Shown one piece after another: positions 1 to 64,000 of a DNA stretch of 64,000 nucleotides. The stretch's first letter is position 1. Every line of letters begins with the position of its first letter. The DNA is from Nitrosococcus watsonii C-113 (lineage in GTDB: Bacteria > Pseudomonadota > Gammaproteobacteria > Nitrosococcales > Nitrosococcaceae). A program made the translations under genes and the position numbers. The notes under the pieces were generated by a model that saw only the letters and a program-made list of their open reading frames with translations, ran no database searches and was not told the DNA's origin. The stretch is from the NCBI RefSeq assembly GCF_000143085.1, contig NC_014315.1, forward strand, positions 2,138,001 to 2,202,000, written 5' to 3'.

Positions 1-298
1 TTTTTGTTTAGCCGCCACTGCCCTCACCCCGGACGGCAGCTCTCTGGCTAGGCTCCGATGAACTGCTGTCCATCATTGAGCGCTTGCCTCCACTTGGCAC
101 CTGCCCCCTATAGCAAACATTGCTCCTTTCCAGTCGGATTTTCAAAAATGACGGGAACCCGGATTTTTAATTCAAGCGCTTCTAAGGAATTGGTGTAAGG
201 ATAAGCGCAAACCTAATAAGGCCTGGTGCTGCCCGAATAGTTGCTGAACGGTAAACTCCACCAAGGAAATATAAAGCCGCAATAACAGGACTTTAAAC
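1..298. other. Left-edge stretch without a recognisable gene
   Basis: No convincing gene. A short open stretch on the plus strand enters from the left edge and ends at a TGA at about 59-61. Its last residues (LTPDGSSLARLR) could be the C-terminus of a protein starting outside the window, but it is too short to identify. The rest is AT-rich, with no ribosome binding site plus ORF combination worth calling. Confidence 0.3.
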
Positions 299-781
299 TT
301 AATGATTATGATCTTCCTTGCTGGCGTCAAGCTGAAGCTTTGGAAACCGATAGTTTGCAAAATTACTGTGGCAGGCAACACATAATTCCGTTAGTTTATA
401 ATAATAAAACCCAACTGATTCTATATGTTTCTCTTTTGCTACGTGCTGAAGCATTCCAGCATATTCATGAAATTTTTTATCAAGGCGAAAGAAGGATTTT
501 GATATTTTATTCACCAGCTCATGTTTTTGTTCCTTGGTGATCGCTTGCTTTAAAATAAAGCTGTTTTTCATTTTTTCTGCGATATCCGAGACCTTTTCCA
601 AGTTACCTGAAACGTACGCGGTAATTATTGATTGCATACCTTCTTCTAGAGCCCGCATTTCTTTTCCAAGTAAAGCACGAAGCTCTGGTGATAAACTTTT
701 AACTGATGAATCCGCATATCCAATTGATAAAGCAAAAACCAAACTGAAAGATATCAATATTATTTTTACGGTATTTAACAT
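299..781 (-). CDS. Exported monoheme cytochrome c'/c556-like protein
   Basis: 160 residues. An N-terminal hydrophobic signal peptide (residues 1 to about 23, ending near GYA-DSS) points to export to the periplasm. The rest is predominantly helical and charged, with one heme c attachment motif, CVACH, at residues 134-138 near the C-terminus. A C-terminal CXXCH after a helical bundle is the layout of the cytochrome c'/c556 group; assignment to that group is inference, since I see only the heme motif and the helical character. The ATG at 781 is supported by a GAGG seven bases upstream. The last residues are acidic and His-rich (KEDHNH). It stands alone, so its redox partner cannot be read from context. 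Confidence 0.75.
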   Translation of the reverse strand: MLNTVKIILISFSLVFALSIGYADSSVKSLSPELRALLGKEMRALEEGMQSIITAYVSGNLEKVSDIAEKMKNSFILKQAITKEQKHELVNKISKSFFRLDKKFHEYAGMLQHVAKEKHIESVGFYYYKLTELCVACHSNFANYRFPKLQLDASKEDHNH

Positions 782-1048
782 ATTTGGACCTCGTATTTCT
801 TACATAATGCTAACAATAATAAGCGCTAACGAAGGATAGGGCAGTTGGCGCCCCGCTGACCATTTTATTGAATATATGTCTTATTAATACTCATTAAGGA
901 AACGCTTTTAATACCTACTAGCATTAGACTGGATGGTATGGTATATACTAAAAATACAATTAAAGATAATATGTATCTCAATTTAATCAAGGGTATGCGC
1001 CTCCTCTCCCTGATTGAACCAAGAGGTTTCCAGCGCACGGAGAAATTT

Positions 1049-1414
1049 ATGAAGTTTTTACTGATCTGTATCGTTGTTTTAACTACAATAACACTATCTA
1101 CAGCATCGATGGCACGAGTTGGACCTTGGGGTTGGCTCGATAAATCTGTCTACTCGGAATTGAACGACCAAGACTGGAAACTACTCCGTTCCACCGGACG
1201 GGATATCCTGAATAATCATCCCAATGGCACTATCAAAAGCTGGAGGAATGAAAATACCGGGGCTTCTGGAAAAATCGAGGTATTAACAACAGAGCATAAG
1301 AACGGTATGTTATGCCGTCGGACCTCATTCGAAACTAACACTGCTAATTTCGACGACAGATCGGCGTTTCTGCTTTGCAAAACCGAAGATGGAACCTGGA
1401 AAGTTGCAGATTAA
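1049..1414 (+). CDS. Small secreted protein, rickettsial 17-kDa surface-antigen-like
   Basis: About 121 residues when started at the ATG at 1049. A longer reading from 938 would place 37 non-signal-like residues before the hydrophobic segment, so the internal start is preferred. The N-terminus (MKFLLICIVVLTT) is a clear signal peptide ending near SMARVG. The C-terminal half has the pattern of the RT0821/17-kDa surface antigen C-terminal domain: a W-R-N-E-N-TG-SG segment, an NG-M-LCRR segment with a Cys, and a final CKTEDGTWKV. Function of that domain is unknown; it is usually found in small outer-membrane or periplasmic proteins. No operon partner. Confidence 0.6.
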   Translation: MKFLLICIVVLTTITLSTASMARVGPWGWLDKSVYSELNDQDWKLLRSTGRDILNNHPNGTIKSWRNENTGASGKIEVLTTEHKNGMLCRRTSFETNTANFDDRSAFLLCKTEDGTWKVAD

Positions 1415-1816
1415 ACTATCATATCAGGGTTAAACGCATGCAGGGATGCACTGCATAGTCCCCCTAGCCGAGGCATGAGCGCATCAAGCGCGAGGACCAA
1501 AGAAATCCAATAGAGCAGGGATTGAAGCCCTAACGAGAGTATTTGCTTCTGCTCGCCGGCATTTCTCTTTATCCAATGCGCGTTCCACCGCCTCAAGATA
1601 AGGGTAGAAAGCACCGCCAAAGCCGCGCTAATCGGCCCGGCAGACTGTGAATAATATCAAGCGATAATATTCGGTACTCGAGCCTCATCGAGCATTGCCA
1701 GTTCGCGTGAAAGGCGGGCAAGATATCCGATCACCTTTCAATGTCTATGCAACTAGGAAACCAGGCTCTTAGGAGTAGCCATCAGGCTGAATTACTTTTA
1801 TGCTGGTATATAGAGA
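1415..1816. other. Gene-free stretch; possible degraded fragment
   Basis: No intact gene. On the minus strand about 48 codons are open from roughly 1629 down to a TGA at 1484-1486 (ending ALLDFFGPRA). The composition is protein-like, but there is no start codon and I do not recognise a family, so it may be the tail of a deleted gene. The remainder shows nothing I can name. Confidence 0.2.
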
Positions 1817-4800
1817 TTATACTCGTAGCAACTCAATCACAACATTAGTTGACCATAGGTTACCATTCACAACTTGGACTCTTTCAGAAACTTCTGAAAA
1901 ACTTGCAAGCTGATAGTCCACGCTATCCTGGAAATCAAAATAATTTTCTGACGGCTTCTCACATCGTACTTGCCAATAGCCAACCCCTTGATCAAACCTG
2001 GCTTTTAAAGAGGCACCAGACTCGAAATCAATCGTAAGCTTTCTAGAGTGCGGAAGATCCCTTCCGGAGTCATAAATAAAAAGTTCAACTTCTGATCGCC
2101 ATTTTCGCCTAAACCAGGCCCCAGCAAAAGCTTCAAAGTCATCCCTCTCTTTCCAGTCATGGTGAGCACGGTTTCCATCTCGGTCTTTAGTCTTGAATAA
2201 CGTGGTGACCAAAATTTTGGCGTCTGGCATCAATTGGGTTTTCAAAGGTTCTAGCAACGAACCAAGCAGGGCAATTGAAGCTGGGCTTTGAATGTATCGA
2301 TCGCTGTAACAGATTTTGGTTATCTTGCTATTAGCCAGTACTTCTCTTGCTGAACCGTTGCTCTCATCTAGCAACTTCCAGAATCTGTTACCAAAACCCT
2401 CAAGACAGCCGTTTATCTCAGCGTTTATTTCCAGATCCTGTACGTCTTTCCCAGGCTGATTCATCCACTGATCGATGTTAATTTCCTTTAACCCTAATTG
2501 CTGCTCAGTCGTTGTCTCTACTACGAGCTTTTCCATCTGATGCCAACGATCGCCCGGTGTCGACGCTGAAGAAAGTCTGGAAGCAATAGTAACAACGGAA
2601 GATCCTTTAATAACCTGCGCGACCACAGGAGAATCCACGGGTAACCCGGAACAACAAATCCTTGCTCCGACAAGAGACAAGCGGCATAGGTCCTGTTGAA
2701 GTTCAGTGTCAGCAATATCTGATTCAAGAGCCAGATCAACTTTGATCTCGTCCTGCAGCAAATAATTGTAAATTGCCTTGCGGAAGGCCGGAGCCATCAA
2801 ATCCCAGTCTTCCATTGCACCTTTGAGCCAAAAAACTACACGCTCAGCCCCCTCATTAATGTATTTGCGCAAAACATCCTCGATTGAACCGGGGCAATAT
2901 CTCGCTCCAGGCAATAGTTGTTCTCCTTCAGCAAGACCAACATAGTTCACAAAATTGGAACCCAGCCAATCCAGAGCCGATTTACGATCCAGCAAGTCAT
3001 AGTCATGACGAGTCTGAGAATCAAGCAGACACTCGCTACAGGCCGTATCACAATAGCTACACTCAAGATGATCTGCCATTTTTCTCAACAGCTCTTCAAC
3101 ATAAACCGCTGCGCTGGAAGCAAAACCTGCACCGCCGCTGATCACATCATAGATCTGGATTATCCTAGCGGTCCGCCCATTCTCCAACTTTGTTGGGCGT
3201 GTGGCATACCCCAATTCCGAAGTTGCAATTCCCAAAATCCCTGCTAGCGCGGAACGCAGCGCAACAGCCAGAGTCATTGCAACCGATTTATCCCTTTCCG
3301 AAGCTGGAGACAGGTACTCTCCTGACTCAGGGTTCTTGAGCGTCAACTCAAAAATATCAGTTAAAGCAACCACGCCAATATTCACGTTGGGCGTAATCCC
3401 GCCTGCTCCCTGACAAGGCATGCGTTGATTATTATCATCCTTATCTTCCTTACGGGGCCTGGGTGGATAATGACTACCATTGGGTGTCAAACTCGGTGGG
3501 TACTCTCCTTCTTTCGTCATAGACTCAGCACGCCCACAGGCCAAACAGAGCGCATAGCCTTGCCCAAACTCCCCAGAGCTATGATGAAACACCTGACCAT
3601 TGACGCTGTATGCCATCTGTCCGAGTACTGAGTTTGGCAAAGAAACCTTGCCCGCATTGACAAACACCCAAGCCGCCTCAATCGGTATGAATTTTTGGTG
3701 GTTAATATTATTGGTGACGGGTTCGTAAGCGTCCGTTACAAAACCGGCAGGCTGAAGGACACGTTTGATATTTTTAGGATTTATGGGCGCCCGGCAGTCC
3801 TGGTGATTACACCGAAGCTCAGAATCCCTGATAGCACTTTCTTCATAACTAAACTCACCGCATCGATCGCACCGCCAGGCCCGATCCATTTTTTGGGCTT
3901 CATTTGAGTCAGCATTCAAATTATGCCAATGGAGAGAGACCCCAGCGGAACGAAATACCCGCCCATCTAGTACAATTTCAGCCCCTGGCGCATACTCTCT
4001 GACTGCAATCGCCAGGTTACGCGATGGAAGTCCTTTGTAACGGGATACACTATCTTCCCTATCTTTCCTATTTTTCTTGCTTTGCTTCTTCCCGCGCATG
4101 AAATCTTCTATCGTGAAATTATCGAAGCTAACAACATCCGTTGGGAAACCATACCCCGGTAAAAAGGTACGCGCCGCCAAATCACGAAGCAGATACTCGC
4201 CACAATGACGCTTTTTTTCCATTTCTATCCGCTTGGCATACGGACTATTTGACCTAGCATTACGTTCCCCGGACACCAAATATCGGTAATCGTCCAGCCA
4301 GCGTTTTTGCAAATCCTCTATCCTTTCCTTGGTATTTCTGCGCAATTGCCCAGGAGGTACGCCACCTAGGGCCGTTCCTTTGACTAGACCTTGAATTGCA
4401 TCATCGCAGCCCAATTGGGCTTTGCCGAGCCAAGTAATAAAACGATCACAAAAGGACTTCCCCGCCACACCATCAAAGAACCACTGGGTATCCAAAGCCG
4501 TTCGCTCTGCCTGGGTGTTTCCAACCTCTTCCCGCAGAAAGACAGACAGTAACAGGGAGTTCACATGCCGCTGCACTAATCTCGATGAATTCAAAGCGAT
4601 CCCAGGCGCTGGAATAACAGTTTCAAACGGCCAAGCCGGGTTAGCAAACACCTGTTGATCATGAGGATTCCCTTTACAAAGCGTGTATGCCAGCGCACGT
4701 GATTCTTGGCTTCTGCCTGCCCTGCCTGCACGCTGAAGATAGTTGGCTGGATGAGGTGGGACATTATTCATCACGACGGCAGAGATACCGCCAATATCCA

Positions 4801-7800
4801 CCCCCATCTCCATGGTAGTTGAGCAATTCAGGACATTGATCCGCCCCTTCCTAAAGTCCTCTTCATAGCCACCCAGACGTTCAGCGGACTGTTGGGCCGA
4901 ATGTTCAGCAGTACGATAGTAGAAGCCACCTTCAACGGTACGGTCATTGATGTCTGTCCACAGGTTCAAAGAGCGCAGATCGCGGACTTTTTCATCCTCT
5001 GCAATCTGAGCCCGAACTTTGGCCAGCCCTGGCTCATAGTCCTCCTGGGAACGATCAAAAAACCAGACTTCAGGTAATTCAATTTCATCGCACTTAAAGG
5101 CTTGACGCTCTCTGTCGGTCAATTCAGTAAAATTAATGTGGACAGGTAAATACGGAGTCAGGCCCTTGAAGGTGGTGTCCAATAATTTATAGGTTACTGG
5201 ACAGATATAAGCTTTGTCGATCAATGAGAAAGTGAGCTTATCCCTGCTCAGGAAGAAGCGGTTATCGTCGCTTTTCAGTATATTGTAGGTTCTCGTAAGC
5301 GCCTGCCACGTTTCTCTTAACCACGAGTTCACCAAATCAATATCATCTTTTTTAGACGGATCTAATCCGCTTCCTAATAGCAATAACTTGACCAGGCGTT
5401 GTCTGTGTGCACCGTTGCGAATAAGAGGCCAACGCTTAACACGCCTTTCATCGGGCTCTTTGGAATCAGGCTTACGCAAGGTCTTCGACCAGAAGCGATT
5501 GCCTATCCAGGATCGCCAGCTTTCGTCAAGCTGAATAAAACTATTGTCCCGAACATAAAAATCCAATGCTACCTTGAGGAAATATTTCCAATCATCCCGA
5601 GATAAGCCTTTTTCCTCCCAGTATTGAGGTGTATTTACGATTTTATCCAGACCTTGATATCCAACCTTAACTAACCCCTGGGTTTCAAGACTGTTCTGGC
5701 GCCTGGGACGTTTCATAAATTCCCGGAACAACAACATCTCAGCTAATTTAAAAGGACCATCATTCTCCCCAAAAATTTCTGGCTTTTGCTGCTTGTTATA
5801 AGCAAGAATCGCTTCTTTCAAATCTGTCCTGTGTTTAAGTTCATTTGCCACCTCGTTCCAGCTCAATGAAACAAGTGGTAAAGAAGCCCCCCCCTCAGCT
5901 AACGCCCTTGCCTTTTCCTCAAGCTGCCCAGCTGCTCCTTCCATTCCCATGGCTCTCAATTCATTGGCCTTAACAAACAGATCTTCCGGTTGGATACCTT
6001 CAGTGAGTTGATCCGGCTTAGATTGCGCTAGCTGATGCTGTCTCAAAATATCCACCACCAAGCCGCGCAAGCGACTTCTTTCAGCCTCCTGCTGCATCCT
6101 GATCGCCATCCTGGCGGTTCCTTGCCGGCTATCGGTGAAAGTAATTAACCTGCGACCACGGCCAGGTAGAGATTGGGGGCCGATAGCAGGCGTTCGATCA
6201 TCTTCGTCCTTGAAATCCGGACAATATTCCAAAACAGTGGAGACAGCATTGGCCACATAAAAGGGAGCTCCCAGTAAAGCACGCCGGAAAGGGAGATGCT
6301 GGTATCCCCTGAACTCACACCGACTACAGACAGCCTTAAAATCAGTATTCATGCTCAACAGGACACTGCTATCCGTAGCATGACTAAATTTCCCGGAAAG
6401 CTTATCGAATTTCATCGGAATATAGCCTGCCCGCTCACTCATAGACGGCGATAGAATGAGCGGCACTTTCATGGATTCCACGGGCTGACTTTGATCTTCT
6501 GGAATGTCTTCATCTCCATCTACTTCAGCCTGCAGCGAAAACTCGTCTCCCGCATACGTATCCCATTGGACCAGCTTACCGCTTTTATCCCTTGCTAGCA
6601 GATGGGGCTCGTTGCACTCCTGGCAGAAGCTCAGTTCAAAAACCGGGCTTCCACAATTACAGGTCTGACGCTGGATAACATACACATAACCCAATGGCCA
6701 GTTTTCCTGCAAAGGAGTGCCGATTTTGGCAGAACAATTCCCGTCAAAACATGCCCATAGACCATGGGACGTTCGTTGAAATAAATGTGCTCTTAACTTG
6801 AGGAAGGCAGGCTCTTTATCAGAGGGTCTAGTGCCAGAACAGACATCCAGCCAACGTAGAATTTCATGATAAGAGAATTGCCGAGGTATCTTTTCATTAA
6901 GCCGCGCTACCAGCTCTCTGAGCTTTAGTGGCTTAGGATTGGTCACCAGAATATCCCGCAGCGCCCGTGCTTCCGGCGAGTGGACAAGCGCTTCATAACG
7001 CTCAGGGTGAATACCGGATTGTTGTTCATTAGCAACCGGCATATTTTCCAGAGCATCGAGAGTGATTGATTTTCTTCTGCTTGAAGCCAGGGAGGGTATA
7101 ATCCGCTTCCCGCCAAATACGTCGATCTGATTAGTCGGCACACTCGATAATTCCGATAGAAATTTCTTTAGTGGTTCAGCCGCCTCATCGCCGGCAATGG
7201 TAGCCGAGGTAGCCACAAAACGAACGTCCTTGGATTCTACTCCAAAAACATGCATTACCCGACGTAACTGTAATGCCAACTCCGCCGCCTGGGAACCCAT
7301 ATAAGTGTGGGCTTCATCTAAGATAATCCAGCGCAGGGATTTTCCCGCTTTTGACTTTTCAATGATGGGCGCATCAATCTGACGCACCATCATGTATTCA
7401 AGCATAGTGCCATTGGTCACCAGAATTGGCGCTGGTTCCTCACACAATAACTCACGCGATAGAATTTCATTAGGCTGTCTTGCCTGTTTACTTCTTACTC
7501 TAGCTGCCAGTTCTGGAGTATTGCCGTTATAAAGGCAATAGCGGATTCCTGAACCAAACGAGTGGGTCCAGGCATTAAGGCGCTCTTGCTGGGAGTTAAT
7601 CAGGGCATTCAGAGGATAGAGAAACAAAGCTCGAACGCCAATTAGAGATTTATTTCCTTTTCTCTTGTACTCTTGATAAAGGTTTTCCAGAACGGGGACC
7701 ATAAAACACTCGGTTTTACCAGAACCCGTACCACTGGTGACGACCACGGATCGTTTCTGCTCTAGCAATGCTTTCCAACTTGCCAGTTGATGTACAAAAG

Positions 7801-8104
7801 GATGCCAGTTGGAGCCAAACCGGTAACGGCCGTTAGCCTTCCCATTCAGAGAGTCGACAATCTCTTTGCTGAGCAATGATTCCTTGGTAGCAAGCTCCCC
7901 CATGGTCATCTTTGATTCTTCCCAGCCAAAAGTCTGCTCAAACAGGGGAGAAGCCAGAAACGAACCCTCCTTACCGCATTCCGAGCGCATCAGATCGCCC
8001 AAATGTTCGCGCAGATTTGGATTTGTGATTCCTAAAATACTCAGAGTGGATTCTGCCGAACGGGAAATAGACTGCTCAACCAGGGAGGAAAAATATTTAA
8101 TCAT
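1817..8104 (-). CDS. druE: Giant DEAH helicase with DUF1998-like C-terminus, DruE-like (Druantia defence)
   Basis: 2095 residues. Superfamily 2 helicase motifs are plain: Walker A GTGSGKTE at about 125-132, DEAH at 263-266 (LDEAHTY), SAT at about 300-302, and the motif V/VI stretch around 1090-1130 (MGVDIGG, then QRAGRAGR). Two zinc-ribbon-like Cys clusters lie between motifs and later (CNCG...CQEC; CDRCG...C-x4-C). Near residues 1680-1700 a CSYCDTACSECLLD cluster followed by an LDR-x-AL-W segment is the signature of DUF1998. A single chain of about 2000 residues joining this helicase core and DUF1998 is the hallmark of DruE, the defining protein of Druantia anti-phage systems. Last gene of a three-frame operon, starting 5 bp after the upstream stop. 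In Druantia the helicase is required for phage resistance; the mechanism is not readable here. DISARM is unlikely because there these domains are on separate proteins. Confidence 0.8.
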   Translation of the reverse strand: MIKYFSSLVEQSISRSAESTLSILGITNPNLREHLGDLMRSECGKEGSFLASPLFEQTFGWEESKMTMGELATKESLLSKEIVDSLNGKANGRYRFGSNWHPFVHQLASWKALLEQKRSVVVTSGTGSGKTECFMVPVLENLYQEYKRKGNKSLIGVRALFLYPLNALINSQQERLNAWTHSFGSGIRYCLYNGNTPELAARVRSKQARQPNEILSRELLCEEPAPILVTNGTMLEYMMVRQIDAPIIEKSKAGKSLRWIILDEAHTYMGSQAAELALQLRRVMHVFGVESKDVRFVATSATIAGDEAAEPLKKFLSELSSVPTNQIDVFGGKRIIPSLASSRRKSITLDALENMPVANEQQSGIHPERYEALVHSPEARALRDILVTNPKPLKLRELVARLNEKIPRQFSYHEILRWLDVCSGTRPSDKEPAFLKLRAHLFQRTSHGLWACFDGNCSAKIGTPLQENWPLGYVYVIQRQTCNCGSPVFELSFCQECNEPHLLARDKSGKLVQWDTYAGDEFSLQAEVDGDEDIPEDQSQPVESMKVPLILSPSMSERAGYIPMKFDKLSGKFSHATDSSVLLSMNTDFKAVCSRCEFRGYQHLPFRRALLGAPFYVANAVSTVLEYCPDFKDEDDRTPAIGPQSLPGRGRRLITFTDSRQGTARMAIRMQQEAERSRLRGLVVDILRQHQLAQSKPDQLTEGIQPEDLFVKANELRAMGMEGAAGQLEEKARALAEGGASLPLVSLSWNEVANELKHRTDLKEAILAYNKQQKPEIFGENDGPFKLAEMLLFREFMKRPRRQNSLETQGLVKVGYQGLDKIVNTPQYWEEKGLSRDDWKYFLKVALDFYVRDNSFIQLDESWRSWIGNRFWSKTLRKPDSKEPDERRVKRWPLIRNGAHRQRLVKLLLLGSGLDPSKKDDIDLVNSWLRETWQALTRTYNILKSDDNRFFLSRDKLTFSLIDKAYICPVTYKLLDTTFKGLTPYLPVHINFTELTDRERQAFKCDEIELPEVWFFDRSQEDYEPGLAKVRAQIAEDEKVRDLRSLNLWTDINDRTVEGGFYYRTAEHSAQQSAERLGGYEEDFRKGRINVLNCSTTMEMGVDIGGISAVVMNNVPPHPANYLQRAGRAGRSQESRALAYTLCKGNPHDQQVFANPAWPFETVIPAPGIALNSSRLVQRHVNSLLLSVFLREEVGNTQAERTALDTQWFFDGVAGKSFCDRFITWLGKAQLGCDDAIQGLVKGTALGGVPPGQLRRNTKERIEDLQKRWLDDYRYLVSGERNARSNSPYAKRIEMEKKRHCGEYLLRDLAARTFLPGYGFPTDVVSFDNFTIEDFMRGKKQSKKNRKDREDSVSRYKGLPSRNLAIAVREYAPGAEIVLDGRVFRSAGVSLHWHNLNADSNEAQKMDRAWRCDRCGEFSYEESAIRDSELRCNHQDCRAPINPKNIKRVLQPAGFVTDAYEPVTNNINHQKFIPIEAAWVFVNAGKVSLPNSVLGQMAYSVNGQVFHHSSGEFGQGYALCLACGRAESMTKEGEYPPSLTPNGSHYPPRPRKEDKDDNNQRMPCQGAGGITPNVNIGVVALTDIFELTLKNPESGEYLSPASERDKSVAMTLAVALRSALAGILGIATSELGYATRPTKLENGRTARIIQIYDVISGGAGFASSAAVYVEELLRKMADHLECSYCDTACSECLLDSQTRHDYDLLDRKSALDWLGSNFVNYVGLAEGEQLLPGARYCPGSIEDVLRKYINEGAERVVFWLKGAMEDWDLMAPAFRKAIYNYLLQDEIKVDLALESDIADTELQQDLCRLSLVGARICCSGLPVDSPVVAQVIKGSSVVTIASRLSSASTPGDRWHQMEKLVVETTTEQQLGLKEINIDQWMNQPGKDVQDLEINAEINGCLEGFGNRFWKLLDESNGSAREVLANSKITKICYSDRYIQSPASIALLGSLLEPLKTQLMPDAKILVTTLFKTKDRDGNRAHHDWKERDDFEAFAGAWFRRKWRSEVELFIYDSGRDLPHSRKLTIDFESGASLKARFDQGVGYWQVRCEKPSENYFDFQDSVDYQLASFSEVSERVQVVNGNLWSTNVVIELLRV

Positions 8105-8109
8105 AAATT

Positions 8110-10119
8110 TTAATTACCTCTTTCAGTCGAGGCATAACTCAACAGACAATATTGATACACTGGTTCAAACCAGTGTAAATAGAAATCCCGTATCTGCCTC
8201 AGGAAGAAAATAACTTCAGGACTATCACAAAAAAAATCTTCAAATTGGGTTCTTCCTATTGCAACAGAAGCTGCAAATGCAGGCAGATAAACGACAGCGT
8301 TGCGGTAATTCATTTCGGGGACGATAGAGATGGGGCAATTAGTTTGCTGTTTAAACCAATCTTTCAGCGGGTTACCGCCATACTCTGGCCAGCGCTCATC
8401 ACTTCGGACTCTAATAAGATCCTGATACCAGATTTTTATTCCGTCTATCATCGATGAAAAAGCCATGGGGGGTGGTAACTGGCTGCGAGAGAGCCAAGAC
8501 TGAACATCACCGCCGTAGACTGGAAAAACATTCGCCAATTGTTCATACATCGACTCAAGCAAATCAGGCAAACATTCGGTAAGTATACCTTTTGCAGACA
8601 AAAATTCTCCCATGCGTTCTCCAGCTAGCTTCAGTGAATGAAGGGAGAAGAATTCCCAAAATATTGGAAATTCCTTCTCCATCCGCACCAGAAAAGTAGG
8701 ATTTACATCAAATTTTAAGATAGCCATGGCCAGAGCATCTGGATGCCTGATCAATGCGCGCCAAACTTCGAAAGTTGCCAGAGGCAAGTAACCATAATGA
8801 TCATAAAGAGTCTTCAAAAACTGCCAGCCGCTGTGAGACGGCTCGTATGCCATGGCGTCTAAAATTGAAGTAAATGCATTCATACCTGCATTTTTATCAA
8901 AGGCTAGGGTTGCCTTCTGCAAGCTTTTTATTTCGGCTAAATCATCGGGGCGAACCACGCCACCGGGAAATAATATCGGACGAAATGAAATTGCGGAATT
9001 CTTCTCAGGGACAATCAACCAAGGGCCGTTCTTATCAAGAAAATATGGAAACTCAAATTCTCCGGTTGGTACACCTTCACTTAAGCGAGGGCGCAGCTCC
9101 GCTGGTTTACGCTCCGGCTCACTCAATAGCATAAGGGTAGGCTTGGGGTATTCACCAGCTCTCTCCAATAGATTCGAGATAAACAAAATATGGCGGCCAT
9201 AATCAATGGACATTTTCTTGGAGTACCTCAAAATACGGTATAAATATTCTTGACCACCACCACAAATCCTAAGCTCAACCGTCTGATCAATACCATCCTG
9301 CAGCGATAGCAGATTTTCAACTTCTTTTTTAATATTGAACAAGCTCACCTCCAATGGGCAATCAATTGCTGTGTAGGACCACGAGTAATGAGCCTGGGCT
9401 GTATTATTACCCAAGAGACGCAATTCTAGTTCATATTTAATAGGGCAACCTTCTTGGGCAAATAAGTACACGCGGCTTCCCAATAAACCTGAAACAGACA
9501 AAGTACGGGATAGAAAATTCTGATTTTTATCAAACGCCAGCGCTCCACTAACGGGGAATGGTAGTTTGATATGAACAGGATCTTTCGCTAGATTTGAAGT
9601 AAGAGCAATAGTGACATGAGCTGGCGGAATATCTTTCTTTTTAAGCAGTAATTCCGTACAGTCATCATGGTATACTCGGCGACAAGAAACTGATTTATCC
9701 AATATATGATACTGGTAGGAAAAGATGGTATAAAAGAGGATACTACCCTGATTAGGTTGCTCTCCTTTCTTAAGTTTTATTTTCATATCTACCGGCAAAA
9801 TGCCAACCCGTTTGCGCAGCAATGTTTCACCCTGGTTATTGCGAACCGAAAGATAATGATTGCCTAACTGCTGCTGCACTGAAAATTCGCTAAGAGGCTT
9901 TCCGGATAAATATACATTAGCTCCCTGTGCGATCAAACTCGGATCAGATTCTTCTGACCAATCAATCTCCGGCACTCCGTAAAAAGCTATTGCAGGGTAA
10001 CTTTGCCACTCAACGGTTTTACCCTTTAACGTCGGCATAATATTGGCGGAGGAAAATACTCCGGTCTTGATGCGATGAGTTTCATCAGCACCAACAATAA
10101 CGGTTACTGCTCCTGTCAC
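8110..10119 (-). CDS. Large uncharacterised protein upstream of the DruE-like helicase; probable C-terminal part of a DruH/YjiT-like protein
   Basis: 669 residues from a GTG at 10119; AAGG lies eight bases upstream, so independent initiation is possible. No enzyme motif, signal peptide or membrane segment is evident. The N-terminal half is beta-rich (MTGAVTVIVG...) and the C-terminal half looks helical with many aromatic and Leu residues. The stop is 5 bp before the helicase start, so the two genes are almost certainly translationally coupled. It is in exactly the same frame as the 422-residue gene upstream: only the TAA at 10162-10164 and 14 sense codons separate that gene's last residue from this GTG. 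That suggests either one ancestral DruH/YjiT-like (STY4851-type) protein split by a nonsense codon, or two cooperating subunits. Function is unknown beyond presumed participation in Druantia defence. Confidence 0.6.
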   Translation of the reverse strand: MTGAVTVIVGADETHRIKTGVFSSANIMPTLKGKTVEWQSYPAIAFYGVPEIDWSEESDPSLIAQGANVYLSGKPLSEFSVQQQLGNHYLSVRNNQGETLLRKRVGILPVDMKIKLKKGEQPNQGSILFYTIFSYQYHILDKSVSCRRVYHDDCTELLLKKKDIPPAHVTIALTSNLAKDPVHIKLPFPVSGALAFDKNQNFLSRTLSVSGLLGSRVYLFAQEGCPIKYELELRLLGNNTAQAHYSWSYTAIDCPLEVSLFNIKKEVENLLSLQDGIDQTVELRICGGGQEYLYRILRYSKKMSIDYGRHILFISNLLERAGEYPKPTLMLLSEPERKPAELRPRLSEGVPTGEFEFPYFLDKNGPWLIVPEKNSAISFRPILFPGGVVRPDDLAEIKSLQKATLAFDKNAGMNAFTSILDAMAYEPSHSGWQFLKTLYDHYGYLPLATFEVWRALIRHPDALAMAILKFDVNPTFLVRMEKEFPIFWEFFSLHSLKLAGERMGEFLSAKGILTECLPDLLESMYEQLANVFPVYGGDVQSWLSRSQLPPPMAFSSMIDGIKIWYQDLIRVRSDERWPEYGGNPLKDWFKQQTNCPISIVPEMNYRNAVVYLPAFAASVAIGRTQFEDFFCDSPEVIFFLRQIRDFYLHWFEPVYQYCLLSYASTERGN

Positions 10120-10161
10120 CCGAGCCGCCTTACATCCAGCAACTAATTCATTTTCATAAAT

Positions 10162-11430
10162 TTATCCGCTTTCCACTTCTATGCGGGATCGATCGGGTAG
10201 CAGTAATAGCACCTCATCAGCCTTCGAGTTGAAGCTGGCTTGCCCACACCACAGCCAGCGTCCATCTCTTAACTCAAAACCTACCGGAACCTCATTAATT
10301 CCGACTGAGCCGTTATCAATGGGCCGCTGTGCAAGCACCAAGCCACCATATATGGCAACCAAAAAGAGTTCTCGTCCTGGTTCTCTGCGTTTGCACCTAA
10401 TAAGCCGCTGACGCGGCCTTACTTTGGCTGAGCGATGCTCGAGAACTGCATAGCCAGCGCCTAGGCTAGCTATCTGATCGCCGCCTTCGCATATCCCCAA
10501 CTCAAAACGGCATGATGCAGGTTCAAACGAAAGCTGGAAGATAATTTCAGCTGGCAAAGAAATCTCTACCTGAAGGCAATCAGGTCTCCGCTCCAGCCAA
10601 AAGTGAGAACAACGCACACTATTATCAGTACGGTGCTGCGCACGCATTCCCTTGTCAGTTGCGGAACGAAGCAGGCCATTCAGCAGCTCACTGCCGGTAG
10701 TATCATCAAGAGGGATAGGAAAACTGTCACGCCACCTTGGATTTTTATCATCAAGGTAATTTACCGGCCCTTCTTTAGTATCCAAAGCATAGAGCCGAAC
10801 AAGCGAAACCAGCTGATCCGCCATGGTGGCTATCAGATCTACAGAGGTATCCTCCGAGAATACTTGAGGAAGATTTGAACGCTTAATAAGCGTCTCGGTA
10901 AGTTGCCGGGTAGTGCAAACTGAGGATTCGGTGCAATCATATTCCTTTAATATTCGGGAAAATAATGATTGGAAGCGGCTACCTTCTTGCTCGAGAACCC
11001 TGAATGGAAGCCCGCCTTCGCTGAATACAGATCCAAGGAAGTTTCTGCGCTCAGATTCATAGTAACGAAGCGGGCGATTCCAATAACTTTCAAGCCCGCG
11101 TGGCACTACATTAGCCAGCTCTGAAGGAGCCAAGCTGAATTTCAAGGAACACCAAACCCGCTCCCAACTCCAACCAAAACTGCTTTCATATTCCCTTCGG
11201 TACCACTCGGCACAAAAAAGGGTAAAACAAGCATTTGCGTCTATATCCTTAAAAAACCGGTTTGATTTTCCGATCGCTGAAAGGGCTTTTTTCAGGTCTA
11301 TATATTCCTCACTACTGACTTGATACTCATACAAAGTCCTATGATCCGGGAAGCGCAGACCTCGCCGTTGAAGGAAAGAGCGCAGCCATAATGATAGTGT
11401 AGATATAGATAGCTGATCCGATATCCCCAT
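10162..11430 (-). CDS. First gene of the Druantia-like operon; N-terminal part of a DruH/YjiT-like protein
   Basis: 422 residues. The N-terminus (about 12-45: SLWLRSFLQRRGLRFPD then LYEYQVSSEEY) and the middle (RPLRYYESERRNFLGS, then EGGLPFRVL, about 120-148) resemble the start of the YjiT/STY4851 family as I remember it. That family is encoded directly upstream of a DruE-type helicase, as in the E. coli yjiT-yjiV remnants of the immigration control region. Full-length members are much longer than 422 residues, so this frame alone looks like the N-terminal portion. The continuing part is the in-phase 669-residue frame downstream. No transmembrane segments or catalytic motifs are seen. This is the first gene of the operon, so the promoter should lie in the AT-rich DNA just upstream of 11430. 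Confidence 0.55.
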   Translation of the reverse strand: MGISDQLSISTLSLWLRSFLQRRGLRFPDHRTLYEYQVSSEEYIDLKKALSAIGKSNRFFKDIDANACFTLFCAEWYRREYESSFGWSWERVWCSLKFSLAPSELANVVPRGLESYWNRPLRYYESERRNFLGSVFSEGGLPFRVLEQEGSRFQSLFSRILKEYDCTESSVCTTRQLTETLIKRSNLPQVFSEDTSVDLIATMADQLVSLVRLYALDTKEGPVNYLDDKNPRWRDSFPIPLDDTTGSELLNGLLRSATDKGMRAQHRTDNSVRCSHFWLERRPDCLQVEISLPAEIIFQLSFEPASCRFELGICEGGDQIASLGAGYAVLEHRSAKVRPRQRLIRCKRREPGRELFLVAIYGGLVLAQRPIDNGSVGINEVPVGFELRDGRWLWCGQASFNSKADEVLLLLPDRSRIEVESG

Positions 11431-12258
11431 AAATACCCTCTACTCACCGGTTTAGAAGATTCTGGTTAATTGTTCTGATGTATATTGCTACTCAAATAAG
11501 TGTATTTTTCCATCCTGTTAAAGTAATTATCCTCTTGATATTTATGTTTTTTAACCAGATCATACGGCGATCGCTGCCACGAATCCAGCGACTATATGTC
11601 TATTTTTTTTTGTGCATTACGATCGCTACCCGCAGACCAGCATTATTGATATATAATCGGCAAATCCGCGCGATTCTTAATCGCAACCTGTTCGATCAAC
11701 GAATACAGTCGCCACTGTCTGCTCATTACATAAACCATCTCCTTTTATGTAATTTTGCATCGCATCATTTCAATTTATAGTGGTTCTCCCTGGGCTTGAG
11801 GTCGGCCAGACATAAGATAAGTAGCGATAGGCAGGGATTGTTTGGAGTGAGAACGAAAATTAAGAGAGAATCTTTTGCCCCCACAAATATAAGCGATCAG
11901 GGCAGCAGTCGAATTGGTAATGCTGCGATGGCGGCTATGCTCGATTTAGTTGAACAAGAAAAGAAGCTATCGAATCAGAGTGATGAGTCGGAGGCTTTAC
12001 TCAAAAAAAGTCAGAAATAAGCGCTTTCCAGACAACTGTGAGATATGATAATGATGAATCAACATTGCCCGAGGTGGGACGAAAAACTAAAAGTTCACTG
12101 CGGTCATTAAATACAGGATAGCACTTAAAATTATATACTTTGTTCATTGAAATTATGCCACACCAGGAGATTTTTACGCCCTTTGTGGATGTAAAAAATT
12201 CGGCAATTATAATAAACGCCTGTGAGAGCAGCATCGATAAAAGCAAGTCCTGCCGCTT
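11431..12258. other. AT-rich gene-free region upstream of the Druantia-like operon
   Basis: About 0.8 kb with no gene I can support. Short ORFs exist, such as a 74-codon frame at 11796-12020 on the plus strand from TTG, but none has a good ribosome binding site or recognisable protein character. The part nearest 11430 is AT-rich and is the likely promoter region for the defence operon. The part near 12259 adjoins a truncated hydrolase gene, so some of this DNA may be decayed coding sequence. Confidence 0.4.
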
Positions 12259-12928
12259 TTACGTCGCCTCATATACCAAATATCGCTCTGCCCATGCAAC
12301 CAATACATTCGCTACAAAAATTGCATCTTCTCTTTGAGATAGTAAGTGATCAGCATTATCCAACGATACAAAACTTTTAGGGTGTTTTGCAGCTTCGAAA
12401 ATATGCCGGGCATGCTCAATGCTCACCGTATTATCTTTGGGGCCATGAAAAATCATTAGCGCTTTTCGAAGCGACTTAACTTTCTGAAGTAAGCGATACT
12501 CGCTCATGGGCTGGATCGCTAGGAGCATTAATCGTAGCCACGGCCAAGGTTTCAGGAATTTCTTCCGCTGCTGCCAATACCGCCGCCCCGCCTAAACTAC
12601 GTCCAATAAGTAGCTGGGGAGCCTGATATTGCGCCCTCATAAAGGATACTGCTTGCACCAGATCCGCAATGTTGGAAGAGAAATTAGTATTGCTAAAATC
12701 CCCCCCGCTATTGCCCAGTCCAGTAAAATCAAATCTCAAGACTGCTATTCCCCGCTGCGCCAAGGTATTACTAATACGTGTCACCGCGAAAAAATCTTTA
12801 GAGCAGGTAAAACAACGGGCAAATAATGCATAGCCTAAGGGTATCTTGTCTGACCGCTCTAATCGGGCTGCCAATGGATCGCCCCGATAGCCAGGAAAGC
12901 TTACACGTTCTGCTCGCACGGTGGACAT
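12259..12928 (-). pseudogene. Alpha/beta hydrolase broken by an internal deletion and frameshift
   Basis: Two frames make up one serine hydrolase. The first (12928 down to 12476) starts with ATG and carries the core fold: an [13 protein letters not shown] segment and the nucleophile elbow GRSLGG with Ser at about residue 111. It continues to INAPSDPAH and then runs out of frame. The second frame (from about 12507 to 12259) carries the rest: KSLRKALMIFHGP-x-D (acid residue region) and DNADHLL (catalytic His). Between PSDPAH and SEYRLLQ, where relatives of this group have a few dozen residues, almost nothing is left, so the break looks like a deletion near 12500-12510 and not a single-base error. 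Many relatives carry an OsmC domain after the hydrolase; here the gene ends soon after the His, so that domain is absent. Probably non-functional. Divergent from the rhomboid gene, which is also broken. Confidence 0.75.
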
Positions 12929-13022
12929 TTCTTTCCCCTTTTATATCGACCAGGAATCTGTAGCTATCGTTGCTGAAAATGCCATAAAGTCAAATATTAA
13001 TGTAAGAGAAGGAAACAGAGGA

Positions 13023-13701
13023 ATGATCCCCGTCAGTGATAACTATCCTGTTCAGCGCATCCCTATTGTTAATTGGATTCTGATTGGAACCTGCGTGCTT
13101 GTCTTCTTCTGGCAGTTAAGCCTGCCACGGGAGGGATTTCAAGCTTCAGTTATTCTATTTGGACTGATTCCCAAGGCTTTGATGGATGCGCCCTTGGGCC
13201 ATCCTCAATTGCTGATTTCTCCCGTACTCAGCCTGTTTACCTCCATGTTTTTGTACAGTGGCTTCCTGCACCTGTTGGATAATATGCTCTATCTTCATGT
13301 ATTTGGCAATAACGTAGAAGACTCCATGGGGCATGGCCGCTTCATCGTTTTTTATTTACTCTGCGGCGTGGCTGCGGCGCTGGCGCAGGCTTTTATAGCC
13401 CCCGACTTCCACGATCCCCATGGTGGGGGCTAGCGGCGCCATATCCGGCATCCTCGACGCTTATCTGCTCTTGCACCCCTTCGCTCAGATCAAACTGCTG
13501 GTACCCTATTTCATCCTCTTTTTCGTTTGGGTGCCCGTCTGGTTCATGCTAGGTCTCTGGTTCTTGTTTCAGCTCTTGCAATCGGTAGCGACTCCGGGGG
13601 ATGAGGGCAGCATAGCCTTCGCCGCCCATACTGGCGGGTTCATGGCCGGCGTGCTCCTGTTGCCTGTATTTAAACGCTCCGAAGTCAGCCTACTCCGTTA
13701 G
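13023..13701 (+). pseudogene. Rhomboid-family intramembrane serine protease with a +1 frameshift
   Basis: Starts at ATG 13023 with AAGGA nine bases upstream; an ORF start at 12921 would add a non-conserved leader. Several hydrophobic segments follow, with HLLDNMLYLHVFG and a GHGRF-x-FYLLCG segment typical of this rhomboid subfamily. The first frame dies at a TAG near 13432. Shifting by one base near 13405-13415 restores the expected IPMVGASGAISG, which holds the catalytic Ser of GASG; AHTGGF with the catalytic His follows. The extra base is probably a T in the GACTTCCACG stretch. The residue after SGIL is Asp where Gly is usual, suggesting relaxed selection and making a pure sequencing error less certain. 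Rhomboids cleave transmembrane substrates; here the protein would be truncated before the active site unless the frame is corrected. Confidence 0.8.
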
Positions 13702-13718
13702 CGTTTCACGCTTTTTTT
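13700..13718 (+). terminator. Rho-independent terminator of the rhomboid gene
   Basis: A short hairpin, AGCGT-TTC-ACGCT, overlaps the rhomboid stop codon and runs directly into a run of seven T. It lies on the correct strand and between convergent genes. The stem is only five base pairs, so strength is uncertain. Confidence 0.5.
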
Positions 13719-13824
13719 CTAACCAAGTTAAAGGGGAATTCAACCTTCTTGGGATTTATCCGCTTACCCATGCAAGCATATTTAGCCTTATCATTTCCCC
13801 AACATCGATGCTTATATGCCACAT

Positions 13825-14757
13825 TTATCGTTGTTGAAATATCTCCTCTATCCTTCCAAGCGCGCCTATGGTGGCCTCGGAGGTTGCTACTGGCTGCGGG
13901 GGAACCCGCTTACTAAGAGCACTTGTAGAAGCTGCCCTAGAAGGATCTATCTTTCGCCAGATTTGTATTTCATTAAAATCTATTTCCCCGACATCGTTAA
14001 CATGCAACGATGTGGTTATCCTATTATCTCTCTCTATTAAAATGAGGGCGCTGCCCACATTAGGAGGTTGTGTTACTACTAGGACAGATCCCTCATCAAC
14101 AAAAGTGCCGGATAAATTAACTATAAGAGGATCTTCACCAGAAATAAAAATCGTAACCTCCTGCGAGATATTATTTTCGCTTATGCGCATGGCACCGGTA
14201 ACAGCTATGTTTGGGTTTTCACTGTCAAAAACGCTTTGGTCGGAAAACTGAATAGAAAGCCTCTCTAGCGTATAAGTCCCCTCAAGGCTGGAGGGATTTT
14301 CCGCACAATAAGATTCTTTTAGCATGGTAAGGCGGGTGAGATCGATAGCGCCAGAACCAAAACCGAGCATGGAGTTATAAACAGCCTGTCCTTTATTACA
14401 GGAAGAGAAGCTAAATTCAACGGTACCCCATTCCGTCATCACCACTCCATTGGGATCAAAATCAGAACCAAAGACCCCTCCTTCCGTCACAAAGGCAGGT
14501 ATCACTACTTTATCATTCACGATATTACCAGCGCCAAACAGCCACATCTGATTCTGATTAGAATCATAGCTAAACCAGGAGAACACCATTCGATCATTCT
14601 CAAGCACTTCGATGAAAAATCCCTCGCCACTACGCTCCGGGTCAAACCATTCACCACTATGTCCCGATTGAATGGGAATCTCCGCGTAAGCAATGGTAGG
14701 TATGAAGAAAAAAATTAGTGCAAAAGATGTAAATATGCGGACTAATCTCTTGTTCAT
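13825..14757 (-). CDS. Secreted protein with an N-terminal SGEWFDP-RSGEGF repeat-type motif
   Basis: 310 residues with a signal peptide (residues 1 to about 25, ending AYA-EIP). Just after cleavage comes SGHSGEWFDPERSGEGF, then an aromatic-rich FSWFSYDSN-x-NQMWLFG segment. This module recurs in many exported proteins of gammaproteobacteria, often as tandem repeats, and has no assigned biochemical function that I know. Two Cys pairs could form disulfides (SSCNKG and SYCAEN regions). The remainder is beta-rich with no catalytic motif; the C-terminal 40 residues are low-complexity and rich in Ser, Ala and Pro. Likely periplasmic or extracellular. Convergent with the broken rhomboid gene and alone in its transcription unit. 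Confidence 0.6.
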   Translation of the reverse strand: MNKRLVRIFTSFALIFFFIPTIAYAEIPIQSGHSGEWFDPERSGEGFFIEVLENDRMVFSWFSYDSNQNQMWLFGAGNIVNDKVVIPAFVTEGGVFGSDFDPNGVVMTEWGTVEFSFSSCNKGQAVYNSMLGFGSGAIDLTRLTMLKESYCAENPSSLEGTYTLERLSIQFSDQSVFDSENPNIAVTGAMRISENNISQEVTIFISGEDPLIVNLSGTFVDEGSVLVVTQPPNVGSALILIERDNRITTSLHVNDVGEIDFNEIQIWRKIDPSRAASTSALSKRVPPQPVATSEATIGALGRIEEIFQQR

Positions 14758-15182
14758 GACTCACCTCATTTAGCCTAATTTCTAGGCCAGAAACAGAAAA
14801 AAGCTTATGTTCAAAAATATCAAAGCCGTTGCTTATTTATAATAATACTTTCCTTGCTTATCACTGTCCGTGACATATTACCCCGATAACCGTGAAGTAC
14901 TGGTGAGTCGAAATAATTATTATTGACGAAGGGAGATTTCTGGAGAGGTATTGGATAATTCTTTATTAATGCGGATTTTTAAGCTAGCCCTGCTAATCCT
15001 GCCAGAGTTATTGGGGGCGCTAAATGGCCTATGCCCACAGAGTTCATGAACAACCGTTCATTCAACGGACACAACATCGTAATTACATCAGTTCTGGATA
15101 ACTAGCCGGGCATACCCAGGAGAATAATCTGCGGGTTGTGGTCAGGTAAAGCCGAGGGCTGGCCAAATGACTCTCTTGTAAG
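14758..15182. other. Gene-free stretch upstream of the secreted protein
   Basis: About 425 bp with no supported gene. The first part should hold the promoter of the minus-strand secreted protein ending at 14757. The last bases run into a palindromic repeat. No family could be recognised in any frame. Confidence 0.4.
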
Positions 15183-15216
15183 GTAGGGCGGGATGCGCTA
15201 TGCTTTCCCGCCCTAC
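15183..15216. repeat. Palindromic intergenic repeat, copy 1
   Basis: Inverted repeat GTAGGGCGGGA / TCCCGCCCTAC around a 12-base centre containing TGCGCTATGC. A near-identical copy lies at 16080-16113, and the bases just outside also match (TAAG before, TGCT after). This is the form of REP-like elements scattered in intergenic DNA of many gammaproteobacteria. It could form a strong hairpin. With copy 2 it brackets the two small genes at 15298-15767. Confidence 0.75.
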
Positions 15217-15297
15217 GTGCTGACCTATCGCCCAAGCTTAGTGGTACCGATAAAGGAGTCGCCACTGAAATGGCTTGTTGGGCAAATGCCACTTTAC

Positions 15298-15528
15298 TTA
15301 GCTTCGCATCAAGAGCGCCTCTCGCGCTTTCTCAGGCAAATCCAAAAAAACAAAGAAGGATGCGGGGTAAAGGTAGTCTTCCATCGATTCATCCACTATC
15401 CGCAGATAATCTTCTTGGGCTGCGATATTATCAGGAAGCACTGGGTACACCTTCCCCTTCTCCAGGTCATCACACTCTCTGCTCTCAATACAAAGCGCAA
15501 AGCGGGTATTCTGTCGTGGCTGTACCAT
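15298..15528 (-). CDS. Small conserved protein of unknown function (second of a pair)
   Basis: 76 residues when started at the ATG at 15528 (MVQPRQNTRFALCIES...). An upstream extension to 15594 would overlap the preceding gene and adds nothing conserved-looking. The sequence has the feel of a widespread family of about 75-residue proteins: FALCIES, then LEKGKVYPVLPD, then IRV/IRI-VDESMEDYLYP and a hydrophobic end. These usually follow a small partner gene. Predicted soluble and acidic, with no catalytic motif. It begins 5 bp after the stop of the upstream 77-residue gene, so the two are co-translated. A toxin-antitoxin role is possible but unproven. Confidence 0.55.
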   Translation of the reverse strand: MVQPRQNTRFALCIESRECDDLEKGKVYPVLPDNIAAQEDYLRIVDESMEDYLYPASFFVFLDLPEKAREALLMRS

Positions 15529-15533
15529 AGCGT

Positions 15534-15767
15534 TTAGTCCAATAATTGCTTGATCTTCATCTTTCTCTTGCCGATACCGTGAGCTTCGTACCAATGCACC
15601 TCTGCCATGCGGATACTACCATTTTCCAGCTTCACCGCCGCAATGCCTTTGAGCTTGCGCCATCGACCAGGACCATACTGCTGGCGTAGACGCATGATAT
15701 CGCGGATGCGGCTTCCCACCGCGATGACTTCCACCTGCTCTATTTTCCCTATGACCTCGAAATGCAT
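15534..15767 (-). CDS. Small conserved protein of unknown function (first of a pair)
   Basis: 77 residues, basic and soluble. Recognisable elements are IEQVEVIAVGSRIRD, then LRQQYGPGRWRKLKG, then the tail HWYEAHGIGKRKMKIKQLLD, a pattern seen in short conserved hypothetical proteins across bacteria. The composition (Arg/Lys-rich, compact beta-strand alternation) would suit a small nucleic-acid-binding or antitoxin-like protein, but I have no direct evidence of activity. It is followed after 5 bp by the 76-residue gene, and the pair is enclosed by two copies of the same palindromic repeat, which may mark a mobile or hotspot unit. Confidence 0.55.
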   Translation of the reverse strand: MHFEVIGKIEQVEVIAVGSRIRDIMRLRQQYGPGRWRKLKGIAAVKLENGSIRMAEVHWYEAHGIGKRKMKIKQLLD

Positions 15768-16079
15768 CTGCTGTTCTCATACCAGTATCTATCGTCCCCA
15801 TGCCGTCCAACGGGATGCAAGCCGGGGGGTGAAACGCCCGACTTGCAAGAAATGAGCGCACAACAATGATTCTACTGTTTCCCTGTCGTTAGTAGCTTTT
15901 ATTTCTTTAAAATCCGGTAAAGCCAAAATTGCAAACTCCGAAGATAGACCTAAATCCTGGTTTTTCAATTAATAGGGATATCCCTCCTTCCAATTACCAC
16001 TGCATATGAACCTATCCATACAAACAATTGTCTTCCCCCCTTCTGTATTTATTTCTTTATAACATTCTGTCAAAGTAAG
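15768..16079. other. Gene-free stretch between the small pair and repeat copy 2
   Basis: About 310 bp with no gene that I can support. The part next to 15767 should contain the promoter of the small gene pair. Reading frames over the gene pair extend a little into it but look like shadows. The rest is AT-rich and leads into the second palindromic repeat. Confidence 0.4.
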
Positions 16080-16113
16080 GTAAGGCGGGATGCGCTCCGC
16101 TTTCCCGCCCTAC
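16080..16113. repeat. Palindromic intergenic repeat, copy 2
   Basis: GTAAGGCGGGA / TCCCGCCCTAC around a 12-base centre containing TGCGCTCCGC. It differs from copy 1 at one arm base and in the middle of the loop; both loops keep GCT...GC symmetry. That compensated loop difference (ATG versus CCG at the tip) is typical of mobile or structurally constrained palindromes. It lies in the gap downstream of the lipoprotein gene at 16159. Confidence 0.75.
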
Positions 16114-16158
16114 ATGCTATTCGTTTACCAACTTTCTGCTTACTGTCTCAAAAAGCCC

Positions 16159-16551
16159 CTATGGGACACGATACCAATCTTTTGGACAAGTATCTGAATT
16201 AGGATCATAGAATTCAAACTGATATTTCCTTCCATCCACTATAAAGGTAATAACGCAAGTGACGCTGTTGGTGGTTTTCTCCGAAAAAATCACATTGATT
16301 TGAGCTATTCGTAGAGTTTTAAATTCATCATCAAATATCGCGCATCTCGACGAATTATCTTCTCCTACCGATTCCACTGCTGAAACGCAAGGGGTCACTT
16401 CTAATGGCTCGCCAGTTTTAGGATCAACTGGAACAATTTCACCCTCTTTCACCTGGATACCGACAATCGGTTCGGGGGCTTCTTCAAGTTTAGGTTTACA
16501 ACCCACAAGCAGAACCGATAAGCACATAAAAAATAATAGGATAATTCTCAT
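16159..16551 (-). CDS. Small putative lipoprotein
   Basis: 130 residues. The signal peptide (MRIILLFFMCLSVLLVGC) ends in a lipobox LVGC, with Cys18 as the predicted lipid-anchored residue, so the protein is probably attached to the inner or outer membrane facing the periplasm. After the lipobox follow a Pro/Glu-rich spacer (KPKLEEAPEPIVG) and a compact domain with four Cys (TPC, SRC, VTC, DTC) that may form two disulfides. I do not recognise the domain. Monocistronic on the minus strand, about 85 bp downstream of the large FecR-TPR gene's stop. Confidence 0.6.
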   Translation of the reverse strand: MRIILLFFMCLSVLLVGCKPKLEEAPEPIVGIQVKEGEIVPVDPKTGEPLEVTPCVSAVESVGEDNSSRCAIFDDEFKTLRIAQINVIFSEKTTNSVTCVITFIVDGRKYQFEFYDPNSDTCPKDWYRVP

Positions 16552-16635
16552 GGCGTTATTCCTTTTAGGTGTTATTTTAGTAATGAAAGCATATCTTTAT
16601 ATATAATTTATTAAAAATCGCCTCCTTTTTTAAAG

Positions 16636-19600
16636 CTAAAAAGCCAAAGTAAAGCGCGCAAAGATTAATCTTTCGGCCCGAAAGAGAGGAACGGTAGGCT
16701 CGCCACTTTGAAAATTAAGATCTTGAAAACGGAAACTATTGTTCAGCAGATTAAAGGCTTCGATACTCACGATTCCCCAACGCTTTGGCAAACGGTAACC
16801 AAGGCTCGCATCCATTACCCAAAAATCTTCTATCCCACTATTTTTAGTGTCAGGGAAATCTGCATCTTGATAAACATAACTACCGCCTACGCGGGCGATT
16901 AGACCCTTGGGATGATAATAATTGAGCCGCAGAGGCATACGATGGGTAGTGAGCACCTTAAACTCACCGGAGGATAGGTTTTGGTTTTTCCTGTTAATGT
17001 ATTCCAAAAAATATTCAGCGCTAAACGCCAGCTGATCGGTGGGCGTCCAGTAGAGGTAGGCGCGGTGAAACTGTTCATCCCACGCTTCGCCTTCTCTGCT
17101 CCGTACCTTATTTTTATCAGTGTTTATTTTGCTTTCTTCCACCTGTCGCCAAGAGATTTCCACACCAGCGGATAGCTGACTAGAGAAAGCATGGTCCAAA
17201 CCTACACCATAGCGCAGAGTTTTGGCACCGTTAAGATCATCGAAGAACTGGTTGAAGCCGGCAACCTGGGTCGGCTCGATGCTTGGGCTAGCAGCAAAGG
17301 GACGCTTGACGGTGCGAAACACCGCCGTCCTCAGAGTCGTGGCAGGGGAGAGATTCCAAAGGAGCCCAAATTTAGGATTCAACCGATTGTGCTCTAACAG
17401 GGGATCTTGTTCCTGATAGTGATCAAAGCTCAGCCCCAGGATCGCCCTGAGCGTAGGCGTAAGCGCAATGTTAGCGTAAGCATAGGCATTGGCGTAGTTG
17501 CTATCAGGGTGGGCGATAGTAGTAGTGTCTCCAGGGGGGAAAAAAGGACTATTAAATTGCAGTGTAGTAGTACTAGTACTATCTTGAGTAAAGTAGCCAA
17601 ATCCTCCCGTCAGGCTAGCGTTGTCACCATGAAACAAATACTGGAGTTCCCCACTGTAATGCTGGGTGTCTATAGTCGAGACGAGTTCAGTCTGAGGCCC
17701 AACGTCTTCGAAACGGCTATCCCCATCCCAGTAGATGAACGAGCCTAGTAAATTATGCTCAGAATTGACATTATGACGAAACCCAAGCCGGGCCGAATTA
17801 CGGCGAGTCCGCCGCCGATCATCCTTAAATTCCTCCGGGTCAAGATCAAAGCGGGAGCGCAAATCCCCACTGTCGATTTCCTGGCGGCGCAACTCAATTT
17901 GGGCACTAGTCTTGACACCCAAGGCCACCTGAGCGAAAGCATTATAGATATTATGCTCCAGATCGTTGTTCTTCCGGAAACCGTCGCTGCCAAAGTGAAA
18001 TTGTCCAAGGCTATAGGAAAACTGATTCCATATACCCGCCTGGGTCACCTCGTCACCGAAGGTGCTATTGCTGCCAACTACGGCCGAAGTCTGCAAGGCA
18101 AACCGATTGCGAGTAAATAAGGGATTGAATTCATTAAAGGCTGAAGCAGCCGGGCCGCTACCTGGCAGCAGCAATAATTGCCCTTCAGCCAGTTGGGGCT
18201 GGACTGGAGTCATATTCAAGGGTTGCAAAAGCTGGGAACGCAGCAACTCACTCACCCGGGCAGTCTCATGCCGCGGCAATGCCGCGTAGTTATCCGCCAG
18301 CAGCCGATGGGCGGAGTAGTTGCCGGGATCGGTATTGACTGATTTCCAGCCCTCCAATAGGCCCCGCTGCTGAAAGCCCAGATCATGGTAAATTCGCCCC
18401 AGGCTGGCGCTCCTGGCAGCCAAGTCCTGGTCCATAAGGAGGCGTGAGCGATACACCGCCCGGTTATCATTCAACGCAATAGCCTTTTGCATGTCATGCA
18501 AGGCTTCCACCGGCCGGTTAGTGGTTTGCTTGCGGATGGCGTCATAAAACCACGGTGTAGGATCGTTGGGATCGAGCTTTTTCGCCATCGCTAACTCTGT
18601 TGCCGCCGCGCCCCCCCGTTTTTGGTCGTAATAGGCTTTGCCGAGATAACTTCTAATCAGCGAATTATTGGGGTCCAGGCTGGCGGCAATTTCGATTTCC
18701 TGAGTGCCCGCCTTGAGATCGCCCTGGCGGATTTTGGCCAGCCCTAACCCAAGGCGTGATAGGGGATCGGCCGGGTCCAGTTCAATGGCCCGCTTAAAAG
18801 CCCCCTTGGCTTCCTCAATATCAATGGCCGTCAGATCAGCAAAGCCTTGCACCGTTTGGGTCCGGGCTAAATCAGGATCGAGGGCCACCGCCTGTTGGGC
18901 GGCTTTGGCCGCTTTCTCCGAATTGCCCAGGGAGAGCTGTAATTCAGCGACTCTCGCCCAGGCCAAGGGCGCACCAGGGAAAAGTTCAATGGCCTGTTGG
19001 GCATGCGCTAAGGCCCGTTCGATATTAAACATTCCTTGATAGACATAGGACAGGGCGATTTGAGGGATAGGTGAACGGGGATCGAGCTTTGCCGCCTGCT
19101 GGGCCAAGCTGAGGGCTTTCTCTTTTTGATTTTGTACCAGGGCGATGATGGCTTGCAGAGCATAAGCGGTTCCCTGGTCGGGATCAAGCTGCAAAGCATG
19201 CTGAATTTTGGAGCGGGCTTCATCGACGCGCCCCACTACCAGCAGCAAGGCTGCCTGCAAAGTGAAATAGCTAGCCTCTCGCACTTCAATCGGAACCTGT
19301 TCCAAGCGGGCCAGGGCAGCAGGCAAATCCCCGGCCCGGTAATCATGCAACGCCGCATGAATCTCGCGGGCTGCTGGATCTGTGGGATAGACGCTGGAAC
19401 GCAGGTCAATAAGCGGCGGGTAATAAAGGGCCCATTGGACGGCTTCCCGGGGCTGGACGACAAGCCGTCGCCGCGGTGCCTGACCAGCCTCAGCCACCGC
19501 TGCCTCGCCGCTAGTAATGGTGAGGCGGCCAGCAGGATTGTGGAATAGAACCCGCCCCTCGAAGACCCAGAGCAAGGCTTGCTCCGGCTCTACCCGGACG

Positions 19601-20013
19601 GCAAATTCGGTGCCTTCCACCGCCGCATTCACAAAGGGCGTTTTAACTTCCAGCCGATGGGGAAAACGGCTAATTAAGTGGATAGCGCCCTTCAGGAGTT
19701 CAAACCAGGAAGGCTTGTTAGGCTCAATACCTGAAAAAGTCACCAGGGTACCCCCATCCAGGTGCAGAAGAGTATTATCTTGAAGTTGCACCAAGGCACG
19801 ACTATAGGCTTCGATACGGACCTTATCCCCGGCGCAGAACTTCTCCCGCAACCCCACTGGCCGCCAGCGCCTCTCGCCCATCGGAGTCACTTCCACCCGC
19901 CCTTGGAGGGAAACAATTTGCGCCACCGGCGAGGCACAATGCTCATCCGCTTCCACCCAGAAGGGCCAAAAAGCAACAAACGCCATCCATAGTCCAGAAA
20001 GTCTCAAGCGCAT
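16636..20013 (-). CDS. FecR-domain / TPR / outer-membrane beta-barrel fusion protein
   Basis: 1125 residues with a signal peptide (1 to about 23). Residues ~45-180 form a FecR-type domain (LEVKTPFVNAAVEGTEFAVR, then a VFEGRV segment). Residues ~215-560 are tandem TPRs with repeated ALDPxxxxA-type helices (LDPDQGTAYAL, LDPRSPIP, LDPDLARTQ, LDPADPLSR, LDPNNSLIR, LDPNDPTPW). From ~620 to the end the sequence alternates aromatic and polar residues with many Asn/Asp turns and ends in a terminal Phe (FARFTLAF), as in outer-membrane beta-barrels and TonB-dependent receptors; no plug or TonB box is evident. This would place a periplasmic sensor/scaffold on an outer-membrane barrel. It lies 53 bp downstream of a CHASE2 adenylate cyclase, probably in one operon. 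The role is inferred: surface sensing or export linked to cAMP signalling. FecR alone normally partners an ECF sigma factor, and none is here. Confidence 0.75.
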   Translation of the reverse strand: MRLRLSGLWMAFVAFWPFWVEADEHCASPVAQIVSLQGRVEVTPMGERRWRPVGLREKFCAGDKVRIEAYSRALVQLQDNTLLHLDGGTLVTFSGIEPNKPSWFELLKGAIHLISRFPHRLEVKTPFVNAAVEGTEFAVRVEPEQALLWVFEGRVLFHNPAGRLTITSGEAAVAEAGQAPRRRLVVQPREAVQWALYYPPLIDLRSSVYPTDPAAREIHAALHDYRAGDLPAALARLEQVPIEVREASYFTLQAALLLVVGRVDEARSKIQHALQLDPDQGTAYALQAIIALVQNQKEKALSLAQQAAKLDPRSPIPQIALSYVYQGMFNIERALAHAQQAIELFPGAPLAWARVAELQLSLGNSEKAAKAAQQAVALDPDLARTQTVQGFADLTAIDIEEAKGAFKRAIELDPADPLSRLGLGLAKIRQGDLKAGTQEIEIAASLDPNNSLIRSYLGKAYYDQKRGGAAATELAMAKKLDPNDPTPWFYDAIRKQTTNRPVEALHDMQKAIALNDNRAVYRSRLLMDQDLAARSASLGRIYHDLGFQQRGLLEGWKSVNTDPGNYSAHRLLADNYAALPRHETARVSELLRSQLLQPLNMTPVQPQLAEGQLLLLPGSGPAASAFNEFNPLFTRNRFALQTSAVVGSNSTFGDEVTQAGIWNQFSYSLGQFHFGSDGFRKNNDLEHNIYNAFAQVALGVKTSAQIELRRQEIDSGDLRSRFDLDPEEFKDDRRRTRRNSARLGFRHNVNSEHNLLGSFIYWDGDSRFEDVGPQTELVSTIDTQHYSGELQYLFHGDNASLTGGFGYFTQDSTSTTTLQFNSPFFPPGDTTTIAHPDSNYANAYAYANIALTPTLRAILGLSFDHYQEQDPLLEHNRLNPKFGLLWNLSPATTLRTAVFRTVKRPFAASPSIEPTQVAGFNQFFDDLNGAKTLRYGVGLDHAFSSQLSAGVEISWRQVEESKINTDKNKVRSREGEAWDEQFHRAYLYWTPTDQLAFSAEYFLEYINRKNQNLSSGEFKVLTTHRMPLRLNYYHPKGLIARVGGSYVYQDADFPDTKNSGIEDFWVMDASLGYRLPKRWGIVSIEAFNLLNNSFRFQDLNFQSGEPTVPLFRAERLIFARFTLAF

Positions 20014-20066
20014 ACGGGCTTTCTGCCTCTCTAGGAGTACCCTATATTTTTTTATAGCCTTGCAAC

Positions 20067-22265
20067 TTAGCTCAAATCAATAACGCCACTCCAAGAAGCG
20101 GGAGGAGGAGTTCGAGTATAATACTTGGATAATTGCAAGTAAAAAAGGGAAGGGCCATCGTTACCATAGCGTGCCAATAACGCCCTAAAAGCTTCTAGAG
20201 CTTCCAGCCAATGGCGACGCTGAAACACTTGGAGAGCTGCGTTGAATTGCTTACAGTAATGCCATAAAGCCTCATTCACTTCTTCTGTGCGGCATATTAA
20301 TTCATAAATCGCTAAAGGCTGTTGTCTGCCCTTGACGCAAAATTCCCCCAACTCCCGGGCAAAAATACTTTCTAGTCCCACAATAACTTCGTGGGAAGTT
20401 AATACGCGAGTTCCGAGAAGCTTATTTAAATTCTCAATTCTGCTGGCCGTATTAACCACATCTCCCACCGCCCGGTATTCGAGATGCTCGCTAGAGCCTA
20501 CGCTACCAATGACTATCTTGCCGTAATGGAGTCCGATTCGCGTAGGCAGGGGGGCTTCGGGGGTACAGCGGTTAAATTCCGCAACAGCCTTCTCAATATC
20601 GAGAGCCGCCAAACAGGCTTGCTCCCTGATGTCCTGTTTGCTAATAAGATTCGCCCAGATAGCCATTATCGCATCACCTTTGATATCGGCGATAAATCCT
20701 CCCCGGGACTTGACAGGTTCAAAGATACTCTGGAAGTAACGGTTAAGGAGCGGACGCAGCCGCTCAAGCTCAAAGCGTTCCGCAAGCGCGGTATATTGCT
20801 GAACGTCGGTGGCGAGACAAATTCCGTTAGCCATTTGTGGTGGTGGTGATTCGGAGTGCCATTGCCACCACCGCCAAAACCACGCGGGGAGATAAGGCTT
20901 AATGACCGTCTCAATCATTAAATACCGCCAGAGCAAGGCTCCAACCAAGCCTAACGGCAACTGCCAGAGTAAAGGCGCGGTTACGGGCAGCCATAGCCCG
21001 TTACCCGTAAATAAATAATGAGCCACACTCATATAACCTATGCTTAAAATTGCCGCCCCAGGCAGTAGCGCAGACATGGGCAAATAAAGGAAAAAAAATC
21101 CTATCCCTACTCCCCATAGCAGGATGACAAGGTAATGGAGAGGAAGGGGTAAAGGGGTCACGCTTCGCTGCTCCAAAAGATTGGCAAAGGCTGTTGCCGC
21201 AATCTCTACTCCGCTGATATCCAAGCCGTCCGGCTGGGAGTATACAGTGTAAAACCCGTCCTTTTGCTCGGGTTGAAATTGCTCGCTAAAACCGACAAAA
21301 ACAGCCTTGCCTTTAAAGGAAAAAGCCAAGGGAGAATGGCTATTCTCTGCTAGCACTCGGTGATAGGGAAGGGTGGTGATAGTGTGAGGCGGGCCATAAA
21401 AATCAAGAAAAAAACTTTCTTGATGACTCAAACCCCGGATCAAAGCGGCAATCACTGATTGTCCCTGAAAACGGCTCGGGGCTTCAGGGTTTTGTAAGCG
21501 GGCTAGTAGGCTTTGTGGCAGTTGAGCATCCTCCTGAAACCGTCCTTGCAAATGTCTGGCGAGCGCTATCAACGCGGGCTGACTTCGATTAGGTTGCCAG
21601 TCATTTTTTAGCCACTGAATTTCTTCGGGAACTACCTCCTTGAGTAAACGCAATAAATCCCCATAATAGGGGCGAGCATAAACCTGCAAAGCAGCTACGG
21701 GCAATGTGGGAACGCCGAATTTAAAAAGCCAGGCTTGGCTAACTCTAATGGGCACCTTTGGGAGTGGAAAAGGCGCCAATGTAGCAGCAGCGCTAGCAAA
21801 TTCGGGAATAGGAGGGACTCGCTTCTCGATTTCGATCTCCGCTTGCCTGCCTCCTATCGCAACCTTTTTTCGGCGCTTTTTTAAATACTCGAATAGCACC
21901 ACATTACCCGCTTCCCGGATGGCTTCCGCAAAAAAACGATTCTGGACAGGATCGCGAGGCTCATCGAAAATAATATCAAAAGCAATCACCGCCGCGCCTT
22001 CCTGAGCAAGGCGGCGCACCAAACGGCCATGAAGTTCCCGCGGCCATTTATCCGGCTCGTTGGGCAGACCAAGCCAATCCGAGGACTCCTGGTCGATAGT
22101 AATGATAACCACTTCTTCTGGCGCGGCGCGGGGACCCCGCAGCTCGAAAAGCCAAGCGAGTCCTAGCTCATTCTCAAAGCGGCCTAAAGGAGGTATTATC
22201 GTCGCCAGAAAGCCCACCCATGCCGTGAGCAACCCTAGCATAATGGCCTTAGCTAGCCTTGACAT
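20067..22265 (-). CDS. CHASE2-domain membrane adenylate cyclase (class III)
   Basis: 732 residues. An N-terminal membrane segment is followed by a CHASE2 sensor domain (~35-350: IITIDQESSDWLG, AFDIIFDEPRD, then KAVFVGFSE and DGFYT). Three hydrophobic helices lie at ~375-450, and a class III cyclase domain at ~478-660. Metal-binding Asp residues are present in LATDVQQYTALAE and IKGDAIMAIW; the Lys before GD and the Asp of AVGDVVNTASR are the adenine-specifying pair, so ATP to cAMP is expected. A C-terminal 60-residue tail is present. The extracytoplasmic CHASE2 domain presumably senses an unknown ligand. Head of the operon with the FecR-TPR-barrel gene and divergent from a Crp-like regulator whose cAMP pocket looks intact, so the three genes form a plausible signalling circuit. 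Confidence 0.85.
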   Translation of the reverse strand: MSRLAKAIMLGLLTAWVGFLATIIPPLGRFENELGLAWLFELRGPRAAPEEVVIITIDQESSDWLGLPNEPDKWPRELHGRLVRRLAQEGAAVIAFDIIFDEPRDPVQNRFFAEAIREAGNVVLFEYLKKRRKKVAIGGRQAEIEIEKRVPPIPEFASAAATLAPFPLPKVPIRVSQAWLFKFGVPTLPVAALQVYARPYYGDLLRLLKEVVPEEIQWLKNDWQPNRSQPALIALARHLQGRFQEDAQLPQSLLARLQNPEAPSRFQGQSVIAALIRGLSHQESFFLDFYGPPHTITTLPYHRVLAENSHSPLAFSFKGKAVFVGFSEQFQPEQKDGFYTVYSQPDGLDISGVEIAATAFANLLEQRSVTPLPLPLHYLVILLWGVGIGFFFLYLPMSALLPGAAILSIGYMSVAHYLFTGNGLWLPVTAPLLWQLPLGLVGALLWRYLMIETVIKPYLPAWFWRWWQWHSESPPPQMANGICLATDVQQYTALAERFELERLRPLLNRYFQSIFEPVKSRGGFIADIKGDAIMAIWANLISKQDIREQACLAALDIEKAVAEFNRCTPEAPLPTRIGLHYGKIVIGSVGSSEHLEYRAVGDVVNTASRIENLNKLLGTRVLTSHEVIVGLESIFARELGEFCVKGRQQPLAIYELICRTEEVNEALWHYCKQFNAALQVFQRRHWLEALEAFRALLARYGNDGPSLFYLQLSKYYTRTPPPASWSGVIDLS

Positions 22266-22276
22266 GAATCTTTCCC

Positions 22277-22305
22277 CTGTTAGGGATAGGGTTATCGCCT
22301 ATAAT
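22277..22305 (+). promoter_or_regulatory. Candidate promoter of the crp-like gene
   Basis: A perfect TATAAT at 22300-22305 lies about 77 bases before the crp-like ATG. The hexamer 17 bases upstream (CTGTTA, 22277-22282) matches the -35 consensus at only three positions. It sits between divergent genes. No obvious TGTGA-N6-TCACA operator was found here. Confidence 0.35.
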
Positions 22306-22381
22306 TCTGTACAGTAGTTTGTTGAGAGGAATATTTCTATCTGAACTACCGCAGCTGGGTACCCCGGCAGGATGACATGCA

Positions 22382-23026
22382 ATGCCTTTAAACACACTAT
22401 CCCCCATAGCGTTTTCTCCAGAGGATCTGGCGTTGCTTCGTGATTGTGGCATTACCAGAACTTACCCGAAGCATACGATCTTGATTCATGAGGGAGATCA
22501 CAGCGATTCGCTGTATATCATTTTAAGCGGTAAGGTGAAAGTGTATATCAGCGATGAGGATGGCAAAGAGGTCATTCTCCGGACTCAAAAAGCAGGAGAG
22601 TATTTTGGAGAACTGGCGCTGCTTGATAAGGGACCTCGTTCGGCCTCGGTAATGGCCCTTGAAAAATCCCGCTTATCAGTGGTTTCAAAGACTGTTTTTA
22701 ACCGCTGCCTTACCGAACATCCCGATTTTGCACTTAAACTTCTTTGCGCTTTAACACAACGAATTCGTTCCCTGACCGAAAATGTCAAAAACTTAGCATT
22801 ACTGGATGTCTACGGTCGAGTGGCACGCACCCTTTTAGACCTTGCCATTGAAAAAGAAGGTAAACTGATTATCGAAGAGCGCCCTACCCATCAAGAGATT
22901 GCGCAGAGAGTAGGAGCTTCCCGGGAAATGGTTAGCCGCATTATGGGAGATCTTGCCACTGGTGGCTATATTGAAGTGACCTCCAAAACCATTATTATCC
23001 CCCATCGCTTGCCCTCTGCCTGGTGA
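22382..23026 (+). CDS. Crp/Fnr-family transcription regulator, probably cAMP-responsive
   Basis: 214 residues. A cyclic-nucleotide-binding beta-roll (about 30-110) contains GEYFGELALLDKGPRSASV. Its Glu (GEL, 77) and Arg-Ser (86-87) match the residues that hold the phosphate and ribose in E. coli CRP, and there is no N-terminal Cys cluster of the FNR iron-sulfur type. A long dimerisation helix (~115-145) leads to a winged helix-turn-helix with THQEIAQRVGASREMVSRI (169-187), close to CRP's recognition helix. Divergent from the CHASE2 cyclase, which could supply its ligand. It may be the genome's main Crp or a dedicated paralogue; the window cannot decide. Confidence 0.85.
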   Translation: MPLNTLSPIAFSPEDLALLRDCGITRTYPKHTILIHEGDHSDSLYIILSGKVKVYISDEDGKEVILRTQKAGEYFGELALLDKGPRSASVMALEKSRLSVVSKTVFNRCLTEHPDFALKLLCALTQRIRSLTENVKNLALLDVYGRVARTLLDLAIEKEGKLIIEERPTHQEIAQRVGASREMVSRIMGDLATGGYIEVTSKTIIIPHRLPSAW

Positions 23027-23114
23027 TGAGTCAAGCGCTATGGCTCAAACCAAAACCAGCCAGCAAGAAGGCGCGAATTTTATTTATTTTTAAACCAGAA
23101 AAAACGCTAGGATA

Positions 23115-23588
23115 ATGTCGATACCACCTAACGAAGAAACGCTTCATCTTCATAAAAACGAACTCAGAAATATCCTTACAGCTCATCAACAGTGGCTACA
23201 ATCTGGGGGGGAAGAAGGCCAGCAGGCTAATCTGGATGGCATTATCCTCCGAGGGGCCGATCTGAAGGGCGTAAATCTCCAACGGGCCAACCTGACCTTG
23301 GCCTGCCTAGAGCAGGTCAATCTGGAAAATGCAAATCTTCAAGAGTGTATCCTAATTCTCGCTAGCCTTAAGGGAGCCAATCTGATCAACGCTAAGCTTC
23401 GGGGAGCTAATCTTGATAGCTCTAAATTACAGGCAGCCGACCTGCGGGGCGCCGATCTCTCCGCTGCCAACCTGGAATGGACCGACCTGTCCCATGCCAA
23501 TCTTTATCAGACCAATCTCCGTGGCGCTAAACTCAGCAATGCCAATCTTAAGGGAACTAAAGGTCTTATGGACGAGTCACTTAGCTAG
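23115..23588 (+). CDS. Pentapeptide-repeat protein
   Basis: 157 residues, cytoplasmic (no signal peptide). From about residue 45 to 150 it is built of A(D/N)LxX repeats (GADLKGVNLQRANL, LRGADLSAANL, LRGAKLSNANL), the signature of a right-handed quadrilateral beta-helix. There are roughly twenty repeats, enough for about five helical coils. The N-terminal 40 residues are charged and helical (LHKNELRNILTAHQQWL), a cap often seen in this group. Such proteins range from gyrase-protecting DNA mimics to scaffolds; nothing here decides the role. It lies 88 bp after the crp-like gene in the same direction and may share its transcript. Confidence 0.8.
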   Translation: MSIPPNEETLHLHKNELRNILTAHQQWLQSGGEEGQQANLDGIILRGADLKGVNLQRANLTLACLEQVNLENANLQECILILASLKGANLINAKLRGANLDSSKLQAADLRGADLSAANLEWTDLSHANLYQTNLRGAKLSNANLKGTKGLMDESLS

Positions 23589-23675
23589 ACATGCAAAGCA
23601 TGTTGGTAAGCAAACGCAATGCCGCTCTATTCAATAAAAAAATCCTTTATTCCCCTTAGTTATTGGAGGTTGTAG

Positions 23676-24146
23676 ATGAAAAAAGCACTACTAGCCGTTT
23701 CTGTTCTCATATTCGCCTTTACCCTCCCTGCTATCTCGTCAGCTGGAGGAGGCGATGATCATAAGCATGGTGGACACCATGGTAAACACCACTCGGGATA
23801 TGCTCATGGGGTGCTTTTTAAAGCCGAAGAACTGAATCTCTCCGATGAGCAATTAGGCACTATCATGCGGAGCCACTTAGAGCATCAAAAAGCCCAAAAA
23901 GCCCTCATGAAAAAGATGCACCACAGCATGGTTGAAGCCCATAAAGGATTGATGAATCCAGCTACCGAAGAGGATGCCATACGTGCCGCGGCCAAAAAAC
24001 ACAATGAGATATTCAATAAGCTGGTAGACAATGCCTTGGAGGAGCGCAGTGAGGTTAACAACGTATTGACTGAAGAGCAGAAAAATAAACTCATCTCCAT
24101 GAAAAAGAAGCATGAAGATGATGAGGGGGATGAGGATGACGATTAA
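23676..24146 (+). CDS. His-rich periplasmic Spy/CpxP-like protein
   Basis: 156 residues with a signal peptide (1-22, cleavage near ISS-AGG). A His/Gly-rich stretch follows (about 26-44: DDHKHGGHHGKHHSG) that could bind Ni, Cu or Zn. The helical body has LNLSDEQLGTIMRSHLEHQ near residue 55 and VLTEEQKNKL near 137. The second is the LTxxQ motif of the Spy/CpxP/CnrX group of periplasmic chaperone or metal-sensing proteins. The tail is strongly acidic (DDEGDEDDD). A strong GGAGG ribosome binding site precedes the ATG and a terminator hairpin follows. Likely an envelope-stress or metal-handling protein. Confidence 0.65.
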   Translation: MKKALLAVSVLIFAFTLPAISSAGGGDDHKHGGHHGKHHSGYAHGVLFKAEELNLSDEQLGTIMRSHLEHQKAQKALMKKMHHSMVEAHKGLMNPATEEDAIRAAAKKHNEIFNKLVDNALEERSEVNNVLTEEQKNKLISMKKKHEDDEGDEDDD

Positions 24147-24194
24147 GCGATAAAATCGCTAAATACAGGAGAAACCCCGCTTAGAGGTGGGGTT
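24146..24194 (+). terminator. Tandem hairpins after the Spy-like gene
   Basis: Two hairpins follow the stop codon. A small one, AGCGAT-AAA-ATCGCT, lies at 24146-24160. A stronger one, AACCCCGC-TTAGAG-GTGGGGTT, lies at 24173-24194 (eight pairs including one G-T) and is followed by a pyrimidine-rich CTTCCT. This probably terminates transcription before rsmJ. Confidence 0.6.
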
Positions 24195-24232
24195 CTTCCT
24201 CAAGGCTCCCACTAACTCACCCACCCTTAGAC

Positions 24233-25000
24233 TTGCAATTAAACGTTGGTATCACTTGCGACAGCCCAAGGCAGCTAAACGCTGCCCGTCAGTTAGCCTG
24301 CCGACTGGGCCTCCCTCTGCTAACGCCTTCTGTGAATCTGGATCGGCTCACTATAACCCTGGTCCTGAGTGCCCAGCGGCTGGAACTCCACCACCCCGAG
24401 TTAGGAGCCCCTCTCTTTGTGGATTTCGTCAGAGGAGCTATGGGTTATCGCCGCCGCCAGGGCGAAGGACGCAAACAGCCGCTGGCGCGCGCTATCGGAC
24501 TCAAGGGGAACACCTGTCCCCATGTACTAGATGCCACCGCTGGCCTGGGGCGGGACGCCTTTGTCCTCGCTATGCTAGGTTGCCCCGTGCGTTTAATAGA
24601 ACAATCACCCATCATCGGAGCATTGCTAGAAGATGGCCTGGCGCGCGCCCGAAAAACCCCTGAAACGGCTTCCATTATCGCTCATATGACACTAATGCAA
24701 GGGAACGCTGTGGATTGGATGCGCACCCTCAACACTCAAGATTTTCCAGAGGTCATCTACCTCGATCCCATGTATCCTGAACGGACTAAAAGCGCCTTGG
24801 TTAAAAGAGAAATGCGCCTACTGCGTATTCTGGCAGGCAAAGATGAGAATGCCTCCCTACTCTTCGAAACAGCTCTAAGGTGCGCACGGCGACGGGTAGT
24901 CGTCAAGCGCCCCCGGCCAGGAACTCCTCTGGCGGGGCCAAAACCAGATTTTTCAATTGAGAGCAAAATCACCCGATTTGATGTCTACCTTACTCGCTAG
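24233..25000 (+). CDS. rsmJ: 16S rRNA (guanine1516-N2)-methyltransferase RsmJ
   Basis: 255 residues from a TTG at 24233; no ATG is available in the open part of the frame, which opens at 24185, so the exact start is uncertain. Recognisable elements are GLPLL-TP near the N-terminus, FVDFVRGAMGYRRRQGEGRKQPLARAIG cut here to its core GYRRRQGEGR, then the SAM-binding LDATAGLGRDAFVLA, VIYLDPMYPER and a final KRPRPGTPLAG region. DPMYP is the catalytic NPPY-like motif of this family. The enzyme methylates G1516 of 16S rRNA in the cytoplasm. Length is normal for RsmJ. It stands between a terminator and the DUF4389 gene, so it probably has its own promoter. Confidence 0.9.
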   Translation: MQLNVGITCDSPRQLNAARQLACRLGLPLLTPSVNLDRLTITLVLSAQRLELHHPELGAPLFVDFVRGAMGYRRRQGEGRKQPLARAIGLKGNTCPHVLDATAGLGRDAFVLAMLGCPVRLIEQSPIIGALLEDGLARARKTPETASIIAHMTLMQGNAVDWMRTLNTQDFPEVIYLDPMYPERTKSALVKREMRLLRILAGKDENASLLFETALRCARRRVVVKRPRPGTPLAGPKPDFSIESKITRFDVYLTR

Positions 25001-25069
25001 ACATTAAGGTTATTATATTACTACAAGCAGATCAAACACCTTTAAATAGAATAAATTGGAGACTTTCTG

Positions 25070-25537
25070 ATGATAAATAAAGAAAACAGCAATCTTACCC
25101 AAAACTTAAAAAATTCGGCCTTCTGGAAACGCCTCCTCTTCATGATACTATTCGCCGTGGCTTATACCTTTGCCGAGTTTGCGGTCTGGGCGGCAGTTAT
25201 ATTCCTCATCTTCTATAATCTGCTTACTGGCGGCAGCAATGAACGGGCAGTCACCTTTGGCAGACAAGCATCCGCCTATATCTATCACTTATTGCTCTAT
25301 TTAACCTACAATACCGAGGAACGACCGTTTCCTTTCAGCGATTGGCCCAGGCCAGAAAATATGCCCACGGGGCTTGGATACCCCCTTACCCCAAACCCAG
25401 GGGAAGCAACCCCAGGAAGAAATCCCTCCCCTCAACCGCCGAATCCAACTACTGGAGCGGCTCAATCGGTATCAGAAACAACCGCGACGAATCCGAATCC
25501 CACTTTTAGAAAAGACGAATCTTCCCCAACGGAATAA
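25070..25537 (+). CDS. DUF4389 membrane protein
   Basis: 155 residues. After a short polar start, two hydrophobic stretches (RLLFMILFAVAYTFAEF and VWAAVIFLIFYNLLTG, about 20-55) form a membrane hairpin. A second amphipathic part follows (FGRQASAYIYHLLLYLTYNTEERPF cut here to YIYHLLLYLTYNTEERPF). The order AEF-VWAAV-FLI-FYNLLTGG-N and the YLTYNTEE-PFPF-WP end match the DUF4389 family found next to redox genes in gammaproteobacteria. The last 60 residues are Pro-rich and disordered. Function is unknown; it probably sits in the inner membrane. It is 40 bp upstream of cutA in the same direction. Confidence 0.75.
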   Translation: MINKENSNLTQNLKNSAFWKRLLFMILFAVAYTFAEFAVWAAVIFLIFYNLLTGGSNERAVTFGRQASAYIYHLLLYLTYNTEERPFPFSDWPRPENMPTGLGYPLTPNPGEATPGRNPSPQPPNPTTGAAQSVSETTATNPNPTFRKDESSPTE

Positions 25538-25577
25538 TTGCCTCCCTACTTCACACAGGCTTGGAAAAATATGCGCT

Positions 25578-25919
25578 ATGTCTAGCTCCAATGATGGCAC
25601 TTACCAGCTTATCTTGTGCACTTGCCCCGACCAACAGACGGCAGAAAAACTTGCGACCCTGCTAGTGGAGAAACGACACGCCGCTTGCGTAAATATTGTC
25701 CCGGGACTGACATCAGTGTACCGTTGGCAGGGAAAAATCGAAACGGATAGTGAATGTCTGCTATTAATAAAATCCCATGCTGCCCATTACCCGGCACTGG
25801 AACGGCTCATAGAGGAACAACATCCCTATGAACTTCCAGAAATTATTGCGGTCCCTATCGGCAGGGGCCTGGATGGCTATTTGCATTGGATAGACAAAGA
25901 GTTACGCCAGCGATTATGA
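25578..25919 (+). CDS. cutA: CutA divalent-cation tolerance protein
   Basis: 113 residues from the ATG at 25578, chosen because the CutA core begins just after it; the longer ORF from 25374 overlaps the upstream gene. CutA motifs are clear: LCTCPD near the start, AACVNIVPGLTSVYRWQGKI (about 35-54), then LLIKSH and HPYELPEIIAVPI. The family forms stable trimers and has been linked to copper tolerance; in gammaproteobacteria it regularly precedes dsbD, as it does here. Its stop overlaps the dsbD start (ATGA), so the two are translationally coupled. Confidence 0.95.
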   Translation: MSSSNDGTYQLILCTCPDQQTAEKLATLLVEKRHAACVNIVPGLTSVYRWQGKIETDSECLLLIKSHAAHYPALERLIEEQHPYELPEIIAVPIGRGLDGYLHWIDKELRQRL

Positions 25920-27799
25920 GAATATTTCTTGCTTTGGCTTTAATACTACTTGGCAATACTTCAGCTACTGCGGGTCTGCTAGACCGGCTGGGGTTCGGAG
26001 AAACGGAGAAGCCTCCACTGCTGAAAGTTGATCAGGCTTTTATCTACAATGCCGCGGTGGAAGATGGCAACACCATTATGGCCCGGGTGAATATCGTCGA
26101 GGGCTACTATTTATATCGGGATAAATTCGCCTTCCAGATATTGGATGCGCAGGGGGTTAAGATCTCCACAGTGAAACTACCGTCTGGCAAAATCAAAGAA
26201 GATCCATTTTTCGGCGCCACGGAGGTTTATGAAGGCAAAACTGAACTCCAAATCCCCATTAGCCTAAATCGACAGGGCACAACGCCCGAGACGGTCACCC
26301 TAGAGACATCCCTGCAAGGGTGCTCCGAGATTCACGGAATCTGCTATCCCCCCGCTACTCAGAAGATTAGCCTGGAACTACCCTCACCTTCCATTGACGA
26401 AAGAGGCTCCGTAGCAGCAGATTCTGACCTAACGCCGGGGCAAACCCCTACTACTGCCCTATCTACCCAAGACCGCATCGTTCAAACCCTATTTAATGAT
26501 CAGATCTGGCTTACCCTAGCTGCTTTCTTCGGCTTTGGATTATTATTATCTTTTACGCCCTGCGTCTTTCCTATGATCCCTATTTTGTCAGGGATCATCG
26601 TCGGTCAAGGCAAGAACATCACGACTTGGCGTAGCTTTATGCTGTCCCTTGCCTATGTCCTTGCCATGGCGCTCACTTATACCGTGGCGGGCATTGTCGC
26701 CAGCTTACTCGGAGAAAATCTCCAGGCTACCTTCCAGCATCCCGGTATTCTAATTGGTGCTAGCTTGGTCTTCGTATTGCTGGCTCTTTCTATGTTTGAT
26801 TTGTACCACATCCAGCTACCTACCCGACTCCAGACACGGCTACTTCACCTCAGCCAGAAACAAAAAGGGGGCACCCTGCTAGGAGCGGGACTAATGGGCT
26901 TATTTTCGGCTCTTATTGTCGGCCCCTGTGTCGCTCCCCCCTTGGCGGGCGCCCTCATCTATATTGGCGAAAGCGGGGATGCCTTATTAGGTGGCTCGGC
27001 TCTATTCGCCTTAAGTATGGGAATGGGAACGCCCTTGCTATTCCTCGGCGCTTCGGCAGGCAAGCTTCTGCCCCATGCCGGTAGTTGGATGCAACCCATC
27101 AAGTATCTCTTTGGAGTTTTATTACTTGCCGTAGCTATCTGGCTCCTCTCGCGCATCCTACCCCAGGCGATCATCATGCTTCTTTGGGGCGCGCTATTTA
27201 TTATAGGCGCCGTCTATCTCGGGGCGCTGGAAACGCTAGGGCCGGACACTACTGGCTGGAGCAGACTGTGGAAAGGAACCGGACTCATCTCTTTAATTTA
27301 TGGCACCTTGCTCATCATAGGTGCTGCAAGCGGCGGAGGCACAGAGTGGCAACCCCTGCGGGGATTAACCGTGGCAAGTTCCGCCAACACACCAACCAGC
27401 AGCGCTGAAAGTCTCAATTTCCAGCCTGTAAAAGGTATCCAAGGACTCCAGCTTGCGCTCCAAGGAGCGGAAGAGCGTTTGGTTATGCTAGACTTTTACG
27501 CTGATTGGTGCGTGGATTGTAAGCGAATGGAAGCTACTACCTTTAGCGATCCCACAGTGAAAAATGCGCTTCGCAATACCCTCTTGTTACAAACTGATGT
27601 CACCGCCTACGATGACCAAGATAAGGCATTGCTTAATCAACTTTCTCTTTATGGCCCCCCCTCAATACTCTTTTTTGGCCCGGATGGAAAGGAACTTAGG
27701 CAAGTTCGGCTTATTGGTCAAGCTTCGCCGGAAGAGTTTTTGCGGCACTTACAACAGGTAAACGCTTTGCTGGCACAGAAGACACCCAAAGGAGCATAG
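25916..27799 (+). CDS. dsbD: DsbD thiol:disulfide interchange protein
   Basis: 627 residues from the ATG that overlaps the cutA stop (25916); the upstream start at 25886 would add ten non-signal residues. Layout: a signal peptide; a periplasmic alpha domain with the GCSEIHGICYPP Cys pair at ~135-142; an eight-helix membrane domain with Cys in FTPCVFPM (~215) and VGPCVAPP (~337); and a C-terminal thioredoxin domain with WCVDC at ~531. All six redox Cys are present. It carries electrons from cytoplasmic thioredoxin across the inner membrane to periplasmic DsbC, DsbG and thioredoxin-like proteins. The next gene, a membrane-anchored thioredoxin starting 2 bp after its stop, is a probable acceptor. 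Confidence 0.95.
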   Translation: MRIFLALALILLGNTSATAGLLDRLGFGETEKPPLLKVDQAFIYNAAVEDGNTIMARVNIVEGYYLYRDKFAFQILDAQGVKISTVKLPSGKIKEDPFFGATEVYEGKTELQIPISLNRQGTTPETVTLETSLQGCSEIHGICYPPATQKISLELPSPSIDERGSVAADSDLTPGQTPTTALSTQDRIVQTLFNDQIWLTLAAFFGFGLLLSFTPCVFPMIPILSGIIVGQGKNITTWRSFMLSLAYVLAMALTYTVAGIVASLLGENLQATFQHPGILIGASLVFVLLALSMFDLYHIQLPTRLQTRLLHLSQKQKGGTLLGAGLMGLFSALIVGPCVAPPLAGALIYIGESGDALLGGSALFALSMGMGTPLLFLGASAGKLLPHAGSWMQPIKYLFGVLLLAVAIWLLSRILPQAIIMLLWGALFIIGAVYLGALETLGPDTTGWSRLWKGTGLISLIYGTLLIIGAASGGGTEWQPLRGLTVASSANTPTSSAESLNFQPVKGIQGLQLALQGAEERLVMLDFYADWCVDCKRMEATTFSDPTVKNALRNTLLLQTDVTAYDDQDKALLNQLSLYGPPSILFFGPDGKELRQVRLIGQASPEEFLRHLQQVNALLAQKTPKGA

Positions 27800-27801
27800 A
27801 C

Positions 27802-28323
27802 TTGAATAAAATTATCCGCTGGCCTTTAATCCTCACCGCGGCTCTGTTAGCCGGAATAGGGGGGTATATTCTATATCAAGCGCAGCAAGATGCCCGTCCT
27901 ACCACGGGACCCATTCGGCCAGTGTTTAAACTTCCGGATGTCAATGGAACCGAGCATGATATCCGAGAGTGGGATGGCAAGGTCGTGGTTATTAACTTTT
28001 GGGCAACCTGGTGCCCACCTTGCCTAGAGGAGATCCCTGAATTTATTGAGTTACAACACTCCCTGGGAGAACAGGGACTCCAGTTCATTGGCGTAGCCAT
28101 TGACAGGCCGGATAAAGTCAAGACCTTTATCAAGGAGCACGGTATCAACTATCCTATTCTTGTAAGCGAGGAAAAAGCGCCTAGGGTGGCTATGGATTAC
28201 GGTAACGAACTGGACGTCGTTCCTTATACTGCCTTCATTAACCGGGCTGGCCAGGTCGTCTATACTCACGCGGGGGTCTTAGACAAAGAAACCACAAAAA
28301 GCTATATTTTGCCCTTGCTATAG
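27802..28323 (+). CDS. TlpA/ResA-family membrane-anchored thioredoxin
   Basis: 173 residues from a TTG at 27802, 2 bp after the dsbD stop. An N-terminal anchor helix (about 8-26) is followed by a periplasmic thioredoxin fold with FWATWCPPC (Cys71, Cys74) and a cis-Pro region VVPYTAFI. The CPPC active site and the AIDRPDKVKTFIKEHGINYP central insert place it in the TlpA/ResA group, reductants of apocytochrome c or other periplasmic thiols. Sitting behind dsbD, it very probably receives electrons from DsbD and may serve cytochrome c maturation, which would suit a c-type-cytochrome-rich respirer. Confidence 0.85.
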   Translation: MNKIIRWPLILTAALLAGIGGYILYQAQQDARPTTGPIRPVFKLPDVNGTEHDIREWDGKVVVINFWATWCPPCLEEIPEFIELQHSLGEQGLQFIGVAIDRPDKVKTFIKEHGINYPILVSEEKAPRVAMDYGNELDVVPYTAFINRAGQVVYTHAGVLDKETTKSYILPLL

Positions 28324-28581
28324 TCGCATGCCCTATATTTATCCTAGCTTGAGACAAATACAGGGAAAGCCATACTTAATAAAGTAACTGCTATATTCTT
28401 ATCTATATTTCCAAACATGAGAGAAGAAGTAGCTCAATTTTATCTTAGTATTACCGACCACAGATCGCTAACATCTAGACATTTACCAGCAAAAAGTGCA
28501 CAATTCGCGGCAGTTTAATAGGCTATCTAGGTGATAGGAAACCATTGCATCGGTCTTGTTGAGTTACTTACACCCAAAATC

Positions 28582-29025
28582 ATGGCAAATCTATTGGTCA
28601 TTCACGGTCCTAATCTTAATCTGCTTGGTACCCGAGAACCCAAATATTATGGCTCCATCACTTTAGAAGCTATTAATAGCAATTTAACGCGTCAAGCGAC
28701 TCAAGCAGGCCACCATTTAACTTGTTTCCAAGCCAATGCGGAACATATTCTCATTGAACATATTCACAATGCTGGCCATCAAGATATAGCGTTTATTATT
28801 ATTAATCCGGCGGCTCTCACCCATACCAGTATCGCTCTGCGGGATGCCTTAGCAGCGGTGGCCATACCCTTTATCGAAGTGCATCTATCCAATATCCATG
28901 GGCGGGAAGCCTTTCGCCATCATTCCTATTTTTCCGATATTGCCGAGGGGGTTATTAGCGGCTTAGGGCCTACAGGTTATGAGCTAGCTTTACAAGCGGT
29001 ATTCGCCCGCCTATTGCCTCCCTAA
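28582..29025 (+). CDS. aroQ: Type II 3-dehydroquinate dehydratase AroQ
   Basis: 147 residues from the ATG at 28582; the longer frame from 28531 adds unconserved residues. [14 protein letters not shown] at the N-terminus and the catalytic Tyr in YYGSITLE (about 22-24) are diagnostic. [18 protein letters not shown] and [15 protein letters not shown] hold the remaining active-site residues. It catalyses step three of the shikimate pathway (3-dehydroquinate to 3-dehydroshikimate) as a dodecamer in the cytoplasm. It precedes accB and accC in the order common in gammaproteobacteria. Confidence 0.97.
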
Positions 29026-29072
29026 AACTCATTCCAACTAACGATGTTTTTTCTGATTTAGACGAGACCTTT

Positions 29073-29522
29073 ATGGACATACGAAAGATCAAGAAGTTGA
29101 TAGAGTTGCTCGAATCTTCTGGTATCGCCGAGCTAGAAATTCGTGAAGGAGAAGAATCTGTCCGTATTTGCCGTCATAGCCAAGCTACGGCCATTTCCGC
29201 GGTGGCGCCAACGCCGGCACCAACCGCGACCGCCCCTGAACTCCCACCCCCCAAAGAGACGGCTCAGAAAGAAGAAGAAATTCCGCCCGGGCATCTTGTG
29301 AAGTCACCCATGGTGGGCACTTTTTACCAGTCTGCAACACCAGGGACAAAACCCTTTGTAGAAATTGGACATCAGGTAGCAACGGGTGATGTATTATGCA
29401 TCATTGAAGCTATGAAAATGTTCAATCAAATCGAGGCCGATCAAGGGGGAGTCATTGCCGCTATCCTCGCTGAGAATGGACAACCCGTGGAATATGATCA
29501 ACCCCTCTTCGTCATAAAATAA
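29073..29522 (+). CDS. accB: Biotin carboxyl carrier protein of acetyl-CoA carboxylase
   Basis: 149 residues. A helical N-terminal oligomerisation segment is followed by a Pro/Ala-rich linker (about 45-70) and a C-terminal biotinyl domain. The biotin attachment site is EAMKM with Lys115; the [12 protein letters not shown] thumb region characteristic of AccB is present. It carries carboxylated biotin between AccC and AccAD in the first step of fatty-acid synthesis. accC starts 4 bp after its stop. The carboxyltransferase beta subunit accD is also in this window but far away, in the trp cluster. Confidence 0.97.
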
Positions 29523-29526
29523 TGCC

Positions 29527-30867
29527 ATGCTGGATAAGATCGTTATCGCCAATCGGGGCGAAATCGCCTTACGCATCCTTCGGGCTTGCTGGGAATTAGG
29601 ACTCAAAACCGTAGCCATCCACTCTGAGGTGGATCGCGAGCTCAAGCATGTTCTACTAGCCGATGAGACGGTTTGTATCGGTCCCGCGGCATCTTCTCAA
29701 AGCTACTTGAATATCCCCGCCGTGATCAGCGCCGCCGAGATTACTGATGCCGTCGCCATTCATCCAGGTTACGGTTTCCTAGCCGAGAACGCCGATTTTG
29801 CCGAGCGAGTCGAACAAAGCGGCTTTGTCTTTATCGGGCCGCGACCTGAAACCATTCGCCTGATAGGTGATAAAGTTTCCGCTATCAAGGCCATGAAGGC
29901 TTCTGGCGTACCATGCGTACCTGGCTCCGAGGGACCCCTCGGAGAAGATGACGAGGAAAATATAGCCATTGCCAAGGAAATCGGCTATCCGGTCATGATT
30001 AAAGCTTCGGGGGGAGGAGGAGGCCGAGGAATGCGAGTCGTTCATTCCGAGGCGCATTTGCCCACCGCTATTTCCCTTACCCGGAGTGAAGCCAGCGCCG
30101 CCTTTGGCAATGACATGGTTTACATGGAAAAATATTTGGAAAATCCTCGCCATGTGGAATTCCAAGTTCTGGCTGACACCCACGGCCAAGCCATCTATCT
30201 CGGCGAACGGGACTGCTCCATGCAGCGCCGCCACCAGAAAGTTGTTGAAGAGGCGCCTGCCCCAGGCATTACTGATGAGCAACGGCAACGCATAGGGGAA
30301 ATTTGCACCGAAGCCTGCCGCAAGATGAGTTACCGAGGAGCGGGTACGTTTGAATTCCTCTATCAAGATGGCGAATTTTATTTCATTGAGATGAATACCC
30401 GAGTCCAGGTGGAGCATCCCGTAACTGAAATGATCACCGGGATAGACATTGTCAAGGAGCAACTCCGTATCGCTGCCGGGGAGAAACTCAGTTATCGCCA
30501 GGAAGATATCATGATCCACGGGCACGCTATTGAGTGCCGTATCAATGCCGAGGATCCCACTAATTTCATGCCCAGCCCAGGAACGGTGACAAGATATCAT
30601 GCGCCTGGTGGTCCAGGCATCCGGGTAGATTCCCACCTATACGCTGGCTATACCGTCCCTCCCTACTACGATTCTTTGATCGGCAAACTTATTGCCCATG
30701 GAGAAACCCGAGAAGCGGCTATTGCGCGCATGCAAATTGCGCTCACTGAGCTGGTCATCGACGGCATTAAGTGTAACGCGCCTCTTCATCAAAAAATCCT
30801 CAGCAACACCCATTTCCAGGCTGGCGGCACTAATATCCATTACTTAGAACGAATGTTGGGACTATAA
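29527..30867 (+). CDS. accC: Biotin carboxylase of acetyl-CoA carboxylase
   Basis: 446 residues, normal length. It starts [20 protein letters not shown], the biotin-carboxylase N-terminus, and has the ATP-grasp glycine loop [14 protein letters not shown] (about 159-172). [12 protein letters not shown] and [14 protein letters not shown] (about 290-303) carry active-site Arg/Glu residues. It carboxylates the biotin on AccB using ATP and bicarbonate. Tightly coupled to accB, with prmA directly downstream. The long antisense ORFs over it are codon-bias shadows. Confidence 0.97.
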
Positions 30868-30886
30868 TCTCTACTTTTAGCTATTG

Positions 30887-31768
30887 ATGCCTTCTTGGAT
30901 TCAGCTTCAGCTTGAAGTCAATGCCGACCACGTTGAACGCTTGTCCAACCAATTAAGCGAAGCAGGAGCAGTAGCAGTTACGCTACTAGATGCAACTGAT
31001 CAGCCGCTTTTCGAACCGCCGCCGGGAGAGACCCCTTTGTGGTCTCGGACTCGGGTGAGCGCCCTATTCCCGATGGCCGCTGATCCGGATGCTTTGCTAC
31101 AGGAGCTAAAACAGAGCTGGACTCCGGACTCGTTTCCTTCTCACCACTGGGAAATTTTAGCGGATCAAAACTGGGAGCGGGTCTGGATGGACCGCTTTAA
31201 ACCCCTACGCTTTGGCTCACAGCTTTGGGTTTGCCCAAGCTGGCTTCCTCCCCCCGAGCCGGAAGCAGTTAACCTCTTTCTTGATCCGGGCCTTGCCTTC
31301 GGCACGGGCACGCACCCAACCACCGCATTATGCTTGGAATGGCTAGCCAACGCCAATCTCAACCAAGCTCTTATTATCGATTATGGCTGTGGTTCTGGCA
31401 TCCTAGCTATTGCCGCCCTTAAACTGGGCGCCACTGCTGCTGTTGCGGTGGATCACGATCCCCAGGCCCTATTGGCTACCCGGGAAAATGCCGCCCGCAA
31501 TGGAGTTATCTCTCAGCTCCAAGTCTCGTCACCGTCTGAGCTTACTGAAATAAAGGCAGGTTTCTTGGTCGCTAACATCTTGGCGGAACCTTTACTAAAA
31601 TTGGCTCCTCTCTTTGCTAGATTGACTTACCCTAATGCTTACCTCGTTTTATCAGGCATCACCTCCGATCAAATTCAACAAATCCTTCAAACCTACCATG
31701 ATTGGTTTACCTTTGGTACTCCCATAATCAAAGAGAATTGGGTGCTGCTGGCTGGACATCGTCGTTAG
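30887..31768 (+). CDS. prmA: Ribosomal protein L11 methyltransferase PrmA
   Basis: 293 residues from the ATG at 30887; a TTG at 30884 is also possible. The N-terminal L11-recognition domain is followed by a linker with DPGLAFGTGTHPTT (about 132-145), the PrmA signature. The SAM-binding motif is IDYGCGSGILAIAALKLGA in part (YGCGSGILA), and VANILAEPL (about 226) is the catalytic NI-x-P-L type loop. It trimethylates ribosomal protein L11. In many gammaproteobacteria dusB and fis follow prmA; here a minus-strand glycosidase gene intervenes before fis. Confidence 0.95.
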   Translation: MPSWIQLQLEVNADHVERLSNQLSEAGAVAVTLLDATDQPLFEPPPGETPLWSRTRVSALFPMAADPDALLQELKQSWTPDSFPSHHWEILADQNWERVWMDRFKPLRFGSQLWVCPSWLPPPEPEAVNLFLDPGLAFGTGTHPTTALCLEWLANANLNQALIIDYGCGSGILAIAALKLGATAAVAVDHDPQALLATRENAARNGVISQLQVSSPSELTEIKAGFLVANILAEPLLKLAPLFARLTYPNAYLVLSGITSDQIQQILQTYHDWFTFGTPIIKENWVLLAGHRR

Positions 31769-31796
31769 ATAAGAAGACATATTGCCTTATTGCAAA

Positions 31797-33794
31797 TCAA
31801 ATATTTTTATAGACCTCTTCTTCCTCTTCATGCTGTAGGGTTTCGAGCAAAAAGCGGGGAATTTTACGCGAGCCCTCATCACGCAACCGTAATGCCAGAT
31901 CGATACGCACCGCAGCATTGATGAGCCCCAAGTAGCTAAATGCCTGCGGGAAATTACCGAGCAACTCTCCGGTCTCTGGTACAATCTCCTCAGCGAGCAG
32001 TCCAAGGTGATTAGAGGCCTCAATATGGGCCATGAATACCCGCTGCGCTTCCTCAATCCGCCCCGCCATTGCAAGCAACTCGGCAAGCCAGAAGCCGCAT
32101 AGTATAAAGGCACCCTCCTTCCCTCCAACGCCATCGAAGTTTTGGTAGCGATAGAGAAATGGCCCATACCCCAATTCGCTGCGGAGCCAGTCGATCGTTG
32201 CGAGCATATGCGGATCCTGTGGTTTTACAAATCCATGCAGAGGCAACAGCAACAGCGCCGCGTCAGGTTCCTCTAACCCATAAGCCATCACGAAATGTTT
32301 CTGGCGGGCGTCTAGCCCACGCGCCCACAAATCCCTGCGAACCTGGCGGGCAGCGGCCGCCCAACATACCTGCTTTTCGGTTGCTCCGAATAAATAGGCG
32401 AGTCGAGACCCACGCTCAAGAGCCAACCAGCTCATCAGCTTGGAATGTACATGATGGTGCTTACTGTCCCGCCGCTCCCAGATTCCATGGTCAGACTGCT
32501 GCCAGCGCGAGCGTACCTGCTCAATAATAGTGGCAATACGGCGCCAGGCACGCAGAGTAATCAGACCGTTACATTGTTCATGGGTAAACGCCGCGTTAAC
32601 CAATGCGCCAGCAGTGTCTAGCTGAATCTGAGTACGGGCTCCATTGCCAATCCGCACAGGCTTTGATCCGTGGTACCCTGACAGGTGAGACAGAATCCGC
32701 TCCTCAGGCACGGGCTGTCCATCAACTTGGTACATTACCTCCAAGGTTTCCGTATGTTCGAGTATATCACGTACAAAATGGAAAAAATCCCGTGCTTCAG
32801 CCCTATAGCCGATGAGATTAGCCGCATGGATTGCCATAGCACTATCCCGAGTCCAAGTATAACGGTAGTCCCAATTGCGACGGCCACTAATCCACTCCGG
32901 CAGGGAAGTTGTTGGTGCAGCCACCATTACACCCGTAGGCGCGAACATCAGCAGCTTGAGCAATAGTGCTGAACGCAGCACGTGAGAGCGCCATGGCCCA
33001 TCATATTGCAGCCTTTGTGACCATTCGCGCCACCGATGCCGGGTCGCGCGCAACAGTTCAGCCGGTCGGTAAGCCATTATCGGCTCAGACCGTGGCGCAT
33101 TCCAAGATAGTATCATCCATCGCTGTTCTCCTTGGTTTAGCCTCATAGGGGCTTGCACTCCCCTCCTGGCTCGTGGCTCCCACTGCACGGAATTGCCTCC
33201 CAACACTGCCACAAGCGTTTGGCCCCCTTTACCCCGCGCAATAATGCCATGTGCTTCACGTTGCATAGAAGGAGTGTATTCGCCATAATCGAAACGCGGG
33301 TCAAATGTCGCCATCAATTCGACCGAGCCCTCGATGCACTGTATTCGCCGATGTATCTCATGGGTTGACAATCGTGGATCATTCGTCCAAGGCATAAAAT
33401 CAGTAAGTTGTACCACCCCTTTCCCTTCAACTAGGAAGAGCGTTTTAAGGACATTGGTACCGGAATCGTATCCCTGCAGACTCTTAAACGGCCGATGCGC
33501 CGGGGTAAGCGCAGTGATCCCACCCTGTTTGGGATCGAGAAGCGCCGCAAACACACTGGGACTATCAAAACGGGGCAAACATAACCAATCAATTGCTCCA
33601 TCAGCCCGCACTAACGCGCAGGTAAAACCGTCGCCTATAAGGCCATGGGCACCAATAGGCAATTTTTCTTCCGCTTGGGTAAATACAAAAGGGCTAGCTA
33701 GCCCTTTTGACGCTGTATAAAGATCCACTCTATAAACTCTCCCCTCATAAAAACAGCAAAATTTACCTTTCACAGAATTCCATATGGCTAGCAT
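31797..33794 (-). CDS. Glycoside hydrolase family 15 protein (glucoamylase/trehalase type)
   Basis: 665 residues from the ATG at 33794. The frame stays open to 34043, but that would run over fis, and family homology begins only at LPIGAHGLIGDG. The N-terminal beta-domain has GDGFTCALVRADGAIDWLCLP; the (alpha/alpha)6 barrel has NWDYRYTWTRDSAMAIHA (about 300-320). Catalytic acids lie in a GGKEGAFILCGFWLAE segment near residue 560 and downstream of LSGYHGSKPVRIGN. Cytoplasmic GH15 proteins with this layout hydrolyse alpha-glucosides, often trehalose or maltodextrins. A trehalose role would fit osmoadaptation, but substrate is not readable. Convergent with prmA and divergent from fis. Confidence 0.85.
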   Translation of the reverse strand: MLAIWNSVKGKFCCFYEGRVYRVDLYTASKGLASPFVFTQAEEKLPIGAHGLIGDGFTCALVRADGAIDWLCLPRFDSPSVFAALLDPKQGGITALTPAHRPFKSLQGYDSGTNVLKTLFLVEGKGVVQLTDFMPWTNDPRLSTHEIHRRIQCIEGSVELMATFDPRFDYGEYTPSMQREAHGIIARGKGGQTLVAVLGGNSVQWEPRARRGVQAPMRLNQGEQRWMILSWNAPRSEPIMAYRPAELLRATRHRWREWSQRLQYDGPWRSHVLRSALLLKLLMFAPTGVMVAAPTTSLPEWISGRRNWDYRYTWTRDSAMAIHAANLIGYRAEARDFFHFVRDILEHTETLEVMYQVDGQPVPEERILSHLSGYHGSKPVRIGNGARTQIQLDTAGALVNAAFTHEQCNGLITLRAWRRIATIIEQVRSRWQQSDHGIWERRDSKHHHVHSKLMSWLALERGSRLAYLFGATEKQVCWAAAARQVRRDLWARGLDARQKHFVMAYGLEEPDAALLLLPLHGFVKPQDPHMLATIDWLRSELGYGPFLYRYQNFDGVGGKEGAFILCGFWLAELLAMAGRIEEAQRVFMAHIEASNHLGLLAEEIVPETGELLGNFPQAFSYLGLINAAVRIDLALRLRDEGSRKIPRFLLETLQHEEEEEVYKNI

Positions 33795-34013
33795 TGAATC
33801 CGAAAGATCCGCTAGAGGCCTCTTTATATTATAATTAACAAGGCGGAAATCAATTTGAAACAAGATTAAGCCTTTATCCAGCTCTCTGCCGAGGGTATGA
33901 TAATCGTCCCTCAGGTAATTCCTTTTAGTATTTCGAACTAGACTCGCGAGCAACCGCTCGCCGGGATATAGGAAATTTTGGCAAATGATCGACGAGCCAA
34001 GAGTGGTGGCCAC

Positions 34014-34307
34014 ATGAGCGACAAGCCCGCGCAAACCAAACACAAACTAACCATTAGCGAAGAACACCGTGACTCATCCATTAGCGAGTGCCTCCGACAG
34101 GCACTTGATGAGTATTTCGATCGTCTTAATGGCTATGATCCCACCGATCTCTATGGGATCGTAATGAAAGAAATTGAACCCCCACTCCTGAAAATCACCT
34201 TGAAGCGTACCGGAGGTAATCAAACCAAAGCCGCTAAATTTCTTGGTATAAATCGCAGCACCCTTCGCAAAAAGCTAAGACAATACGGTATCAACGCTGC
34301 TGGCTAA
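34014..34307 (+). CDS. fis: DNA-binding protein Fis
   Basis: 97 residues from the ATG at 34014, matching the usual Fis length of about 98; the frame is open further upstream, but those residues overlap the glycosidase frame. The C-terminal half, LLKITLKRTGGNQTKAAK and LGINRSTLRKKLRQYGI, is the Fis helix-turn-helix that binds and bends DNA. The N-terminal half (SISECLRQALDEYF) forms the dimer core. Fis shapes the nucleoid and activates rRNA and other growth promoters. Usually cotranscribed with dusB; no dusB is found here. purH follows after 89 bp, a common arrangement. Confidence 0.93.
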   Translation: MSDKPAQTKHKLTISEEHRDSSISECLRQALDEYFDRLNGYDPTDLYGIVMKEIEPPLLKITLKRTGGNQTKAAKFLGINRSTLRKKLRQYGINAAG

Positions 34308-34396
34308 TATCGCCCCCTGCACAGCAGGCAGCGTTATTGCAGACTTTATTTTTCACAGCTTAAAATCCTCAAGATAAAACCTTACCAAAAAAATCT

Positions 34397-35965
34397 ATGA
34401 AATCCATAGCCCGTGCCCTTATCAGTGTCTCCGATAAAATCGGAATCGTCGCTTTTGCGCGCCAACTCCAGGCGTGGGGGGTGGAGATTCTATCTACCGG
34501 TGGCACTGCCCAATTGCTCCACAAGCACAATATCAGGACAATGGAGGTCTCCACCTATACCGGTTTCCCAGAAATGATGGGGGGGCGTATCAAAACGCTT
34601 CATCCCAAAATCCATGGAGGCATCCTGGGGCGAAGGGAAATCGATGCCAACATTATGGCGAAACATAATATTGCCCCCATCGATCTGGTAGCCGTCAACC
34701 TTTATCCCTTCCAACAAACGGTGGCAAAACCAGATTGCGACTTGGCCGCCGCCATCGAGAATATCGACATTGGCGGACCCACCCTGCTTCGAGCCGCGGC
34801 TAAAAACCATGCGGCGGTGACCGTCATTGTCAATCCAGAGGACTACGAAAAAGTTCTTGGTGAAATGGAAGTAAACCATGGAGCGCTCTCCTCCGCTACC
34901 CGCTTTGAACTGGCAGTGAAAAGCTTTGAGCACACCGCACGTTACGATGCCGCCATTGCCAATTACCTAGGAGCACTCACTCCGAATGACGAAAAGAGCA
35001 TATTTCCCCACAGCTACAACGTTCAATTTACCAAAAAGCAAGCAATGCGTTACGGGGAGAATCCACATCAACGGGCGGCCTTCTATGTAGAACAAGCCCC
35101 GCCAGCAGGAACCATTGCCACCGCCCAACAATTACAAGGCAAGACACTCTCTTTCAACAACATTGCGGATACGGATGCCGCTTTAGCGTGTGTTAAAGCT
35201 TTTCACGAGGGTCCTGCCTGCGTCATTGTAAAACATGCCAATCCTTGTGGAGTGGCTATGGGAACAGATCTGCAAGATGCCTATGAAAGAGCCTATGCTG
35301 CTGATCCAATTTCCGCTTTTGGTGGCATTATTGCTTTCAACCAGCCATTAGATCCAGCTACTGCAAAAGCCATCATCGAGCGCCAATTCGCCGAAGTGAT
35401 TATTGCCCCTGCAGTCACAATAACGGCCCAAGAGGTACTCACGTCCAAACCTAATATCCGGGTCTTGGCCTGTGGTGAATGGCCATCTCAAGCTGCCGCT
35501 AGTTGGGACTATAAGCGAATTGTTGGTGGCTTATTGCTCCAGGACCAGGATATCGGTACAGTACCTTTAGAAGCACTTCGAACCGTTACGGAACGCTCCC
35601 CTACTCCCCAGGAATTAAAGGATCTCCTCTTTGCCTGGCACGTGGTGAAGTTTGTCAAATCTAATGCTATTGTCTATGCCAAGAATGGGCAGACCATAGG
35701 CATTGGCGCCGGGCAAACAAGCCGGGTAATGAGTAGCCAAATTGCAGGACTTAAAGCAAAAGAGGCAGGTTTCTCAACCCAAAATGCGGTCCTGGCCTCA
35801 GATGCTTTTTTTCCCTTTCGGGATGGTCTGGAAGCCGCTGCTAAAGCAGGAATCCGTGCTGTTATCCAGCCAGGGGGTTCCAGGCGGGATGAAGAAGTCA
35901 TTGCCGCTGCCAATGAATGGGGCATGACGATGCTCTTTACTGGAATGCGCCATTTCCGCCACTAA
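34397..35965 (+). CDS. purH: Bifunctional AICAR transformylase / IMP cyclohydrolase PurH
   Basis: 522 residues, normal length. The N-terminal IMP cyclohydrolase domain begins [17 protein letters not shown] and has [14 protein letters not shown] (about 66-79). The C-terminal formyltransferase domain carries [13 protein letters not shown] (about 217-229), [12 protein letters not shown] with the catalytic Lys-His (about 275-287), and [12 protein letters not shown] near the end. It catalyses the last two steps of de novo IMP synthesis. Downstream of fis; purD, often next, is absent and argC follows after about 160 bp. Confidence 0.97.
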
Positions 35966-36127
35966 CCTTAGCCCAGTTAAACGGCTGGCCCATTCAGACG
36001 ACAAGCGTACCATCAAAAGCAGAAAAACCAATGGCCTAAATGATTTTCTTCCAGTTAAGACTTCCGCTCCTTCCAGTCAGCTTTTATGATGGTCTCTAAT
36101 TGTTCTTCAAACTAAGAGCCAAAAATT

Positions 36128-37162
36128 ATGATCAGAGCAGGTATCGTAGGTGGAACGGGATACACAGGCGTTGAACTACTACGTCTACTGATTAGCCATC
36201 CCAATGTTGAAATCGTAGCCATCACCTCACGCACTGAAGTAGGCATTCCGGTGAGCAAATTATTTCCAAACCTCCGGGGCCATTTGGATATTTGCTTCAC
36301 GGAACCTGAGCCTACCCAGCTAGCCGCCGAATGCGATGTGGTTTTCTTTGCAACTCCCCATGGAGTCGCCATGGATATGGTACCCGACCTGCTCGCACAA
36401 AACACTCGAGTCATTGATTTATCCGCTGATTTTCGCCTTACTAATCCTGCCATATGGGAACAATGGTATGGACGCCCCCACGCTGCTCCCGATTTATTGG
36501 CCGAAGCAGTCTATGGTCTCCCGGAAGTTAACCGGGAAGCCATTCGCCAGGCTCGCCTAATCGCCTGCCCGGGTTGTTACCCCACTGCGGTCCAACTTGG
36601 ATTTCTTCCCTTGCTAGAACATCAATTAATTGACCCCAGTCGGCTTATCGCCGATGCAAAATCAGGCGCCAGCGGAGCAGGCCGCAAAGCAGCCCTAGGA
36701 ACCCTTCTTTGCGAGACAGGTGAGAACTTTAAGGCCTATAGTGTTAGCGGACACCGACACTTACCTGAAATCATTCAAGGACTTCAATGGGCCAGCCGCT
36801 CCTCCGTGGACTTAACCTTTGTTCCCCACCTTATCCCCATGATTCGGGGAATTCATGCAACTCTTTATGCCCAGCTTGAGCGTGATGAGGTTAATCTCCA
36901 AGAACTTTATGAGCAACGTTATGCTGCGGAGCCCTTTGTGGATGTATTGCCGCCGGGAAGCCACCCAGAAACCCGTAGCGTTCGGGGAAACAATATGTGC
37001 CGCCTCGCTATCCATCGCCCATCGGCAGGCAACACCGTAATTGTGCTTTCAGTAACCGATAACCTAATAAAAGGCGCCTCCGGCCAGGCAATACAAAATA
37101 TGAATATTATGTTTGATCAAGAAGAAACATGCGGCTTAACTCACATTGCTGTCATACCGTGA
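36128..37162 (+). CDS. argC: N-acetyl-gamma-glutamyl-phosphate reductase ArgC
   Basis: 344 residues. The N-terminal NADP-binding fold has [17 protein letters not shown] (5-21). The catalytic Cys150 lies in [11 protein letters not shown], and GHRHLPEI is the active-site His region (about 208-215). The enzyme reduces N-acetylglutamyl phosphate to the semialdehyde, step three of arginine synthesis. It heads a run of plus-strand genes (DUF6776 protein, bactofilin, erpA) whose products are unrelated to arginine, an order that I believe recurs in Chromatiales. Confidence 0.96.
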
Positions 37163-37185
37163 TCGCTAAATTCGCCTAAATATAA

Positions 37186-37911
37186 ATGGCAAAAAATACT
37201 GCCCCCCGTCTCGTCATCAAGGAACACCGCCCCTGGCGCGGATGGCTCTTGGGTTTTGTCTTAATTATCTTCAGCGGAACGGTTGGCTGGTTGCTTTCCT
37301 ACTGGCTTCCTCCGCTGCCAAAACAGATCCTCAATAGCAGCAATTCCCCCTTACCGATATCCATCTCCCAAAAACAACTTTCTCACCTACAACAGGAAAA
37401 TAGTCGTCTGCAAGAACGCCTAGCCCGGCTCCAGCAAGAATTAGAAGTCGAACAATATACCCGTGCCGATCTCAACGCCAATCTAGTCAGCTTACAAGAT
37501 GAGATGCAGGAACTTACACGCCAACTGTCAGTTTATAAAGGGCTGACGGAGTCCCTTGAGGAGCAAGGCATCCATATCCACGACCTTAAGTTTAGCAAAA
37601 CGGCAACGGAGCGGTTACTCCATTACCGCTTGGTGCTCACCCAAGGCCGCAGAGTAGACCATCTGACCCAGGGCCAAGTACACTTTGTCATTCACGGCGC
37701 ATTAAACGGGAAACCCGGTCAGCTTGAACTCGATGCCCTCTCCAAGGGCAATCCCCTTCGTTTTAAATTTAAATACTTTCAAATTCTAGAAGGAGAAGTA
37801 TTTCTGCCAAAAAATTTTAAACCAACCCGGGTAAAAGTTACCCTACTTCCCAAGGAGCATCCTTCTAAAGTCGTGAAACAAACCTTCAGCTGGAAATCAT
37901 TAGAAGGCTAG
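37186..37911 (+). CDS. DUF6776-type inner-membrane coiled-coil protein
   Basis: 241 residues. One transmembrane helix (about 20-43: LLGFVLIIFSGTVGWLLSYW) is followed by a clear coiled coil (about 60-125, heptads of Leu/Gln/Glu: LQQENSRLQERLARLQQEL). A C-terminal beta-rich domain (about 140-240) ends FSWKSLEG. This arrangement matches DUF6776 proteins, which are encoded next to bactofilins in gammaproteobacteria. The periplasmic C-terminal domain and coiled coil suggest a scaffold or cell-wall role, but this is inference from context. The bactofilin gene begins 59 bp downstream. Confidence 0.7.
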   Translation: MAKNTAPRLVIKEHRPWRGWLLGFVLIIFSGTVGWLLSYWLPPLPKQILNSSNSPLPISISQKQLSHLQQENSRLQERLARLQQELEVEQYTRADLNANLVSLQDEMQELTRQLSVYKGLTESLEEQGIHIHDLKFSKTATERLLHYRLVLTQGRRVDHLTQGQVHFVIHGALNGKPGQLELDALSKGNPLRFKFKYFQILEGEVFLPKNFKPTRVKVTLLPKEHPSKVVKQTFSWKSLEG

Positions 37912-37970
37912 AGCAAAAAGAGATATTTTCTAATAGCTCAAATTGACCGCCTTTCCTTAGGAGAACGCAA

Positions 37971-38417
37971 ATGTTCAATCGCAAAAAAAAATCCAAATGC
38001 CGCGCTCAGCTCGATACCTTAATCGGACAACATACCCGCCTGATAGGAGATATTACCTTCAGTGGCGGACTACGCGTGGAGGGCCATGTAAAAGGAGATA
38101 TTATCGCCGAAGATGAAGACTCTCTATTGATCATCAGCCAAGATGGAAGCATTGAGGGCAATGTCAAAGCCCCTTATATCATTCTTAATGGTTCAGTCAC
38201 AGGAGATATCCACGCCAGCGAACATATTGAACTCGCCTATCAGGCCCAAATCCACGGAGACTTGTATTATTATCTTATCGAAATAGCAATAGGCGCCAAA
38301 ATTAATGGCAATTTGATTCACCTGGAGGAAAACCAGATTCCTAGACTCAAGCTCGCTGCCGAGTCGGAGGAGGAAACTCCACTATCCATATCCGGTCTTA
38401 AGGAAGGTAGCCCTTGA
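37971..38417 (+). CDS. Bactofilin
   Basis: 148 residues. The central domain (about 16-110) shows the regular short beta-strand pattern of bactofilins: TLIGQHTRLIGDITFSGG, LRVEGHVKGDI, GSIEGNVKAPYI, GSVTGDIHASEHIEL, AQIHGDLYYYLIEI and GAKINGNL. Flanking tails are unstructured (a Lys-rich start and an acidic Glu-rich end). Bactofilins polymerise without nucleotide into membrane-associated filaments that position cell-wall enzymes. No transmembrane segment is seen, so membrane attachment would be through the N-terminus or the neighbouring DUF6776 protein. Confidence 0.9.
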   Translation: MFNRKKKSKCRAQLDTLIGQHTRLIGDITFSGGLRVEGHVKGDIIAEDEDSLLIISQDGSIEGNVKAPYIILNGSVTGDIHASEHIELAYQAQIHGDLYYYLIEIAIGAKINGNLIHLEENQIPRLKLAAESEEETPLSISGLKEGSP

Positions 38418-38477
38418 CTGATCCAGTAAGTTTTAGATAATTAAAGAGTAATTTAAAATTTTGGAGAGCATCCCATC

Positions 38478-38828
38478 ATGAATGCAACTAATGCCATGCT
38501 AAATTCATTAATATTTACCGATACTGCTGCTGGTAAAGTCAAAGAACTGATTAAGGAGGAAGGCAATGAGAAGCTGATGCTGCGGGTATTTATCACCGGC
38601 GGCGGGTGTTCAGGCTTCCAATATGGCTTTACCTTTGACGAAGCTTCCCATGAAGGCGATACCCAAGTGAAAAATGGTGGGGTTACCCTGCTCATCGATC
38701 CCACAAGCTATCAGTACCTGGTAGGCGCAGAGATCGACTATACCGAGGGGCTGGAAGGCGCTCAATTTGTTATTCGCAATCCCAATGCCGAAACCACCTG
38801 CGGCTGTGGCTCTTCCTTTTCGCCTTAA
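38478..38828 (+). CDS. erpA: Iron-sulfur cluster insertion protein ErpA
   Basis: 116 residues, an A-type carrier. The three cluster ligands are in place: Cys44 ([11 protein letters not shown]), Cys108 and Cys110 (CGCGSSF). The sequence around [12 protein letters not shown] is typical of ErpA. It delivers [4Fe-4S] or [2Fe-2S] clusters to apoproteins such as the isoprenoid enzymes IspG and IspH. The following gene encodes a thioredoxin-like [2Fe-2S] ferredoxin, a sensible functional neighbour. Confidence 0.95.
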
Positions 38829-38906
38829 AGGGCCACTTTATTTTAGCAGCATATCCCCCCACCAATAGGGGCGCATTCATACTTTCATCCAGGTGATACA
38901 GCGTTT

Positions 38907-39221
38907 ATGAGCAAGTCTTACTATCGTTATCACGTATTTTTTTGTACTAACCAAAGAGATGATGGTCGCCCCTGCTGCCAGAATCATGATGCTTTAGCCA
39001 TTCGAAACTATGCTAAGGAAAAAGTTAAGGCACTGGGGTTAGCGAGGCGTCGCCAAGTGCGTATCAACACTGCAGGATGCCTTAATCGGTGCGCCCAAGG
39101 ACCCGCTATGGTAGTTTACCCTGAAGGGACTTGGTACACTTACACTACCCGCAAGGATATCGATGAAATCATTACCGAGCACCTGATGAACGGCCAGCCG
39201 GTTGAGCGCCTGCGGATTTAA
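38907..39221 (+). CDS. Thioredoxin-like [2Fe-2S] ferredoxin
   Basis: 104 residues. Cys13, Cys23/24, Cys58 and Cys62 (FFCTNQ, RPCCQ, AGCLNRCAQGP) match the cluster ligands of the thioredoxin-fold [2Fe-2S] ferredoxin family (shethna/NuoE type); the second position has two adjacent Cys. GPAMVVYPEGTWY and the tail YTTRKDIDEIITEHL are typical of this group. A soluble electron carrier; its partner is not known. Its last 20 bases overlap the open frame of the next gene, but that gene's better start lies downstream. Confidence 0.85.
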   Translation: MSKSYYRYHVFFCTNQRDDGRPCCQNHDALAIRNYAKEKVKALGLARRRQVRINTAGCLNRCAQGPAMVVYPEGTWYTYTTRKDIDEIITEHLMNGQPVERLRI

Positions 39222-39276
39222 TAGGGAACCCCCCTATGAAGAATGGCCATCATCAGAGCCGTTTCCCAGGGAATTA

Positions 39277-40137
39277 ATGGACTCGAGGGAATACTGCCAC
39301 AACAAGGCAACTCCGCCGGGAACCAGCCTTTATTATAGCCTCCTCTTTGTAACTGAGGCTCAGCGGCACGCCGTTACCGCGCTTTATGCTTACCAAAAGG
39401 AAATCGTCGGCATTGTGGCCGAATGTTCGGATGTCAGTGTTGCCCAAACTAAGCTCCAGTGGTGGCAAGAGGAAATTACCCGTCTATTTGCGGGTTGCCC
39501 CCGGCATCCAGTAACCCAAACCCTGGCTACTCCCGTTAAAACCTATGATCTCCCTCAACGCTCTTTCCTGCAGGTGATTGGAGGAGCCGCGAGCGATCTA
39601 GGACAATCGACCTATCCTTCTTTTCAAGCTCTGACCACCTATTGCTACCAAATTGCTGGAGTGATTAGCTTAATGGCAGCTAAAATCTATGGTTATCAGG
39701 ACTCGGAGACTCGAACATACGCTGAAAAGCTTGGAATTGCCCTACAGCTGACCCATATTCTGCGCAATGTACGTCAAGACGCCGATCGGGGCCGCATTTA
39801 TCTACCTCAGGAGGAGCTTGCTCGCTTTCAGGTCTCGACGGAAACTATCTTCACTAGCTATGCTAACTCTCAAGGTATGACTGCCCTCCTCGCCCATCAA
39901 GCCGGTCAAGCCCGCCACTATTTTCACAGCGCCTTGGCGAACCTAGGGAAACATGATCGCCAAACCCAGTGTGCCGGCCTAATCCAAATGGCACTCGGCC
40001 TAAATATCCTAGATGCCATGGAAGAAGATGGCTACCCGGTCCTGCAACGGCGAGTTTCACTGACTCCGTTGCGTAAGCTTTGGATCGCCTGGCGCACTTC
40101 GCGCCGCGCCCAACAGGGTCTTATTCCTCAATGCTAA
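39277..40137 (+). CDS. Squalene/phytoene synthase family protein (HpnD-like) with an eroded first Asp motif
   Basis: 286 residues from the ATG at 39277, with AGGGA just upstream; the open frame extends back to 39202 and overlaps the ferredoxin gene. Family features: TSLYYSLLFV at the N-terminus, VAQTKLQWWQEEI (about 55-67), a TYCYQIAGVISLMAAKIYGY helix in the middle, and an intact second Asp motif NVRQDADRGRIYLP. The first motif, where HpnD and relatives have Asp-Asp-x-x-Asp before ECSD, reads KEIVGIVAECSD here with no Asp. That motif holds Mg-diphosphate, so catalysis is doubtful or altered. HpnD makes presqualene diphosphate for squalene and hopanoids. No hpn partner genes are adjacent. Confidence 0.7.
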   Translation: MDSREYCHNKATPPGTSLYYSLLFVTEAQRHAVTALYAYQKEIVGIVAECSDVSVAQTKLQWWQEEITRLFAGCPRHPVTQTLATPVKTYDLPQRSFLQVIGGAASDLGQSTYPSFQALTTYCYQIAGVISLMAAKIYGYQDSETRTYAEKLGIALQLTHILRNVRQDADRGRIYLPQEELARFQVSTETIFTSYANSQGMTALLAHQAGQARHYFHSALANLGKHDRQTQCAGLIQMALGLNILDAMEEDGYPVLQRRVSLTPLRKLWIAWRTSRRAQQGLIPQC

Positions 40138-40143
40138 TAAAAA

Positions 40144-40950
40144 TCAACCTTGCTTCCGACCTTGCCTACCCCTTCGATTATTTTTACTGCGGGATTGAAG
40201 CCCAGTAATGCGCCGCTCTACTCCCCCTATCTCTAACAAAGCCTTAAACTCAGAGGGTTCCAGGAAGCGCCAGCGGCCCATGCGCAACCCAGGAGGCAAA
40301 CTGACTGGACCAAAACGAATGCGTATCAGCCGACTCACTTGAATCCCCTGGGATTCCCAGAGGCGTCGAACTTCCCGCTTCCGTCCCTCCCGGAGTATGA
40401 CATGATACCAGTGATTAGCGCCTTCACCGCCAGCATCCAGTATTCGCTTAAAACTGGCTAGACCATCCTCCAATTGCACTCCCCTCTGTAAGCGCTCAAG
40501 GGTAGCTTCCGTGACAGCACCCAAAACCCGCACAGCATATTCCCGCTCCACTTGAGTGGAAGGATGCATCAAACGGTTAGCCAGCTCACCGTCGGTCGTG
40601 AATAATAAGAGACCAGAGGTACTGATATCCAAACGCCCAACGCTTACCCAGCGGCCCTGCCGTGGGCGAGGCAAAGACCGGAACACAGTCGGGCGCCCTT
40701 CCGGATCTTTGCGGCTACAGATCTCGCCTGCCGATTTATGATAAAGGATGACCTGGGAAGAAGGAGCCTGCAACCGTCTAGGCGATAAGGGCCTCCCATT
40801 AATAGTCACCTGATCCTCATCCGATACCTTGTCGCCCAACTGCGCGGGAATACCGTTGATTCGGACTCGGCCCGCCTTAATCCACGCTTCAACTTCCCGG
40901 CGGGACCCTAGCCCTCCCCGGGCCAATATTTTTTGTAGGCGTTCTGCCAC
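40144..40950 (-). CDS. rluB: 23S rRNA pseudouridine2605 synthase RluB
   Basis: 268 residues. The N-terminal S4 RNA-binding domain (ERLQKILARGGLGSRREVEAWI, core shown as LQKILARGGLGSRREVE) is followed by the RsuA-type catalytic domain. It has GRLDISTSGLLLFTTDGELA in part (GRLDISTSGLLL) with the catalytic Asp108, and REGRKREVRRLWESQGIQVS in part (GRKREVRRLWES). The basic C-terminal tail is typical. It modifies U2605 of 23S rRNA. Located immediately after scpB in the same direction, the conserved scpA-scpB-rluB order; its 3' end nearly meets the convergent synthase gene. Confidence 0.93.
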   Translation of the reverse strand: MAERLQKILARGGLGSRREVEAWIKAGRVRINGIPAQLGDKVSDEDQVTINGRPLSPRRLQAPSSQVILYHKSAGEICSRKDPEGRPTVFRSLPRPRQGRWVSVGRLDISTSGLLLFTTDGELANRLMHPSTQVEREYAVRVLGAVTEATLERLQRGVQLEDGLASFKRILDAGGEGANHWYHVILREGRKREVRRLWESQGIQVSRLIRIRFGPVSLPPGLRMGRWRFLEPSEFKALLEIGGVERRITGLQSRSKNNRRGRQGRKQG

Positions 40951-40976
40951 AGAATCAGTACCTTTCTTTCCGCTAG

Positions 40977-41645
40977 CTACTGTTTTTGTGACGTTTCATT
41001 GGGAGCAAGGGTAGATTCGGCAAGGAACTTTTTAGAGGGTGATGGACCTTTTTCTAGGACCACGCCCTCTTTACTTAAACCGCCTTCTACCACAGTAAGC
41101 ACTATTTGAGATTCACCTAGAGTCTTTACCTCCGCCAGAGAGGGTAATTCGTCTAGGCTTCTAAGATTAAATTGGTCCAAAAATTTGCGGGTGGTACCAT
41201 ATAGGGTAGGCCGCCCCGGGACCTCTCGATGCCCAAGTACCTTAATCCACTCCCGCTCTTGCAAGGTCTTCATAATAGAACTGCTGACGGAAACGCCGCG
41301 AATTTCTTCAATTTCCCCTCGGGTAATCGGCTGACGATAAGCAATAAGGGCCAAGGTCTCTAAAAATGCCCGCGAATAGCGGGATGGGCGCTCTTCCCAG
41401 AGTCTGGATATCCAAGGCGACAGTTCCCGGCGGGCCTGAAAACGATAGCCGCTATGGATCTCCTTCAGCTCAATCCCGCTGTTTCTCCAGTCTACCGCCA
41501 GTTCCTCGAGGATGTTGCCTATCTGGCTGCGGGAAGGTTGCATCCCCTCATCAAACAGTTTACTCAGTTGTTCAATCGTCAAGGGCCGATCCGCCGCCAG
41601 CAGAACGGCTTCAATAATGTTTTTCAGAGAACACACTTCACTCAT
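40977..41645 (-). CDS. scpB: Segregation and condensation protein ScpB
   Basis: 222 residues. Two winged-helix domains: the N-terminal one contains EAVLLAADRPLTIEQLSKLF, and the second contains LALIAYRQPITRGEIEEIRG (about 90-110) with a GTTRKFLDQFNLRSLDELP region. ScpB dimers bind the kleisin ScpA and with SMC form the chromosome condensation complex. Its ATG overlaps the scpA stop by 4 bp. The C-terminal 40 residues are low-complexity and variable. Confidence 0.95.
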   Translation of the reverse strand: MSEVCSLKNIIEAVLLAADRPLTIEQLSKLFDEGMQPSRSQIGNILEELAVDWRNSGIELKEIHSGYRFQARRELSPWISRLWEERPSRYSRAFLETLALIAYRQPITRGEIEEIRGVSVSSSIMKTLQEREWIKVLGHREVPGRPTLYGTTRKFLDQFNLRSLDELPSLAEVKTLGESQIVLTVVEGGLSKEGVVLEKGPSPSKKFLAESTLAPNETSQKQ

Positions 41646-42454
41646 GCGGCTACCGCCCGCACATGGAGGGGACCATAGGCTTCAGCCTGAACCACTTCCA
41701 GCAGGGATTCTTTAATTAGCTCAAGGATTGCCAGGAAAGTGACCACCACCCCCAAGCGCCCCTCCTCTGGATTTAGTAAAGCAGTAAATTCAAAAAAGCT
41801 ATCCGCCTCAACCCGGCTTAGCACCTCTCCCATACGTTCCCGTACCGATAGAGTTGCTTGGGCCACATGGTGATGGCTGAACAAATCTGCCCGAGCCAGC
41901 ACTCCTTTAAGCGCAAGCAAGAGATCAGTTAACTCAAGTATGGGCTGTGGTTTGATCACTTGTCCAGGGGGAACATAAACTCCGGTCTCGAAGATATCCC
42001 GGCCCACGCGAGGCAATGAATCCAAATCCTCGGCCGCTTTTTTATAACGCTCGTACTCTTGCAGACGGCGCGCCAATTCCATTCGGGGATCTCCCTCTTC
42101 CTCAGCACTCTCCGGGGGAGGGGGCAAAAGCATCCTAGATTTGATTTCTGCAAGCCAAGCTGCCATTACCAGATACTCCGCTGCTAATTCTAAACGCAGC
42201 TCACCCAAAATCTCTATGTATTCCATATATTGACGAGTGATAGCGGCAATCGGAATATCCAAAATATCCAAATTCTGCCGCCGAATCAGATAAAGTAACA
42301 GATCTAACGGCCCCTCAAAAGCCTCAAGAAAAACCTCTAGGGCATCAGGAGGGATATAAAGATCGGTAGGTAATTCAGTAATGGGCTGCCCACGAACGAC
42401 AGCTAGCGCCGATGCTTCTGAAGAAGACGAGGTTTGCCCGGATAATTCGCTCAT
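41642..42454 (-). CDS. scpA: Segregation and condensation protein ScpA (kleisin)
   Basis: 270 residues. The N-terminal kleisin part has FEGPLDLLLYLIRRQNLDILDIPIA (core FEGPLDLLLYLIRRQNLDI, about 47-65), ITRQYMEYIE and AAEYLVMAAWLAEIKSRMLLP. The C-terminal winged-helix end has VVTFLAILELIKESLLEVVQ (about 238-257). It links the SMC head domains and recruits ScpB. About 40 N-terminal residues precede the conserved region, slightly longer than usual. trpS lies 49 bp upstream. Confidence 0.95.
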   Translation of the reverse strand: MSELSGQTSSSSEASALAVVRGQPITELPTDLYIPPDALEVFLEAFEGPLDLLLYLIRRQNLDILDIPIAAITRQYMEYIEILGELRLELAAEYLVMAAWLAEIKSRMLLPPPPESAEEEGDPRMELARRLQEYERYKKAAEDLDSLPRVGRDIFETGVYVPPGQVIKPQPILELTDLLLALKGVLARADLFSHHHVAQATLSVRERMGEVLSRVEADSFFEFTALLNPEEGRLGVVVTFLAILELIKESLLEVVQAEAYGPLHVRAVAA

Positions 42455-42503
42455 AGCTACGATTTCAGCGGCATTTTAGTTAACCATATCGCTTCTGGGC
42501 GAT

Positions 42504-43721
42504 TTAGCGATAGGACAATCCCATTGCTTGGCGCACCTCCGCCATTGTCTCGCGGGCCACTTCGCGGGCCGCCTCGTTACCCTCTTTGATAATCCGTTGG
42601 ACCTCCTCGGGATGGCGGGCATATTCTTGTGCCCGTTCCCGAATAGGCTTTAGTTCAGACTGAATAGCATCAATAATAGGCTGCTTGCAGTCCAAACAAC
42701 CAATACCTGCTGTTCGGCATCCTTTCTGAACCCAGCCCTTCACCTCCTCGTCAGAGTAAACCTTATGGAATTGCCAGACCGGGCATTTTTCGGGATCGCC
42801 GGGATCGGAACGCCGCACGCGGGCTGGATCCGTAGGCATGGTGCGGAGCTTCCGTTCTACTTGCTCAGGCGGCTCGCGCAAGGCAATCGTATTGCCATAG
42901 GATTTAGACATTTTTTGCCCATCGAGCCCCGGCATACGGGCGGCGGGGGTCAGCAAGGCTTGCGGTTCCGGCAGAATGACTTTCCCTTCCCCTTCCAGGT
43001 GCCCGAATAGACGTTCCCGATCACCGAGGGTAAGATTTTGCTGCGTTTCCAGAAAAGCACGAGCTTTATCCAAAGCTTCCACATCTCCCTGCTCCTGAAA
43101 GCGCCGGCGCAATTCCCGATAAAGCTGGGCGTTTTTCTTACCCATTTTTTTTATAGCCGCTTCCACCAACTCTTCAAAGCCTGGTTCACGGCCATAGAGA
43201 TGATTAAAACGCCGGGTAATTTCCCGGCTCATCTCCACATGGGGAACCTGATCTTCTCCTACCGGAACCCGGGTTGCTTTATAAACGAGAATATCGGCGC
43301 TTTGCAGTAGCGGGTAGCCCAAAAAACCATAAGTCGCCAGATCCTTCTCTTTTAATTTTTCCTGCTGGTCCTTGTATGTCGGTACCCGCTCCAGCCAACC
43401 AAGGGGGGTTATCATGGAGAGCAGAAGATGCAACTCCGCATGCTCAGGTACCTTCGACTGAATAAACAAAGTCGCCGCCGAAGGCTCAATTCCCACAGCC
43501 AGCCAATCAATGACCATATCCCAGACGCTATCAGTAATGACCTGGGGATTTTCGTACTCCGTCGTCAAAGCATGCCAGTCGGCCACAAAGAAAAAACAGT
43601 TATATTCATGCTGCAACTGAGCCCAATTTTTTAGTACGCCACGATAATGGCCCAGATGCAACTGTCCAGTTGGGCGCATTCCGGAAAGCACGCGCTGGGA
43701 TTGCAGGGAACTCATGGCCAT
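42504..43721 (-). CDS. trpS: Tryptophanyl-tRNA synthetase
   Basis: 405 residues. The class I signatures are TGQLHLGHYRG (HIGH type, about 18-28) and the KMSKS loop DGQKMSKSYGN (about 279-289). Between them, an insertion of about 60 residues (roughly 185-245: KKMGKKNAQLYRELRRRF...) accounts for the length beyond the usual ~335; this long form is seen in several proteobacteria. It charges tRNA-Trp. Transcribed with the site-2 protease upstream (21 bp gap) and scpA downstream. Confidence 0.95.
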   Translation of the reverse strand: MAMSSLQSQRVLSGMRPTGQLHLGHYRGVLKNWAQLQHEYNCFFFVADWHALTTEYENPQVITDSVWDMVIDWLAVGIEPSAATLFIQSKVPEHAELHLLLSMITPLGWLERVPTYKDQQEKLKEKDLATYGFLGYPLLQSADILVYKATRVPVGEDQVPHVEMSREITRRFNHLYGREPGFEELVEAAIKKMGKKNAQLYRELRRRFQEQGDVEALDKARAFLETQQNLTLGDRERLFGHLEGEGKVILPEPQALLTPAARMPGLDGQKMSKSYGNTIALREPPEQVERKLRTMPTDPARVRRSDPGDPEKCPVWQFHKVYSDEEVKGWVQKGCRTAGIGCLDCKQPIIDAIQSELKPIRERAQEYARHPEEVQRIIKEGNEAAREVARETMAEVRQAMGLSYR

Positions 43722-43742
43722 GCGCTTAATCTTCCTTTCACC

Positions 43743-44444
43743 TTATGAGGTTCCCATTAGAGTGAGCAATCCTCCGACAAATTCCCGTTTTGGCACACCC
43801 ACTAGCTGTATTAATCCATTCAAAAGCAAATCTACCAAGGGCCCCAGGATAACCTGTAAAATGCCGGTAAATAACAGGCCGAGGAGTATAAAAAGGCCAT
43901 AAGGCTCAATACGGCTCACCTTATAGGCAAGCGGACCAGGCAACACCCCAATCAATACCCTCCCTCCATCGAGAGGGGGCAAGGGAATGAGATTTAGCAC
44001 CATCAAAATGGCATTAATGAGCATCCCGGCAATCCCCATATAAGCTAACGGCACACCCATCATGGGAAACTCCAGCGCCAAAGCAATTCCCAGGCGGCAT
44101 ACTATCGCCCAGAAAACAGCCATAATGAGGTTAGCCATAGGTCCCGCCAAAGCAACCATAGCCATATCCCGCTGGGGATTGCGAAGTTTATCCCAGGATA
44201 CCGGTACCGGCTTGGCCCAACCAAAAATAACGCCGCCGAGTAATAATAAAATCCCCGGAACGACCAAAGTACCAATAGGATCGACATGATTGATAGGATT
44301 GAGCGTTAACCGCCCCATCATTTGCGCGGTGTGATCGCCCAGCCGAAGCGCCATCCAACCATGGGCTACCTCATGGACGGTAATAGCGAATAATATGGGC
44401 AACACCCAAATAGCAATCCGCTGTACGATTGACAACTCTTCCAT
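43743..44444 (-). CDS. Site-2 protease family (M50) membrane metalloprotease
   Basis: 233 residues with about six hydrophobic segments. The zinc site HEVAH lies at 24-28 in the first or second helix, and the second motif is NLIPLPPLDGGRV (about 155-167) with the third ligand Asp. There is no PDZ domain, so it belongs to the short YwhC/Rip-like branch rather than RseP. Such proteases cut membrane substrates; the target is unknown. It regularly lies upstream of trpS-scpAB-rluB in gammaproteobacteria, as it does here. Confidence 0.92.
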   Translation of the reverse strand: MEELSIVQRIAIWVLPILFAITVHEVAHGWMALRLGDHTAQMMGRLTLNPINHVDPIGTLVVPGILLLLGGVIFGWAKPVPVSWDKLRNPQRDMAMVALAGPMANLIMAVFWAIVCRLGIALALEFPMMGVPLAYMGIAGMLINAILMVLNLIPLPPLDGGRVLIGVLPGPLAYKVSRIEPYGLFILLGLLFTGILQVILGPLVDLLLNGLIQLVGVPKREFVGGLLTLMGTS

Positions 44445-44519
44445 AAATTCATTATACCTACAATTGAGGCGACATTAGGCGCTGCCTAAGAGCAAAATGC
44501 CAAATCGGGCCTCACAAGA

Positions 44520-46122
<1,603 letters not shown>

Positions 46123-46322
46123 AACAGTACATCAATAAACCTAACAAATGCTAGACTGGCATTATTGCCCACTTAAAAGCTCAAGGATACACTGGCCGGC
46201 CCATTCAGTAACCCCTTGCTTAACAGCTGCCGGTATTTCGAAAACATCATAGCCTTTAAAACATTCAGCCAAGGCACTATACAATAAACTATTGTTTTTT
46301 CTTCATTAATTTAGATAGAAAT

Positions 46323-46508
46323 TCATTCCTTGAGAGTATCAACAGGTTTCAATATAAATCTCCCACGCCGATTCCGAGATCGCCCGTCAACTATGGCGAG
46401 ATGCCCGGTAGCGATAATAGGCGGCGTTTCTCCCTGGTGATCCCGCTGCCGGCTCTTTCCCATAAAATATGGTCCCAGGTGCCAATCGGAAGTGTGTATA
46501 ACACGCAT
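46323..46508 (-). pseudogene. sbcD: Remnant of exonuclease subunit gene sbcD
   Basis: About 61 codons. From the ATG at 46508 it reads MRVIHTSDWHLGPYFMGK then SRQRDHQ, the unmistakable start of SbcD (Mre11-type nuclease; D8 and H10 are manganese ligands). The reading then jumps straight to TPPIIATGHLAIVDG, which corresponds to a part normally some 200 residues further on, and ends in an unrelated tail. So most of the nuclease domain has been removed by an internal deletion. The intact gene would process DNA hairpins with SbcC, which is not found here. The remnant lies at the left boundary of the GC-rich defence-gene fragments. Confidence 0.8.
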
Positions 46509-46582
46509 GGCTAACCCCTTTTTCACCTACATCGTCAGCTTGGAATGCTAACCAGCCGCCCCAGGGCAGGCGAGTCGAAGGA

Positions 46583-47716
46583 GAGTACCCCATCCAGCAG
46601 CGGGTCATCAGCCAGTCACCGGACCGCACCGAGCGATTCCGCGAAACGAACGCCGAAATCCTCCGCGTCAGCGACGCCATCGTGTGCCTGCTGCGCGACG
46701 ATTCCCCAAATAAAGCGGGCGGGACCAACGAGCTACTCGAGCGGGCCAAAGCCATCGGCGTCCCAGCGCTGGAAATTCGCATCGCTGTCCAAAACGGCCA
46801 CCCCGTCTGCCATCACACCTGGCATTCCAACCCGGCTCGCCCCTTTCGCCCGCCGGCCGTCCCGGAACCCTTGGACCAATTTTCTCTCCTGGCAGGGGAG
46901 GAAAAAATTCCCAGCGACACCCAATGGAGCGAGCGATTGAAAGAGTTTGCCAGCGGCTGGGCCAAGAAGCACCAACAATTATTCCGCTATGCGGCCGCTT
47001 TGATCATTACCCTGCATATCCTGGCGACCCTCTGCGCCACGGTAGCATTGGCGTTACATGGTGCCAGCCACGTTCCGCCACCCACCCATGGCGAACCGCT
47101 CGGCGAGCAGGCCATACCCTGGCTGCTCGGTATCGAGCTTATCCTGCTGTTGGCCGGCTTCTCGATGCATCATTATTTGTACCATCGGAAGGCCCCACGG
47201 AACTGGGCCACCGCCCGGGTGGTAGCGGAGCTGACACGGTCCAGTCGGGAGCTCCAACCGCGGCACCTCTATCTGGAGCATCTGTTCCGATTGTCCTTGC
47301 CCCACCACTTCCGTCATCTGCTGCGAACGCTCAACGTTTGGCACCTCCGCTCGACCTCTGAGCATCGGAACAATCCCGGCAATTCCTGGGAGTCCCACCG
47401 GGATAATTACCTGAAACGGCGGATCAACCACCAAATCGGGTTCTACCAAAAAGCGTGGGCAAACGACGAACGCCGGCTGAAGCGTTACCAGGGCCTATTC
47501 ACGGTGGCGACCGTGCTGGCGCTGCTGGCCACCCTTGCCAAGCTGATTCTGGTGACCCTGGCCGCCGCCCGCGGCGGCGATATAGGGTTATGGCCGCAGT
47601 TACTCGGCACCCTCTGCCGCAGGTCAAGGTGCAGGAGCAGGCCGATCTGGTCCAGGGCGGAGGCAAGCTGCTGCAAACCCTCGACAGCTACATCCACGAC
47701 CATTGCAACGCCGTGA
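46583..47716 (+). pseudogene. Truncated SLOG + SLATT-type membrane effector
   Basis: The frame is open from 46502 but has no ATG and only a GTG at 46682 inside the domain. Homology starts mid-domain with DRTERFRETNAEIL, then SDAIVCLLRDD and GGTNELLERAKAIGVPALEI. This is the C-terminal half of a SLOG-type nucleotide-binding fold, so its first half is missing. After a linker come hydrophobic helices (about 47000-47065 and 47110-47170), a basic RRINHQIGFYQKAWANDERR segment and another helix (47500-47570), resembling SLATT two-helix pore effectors. From about 47590 the frame reads only Arg/Ser-rich nonsense to its stop at 47716, while the next frame becomes coding. So both ends are cut. Intact SLOG-SLATT proteins are thought to be nucleotide-triggered membrane-damaging defence effectors; this copy is presumably dead. 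Confidence 0.6.
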
Positions 47717-50169
47717 TCCACTTGGTGGGCCGCGAAGGGGGGCAACCCCTCAAGCCGGACGAAGTTCGCTGGCTGCTTGACACCTACGGCGACTTCGCCG
47801 AGCGGTTTCCATGGCTAGCGCCAGCACTGCACGCTTCCCCGCCGACACTAACCTACACGCAAATGGAAGCCTGGCTAGCCCTCTACCACCGCAAACGCTG
47901 CCATCTCTATCAACCCAGCACTTGGGATCAAAACCCGCTGCCCGCTGGCCATCTGCAGCAGCGCCATTGGGAATGGCTTAAAAAGCTGGGCGAACATCGG
48001 GGCACGTTCGATGATGGGCAGCACCTATGCCGCCGGGTGCTGCGGGATTTACACAATCTTTGGCCCGGCGAGATTCCCCAGCACTGTCCCCTCTCGCTCC
48101 CCTATGCTTCCCTAGGCACCCTGTTCAAGGGCCGGAAAGCCTTTCTCCAGCAGTTGCACACCAGCCTGACGAAAGCGACCGGCAAGGCGACCGCCGTAGT
48201 GGGCAAGACGGTGCATGGCTTGGGGGGCGTGGGCAAGACGCGGCTGGCGGTCGAATATGCCTGGCAGCACAGGGACGAATATTCGGCGGTGCTGTTCGTG
48301 ACGGCCGATTCTCCAACCAATCTGCAACGGAATCTGGCCGAGCTGAGCGGGCCGCTGGTGCTCAATCTGCCGGAGCGGGAATCGCCCGAGGAAGCGGTGC
48401 AGATGGCAGCGGCCCTGCGATGGCTCAACACCCACCCGGGCTGGTTGCTGATTCTGGATAACGTGGATACAGAAGAAGCCGCCAGTTACGCCGAGGACTT
48501 GCTCACCCGCTTGCAGGGCGGGCAGGTGCTGATCACCTCGCGGCTGGCGCGCTGGGGCGATCAGGTTGAGCCATTGGAACTGGACGTGCTGGAAGAAGAC
48601 GCCGCCGCCGCTTTGCTGCTGGAGCGGACCGCGCCCCAAAACGGCGGCCGGGGCCGGAAACCCCTGCCCGACGACGATCAACACGCGGTCGCCCTGGCCC
48701 GGGAGCTGGATGGCTTGGCGCTGGCGCTGGAGCAGGCGGGGGCCTACATCGCCGCCCAGCGCATTTCCCTGGCCGACTATCTGCGGCGCTGGCAGGCCCA
48801 CGACCAACAGGTGCAAACCTGGTATCGAGCGCGGGAGATGAAATACCCCCGCAGCGTCGCCGTTACCTGGCAAACGACCCTCGAGCAGCTCGGCCCAGGG
48901 GAGGTGGCGCTGCTGAATATATTGGCCTGGTTCGCCCCCGAGCCGATCCCTCTGTTCGCCCTCGGCCTGCCCTGCACGGCGGTGCATTTCGATCCAGAAG
49001 AAAATTTGCAGGACGCCAAAGTTGCTGAGAAAATCGCGGCCCTCTGGCGCGAGGCGGCGGCCAGGCTCTGGAATGCCGAGCCACCTGCCGGCAGCGCGGG
49101 CAACGGCGAGCGCGCAGACTCCCCGGCCCAGGCCGGCCAGGCCGCCCTCCGCGAGGCCCTGGCCACGTTAGCCGACTACTGCATGATTCGCTGGGAGGTG
49201 GCCGCCGACACCGTGACGGTCCACCGGGTTGTCCAGGAAATCCTCCGCAGCCGCCAGCCGCAGCCAACCTGTTGGCTGTCATTGGCTCTGAGGTTAGTCG
49301 GTGAGGCCCAACAATTGGCTGGACATCCACAGGATGTGCGCACCTGGCCGCGCTGGGAGCCGCTGCGCGCCCATATCGCCTTCGCCGCCACGGCAGCCGG
49401 CCAGAGCGACATTGCCGCGCCGACGGCGACGCTGCTGAACAATCTCGCGCAATTGCTCCATGCCAAAGCTCTGTTCACCGAGGCCGAGCCCCTCTGCCGC
49501 CGCGCCCTGGCCATCGAGGAGGCCGCCTATGGCCCCGACCATCCCACCGTTGCCACCGGCCTCAACAACCTGGCCGAGTTGCTTCGGGTCACTCACCGCC
49601 TGACCGAGGCCGAGCCCCTCTTCCGCCGCATGGCAGCAATTTATTACCGTTCCCAGCAAACGACGGGCCATGCCCATCCGCACATGCAACCGAGTTTGGA
49701 AAACTATCGTCATTTACTCCACGCATCGGGTGTTCCGCCAGATGACATCGAGCAGCGGCTGCAAACGGCAATGCAGACCCCAGGGCCGCTGGAACCCATC
49801 ACGCCAGAAATCGAGCGGCTGTTGGGACCAACCCAGCCGGTGCCGGCGGTGCTCGCGGCCCTGGACGAACCATACCGGCGGGAACACAAGCCGGCCGTTT
49901 GGTTCTTGCCGCTCACGGAGCCTATCGCGCCCCATCTGGAAGCGCTCCTTGGCCCCTCCCAAATCGGCCTACCCCTGGATCAGCCGGTGGCTTCCCACCT
50001 GGAAAAACTCCTCGGCCCGGCCCCGTCAACGCAGGACGTGCTCAACGCCCTGGACCGGCAATATCGCGAGCAGGGAAAACCCCCGGTCTGGTTCCTGCCA
50101 CTGGGGGAGCCTATTTCCCCTCACCTCCATGAACTGTTAGGGCCAATCAAGGAAACAAAGCAGGCATAG
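47590..50169 (+). CDS. STAND ATPase: truncated DUF4062-like domain, NB-ARC, two TPRs and a 21-residue modular repeat
   Basis: 859 residues if started at ATG 47590; the open frame extends to 47455 but that part is the shadow of the preceding gene. Residues ~1-115 look like a DUF4062-type effector domain lacking its usual N-terminal strand (VKVQEQADLVQGGGKLLQTL, NAVIHLVG, LTYTQMEAWLALY). NB-ARC follows: P-loop VHGLGGVGKTRLA (~206-218), Walker B WLLILDNVD (~286), VLITSRLARW (~313), then GLALALEQAGAYI. A helical region leads to two TPRs (LLNNLAQLLHAKALFTEAEP and GLNNLAELLRVTHRLTEAEP), where relatives usually have many. The end is six 21-residue modules. Such NLR-like proteins sense phage or stress through their repeats and trigger the N-terminal effector. 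The missing N-terminus makes activity doubtful. Visibly GC-richer than its surroundings, suggesting transfer. Confidence 0.7.
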   Translation: MAAVTRHPLPQVKVQEQADLVQGGGKLLQTLDSYIHDHCNAVIHLVGREGGQPLKPDEVRWLLDTYGDFAERFPWLAPALHASPPTLTYTQMEAWLALYHRKRCHLYQPSTWDQNPLPAGHLQQRHWEWLKKLGEHRGTFDDGQHLCRRVLRDLHNLWPGEIPQHCPLSLPYASLGTLFKGRKAFLQQLHTSLTKATGKATAVVGKTVHGLGGVGKTRLAVEYAWQHRDEYSAVLFVTADSPTNLQRNLAELSGPLVLNLPERESPEEAVQMAAALRWLNTHPGWLLILDNVDTEEAASYAEDLLTRLQGGQVLITSRLARWGDQVEPLELDVLEEDAAAALLLERTAPQNGGRGRKPLPDDDQHAVALARELDGLALALEQAGAYIAAQRISLADYLRRWQAHDQQVQTWYRAREMKYPRSVAVTWQTTLEQLGPGEVALLNILAWFAPEPIPLFALGLPCTAVHFDPEENLQDAKVAEKIAALWREAAARLWNAEPPAGSAGNGERADSPAQAGQAALREALATLADYCMIRWEVAADTVTVHRVVQEILRSRQPQPTCWLSLALRLVGEAQQLAGHPQDVRTWPRWEPLRAHIAFAATAAGQSDIAAPTATLLNNLAQLLHAKALFTEAEPLCRRALAIEEAAYGPDHPTVATGLNNLAELLRVTHRLTEAEPLFRRMAAIYYRSQQTTGHAHPHMQPSLENYRHLLHASGVPPDDIEQRLQTAMQTPGPLEPITPEIERLLGPTQPVPAVLAALDEPYRREHKPAVWFLPLTEPIAPHLEALLGPSQIGLPLDQPVASHLEKLLGPAPSTQDVLNALDRQYREQGKPPVWFLPLGEPISPHLHELLGPIKETKQA
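49768..50145 (+). repeat. Six 21-codon modules (A-B-A-A-B-A) at the C-terminus of the STAND protein
   Basis: The tetrapeptide LLGP ends modules at 49830, 49956, 50019 and 50145, spaced exactly 126, 63 and 126 bases. Module A (21 residues, four copies) has the core EPI-xP-xLE-xLLGP (EPITPEIERLLGP, EPIAPHLEALLGP, QPVASHLEKLLGP, EPISPHLHELLGP). Module B (two copies) has VLAALDEPYRREHKP and VLNALDRQYREQGKP. The two B-A pairs share the junction VWFLPL. The DNA has diverged more than the protein, so the array is under protein-level constraint or old. Confidence 0.85.
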
Positions 50170-50247
50170 GATCGCCGGGCCGGGCGAGGTGATGGGGCAG
50201 CATTGTGGCGCTCCAACTCACCACGAAAAACTTGCTGATGCTCAAGT

Positions 50248-51474
50248 CTAATCGTCGAGTAAATCGATTTCCCTACGGGGATAACCCCCTATGATGCGAT
50301 CCTTGTGTTCGGGGCGTAGCAGTTCAATGGAGAGAGCGAGAATGAGCTCGCTCGCCCATCGCCGCCGCTGCCGAACCGGCACCAGATAACGGATGGTGCA
50401 ATTGGTCCATGCCTCTGCCAAGGAGAGATACACCTGCGGCTCGGCTTCCACATCGAACGCTAGCCGCTCGCGCTCTAACAAGCGCCGATACTCGGCGATA
50501 GGTTGACGCATCATCGGTCCAACCACTTCTCCGGCAACGCGCCGAAAGATCTCGACGGTGTAGGCGAGATCGCTTTCATTAGCAAGCCCGTATACTACTT
50601 CATCCCACACATAGGGAAAGTCCCGGCTGTAATTGATAATATTGGAGCGGAGAATTTCCCAATTCGGAAAGGTAATAAAAGCTCCCGTGGGTTGCGCGCC
50701 CGCCACGTGCTTGCCAGAGCCGCCTGCTTCCCAAACCGTCGTTGTCAAAATGTCAATGCGGTATACATCGCCAAAAACCTCGCCCACTGCGATACGGTCC
50801 CCAGGCCGATAATAGTCTCGCAAGGCATTAAGCACCCAGCCAGTAAAGCTTTCGATGGGCGTTTGCAGCGCCCATGAGAGCGCCAGCCCAGCCAAGCCCA
50901 CCGATCCCACCAGCGCCCGCGCATCACCCGCAATAACACTGAGACCCGCCCCAATGGCCACTAAAAAGAGCGTGATGCGCGCCAATGCGGCAATTGCCTC
51001 ACTTCTTTCCCATCCCCGCAACAACCTGTGAGTAAGCGCTCGCAAGGCTTTTCCTAACAACCAGGCTGCCACCAGAAAGAGCAGGGCAATTAGAATTTTT
51101 GGCAGCAACCCATAAAAACCGCTTAGCAGATCGCGGATAGTTGTGGTCGCTTCCTCCAACGATGCCTCGGGATCGGCCTTGATGGGCTGTTTAACCGCAG
51201 GGCCATCAAGCGCGGAAATCACCGTGGTATTATTCGGCTCTTGGCCCGCCGTTTCATCTATACCGCCAAACAACAGTAGCAGCGCCGCGGTCAATGCCAC
51301 AGCTAAAGCCGTTCCTTGCCGAAATTTTTGCAGCCTGGATCGCGCACCGCGCTCATAGGCGCGGACACCCGCCTCTCGGCGCGGCAGATGCGCCCCTTTT
51401 CGCGACGCCGACGACCTCACTCGAGCCCGGTTTCTAATTGACTTGACTAGCCTCTTTCTCAGGCGGGAAGGCAC
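50248..51474 (-). CDS. MscS-family mechanosensitive channel
   Basis: 408 residues. A basic N-terminal tail (about 1-50) precedes one hydrophobic segment (about 54-72), a periplasmic loop, and then three helices at ~120-215. The pore-lining helix carries GSVGLAGLALSWALQTPIE followed by FTGWVLNALRDYYRPGDRI, the classical MscS TM3-beta-domain transition. The cytoplasmic vestibule domain has NWEILRSNIINYSRD and ends about residue 400. It would release solutes on hypo-osmotic shock, fitting the neighbouring ectoine genes. The first ATG may be too far upstream; the Arg-rich start is unusual. Separate transcription unit. Confidence 0.85.
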   Translation of the reverse strand: MPSRLRKRLVKSIRNRARVRSSASRKGAHLPRREAGVRAYERGARSRLQKFRQGTALAVALTAALLLLFGGIDETAGQEPNNTTVISALDGPAVKQPIKADPEASLEEATTTIRDLLSGFYGLLPKILIALLFLVAAWLLGKALRALTHRLLRGWERSEAIAALARITLFLVAIGAGLSVIAGDARALVGSVGLAGLALSWALQTPIESFTGWVLNALRDYYRPGDRIAVGEVFGDVYRIDILTTTVWEAGGSGKHVAGAQPTGAFITFPNWEILRSNIINYSRDFPYVWDEVVYGLANESDLAYTVEIFRRVAGEVVGPMMRQPIAEYRRLLERERLAFDVEAEPQVYLSLAEAWTNCTIRYLVPVRQRRRWASELILALSIELLRPEHKDRIIGGYPRREIDLLDD

Positions 51475-51650
51475 AGCTTATTCCTTATGTTTCACCTTGC
51501 TTAAGACTAGCAACTCGCTGCTATAAAACAAGTGCGCTTTAAGCGCCGGTGCTTACTAGCTAGCCATTTAAGAATGCCAGGAAAGCATTATAAAAAAAGG
51601 ACGCCTTGTTAGAAAAAATGTCAGCTAGTGGCTGTCCCCCCACACCTTCC

Positions 51651-53093
51651 CTAAGCAGCCCCCACCGAAAGGGAAGCGGACGGGGAGTAGCTTTCGATAA
51701 GGTGTTCATGGAGATGGATGATGGCTTGTTCATAATCCTTTTCATCCACCACAAACTGCATATCCACCTGCCGCATGGATTGATGCAGCGCCAGAATATT
51801 GATGTCTGCCTTGGCCAAAGCGCTGACGGCATTGGACAAGAGCCCCGGTACCTGCATATTAGAGCCGATAGCGGAAACCAGAGCCACCTTACGCACCACC
51901 ACCGTGGCCGAAGGGAAAGTTTCTTCCATGGCGCGGGTCACCCGTTTGATGGCTTTTAAGGAGCTAGCCACGAAATGGGTAATGGTATTGGCGTTAGTGT
52001 CCTTGGCTACGATTTTGAGCTTGAACCGCTCCAGCAGGGCCAGCAATTGCGCGTCATAGCCTGAGCTTCCCACCATATCCTGCTCAAAGAACTCAATGGC
52101 GAACACTCCCTTACGACCAGCAATGATTTCCACGCAGGGCGCATCACTCTTATAGTCACCATCAATGAGGGTGCCAGCATGATCTGGATCGAAGGCATTT
52201 TTAACTCGGAGGGGAATATGGCACTGCCGCAGACCCTTGGCCGCTTTTGGGTGAATCGCTTCCATACCCAGATTGGAAAGCTGATCGGCAACATCATAAT
52301 TGGTACGACCGATGGGCTCCACTCTGTCCTTGTCCACCACCTTCGGATCGGCGCTGGAGAGATGGTATTCCTTATGGATGATGGCTTCCCGGGCCTCGGT
52401 CAGTACCGCGATTTTGGAAAAGGTAATCTCTGAATAGCCCCGATCATAGATCATCATGGTGCCTTCCTTGCAGCGCGGGTAGCCGGTGACGATGGGCAGT
52501 TCCCGCGCCAGGTCGAGGGAGCTGAAAGCTTGCTGGATGCGCTCCTCAAGGGTTAAATTATCTAACTCCCGCCAGCCGGTCAGATCGATAAAATGGGCAT
52601 TGACCCCGTGCTGTTGCAATAATAGCGCGGTATTGAAGGCACTATGGGCTTCCCCGATAGCAGCCAGCATTTCCCGGACGGTGATGAGGTGTTCATCTAG
52701 CTGGAAATGACCGTAGGAGCACAGTCGGTGCAAGTCAATCAGGCAAGAGCGGACGCCCTCAATGCGCTCCCTTACAAACTGATCGGCTTTTTGGCAACTG
52801 AGATCATCTTCGAAGATTTCCATGTTGATCTCACACATCCGCTCACCTACCTTATTCAGCAAGTCGCCCCAGGCCCAATCCGACTCGGCGCCAGCATAAA
52901 GCGCATATACACCCGAAGCGCCGGATTTTTTATGTTCGAGCAACATATCAGTGATGCCACCGTAAGCGGATACCACAAAGATTCGATTATAGAGTTCCTG
53001 CTCCTTGCGTTTACCCATCAGGATATTATCCAGTACTTCTTGAGCGCGGGACATGGAAGTGCCGCCAATTTTTTCTACTGTATGTCCATTCAT
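51651..53093 (-). CDS. ask: Aspartate kinase, ectoine-type (Ask_Ect)
   Basis: 480 residues. The N-terminal VEKIGGTSMSRAQEVLDNIL is the aspartokinase K-x-GGTS substrate loop in the divergent form seen in Ask_Ect; the catalytic domain continues with SGASGVYALYAGAESDW and YDRGYSEITFSKIAVL. The C-terminal part has two ACT regions (VEIIAGRKGVFAIEFFEQDM region and VALVSAIGSNMQVPGLLSNA region). Ask_Ect enzymes supply aspartyl phosphate for ectoine and escape lysine/threonine feedback. Located 60 bp downstream of ectC on the same strand, the standard end of an ectABC-ask operon. Confidence 0.92.
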   Translation of the reverse strand: MNGHTVEKIGGTSMSRAQEVLDNILMGKRKEQELYNRIFVVSAYGGITDMLLEHKKSGASGVYALYAGAESDWAWGDLLNKVGERMCEINMEIFEDDLSCQKADQFVRERIEGVRSCLIDLHRLCSYGHFQLDEHLITVREMLAAIGEAHSAFNTALLLQQHGVNAHFIDLTGWRELDNLTLEERIQQAFSSLDLARELPIVTGYPRCKEGTMMIYDRGYSEITFSKIAVLTEAREAIIHKEYHLSSADPKVVDKDRVEPIGRTNYDVADQLSNLGMEAIHPKAAKGLRQCHIPLRVKNAFDPDHAGTLIDGDYKSDAPCVEIIAGRKGVFAIEFFEQDMVGSSGYDAQLLALLERFKLKIVAKDTNANTITHFVASSLKAIKRVTRAMEETFPSATVVVRKVALVSAIGSNMQVPGLLSNAVSALAKADINILALHQSMRQVDMQFVVDEKDYEQAIIHLHEHLIESYSPSASLSVGAA

Positions 53094-53153
53094 ATATCAA
53101 TCATTGTGTCGGTTGCGGAAGGAAATAGCGCCAAAACAGTACGGAGTTGCCCC

Positions 53154-53555
53154 TTAGTCGGCAGTTACGGCCTCGGCTTCAAGAGGATAAGCGCCGGAAG
53201 AATCGTGGACTTCTTTGCCGGTCAGCGGCGGATTAAATACGCAGGCCATCTGCATTTCGGTTTTAGCCCGCAGAATATGCTGATCATTTTGGTCGAGAAT
53301 GTAAATGACGCCTGGCCGGATAGGGTAGATTTTGCCATCGGCCAAGGTTTCCACTTCCCCCTCGCCGGAAAGACAGTAGACCGACTCCAAATGATGCTTA
53401 TACTCCATGGGGAGTTCGGCGCCTTTGTAAATGGTAGTGATATGAAAGGAGAAACCCATGTTATCGCTCTTGAGCAACAGTCGCACACTCTCCCACTGGC
53501 TTGCTACTACCCGCCGGTCTGTTTCCTTGGCTTTGTTATAGTCTCTGACGATCAT
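53154..53555 (-). CDS. ectC: L-ectoine synthase EctC
   Basis: 133 residues, normal for EctC, a cupin-fold enzyme. It begins [17 protein letters not shown]. The core has [36 protein letters not shown] and [17 protein letters not shown], holding the iron-binding and substrate residues (Glu of LESVYC, Tyr, His of DQH). EctC cyclises N-gamma-acetyl-diaminobutyrate to the compatible solute ectoine. In other bacteria ectA and ectB come before it; here the gene is the first after the ectR regulatory region, so its substrate must be made by genes elsewhere or taken from another route. ask follows in the same direction. Confidence 0.96.
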
Positions 53556-53612
53556 TCATTGCACCTCGCAAATTATGGCGGGTATCCAGCCTGCCCCTGA
53601 TTCATAGAAAAT

Positions 53613-53630
53613 TATTTAGTGTACTAAATA
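53613..53630. promoter_or_regulatory. Palindromic operator candidate for the MarR/EctR regulator
   Basis: TATTTAG-TGTA-CTAAATA, seven-base perfect arms around four bases, lies in the 152-bp gap between divergent ectC and ectR, 58 bp upstream of ectC and 78 bp upstream of ectR. An AT-rich palindrome of this size is the normal MarR-family binding site, and EctR proteins bind in this position in halophilic methylotrophs. A second, weaker inverted repeat (GGGT-TAATT-ACCC) lies nearby. Confidence 0.6.
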
Positions 53631-53707
53631 TATTTTTCTTTGTAAAATGGACTAATTTGGGTTAATTACCCTATTTAACGGTAATAAATAGCTTCGTATT
53701 ATAAACG

Positions 53708-54229
53708 ATGAAAGATACTAACGAAGTCCTGGTGGCGCTGCGGCGGATCATCCGGGCTACTGCTCTTCACTCCAAACAACTCAACAAGGTTTCGGGCCTG
53801 ACGGCGCCCCAACTCTTGATTATGCAAACCATCCGCCGGGTGGGAGAAATGACGATTGGTGTCCTCGCCAGGGAAGTCAGTCTCAGCCAAGCCACGGTCA
53901 CCACCATTTTGGATCGTTTGGAAAAGCGGGGCTTGATCCACCGTCAGCGGGGCGAGACTGATAAGCGTAAAGTCTACGTCCAACTGACAGCAAGCGGTGA
54001 GAAACTCATTCAGAATTCACCTGCGCTGTTACAAACCAGTTTTATCAGGCAATTCGAAGGCTTGCAGGATTGGGAACAAAATCTCATCATTTCGGCCTTG
54101 CAGCGGGTCGCCGAGATGATGAACGCTACCGATATAGCGGCTTCCTCTTATCTGGAAGTGGACGAATTAGGTGATCTTCCGCTTCTGGAGACGCCTCGGC
54201 TCCCCACCAAGCAGCAGACTATCCGCTGA
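53708..54229 (+). CDS. ectR: MarR-family transcription regulator EctR
   Basis: 173 residues. The winged helix-turn-helix spans about 30-105: LTAPQLLIMQTIRRVGEMTI, LAREVSLSQATVTTILDRLEKRGL (shown in part), then the wing RGETDKRKVYVQLTASG. N- and C-terminal helices form the dimer. Length and tail match EctR, the repressor of ectoine genes, and it is divergent from ectC with an AT-rich palindrome in between. It presumably represses ectC-ask at low salinity and itself too. trmB follows after 35 bp, but is functionally unrelated. Confidence 0.85.
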   Translation: MKDTNEVLVALRRIIRATALHSKQLNKVSGLTAPQLLIMQTIRRVGEMTIGVLAREVSLSQATVTTILDRLEKRGLIHRQRGETDKRKVYVQLTASGEKLIQNSPALLQTSFIRQFEGLQDWEQNLIISALQRVAEMMNATDIAASSYLEVDELGDLPLLETPRLPTKQQTIR

Positions 54230-54264
54230 TAAGGTTAATAATCCCGACTTTATTTTACTCTCCC

Positions 54265-54975
54265 ATGGCAAATTCAATAACACTGGAAGAACGGGGGGAA
54301 TCTTTTCAACCCCGCCCAATCACAAGCTTTGCGCGCCGTGAAGGCCGTATGACCCCAGCCCAGAAAAAAGCCTTGGAACACTTATGGCCCCGTTACAGCA
54401 TAGATTTGGGGACCGGTCCCCTGAATTTAGCAGCCATCTTCAACCGACAGGCGGAGCGAATCCTGGAAATCGGGTTTGGCAATGGAGAATCTTTACTCCA
54501 GCAGGCCCGTGCCGCGCCCGAGCGTGATTTTCTAGGGATTGAGGTTTATCGTCCTGGAATAGGTCATCTGCTGCTGCGCCTTAAAGCCGAAGGGCTGGAA
54601 AATATCCGGGTTATCCACGGTGATGCCTGGGAGGTACTCCAACGCGCTCTTCCCAACCCATCATTGGACGGCGTTCAAATCTTCTTTCCCGACCCCTGGC
54701 CCAAGAAGCGTCATCACAAGCGAAGGTTGATTCAACCCTCTTTTGTGGATCTACTGGAATGTAAAATTAAGCCTGGCGGCTGGCTCCATCTCGCCACCGA
54801 TTGGCAAGACTATGCCGAACAGATAAAAGCAGTGCTAAACCAGCACGCCGGTTTTAATCCACTTGCAAACGAAGGCCAGTCTACCCAAAGGCCCTGTACC
54901 AAGTTTGAAGCCCGAGGCCAGCAACAAGGGCATGGGGTATGGGATTTAAGATTTAAGCGTTCCGTAGATTCCTAA
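54265..54975 (+). CDS. trmB: tRNA (guanine46-N7)-methyltransferase TrmB
   Basis: 236 residues. The SAM-binding motif is ILEIGFGNGESLLQQA (about 70-85), then FLGIEVYRPGIGHLL and VQIFFPDPWPKKRHHKRRLI (about 140-159), with the conserved DPWPKKRHxKRR that is diagnostic. LHLATDWQDYAEQ follows. It makes m7G46 in tRNA variable loops, in the cytoplasm. About 50 N-terminal residues precede the domain, as usual in proteobacteria. Confidence 0.96.
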   Translation: MANSITLEERGESFQPRPITSFARREGRMTPAQKKALEHLWPRYSIDLGTGPLNLAAIFNRQAERILEIGFGNGESLLQQARAAPERDFLGIEVYRPGIGHLLLRLKAEGLENIRVIHGDAWEVLQRALPNPSLDGVQIFFPDPWPKKRHHKRRLIQPSFVDLLECKIKPGGWLHLATDWQDYAEQIKAVLNQHAGFNPLANEGQSTQRPCTKFEARGQQQGHGVWDLRFKRSVDS

Positions 54976-55062
54976 TTGATATTAATTGAAAGAACCTTCT
55001 CGCCTCGCTGCCTAGAAACCTACTATATTTAATAAATAAAGTTGCCAGCGAGGAATTCCCCG

Positions 55063-56436
55063 ATGAATTCTCGAATCTTATGCCTGATCTTGCCCATGCT
55101 CGCCACGCTGCCGGCTTGTACCTCGTTTTCTCACACCAACATTAAACAAGCCGAGCCCGCGGCCACGCCCGTTATCACTAAAGCGACCTTTAATGTGAAT
55201 CCCAGCCGCGGCCGGAATGACACCCTCATGATATTGGCCTTTTCCGGAGGCGGCAGCCGGGCCGCTTATTGGGCCGCTAGCGTGATGTTTAAGCTGCAAC
55301 AAGTATTTGCCTCCGAAGGCATTGATATGCTTGCCGAAGTCGATGCAATTTCCTCTGTCTCGGGCGGTTCCCTGCCCGCTGCTTATTACGCCATCTCCAC
55401 CGACCCTAACGACGACGGGCCACCATTGCATGGCCGGCTATGGGAGGAGAAAACCGTTAAGGATTTAATGACCAGGAACTATATTAGCCGTTGGGTTGGC
55501 AATTGGTTCTGGCCGGTAAATATTGGAAAATTTTGGTTCACCGCCTACGATCGCACCGACATCATGGCGCAAATATTCGCCGATAACCTCTACGATACGC
55601 TGCCGGTTGGGCGCGATCTCAAAATCCGGGATCTAAATCCAGCCCGACCCTATCTGATCCTCAACGCGACCGACGGCACCCAGGAAGAATTTGGCTCCCC
55701 CTTTACCTTCACCGCCGAGGATTTTGAACGGATTCAATCCGATATCAATGACTACACTCTGGCCCGAGCGGTCATGGGGAGCGCCACCTTCCCCGCTGTT
55801 TTCAACTACATGACTCTCAAAGACTATAAAAAGAGCAGCGAAAATGACAAGGATCAGTTCAAGCACGTTTTTGACGGTGGCAACGCCGATAATCTAGGAC
55901 TGAGAAGCGTCAAAAAGATTCTGTCCACGCTGGAGAAAAAAGGTACTCAATACGACAAACTCATCGTCATCTTGGTCGATGCCTACGCCAGGAGCGGAGG
56001 GGTCAGCAAGGACAGCGCCGATACCCGTAAGTTTTTTGACTTTATCGTTGATAGGAATTTCATCGATGCAACTGACAGCCTGCTGACGGGAAACCGGGCA
56101 CAGACCCTGGATAGTTTCTGCGGTTTTTTAAGAAATCACCCCCTCAAGGTCCTCGGAAAAAACCACTTCATTTTCTATCCTATCCAGTTTGAAGATGTGA
56201 ACGATAACCGATTGCGGCAAAATCTGAGCAGGATTAGAACCAATTTTAAAATCAGCGAGGAAGATGCGGGCTACATCGACGAAGCCGCAGATCAGCTATT
56301 GACTCCAGCGAACAGATGCCTGCTGGCGATTAAAAGCTTATTAAAAGGGAAGACACATGATCTTGATCCCTTCTGCCATTATGAAGCACGGCCAATAATC
56401 TCATCTGAAGTTTGCTCAGAGGACAATGAGTTGTGA
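55063..56436 (+). CDS. Patatin-like phospholipase, putative lipoprotein
   Basis: 457 residues from the ATG at 55063. The signal peptide ends in a lipobox LPAC (MNSRILCLILPMLATLPAC), so it should be membrane-anchored and periplasm-facing. The patatin fold has the oxyanion loop FSGGGSRAAYW (about 68-78), the nucleophile elbow SSVSGGSLPAAYY (Ser in VSGGS, about 103-107) and the catalytic Asp in FDGGNADNLGLRS (about 277). All three active-site elements are intact. Patatin-like lipases cleave acyl chains from phospholipids. The next gene, 39 bp on, is a second lipobox protein with a PLA2-like active site. Confidence 0.85.
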   Translation: MNSRILCLILPMLATLPACTSFSHTNIKQAEPAATPVITKATFNVNPSRGRNDTLMILAFSGGGSRAAYWAASVMFKLQQVFASEGIDMLAEVDAISSVSGGSLPAAYYAISTDPNDDGPPLHGRLWEEKTVKDLMTRNYISRWVGNWFWPVNIGKFWFTAYDRTDIMAQIFADNLYDTLPVGRDLKIRDLNPARPYLILNATDGTQEEFGSPFTFTAEDFERIQSDINDYTLARAVMGSATFPAVFNYMTLKDYKKSSENDKDQFKHVFDGGNADNLGLRSVKKILSTLEKKGTQYDKLIVILVDAYARSGGVSKDSADTRKFFDFIVDRNFIDATDSLLTGNRAQTLDSFCGFLRNHPLKVLGKNHFIFYPIQFEDVNDNRLRQNLSRIRTNFKISEEDAGYIDEAADQLLTPANRCLLAIKSLLKGKTHDLDPFCHYEARPIISSEVCSEDNEL

Positions 56437-56475
56437 TGAGGTTCTCTTGCAGGTTATACGATTCTGGAGCGGGGA

Positions 56476-56913
56476 ATGAAACTGCAAATATTTAATGGCG
56501 TGCCCGCTCAACTATCAAAACTCCTTCTCTCACTTATGGCATTCACCCTTATACCCATAAGCGCCTGTTCCTCTCATTCTCCTTGCGATCCGGATTTCCT
56601 CCCTGCCACTTCTCCTTCACCCCCCAATGAATGCCGGGTAGACGGCTGCTCTCTCGCGCCGGACTTTGATTTCGGCTACTGCTGCAATCAACATGACGCC
56701 CGCTATTGGTCAGGGGGTACCACGCAGGAACGTAAACAAGCCGATCTGGCCTTACGGCAGTGCTTGGCCGAAGCGAATCATGAAATGCTAGCGGTACTGT
56801 ACTACTATGGAGTTAGAATTGGCGGCACCCCCTACCTGCCGACTCCTTGGCGCTGGGGGTTCGGTTGGAATTACCCGCAATACCAACTAAACCATGACGC
56901 CGAATCAAATTGA
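56476..56913 (+). CDS. Small lipoprotein with phospholipase-A2-like CCxxHD motif
   Basis: 145 residues. The signal region (about 8-31) ends with the lipobox ISAC. The body has DFDFGYCCNQHDARYWSGG (about 71-89), where CC-x2-HD-x2-Y is the catalytic His-Asp motif of secreted phospholipase A2, followed by RKQADLALRQCLAEA, the second helix with a partner Cys. Other Cys (PCD, ECR, GCS) could form disulfides. It lacks an obvious calcium loop of the snake-venom type, so the family assignment is tentative. It follows the patatin-like lipoprotein, suggesting an envelope lipid-turnover or secreted phospholipase pair. Its 3' end overlaps convergent folC by 9 bp. Confidence 0.55.
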   Translation: MKLQIFNGVPAQLSKLLLSLMAFTLIPISACSSHSPCDPDFLPATSPSPPNECRVDGCSLAPDFDFGYCCNQHDARYWSGGTTQERKQADLALRQCLAEANHEMLAVLYYYGVRIGGTPYLPTPWRWGFGWNYPQYQLNHDAESN

Positions 56914-58191
56914 GGAAGCCAATCCCTCTAGCCGCATCACCGCTTCCACCGTATGAAAGGACCCAAAAACCAGTACCCGATCTCCCGTTTGAGCGGTTTC
57001 CAGAGCAGCCTGGTAAGCCTCTACCACGCTTGGATAAATGGCGGGGTTGAGATGATAGCCCATCTTCCCGGCCAACGCCTTGCCCGACAGTCCTCTATCC
57101 ATCGCTAATCCACCCACAAACCAGCCCTGGATAATACGCTCCAGGGCACCCACTACCCCAGTCACATCCTTATCCGCCAACATCCCGAGAACTGCGTAGG
57201 TCTGCCCCTCGCAGGGCCTATCCGTAAGCGAGCGGGCCAGCCAGCGGGCACCATGAGGATTATGAGCTACATCGAAGATTCGCTCAACCTTACCAGAAAA
57301 GCACTGGAAACGGCCCGGCAAGCGCACTGCGCTGAGGCCACCCCGGATGGCCGTCTCCGAAACAGGCAGCCGTTCTGACATAAGTTTTAATGCCATCAGC
57401 GCGGTCGCCCCATTCTGATGCTGACAGGCCCCCGTAAGGGCCGGATGGGGTAAATCCGCGTAATGGCTCCCATCACTCCACCAGGACCATCCTTCGCCGG
57501 TTATTCGATAATGAAAGTCGCGGCCTATTCGATAAAGGGGGGCCGCCAATTCCTGGGCCCGGGCAGGTACACTCTTTGGAGGTTTCGGATCGCCGCAGAT
57601 GGCGGGACGATGGGAGCGGAAAATACCTGCTTTTTCAAAGCCGATGGACTCCCGATCAGGTCCTAAAAAATTAACATGATCAATATCCACCGTAGTAATC
57701 ACAGCCACATCCGCATCCAGCGCATTGACCGCATCCAAGCGTCCACCTAGCCCTACTTCTAGCAGCGCAATATCCAATCCCGATTGGTGGAAAATATCAA
57801 TGGCGGCCAAGGTGCCAAACTCGAAATAGGTCAGGGAAATCTCGCGACGGGCGGAATCAATACGGGCAAAGGATTGGCAAATGAGATCATCCGAGACGGC
57901 TTCCCCTTGTATCTTAATCCGCTCGTTATAGCGCAATAGATGGGGAGAGGTATAGCTGCCCACCCGGTAACCAGCAGCCAGCAGGATGGCTTCCAATAGG
58001 GCCACCGTAGAACCTTTTCCATTAGTACCGGCAATGGTCACTATAGGAAAAGGAGGCGTGGAGAGCACCATGCGCTGAAGTACGGCGCTGGCCCTGATTA
58101 AACTGGGATCAACCCGAGGCCAATGGGCGGTTTCCTGCCACCGCAGCCAGTCCGAGAGCCGGGAAAAACGCGCCACCCAGTGGAGGGTCAA
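56905..58191 (-). CDS. folC: Bifunctional dihydrofolate / folylpolyglutamate synthase FolC
   Basis: 428 residues, a Mur-ligase fold. [20 protein letters not shown] in part ([14 protein letters not shown], about 53-66) is the P-loop; [20 protein letters not shown] in part ([12 protein letters not shown]) is the folate signature. VFDVAHN-type FDVAHNPHG (about 300) and the end [11 protein letters not shown] are typical. It adds glutamate to dihydropteroate and extends polyglutamate tails. Its start overlaps the accD stop by 4 bp. Confidence 0.94.
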
Positions 58192-59048
58192 ATAGAAGGC
58201 TTGTGGGTCAAAATTGCCAGCAGCCCGGCAATGCGATCTGGCAGTTCACGGCGGTCCACAATCATGTCGATAACACCATGGGCCAGCAAAAACTCGCTCC
58301 GCTGGAAGCCCTTAGGCAATTTCTCCCGCACGGTTTGTTCAATCACTCGGGGACCAGCAAACCCAATCAAAGCACCAGGCTCAGCAATATTGATATCCCC
58401 CAGCATGGCCAGACTGGCGCTCACCCCGCCCATGGTGGGATCAGTAAGCACCGAAATAAAAGGGAGCCCTTGCTTGCTCAAGCGGGCCAGCGCGGCGCTG
58501 GTTTTACTCATTTGCAGGAGGGAAAACAGTCCCTCTTGCATCCGCGCTCCCCCACTGGCGGAAAAGCACACCAGTGGTATCCTTTGCTCGATAGCGGCTT
58601 CCACTCCTCGCACAAAGCGCTCGCCCGCTACCGATCCCAGGGAGCCGCCCATGAAACTAAATTCAAAGGCGGCCACCACCAGCGGCAACCCCCTGACTTG
58701 CCCCGCCATGACCACCAGCGAATCATTCTCCTGAACTATCTTTTGGGTTTGAGACAAGCGGTCCTTGTACTTCTTGCTATCCTTGAATTTAAGGGTATCC
58801 ACCGGCTGTAGATTAGCGCCGATCTCTTCTCGCTGCCCCTCGTCGAGGAAAACATCCAGACGCCGGCGAGCGCTAATTCGCTTGTGACCGCCACACTTGG
58901 GACAAACATCCATGTTACGCTCCAATTCCACCCGGTACAGGATCGCATCGCAAGCGTTGCACTTAGTCCACAAGCCTTCCGGTACCGATTTACGCTTAGG
59001 TCCTTCGGTACGGATTTTAGAGGGAAGTAGTTTGCCGAGCCAACTCAT
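58188..59048 (-). CDS. accD: Acetyl-CoA carboxylase carboxyltransferase beta subunit
   Basis: 286 residues. The N-terminal zinc ribbon has [16 protein letters not shown] then CPKCGGH (about 31-56). The carboxyltransferase domain has [33 protein letters not shown] in part (SGGARMQEG), and [20 protein letters not shown] (oxyanion-hole region). It works with AccA and biotin-AccB. The order trpA-accD-folC is conserved widely in proteobacteria and is seen here; it overlaps folC by 4 bp. Confidence 0.96.
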
Positions 59049-59067
59049 AACTATCGATTATTTCTGG

Positions 59068-59883
59068 TTAAATATTTTTAGCGGCATCAATAGCTTCGCG
59101 CATTGTTCGCAGTAAAGCACTGACTTCCTCCGGTATCGCCTCCGGGCTATCCTGGTATTGCTCAATGCGTTTGACTAAAGCGCTCCCCACGACCACCGCA
59201 TCGGCAATGGACGCAATCTGAGCGGCCGAGGGCGCGTCTCGAATGCCGAATCCCACCCCCACCGGCATGGAGGTATGACGCCGGATATTAGCTACATGCA
59301 GGCTTACGTCATCCACATCCAGGGTAGAGGCGCCAGTCACGCCTTTTAAAGAAACATAGTAAATAAATCCACTGCCCAAGGCGCAAATTTGCTCTATACG
59401 CTTCGGGGAGCTCGTGGGTGCCAGCAAAAAAATCCGATCAAGCCCTTGTTCCTCGCAAGCCACCACTAATGGCGCTGCTTCCTCGGGTGGCATATCCACT
59501 GTCAGAAGGCCATCGACTCCATGAACAGCTGCTTGCTGGGCAAAATTTTGATAGCCTAGTATTTCAATGGGATTAAGGTAACCCATCAAAATTACCGGGG
59601 TTTCCTGATCATCGCGGCGAAACTCAGCCACCATCGCCAAAACATCCAATAAGGAAGTACCTTCAGCCAGTGCCCGCTCGCAAGCCTTCTGAATAACGGG
59701 ACCATCGGCCATCGGGTCGGAAAAAGGAACTCCCAGTTCCAGGATATCAGCGCCTGCCGCCACCAGGGCATGCATTAAAGGAACCGTCACCTGGGGCTTG
59801 GGATCACCCGCCGTAATATACGGGATCAGGGCTTTTCGTCCTTGCTCCCGAAGGAGGGCAAAACGCTCGGTAATCCGGCTCAC
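59068..59883 (-). CDS. trpA: Tryptophan synthase alpha subunit
   Basis: 271 residues, a TIM barrel. [12 protein letters not shown] near the N-terminus, the catalytic Glu in [19 protein letters not shown] (about 48-66) and Asp in [10 protein letters not shown] are in place. [13 protein letters not shown] and [14 protein letters not shown] hold the phosphate site. It splits indole-glycerol phosphate and passes indole to TrpB. Its ATG overlaps the trpB stop by 4 bp, so the subunits are co-translated. Confidence 0.97.
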
Positions 59884-61112
59884 AGGGAAATCCCCTCAAT
59901 TTTGGCTACTGTGTTGATGTCTTTATCCCCACGCCCCGAGAGATTGACGATAATCCCTTGCTCCGGCGCCAAAGTGGGCGCCAAGTGCATAGCGTAGGCC
60001 AAGGCATGACTGCTTTCCAAAGCGGGAATAATACCTTCAATGCGGGTCAGGGCATGAAAGGCCGCCAGGGCCTCCTCATCGCTAATGGCCACATAGGTCG
60101 CCCGCCCAGTATCCTTCAACCAAGCGTGCTCAGGACCTACCCCAGGATAATCAAGACCCGCCGAAATGGAATGGGTATCCATAATCTGGCCATGGCTATT
60201 TTCCACCAGGTAGGTCCGGTTGCCATGAAGAACGCCCGGCTTGCCCGCGCAGAGGGAAGCAGCATGCTGCCCGGTTTCCAGTCCTAACCCCGCCGCTTCC
60301 ACACCATAGAGCGCGACTTGCTCATCCTTGCAAAAAGGATGGAACAAGCCAATGGCATTGGAACCGCCCCCCACGCAAGCCACCAAAGCATGGGGAAGCG
60401 CGCCTAGCTGCGCCAGAATCTGGGTCCGGGCCTCCCGCCCAATCACCGCCTGGAAATCCCGCACCATCACCGGATAGGGATGAGGCCCCGCCACGGTGCC
60501 AATCACATAAAAGGTATTATCCACATGAGCCACCCAATCTCGCATGGCTTCATTCAAGGCATCCTTCAAGGTTCTCGACCCGGAAGTCACAGGCACTACT
60601 TCTGCCCCTAACAGGCGCATCCGGTAAACATTAGGGGCTTGCCGCTCTATGTCCTCGGACCCCATGTAGACCACGCACTCCAGGCCTAAGCGGGCGGCTA
60701 CCGTAGCCGTAGCAACGCCATGCTGACCCGCGCCCGTTTCGGCGATCAAACGGGTCTTCCCCATCCGTTTTGCCAGCAGGGCCTGCCCCACGGTATTGTT
60801 GATTTTATGGGCGCCGGTATGGCTAAGATCTTCCCGCTTCAAAAAGATCCGGGCGCCCCCTAACTGCTCGCTCCAGCGTTGGGCAAAATACAGGGGCGTC
60901 GGCCGCCCCACATAATGGGCAAGATCGGATTCTAGCTCAGCCTGGAAATCCGGATCATCACGATAGCGTTCATAGGCCTGGCGGAGTTCCTCGATAGGCT
61001 CCATCAGGGTTTCCGCTATAAAACGGCCACCATAAGGACCAAAATGACCCTTTTCGTCAGGCATCTGATCGTCGTTCCTGCCGGCTGCTAAAGCCTGGGC
61101 TTCAGTTGACAC
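59880..61112 (-). CDS. trpB: Tryptophan synthase beta subunit
   Basis: 410 residues with a PLP-dependent fold. It begins with [16 protein letters not shown]; the PLP Lys is in [16 protein letters not shown] (about 93-108), and the phosphate-binding loop is [13 protein letters not shown] (about 240). [13 protein letters not shown] and [13 protein letters not shown] are also typical. It condenses indole with serine. It overlaps trpF by 11 bp upstream and trpA by 4 bp downstream. Confidence 0.97.
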
Positions 61113-61728
61113 TGTCTACACCTCGCATAAAAGCCGCCATTTTGGCGGCATCTTTCACACCTTTAACTCGTTCGACTCCGCCGCTGACATCCACCGCGTA
61201 GGGCCGCACCTGCTTCACCGCCTGGGCAATGTTTTCGGGAGTCAAACCTCCAGCTAAAATAACCGCCTTTGAAAGACTCTTGGGAACGCGTCCCCAATCG
61301 AAGGCCCGTCCCGTTCCGCCCGGCACTCCAGCCTGATAAGTATCCAGCAGCAAGGCCGAAGCACTTCCATAAGACTGCGCCAAGCCTGGGAGATCCACGC
61401 CCTCCGCCATCCGGATCGCCTTAATATAGGCCCTGCCATAATGGCTGCAATCTTCAGGCGGCTCCTCGCCGTGAAACTGGAGGATATCAATAGGCACCCT
61501 CTCCAGTATTTGCTGAAGGTAACCAGGGGCAGCATTTACAAACAATCCCACCACCGTTACGAAAGGGGGTAACTCCCGCACGATTTGATAAGCCTGCTGC
61601 GGACTCACCGCCCGTGGACTCTCGGAATAAAAGACTAGACCGATGGCATCCGCCCCTAAACGAACGGCCTGGAGGGCATCCTCTCGGCGCGTAATGCCAC
61701 AAAATTTTACCCGGGTACGCATCTCCAC
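61102..61728 (-). CDS. trpF: Phosphoribosylanthranilate isomerase
   Basis: 208 residues, a TIM barrel. [20 protein letters not shown] (Cys catalytic base, about residue 9) and [12 protein letters not shown] are present, then [20 protein letters not shown] in part (GGTGRAFDW, catalytic Asp in LDTY) and [15 protein letters not shown]. The start may be either the ATG at 61728 or two codons later. It converts phosphoribosylanthranilate to CdRP. Part of the truA-trpF-trpB-trpA-accD-folC cluster, with 12 bp between it and truA. Confidence 0.96.
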
Positions 61729-61740
61729 AAAGATAACAGG

Positions 61741-62520
61741 TTACCAAACCGTGACGGGACAGGAAAGTTTGGGTAAACCAAAGTGATCGGGGTAATCCAC
61801 GCTCACCAAGTACAAACCATCGGGACGAGCAGTCACACCTCCCACAGCACGGCATCGCGCCTGTAATACCTCCTCCGCCCAGCGCGGCGGTTGTTCTCCC
61901 TTTCCTATCGCCATGAGTACCCCGGCAATATTACGCACCATATGGTGCAAAAAAGCATTGGCCGAGATATCCATGATGATCCAATCCCCTTGCCGTGTCA
62001 CCTCTAAATGATGGACGTTTCTGACAGGGCTCTTGGCCTGGCAAGCCTTAGCTCGAAAGGAAGAAAAATCATGTTCGCCCACCAGAAAAGCACCCGCTTC
62101 CTTCATCTTAGTAACGGATAAAGGCTGACAATACCACGTCACGCGGCGATTCGCGATAGCTGGGCGCGTCCTGCGGTTAAGGACGATATATCGATAGTGC
62201 CGCGCTATCGCCGAAAAGCGGGCATGAAAAGCCTCGTTCACCGGTTGCGCCCATAAAATGGCCACCTCCGGCGGCAGATTAGCATTGCCGCCAAAAACCC
62301 AATGGTGCTCTAAACGGAAAGTGGTAGTGTCAAAATGAACCACCTGGGCCGCGGCATGCACCCCCGCATCGGTACGCCCCGCAGTGATGACAGTAACCGG
62401 CTCATTAGCTACCGTGGAAAGAGCCCGCTCCAAAGTAGCCTGGACTGTACGCACGCCCTTTTGGGACTGCCACCCGGAAAAATTGGAGCCATCATACTCA
62501 AGACCAAGCGCGATTCTCAT
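61741..62520 (-). CDS. truA: tRNA pseudouridine38-40 synthase TruA
   Basis: 259 residues. It begins MRIALGLEYDGSNFSGWQSQ; the catalytic Asp is in VITAGRTDAGVHAAAQVVHF in part (GRTDAGVHA, about 46-54). RRVTWYCQPL and FLHHMVRNIAGVLMAIG complete the family pattern. It modifies positions 38-40 of the anticodon stem in several tRNAs. First gene of the trp/acc/folC run on the minus strand. Confidence 0.96.
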   Translation of the reverse strand: MRIALGLEYDGSNFSGWQSQKGVRTVQATLERALSTVANEPVTVITAGRTDAGVHAAAQVVHFDTTTFRLEHHWVFGGNANLPPEVAILWAQPVNEAFHARFSAIARHYRYIVLNRRTRPAIANRRVTWYCQPLSVTKMKEAGAFLVGEHDFSSFRAKACQAKSPVRNVHHLEVTRQGDWIIMDISANAFLHHMVRNIAGVLMAIGKGEQPPRWAEEVLQARCRAVGGVTARPDGLYLVSVDYPDHFGLPKLSCPVTVW

Positions 62521-62894
62521 CAGGTTAGTTAGGGGGGGATTTAAGCACCCCGGAGAAAATTTATAATCATTTCCTCTTTACTATAACACTGCTGCCCCTA
62601 AGCCTAGGGTGGCGCGCCCGCAGCCAAGCCCTGTACCCATGCACGCTGCCTACTTTGTCATTCTGAGACTCATTTCATACCGTTCTGCCGCGTATAGGCC
62701 GAATATAGACAAGCTCTTATCCCCCCTTAATTAACGGGATGAGGTCAACAGGGTAGAGCGCCCCGGATTCCTAGATGGCCAAGTTCCTATTCCCGCCTGC
62801 GCCACCGGTGCCGGCACAAAGATTCTGCCCATCGGTCTCTGGCGCCCGCTCCTTGAATTTTATTTTGACAATCAGTCATCTATTGGAGTCATGC
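62521..62894. other. Gene-free stretch between truA and the secreted protein
   Basis: About 370 bp between divergent genes, so it should hold promoters for the truA-trp cluster (leftwards) and the secreted protein (rightwards). The frame of the secreted protein is open back to 62775, but those residues are Pro-rich and precede a clear signal peptide, so I treat them as untranslated. No operator or attenuator was recognised. Confidence 0.4.
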
Positions 62895-63575
62895 GTGCCA
62901 AAAATTCTTACCATTTTACGAAAGCCTTTGATAGGCGCGGTATGCCTGCTGGCCTTCAGCGCCCCGGTCAACGCGGTGCCAATCCTCAGTTTTGAATTAT
63001 CCAACGCCGCGCCCCAGGTGGGCGATAGCCTGAGCGTCAACATTCGCGCTGCTGGTATGGCGGATTTGTATAGCTATCACCTCGGTGTTGGCTTCGATGC
63101 CTCAATGCTTGGATTGACCTCGGTCGCACCCGGGGGATTTCTCGCCAGCAGCGGGTTAACCCTCGGCGCGCTGGGCCTGTTTAGCTTTGACATTCCCTCA
63201 ACGGGGCAGGTAAGCAACATCCGCGACAGCCTGCTAGACCCGGTTCCTGGCGTTGCGGGCGGCGGAATTCTGGCCACCTTAACCTGGAAGATGCTTGCGG
63301 CCGGCGGCAGCGCCCTGAACTTTCTCAACCTGAACGCCCCCTTGGGCACCGGGGGATTAAATTCGATGGGCCAGGCGATTACGTTCGCCAGCGCGGCCCC
63401 GACAAACTTTACCGCGCTCGCACCCGTGCCGGCGCCGGGCAATTATCAGGTCACCACCACGGCGACGGTCGCCGGTGCCGGCGAAAGTAAAACCGCGGTG
63501 ACCACCGTGACGGTCAACCCCGTAAGCCAGCCCGAAGCGGTGTCCATGGGACTCAAGATACAGCGGGCGCCATAA
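62895..63575 (+). CDS. Secreted cohesin-like domain protein
   Basis: 226 residues from a GTG at 62895, with GGAG six bases upstream; this start gives a clean signal peptide (LIGAVCLLAFSAPVNA). The body (about 25-175) is a beta-sandwich of the cohesin type: LSFELSNAAPQVGDSLSVNI, YSYHLGVGFDASMLGLTSV and ILATLTWKMLAAGGSALNFL are the usual strands. Such domains occur in bacterial surface proteins, often before a sorting signal. After it, VTTTATVAGAGESKTAVTTV and a short tail end at a TAA. The DNA just downstream encodes a similar NYE-VTTATVVETGEKV repeat in another frame, so this protein may be truncated by a frameshift. No PEP-CTERM sorting signal is visible. Confidence 0.6.
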   Translation: MPKILTILRKPLIGAVCLLAFSAPVNAVPILSFELSNAAPQVGDSLSVNIRAAGMADLYSYHLGVGFDASMLGLTSVAPGGFLASSGLTLGALGLFSFDIPSTGQVSNIRDSLLDPVPGVAGGGILATLTWKMLAAGGSALNFLNLNAPLGTGGLNSMGQAITFASAAPTNFTALAPVPAPGNYQVTTTATVAGAGESKTAVTTVTVNPVSQPEAVSMGLKIQRAP

Positions 63576-63591
63576 TCGTAGTGGTTATCCC

Positions 63592-64000
63592 TTGCCCCAG
63601 GGGGAGAGGGCTCACCAGACAGCGTTTTTTAGTTTTTCCCCCAAGGACAAGAGTCAAGCCTACTCGGTGCGTTTTACGCAGACCATCACCCCCGATACGG
63701 GCCTGGAACTGAGCCCGTCCCTGGACGGGACCGTGATGGATATCACAGGGGGGAAAACGGATGACTTAACCCAATGGATCGTGACCACCGCAGAAGGGAA
63801 CTATGAGATTGTCACCACCGCAACCGTGGTGGAAACCGGGGAGAAGGTGTCCGCCCGCAATGAAGTACGCGTCATCGCCCCCGGCTCGCCGAGCATCATG
63901 GTAACAGGCCCCGTGGGAAGAGGCGCACTGAAACCGGACACCATCACGCCATTCACACTGGGAGCCGAGATCTTCGGCAAAGATGCTGATAAGGTTGAGG
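63592..64000 (+). CDS. Partial secreted repeat protein running off the right edge
   Basis: The +1 frame relative to the previous gene is open from before 63541 to the edge. From about 63631 it reads like real protein: FSPKDKSQAYSVRFTQT, GLELSPSLDGTVMDITGG, NYEIVTTATVVETGEKVSA and LGAEIFGKDADK. The segment around VTTATVVETGEKV parallels VTTTATVAGAGESKT at the end of the preceding frame. No good start codon is seen (TTG at 63592 without a strong ribosome binding site), so it is either a separate gene with an unclear start or the continuation of the cohesin-like protein after a frameshift. The C-terminus is outside the window. Confidence 0.45.
   Translation, partial: MPQGERAHQTAFFSFSPKDKSQAYSVRFTQTITPDTGLELSPSLDGTVMDITGGKTDDLTQWIVTTAEGNYEIVTTATVVETGEKVSARNEVRVIAPGSPSIMVTGPVGRGALKPDTITPFTLGAEIFGKDADKVE

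Follow-up and report, generated by a model that had tools for sequence, protein, structure and literature searches.

Druantia type III is defined as a system of DruH and DruE only (PMC13192584; PMC13316683), and anti-phage activity dependent on both genes has been reported for relatives of the locus described here (PMC13192584, PMC13316683). For the Escherichia coli system, the sensor is likely to be DruH, with a J-like/Ig-like scaffold and a dimerisation that enhances nuclease activity, and DruE is a dimer that loads on 3' ssDNA as a helicase and carries a PLD nuclease; defence is lost when the ATP site of DruE or residues ~63-137 of DruH are substituted (PMC13192584). In Mycobacterium smegmatis, both genes are required; DruH is toxic in the absence of DruE, whereas DruE by itself is not (PMC13316683). 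Among open-licence PMC papers, none was found that names both Druantia and Nitrosococcus, and the matches listed in such papers for a DruH with a premature stop are all unrelated by title.

A Druantia type III locus in Nitrosococcus watsonii

The window (the whole stretch of 64,000 nucleotides of N. watsonii C-113 that was analysed) belongs to a genome of 3,373,286 bp in 3 contigs, with a completeness of 100. The features of the locus, in window coordinates, are:

1817..8104, minus strand: druE, encoding a 2095-aa SF2 helicase with a Zn module and a C-terminal region
8110..10119, minus strand: C-terminal part of druH, 669 aa if restarted at GTG 10119, in the frame of the N-terminal part
10125..10132, minus strand: Shine-Dalgarno-like TAAGGCGG, 5 nt before GTG 10119, which could be chance
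10162..10164, minus strand: in-frame TAA, codon 423 of druH, from translation and the genome profile search (present in 0 of 33 relatives)
10162..11430, minus strand: N-terminal part of druH, 422 codons plus the TAA
1571..11690, no strand: stretch missing in the close relative G003 (blastn; ~93 bp there)

The first-pass annotation had called three minus-strand frames here, taking the largest for a 2095-residue DEAH helicase with a DUF1998-type Cys cluster and the other two for parts of one YjiT/STY4851-type protein, in an arrangement closest to DruH-DruE (type III). The coordinates are correct, as is the 5-bp spacing (8105-8109) between druE and the 669-aa frame on the same strand, and the profile searches bear out the assignments. 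The 2095-aa protein matches DruE3 of PADLOC (PDLC00037, 2553.6 bits) over 3-2091, its full length, whereas the best DruE1 and DruE2 models reach 529 and 370 bits; its Pfam domains are PF00270 (DEAD), PF00271 (Helicase_C) and, at residues 1613-1693, PF09369 MZB (the MrfA-type zinc module). DruH3 is the sole PADLOC family matched by either small protein, the 422-aa part covering profile positions 3-416 of 1100 of PDLC00049 (542 bits) and the 669-aa part positions 438-1098 (781 bits); likewise, the two parts align with 1-404 (390 bits) and 424-1090 (543 bits) of the 1090 positions of NF038336 (NCBIfam YjiT_fam). Since the scores range from 390 to 2554 bits, chance is excluded for these family assignments. 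Solved relatives are available for DruE (PDB 9tu7-9tuc) and DruH (9tud): the DruE profile (A4) aligns with 9tu7 over 2072 positions, and the 422-aa part matches 9tud_A 'DruH' with an E-value of 7e-15. A plain sequence search with the C-terminal part of DruH alone returned no solved relative, but its profile (A3) did recover 9tud_A, over residues 452-987.

By these matches the locus is Druantia type III. The first-pass annotation had remarked on the lack of a DruM-like methylase and of DruA-D, and indeed DruM, DruF/G and DruA-D have no PADLOC match among the 13 window proteins scanned; the absence is no peculiarity, however, because DruH and DruE make up the complete known type III set, as this type is defined (PMC13192584; PMC13316683). 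Druantia types I, II and IV were rejected, as DruE3 models score far higher and type-specific partners are missing among the proteins scanned. The DISARM, Dpd, BREX and Cas3 readings were also set aside: their models score far below DruE3 and align with no more than the helicase core or zinc region that such proteins share. Judged from its sequence, DruE is intact: compared with relatives, it retains the Walker A, DEAH and motif VI residues and the zinc cysteines, the conserved H.R and DQG..YW residues are present in its C-terminal region, and its 8 departures at the most conserved columns all fall outside the motifs shown.

An in-frame stop codon in druH

The two druH parts are one reading frame, a relation that the first-pass annotation missed. 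Translation of 8110-11430 meets a single internal stop, a TAA at 10164-10162, with 14 sense codons between it and GTG 10119, and a genome-wide DruH profile search returned one match over 3-1098 with '1 TAA' inside. The stop, at codon 423, lies ~38% along druH, which would encode a DruH of ~1106 aa if read through; DruH is not one uninterrupted protein here.

The comparison set comprised 33 related loci (L016-L048), not all independent (judging by length, the contigs of L036, L037 and L046 appear to be those of L003, L002 and L004, and P. luteola is represented by two records, L016 and L026). The N-terminal part of DruH is 45-57% identical to 26 of the 33, and in all 33 a single open frame, 1097-1179 codons long, spans both parts. 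With an in-frame TAA here and 33 unbroken relatives, calling this defence operon intact would be unwarranted; the first-pass identification of the type of locus holds. Scans at the levels of order, class and phylum found 21 other genomes with a DruH match. Of these, one (G537) has stops inside the match, another (G486) is matched in the N-terminal region alone, within a frame of 306 codons, and several more are matched in part. In E. coli, druH of the L017 type was matched in 629 of 5426 genomes and covered to at least 80% in only 218: breakage of DruH is common in that species.

The stop column, in the alignment with the 33 relatives, is an unconserved residue in an indel-rich region. The TAA apart, the C-terminal part is free of stops and frameshifts; at columns with at least 90% conservation among relatives it shows 8 departures, mostly conservative changes, and the N-terminal part shows 1. 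Because there is no other damage and most of the departures are conservative, the C-terminal part seems to have been under selection until recently, or to be so still; the pattern is consistent with a break of recent date and little, if any, relaxation. The nearest relative, Methylomicrobium sp. wino1 (L018), has 1 such departure in the C-terminal part and 3 in the N-terminal part. The window is less similar than wino1 to 32 of 32 other loci in the C-terminal part, 21 of 32 in the N-terminal part and 24 of 32 in DruE, which, the loci not being independent, gives only a hint about selection on the C-terminal part.

The joined read-through protein was modelled with AlphaFold2 (26 sequences, mean pLDDT 80.6, pTM 0.49). 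In this model the break, at residue 423, falls within a predicted strand (416-430) of a beta-domain, with the next strand at 433-446 (pLDDT 76-79). Residue 452 of 9tud aligns with about residue 452 of the window protein, so that the numbering roughly coincides there, and the first Ig-like domain of E. coli DruH spans residues 257-464 (PMC13192584); together with the predicted strands, this places the stop inside the first Ig-like domain, and a break within a domain rather than between domains makes a working split unlikely at this site. At E <= 0.001, a fold search with the read-through model yielded 25 PDB matches; most are to tandem Ig/FnIII-like proteins, at TM-scores near 0.1, and they indicate nothing beyond a 'beta-sandwich string'. 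The 50 rows listed (structure library up to April 2026) do not include the solved DruH.

The insert and its neighbourhood

Comparison of window 1-18000 with L064, from G003, by blastn shows matches at 977-1570 and 11691-11862, separated by ~93 bp in L064 and by 10,120 bp here, which indicates that the operon is an insert of ~10.1 kb; druH and druE are the only large frames inside it. The larger matched pieces are 75-92% identical between window and L064, values compatible with the average nucleotide identity of 89.3% given for N. watsonii and N. oceani (PMC7285500). Horizontal acquisition is the best explanation of the operon. Direct or inverted repeats were found neither within the left flank nor within the right flank, the two being searched separately, and a mobile element around the insert was discounted, as repeats marking one were missing in either flank, each searched alone. 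An origin from phage was likewise rejected (DruH relatives in 0 of 50,697 phage records, and none confirmed in viral contigs), as was a plasmid origin (identity stays below 60% in each of 5 plasmid records, which include a chromosome-sized E. coli record).

At the right end of the insert lies a dispersed repeat of ~150 bp (11796-11947), with full or partial copies, 67-74% identical, at 8 listed places in G004. The 30-50-bp repeats at 15172-15227 and 16074-16127 recur dozens of times, at 77-100% identity, both in the genome of the window and in G003. A rhomboid-protease gene (12921-13701, plus strand) is divided by an indel into two frames of 170 and 93 aa, where L064 has a single 261-aa frame at the matching place, and is likely a second broken gene beside the operon. 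An alpha/beta-hydrolase gene (S33-like; 12259-12928, minus strand) consists of two overlapping frames with several large gaps relative to L064, and has probably decayed as well. With both genes apparently broken, decay seems to be under way near the operon.

Farther on (16636-23026) are genes for a TPR/FecR/TonB-barrel-like protein, a CHASE2-adenylate cyclase and a divergent CRP-like regulator. The cyclase and the regulator match PADLOC Pycsar models via common domains only, and the set looks like a cyclic-nucleotide signalling group, not Pycsar. Among the neighbours scanned (these three and the rhomboid and hydrolase fragments), there is no other anti-phage system. By contrast, defence genes lie near DruHE in all three relatives examined: a type I methylase upstream in L018, a type I specificity subunit and PDC-S06 in L019, and JukB and an AriA-like gene in L022. 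L019 (6806-8608) and L020 (6787-8583) have, directly upstream of druH, a gene of ~600 aa with weak HEC-05/PDC-M55C matches, possibly an accessory partner of Druantia III there, for which no counterpart was seen in the window.

Interpretation of the interrupted druH

The locus is probably best understood as a chromosomal Druantia III system on an acquired insert of ~10.1 kb, the druH gene of which carries one recent nonsense codon, leaving the system inactive or impaired. By analogy with its relatives, intact DruH would sense infection through a phage baseplate or tail protein, dimerise and activate the pathway, and DruE would load on 3' single-stranded DNA and cut it via its C-terminal PLD-type nuclease. 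A DruH ending at residue 422, in the middle of the first Ig-like domain, would leave DruE without its sensor partner. By alignment, the sensor surface falls on the 422-aa piece and the dimer/ATP region on the 669-aa piece; with the two apart, neither alone should suffice, and an inactive or weak system is the most likely consequence, the strain having probably no Druantia III immunity or only weak immunity. Loss of DruH with retention of DruE would be the tolerable order of decay, since DruH alone is toxic in M. smegmatis and DruE alone is not (PMC13316683).

Translation might instead stop at the TAA and restart 42 nt on at GTG 10119, giving a sensor-surface chain and a dimer/ATP chain that assemble and work. 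This GTG is the first in-frame start after the stop, and the TAAGGCGG before it has a duplex energy of -7.6 kcal/mol, against -6.6 for the druH site and -7.1 for the druE site, a strength that 16 of 554 operon start codons attain and that is found at the aligned codon in 0 of 33 relatives; moreover, the C-terminal part is otherwise undamaged, and the 687-aa DruH3 model of PADLOC (PDLC00042) matches this part only. On the other hand, a site as strong or stronger occurs within 60 nt in 3 of 33 unbroken relatives (L022, L023 and L033), and so may arise by chance; the split itself is found in 0 of 33; the restart would begin within the predicted strand 433-446, the break being inside the beta-domain; and the count of conserved-column departures relative to wino1 is 8 to 1 in the C-terminal part and 1 to 3 in the N-terminal part. 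A working two-piece DruH is unlikely on balance, but, if real, would provide the sensing surface and the dimer/ATP region already separated from each other.

An error of base calling or assembly, the DruH of the strain being intact, would account for a single stop in an otherwise intact and well conserved gene, and two adjacent genes are also broken relative to the close relative. Yet sequencing errors of the substitution type are rarer than indels, and the genome, with its 3 contigs and completeness of 100, looks finished, making such an error distinctly improbable. If the TAA were read through or recoded to give full-length DruH, an open frame before and after a single stop would also be expected, but relatives have no stop at that column, the residue there is unconserved, and a TAA with A as the next base normally terminates translation efficiently; this reading is highly improbable. 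The preferred reading remains a sensor gene interrupted by a recent nonsense codon. As to annotation, the locus is one more example of Druantia III, its host being probably a marine ammonia oxidiser, and should be called interrupted; it also offers a natural instance of DruE retained in the absence of a full DruH, in agreement with the toxicity reported for DruH alone.

Comparison with known systems

The closest counterpart, in Methylomicrobium sp. wino1 (L018, NZ_CP024202.1), has adjacent druH and druE in the same order and strand, with identities of 56% for the N-terminal part of DruH, 50% for its C-terminal part and 65% for DruE, but its DruH is one open frame of 1105 aa and a type I methylase gene lies upstream. 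The E. coli Druantia III system (PDB 9tud, 9tu7-9tuc; PMC13192584) shares the two families, and both DruH parts match 9tud; its DruH, distant from that of the window, is one protein of 1119 aa, and the system is linked to Zorya II, whereas Zorya has no PADLOC match among the 13 window proteins scanned. The M. smegmatis system is also two-component, with DruH and a DEAH helicase, but has a DruE of 1667 aa and is intact and experimentally active (PMC13316683). YjiT of the E. coli K-12 immigration control region is a DruH-family gene that is broken too: K-12 strains retain 1548 of 3330 nt (46%) of the L017-type druH, the rest being unmatched, whereas the window keeps both parts of druH and the full druE.

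Follow-up and report, generated by a model that had tools for sequence, protein, structure and literature searches.

Two open reading frames on the minus strand of the Nitrosococcus watsonii C-113 chromosome raise the question of whether a druH gene of a type III Druantia locus has been broken by a mutation, is still translated into a whole protein in spite of a stop codon, or has become a genuine two-part gene. In the window, by which we mean the whole 64,000-nucleotide stretch that was analyzed, translation of positions 11430 to 8110 on the minus strand gives 1,107 codons with a single internal stop, the TAA at positions 10162 to 10164 (codon 423); both pieces and the codons between them share one frame. 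The front piece (10165 to 11430) has an ATG start and 422 codons, and the back piece (8110 to 10119) has 669 codons if it is started at the GTG at 10119 to 10117. From the stop to this GTG run 14 sense codons (IYENELVAGCKAAR; 10120 to 10161) that align to the DruH proteins of relatives. The original prediction had described exactly this arrangement of frames, stop, intervening codons, and GTG.

That prediction had also taken the two frames to be adjacent parts of one DruH/YjiT protein of about 1,100 residues, which the profile searches bear out. The front piece matches positions 3 to 416 of the DruH model PDLC00049 (E value, 5e-163) and the back piece positions 430 to 1098 (E value, 3e-237); for the NCBIfam model NF038336 (STY4851/ECs_5259, YjiT family), the matched ranges are 1 to 404 and 416 to 1090, with scores of 390 and 550 bits against a cutoff of 150 bits. 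The 13 columns of PDLC00049 left unmatched equal the 13 codons between the matched pieces (5 sense codons, the stop, and 7 sense codons), so that there is no insertion or deletion, and the locus holds one gene with one stop. This gene is single copy in the genome (3,373,286 bp in three contigs, the chromosome being one contig of 3,328,570 bp). Its neighbor druE (1817 to 8104, minus strand) starts at position 8104, 5 bp past the end of druH, and encodes a helicase partner of 2,095 amino acids with DEAD, Helicase_C, and MZB Pfam domains; the frame is intact, with 0 internal stops, and the DruE3 model PDLC00037 scores 2,554 bits against it over positions 3 to 2091. With a DruH of the YjiT family and a type III DruE directly downstream, the locus has the gene pair and gene order of the type III Druantia (DruH-DruE) of Escherichia coli ECOR19 and Mycolicibacterium smegmatis, and it resembles the characterized systems in its full-length match to the DruE3 model and in a DruH model that is covered end to end, here by two pieces. 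It differs in that DruH of ECOR19 and M. smegmatis is one polypeptide of about 1,100 residues (1,119 in the 9TUD chain), whereas the window's druH, interrupted by its in-frame stop, does not encode a single uninterrupted protein.

The stop is likewise peculiar to the window when relatives are considered. Scanning a species collection with a profile turned up 27 loci that belong to the same subfamily, every one with a single DruH ORF before DruE; these DruH ORFs have 1,097 to 1,179 codons (stop to stop), and a DruE-sized ORF comes next in all 27 loci (1,739 codons in the case of L055). Among 369 genomes from the class and 398 from the phylum, 20 other genomes had a match to PDLC00049, a set that overlaps the 27-locus scan at least once (L003 and L045, whose contigs agree in length and range); most of these copies are open across the whole match, and several are partial or distant. 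None of the DruH copies from the subfamily, class, or phylum searches has a stop at the position of the TAA, which falls where the sequences of relatives vary and are prone to gaps. No DruH was found in the phage and viral-contig searches, and a first genome scan using the back half alone returned no relative. Because codon 423 is a TAA here and all 27 subfamily loci have one ORF, we file the locus, as far as its sequence can tell, as a degraded rather than a working member of type III Druantia. The subfamily, class, and phylum searches also dismiss a conserved two-gene form of DruH. Homologues encoded by a pair of genes, each with conserved termini of its own, were sought and not found, nor was any sign that the two frames are not adjacent in one family. 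The model PDLC00042 (687 amino acids, C-terminal only) was considered as a stand-alone C-terminal DruH and rejected, as it equals residues 410 to 1096 of the E. coli type of DruH; no conserved stand-alone C-terminal DruH gene was found, just broken copies in E. coli.

Damaged copies of druH do occur elsewhere. In genome G481 (L019/L025), DruH likewise falls into two ORFs in succession, of 528 and 598 codons, that precede a DruE start, but that split is a frameshift near residue 500 rather than an in-frame stop at codon 423 and is an independent event; in G430, a remnant of 306 residues is left. The E. coli gene yjiT (NF038336, STY4851/ECs_5259) belongs to the same family, and in K-12 it is a pseudogene, truncated and continuing into helicase remnants. 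The K-12 break, beside broken helicase genes, is a large deletion that joined the front of druH to these remnants, whereas in the window DruE is intact and one codon of druH is damaged. In two other E. coli strains, IS3 elements interrupt druH at different places, and 218 of 627 matching E. coli genomes hold at least 80% of druH in one place, in a collection so rich in K-12 derivatives that this count is not a population rate. A further E. coli sequence (NZ_LR883000.1; L126, positions 3010 to 7851) has a truncated DruH annotated as a single 8.3-kb coding sequence that extends into the helicase, next to an IS629 remnant, and is apparently a DruH-DruE fusion.

The original prediction had proposed alignment to full-length homologues, and both pieces do fit one DruH model end to end. 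It had also proposed comparison with close strains, which was less productive: druH is absent from all three other genomes in the genus. Identity to L054, the nearest relative, is 53% in the front part and 48% in the back part, so no close allele is at hand to date the mutation. One genome of the genus, G002, lacks the whole druH-druE segment of about 10.1 kb (approximately 1571 to 11690); there the counterparts of the two flanks (window positions to 1570 and 11691 onward) are separated by about 93 bp, which makes an empty site, and the segment may be either an acquired cassette or one that was lost in G002. The next two genes beyond the druH start are damaged as well. An alpha/beta hydrolase gene (12277 to 12928, minus strand) has lost about 110 bp to a deletion near 12492 to 12504 and is intact in G001 and G003, with different damage of its own in G002, and a rhomboid-protease gene (13024 to 13702, plus strand) has a frameshift near 13400 to 13430 and is intact in G001, G002, and G003. 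With two neighboring genes broken, loss of function is not unusual at this locus. The same genome carries, on the 39,105-bp contig C2, a type I Druantia cluster that looks intact (L132, positions 6611 to 17426). It consists of DruA1, a 955-amino-acid protein to which PADLOC gave no hit at 1e-10, DruD1, and DruE1 (1,849 amino acids), and a dGTPase-like gene lies upstream of it. The presence of this additional Druantia might have eased selection for the type III system on the chromosome.

The position of the cut within the protein could be placed with the solved 9TUD DruH chain (1,119 amino acids), since it bears residues F69, E75, R78/R79, H85, K87, W88, and H103/R104 at the numbers used in PMC13192584. 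Codon 423 corresponds to about residues 420 to 426 of 9TUD, and Ig-like domain 1 comprises residues 257 to 464 (PMC13192584). By these coordinates the stop interrupts a predicted beta-strand of Ig-like domain 1 rather than falling at a domain border: in an AF2 model of L054 (mean pLDDT, 80.7; pTM, 0.53), the stop aligns with residue 418, in strand 411 to 425, and the valine of the restart with residue 433, in strand 428 to 440. A Foldseek search with this model gave low-TM matches only, mostly to tandem Ig-like proteins. The front piece contains the beginning of Ig-like domain 1 and the N-terminal surface (about residues 63 to 137 in the numbering tied to 9TUD and PMC13192584) that mutants of E. 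coli DruH have shown to be needed (PMC13192584); the back piece contains the end of Ig-like domain 1, Ig-like domains 2 and 3, and the C-terminal domain. The cut separates the N-terminal patch from the C-terminal nucleotide/dimer site. Point mutants of mycobacterial DruH at D240, R536, E842, R864/865, and E1096/1099, sites that flank the cut, lose defense (PMC13316683), and antiphage activity was shown to need both DruH and DruE in another Druantia III member (PMC13316683).

Our results make it probable that in this type III Druantia locus on the chromosome druH bears a private and probably recent nonsense mutation and that the system is most likely dead or strongly impaired; a nonsense mutation splitting DruH is the best supported of the three alternatives in the original prediction, and it is most likely an ordinary loss of function. 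Translation would end at codon 423, inside Ig-like domain 1, yielding a 422-residue product without the end of this domain, Ig-like domains 2 and 3, and the C-terminal domain, which bears the nucleotide/dimer site. From these missing parts we infer that DruH, the proposed phage sensor with nuclease activity, and hence the Druantia III response, would most likely have lost all or much of their function, while an intact DruE would still be encoded. In M. smegmatis, DruH alone is toxic and DruE neutralizes it (PMC13316683), so loss of DruH with DruE retained should be harmless. Two observations run counter to the nonsense reading. One is residue retention: in alignment columns with 95% or more identity among the other sequences, 76 of 79 residues before the stop and 99 of 102 after it are retained in the window, compared with mean retentions among the other sequences of 0.975 before and 0.963 after the stop position. 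Equal retention on both sides suggests that the part after the stop was under selection until recently or still is. The back piece would thus look as it should in a working split, with no extra loss of conserved residues, and such even retention appears to fit a young null allele and a working split alike. The other observation is the good Shine-Dalgarno/GTG pair 42 nt past the stop.

This pair underlies the only rival explanation with positive evidence of its own, a possible one that finds no comparative support: ribosomes ending at the TAA would restart at the GTG, and the fragments would reassemble into a working split DruH. We regard this as unlikely. A TAAGG resembling a Shine-Dalgarno sequence (10128 to 10132, minus strand) lies 8 nt upstream of the GTG, and its duplex with the anti-Shine-Dalgarno sequence (ACCUCCUUA) has an energy of -7.6 kcal/mol, compared with -6.6 kcal/mol at the druH start and -7.1 kcal/mol at the druE start. 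An equally good Shine-Dalgarno sequence precedes 6 of the 177 internal in-frame starts in druH and druE, and such a start falls within 15 codons of 90 of 3,049 codons, a chance frequency of about 3% that comes from a single post hoc test. The argument in the original prediction that the AAGG favors reinitiation therefore holds for the site itself, which rivals the real starts, but a good restart site establishes only that the back piece could be translated, and not that the two fragments are functional. The retention of near-invariant residues in the back piece and the poor conservation of the stretch in which the stop sits would also suit a split protein. Against it, a comparable start is present near the site in at most about 4 of 29 sequences, as opposed to 20 of 29 at the true start, which dismisses a conserved internal start; the split form occurs in 0 of the 27 subfamily loci; and the restart codon and the stop each lie inside one of the predicted strands of the L054 model, so that the Ig-like domain would need completion in trans. 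A working split specific to this lineage, in which reinitiation at the GTG is coupled to the stop at codon 423 and the two polypeptides complete the Ig-like domain in trans, seems less likely still. The two-subunit form suggested in the original prediction is not supported by these data, as a split at this place occurs in none of the relatives, the cut interrupts a folded Ig-like domain rather than falling at a domain border, and the second start is unconserved. At another place, alignment column 1033, 13 of 29 DruH sequences have an interior in-frame start with a good Shine-Dalgarno sequence, probably a by-product of conserved protein sequence.

It is improbable that the stop is a sequencing or assembly error and that the real druH is intact. 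All but one codon resembles a functional gene, and the small frameshift in the neighboring rhomboid-protease gene could be an error too; however, the chromosome is a single contig, the break in the hydrolase gene is a deletion of about 110 bp and not a typical error, and substitution errors in closed genomes are uncommon. Read-through or recoding of the stop to yield full-length DruH, also raised in the original prediction, is very improbable: the frame is open on either side, but the tRNA search dismisses both suppression (none of the 43 tRNA genes has anticodon UUA, CUA, or UCA) and selenocysteine insertion (no tRNA-Sec match above the cutoff, and TAA is not the selenocysteine codon), local RNA folding at the stop is only mildly stable (z score, -1.6), and UAA followed by A is not known as a leaky context.

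If the fragments did work together, the locus would be a natural split of a proposed phage sensor, in which the N-terminal activation surface and the C-terminal part could be studied apart. Under the nonsense mutation that we favor, annotation that goes by the genes present would list for this organism a Druantia III system that is probably nonfunctional.
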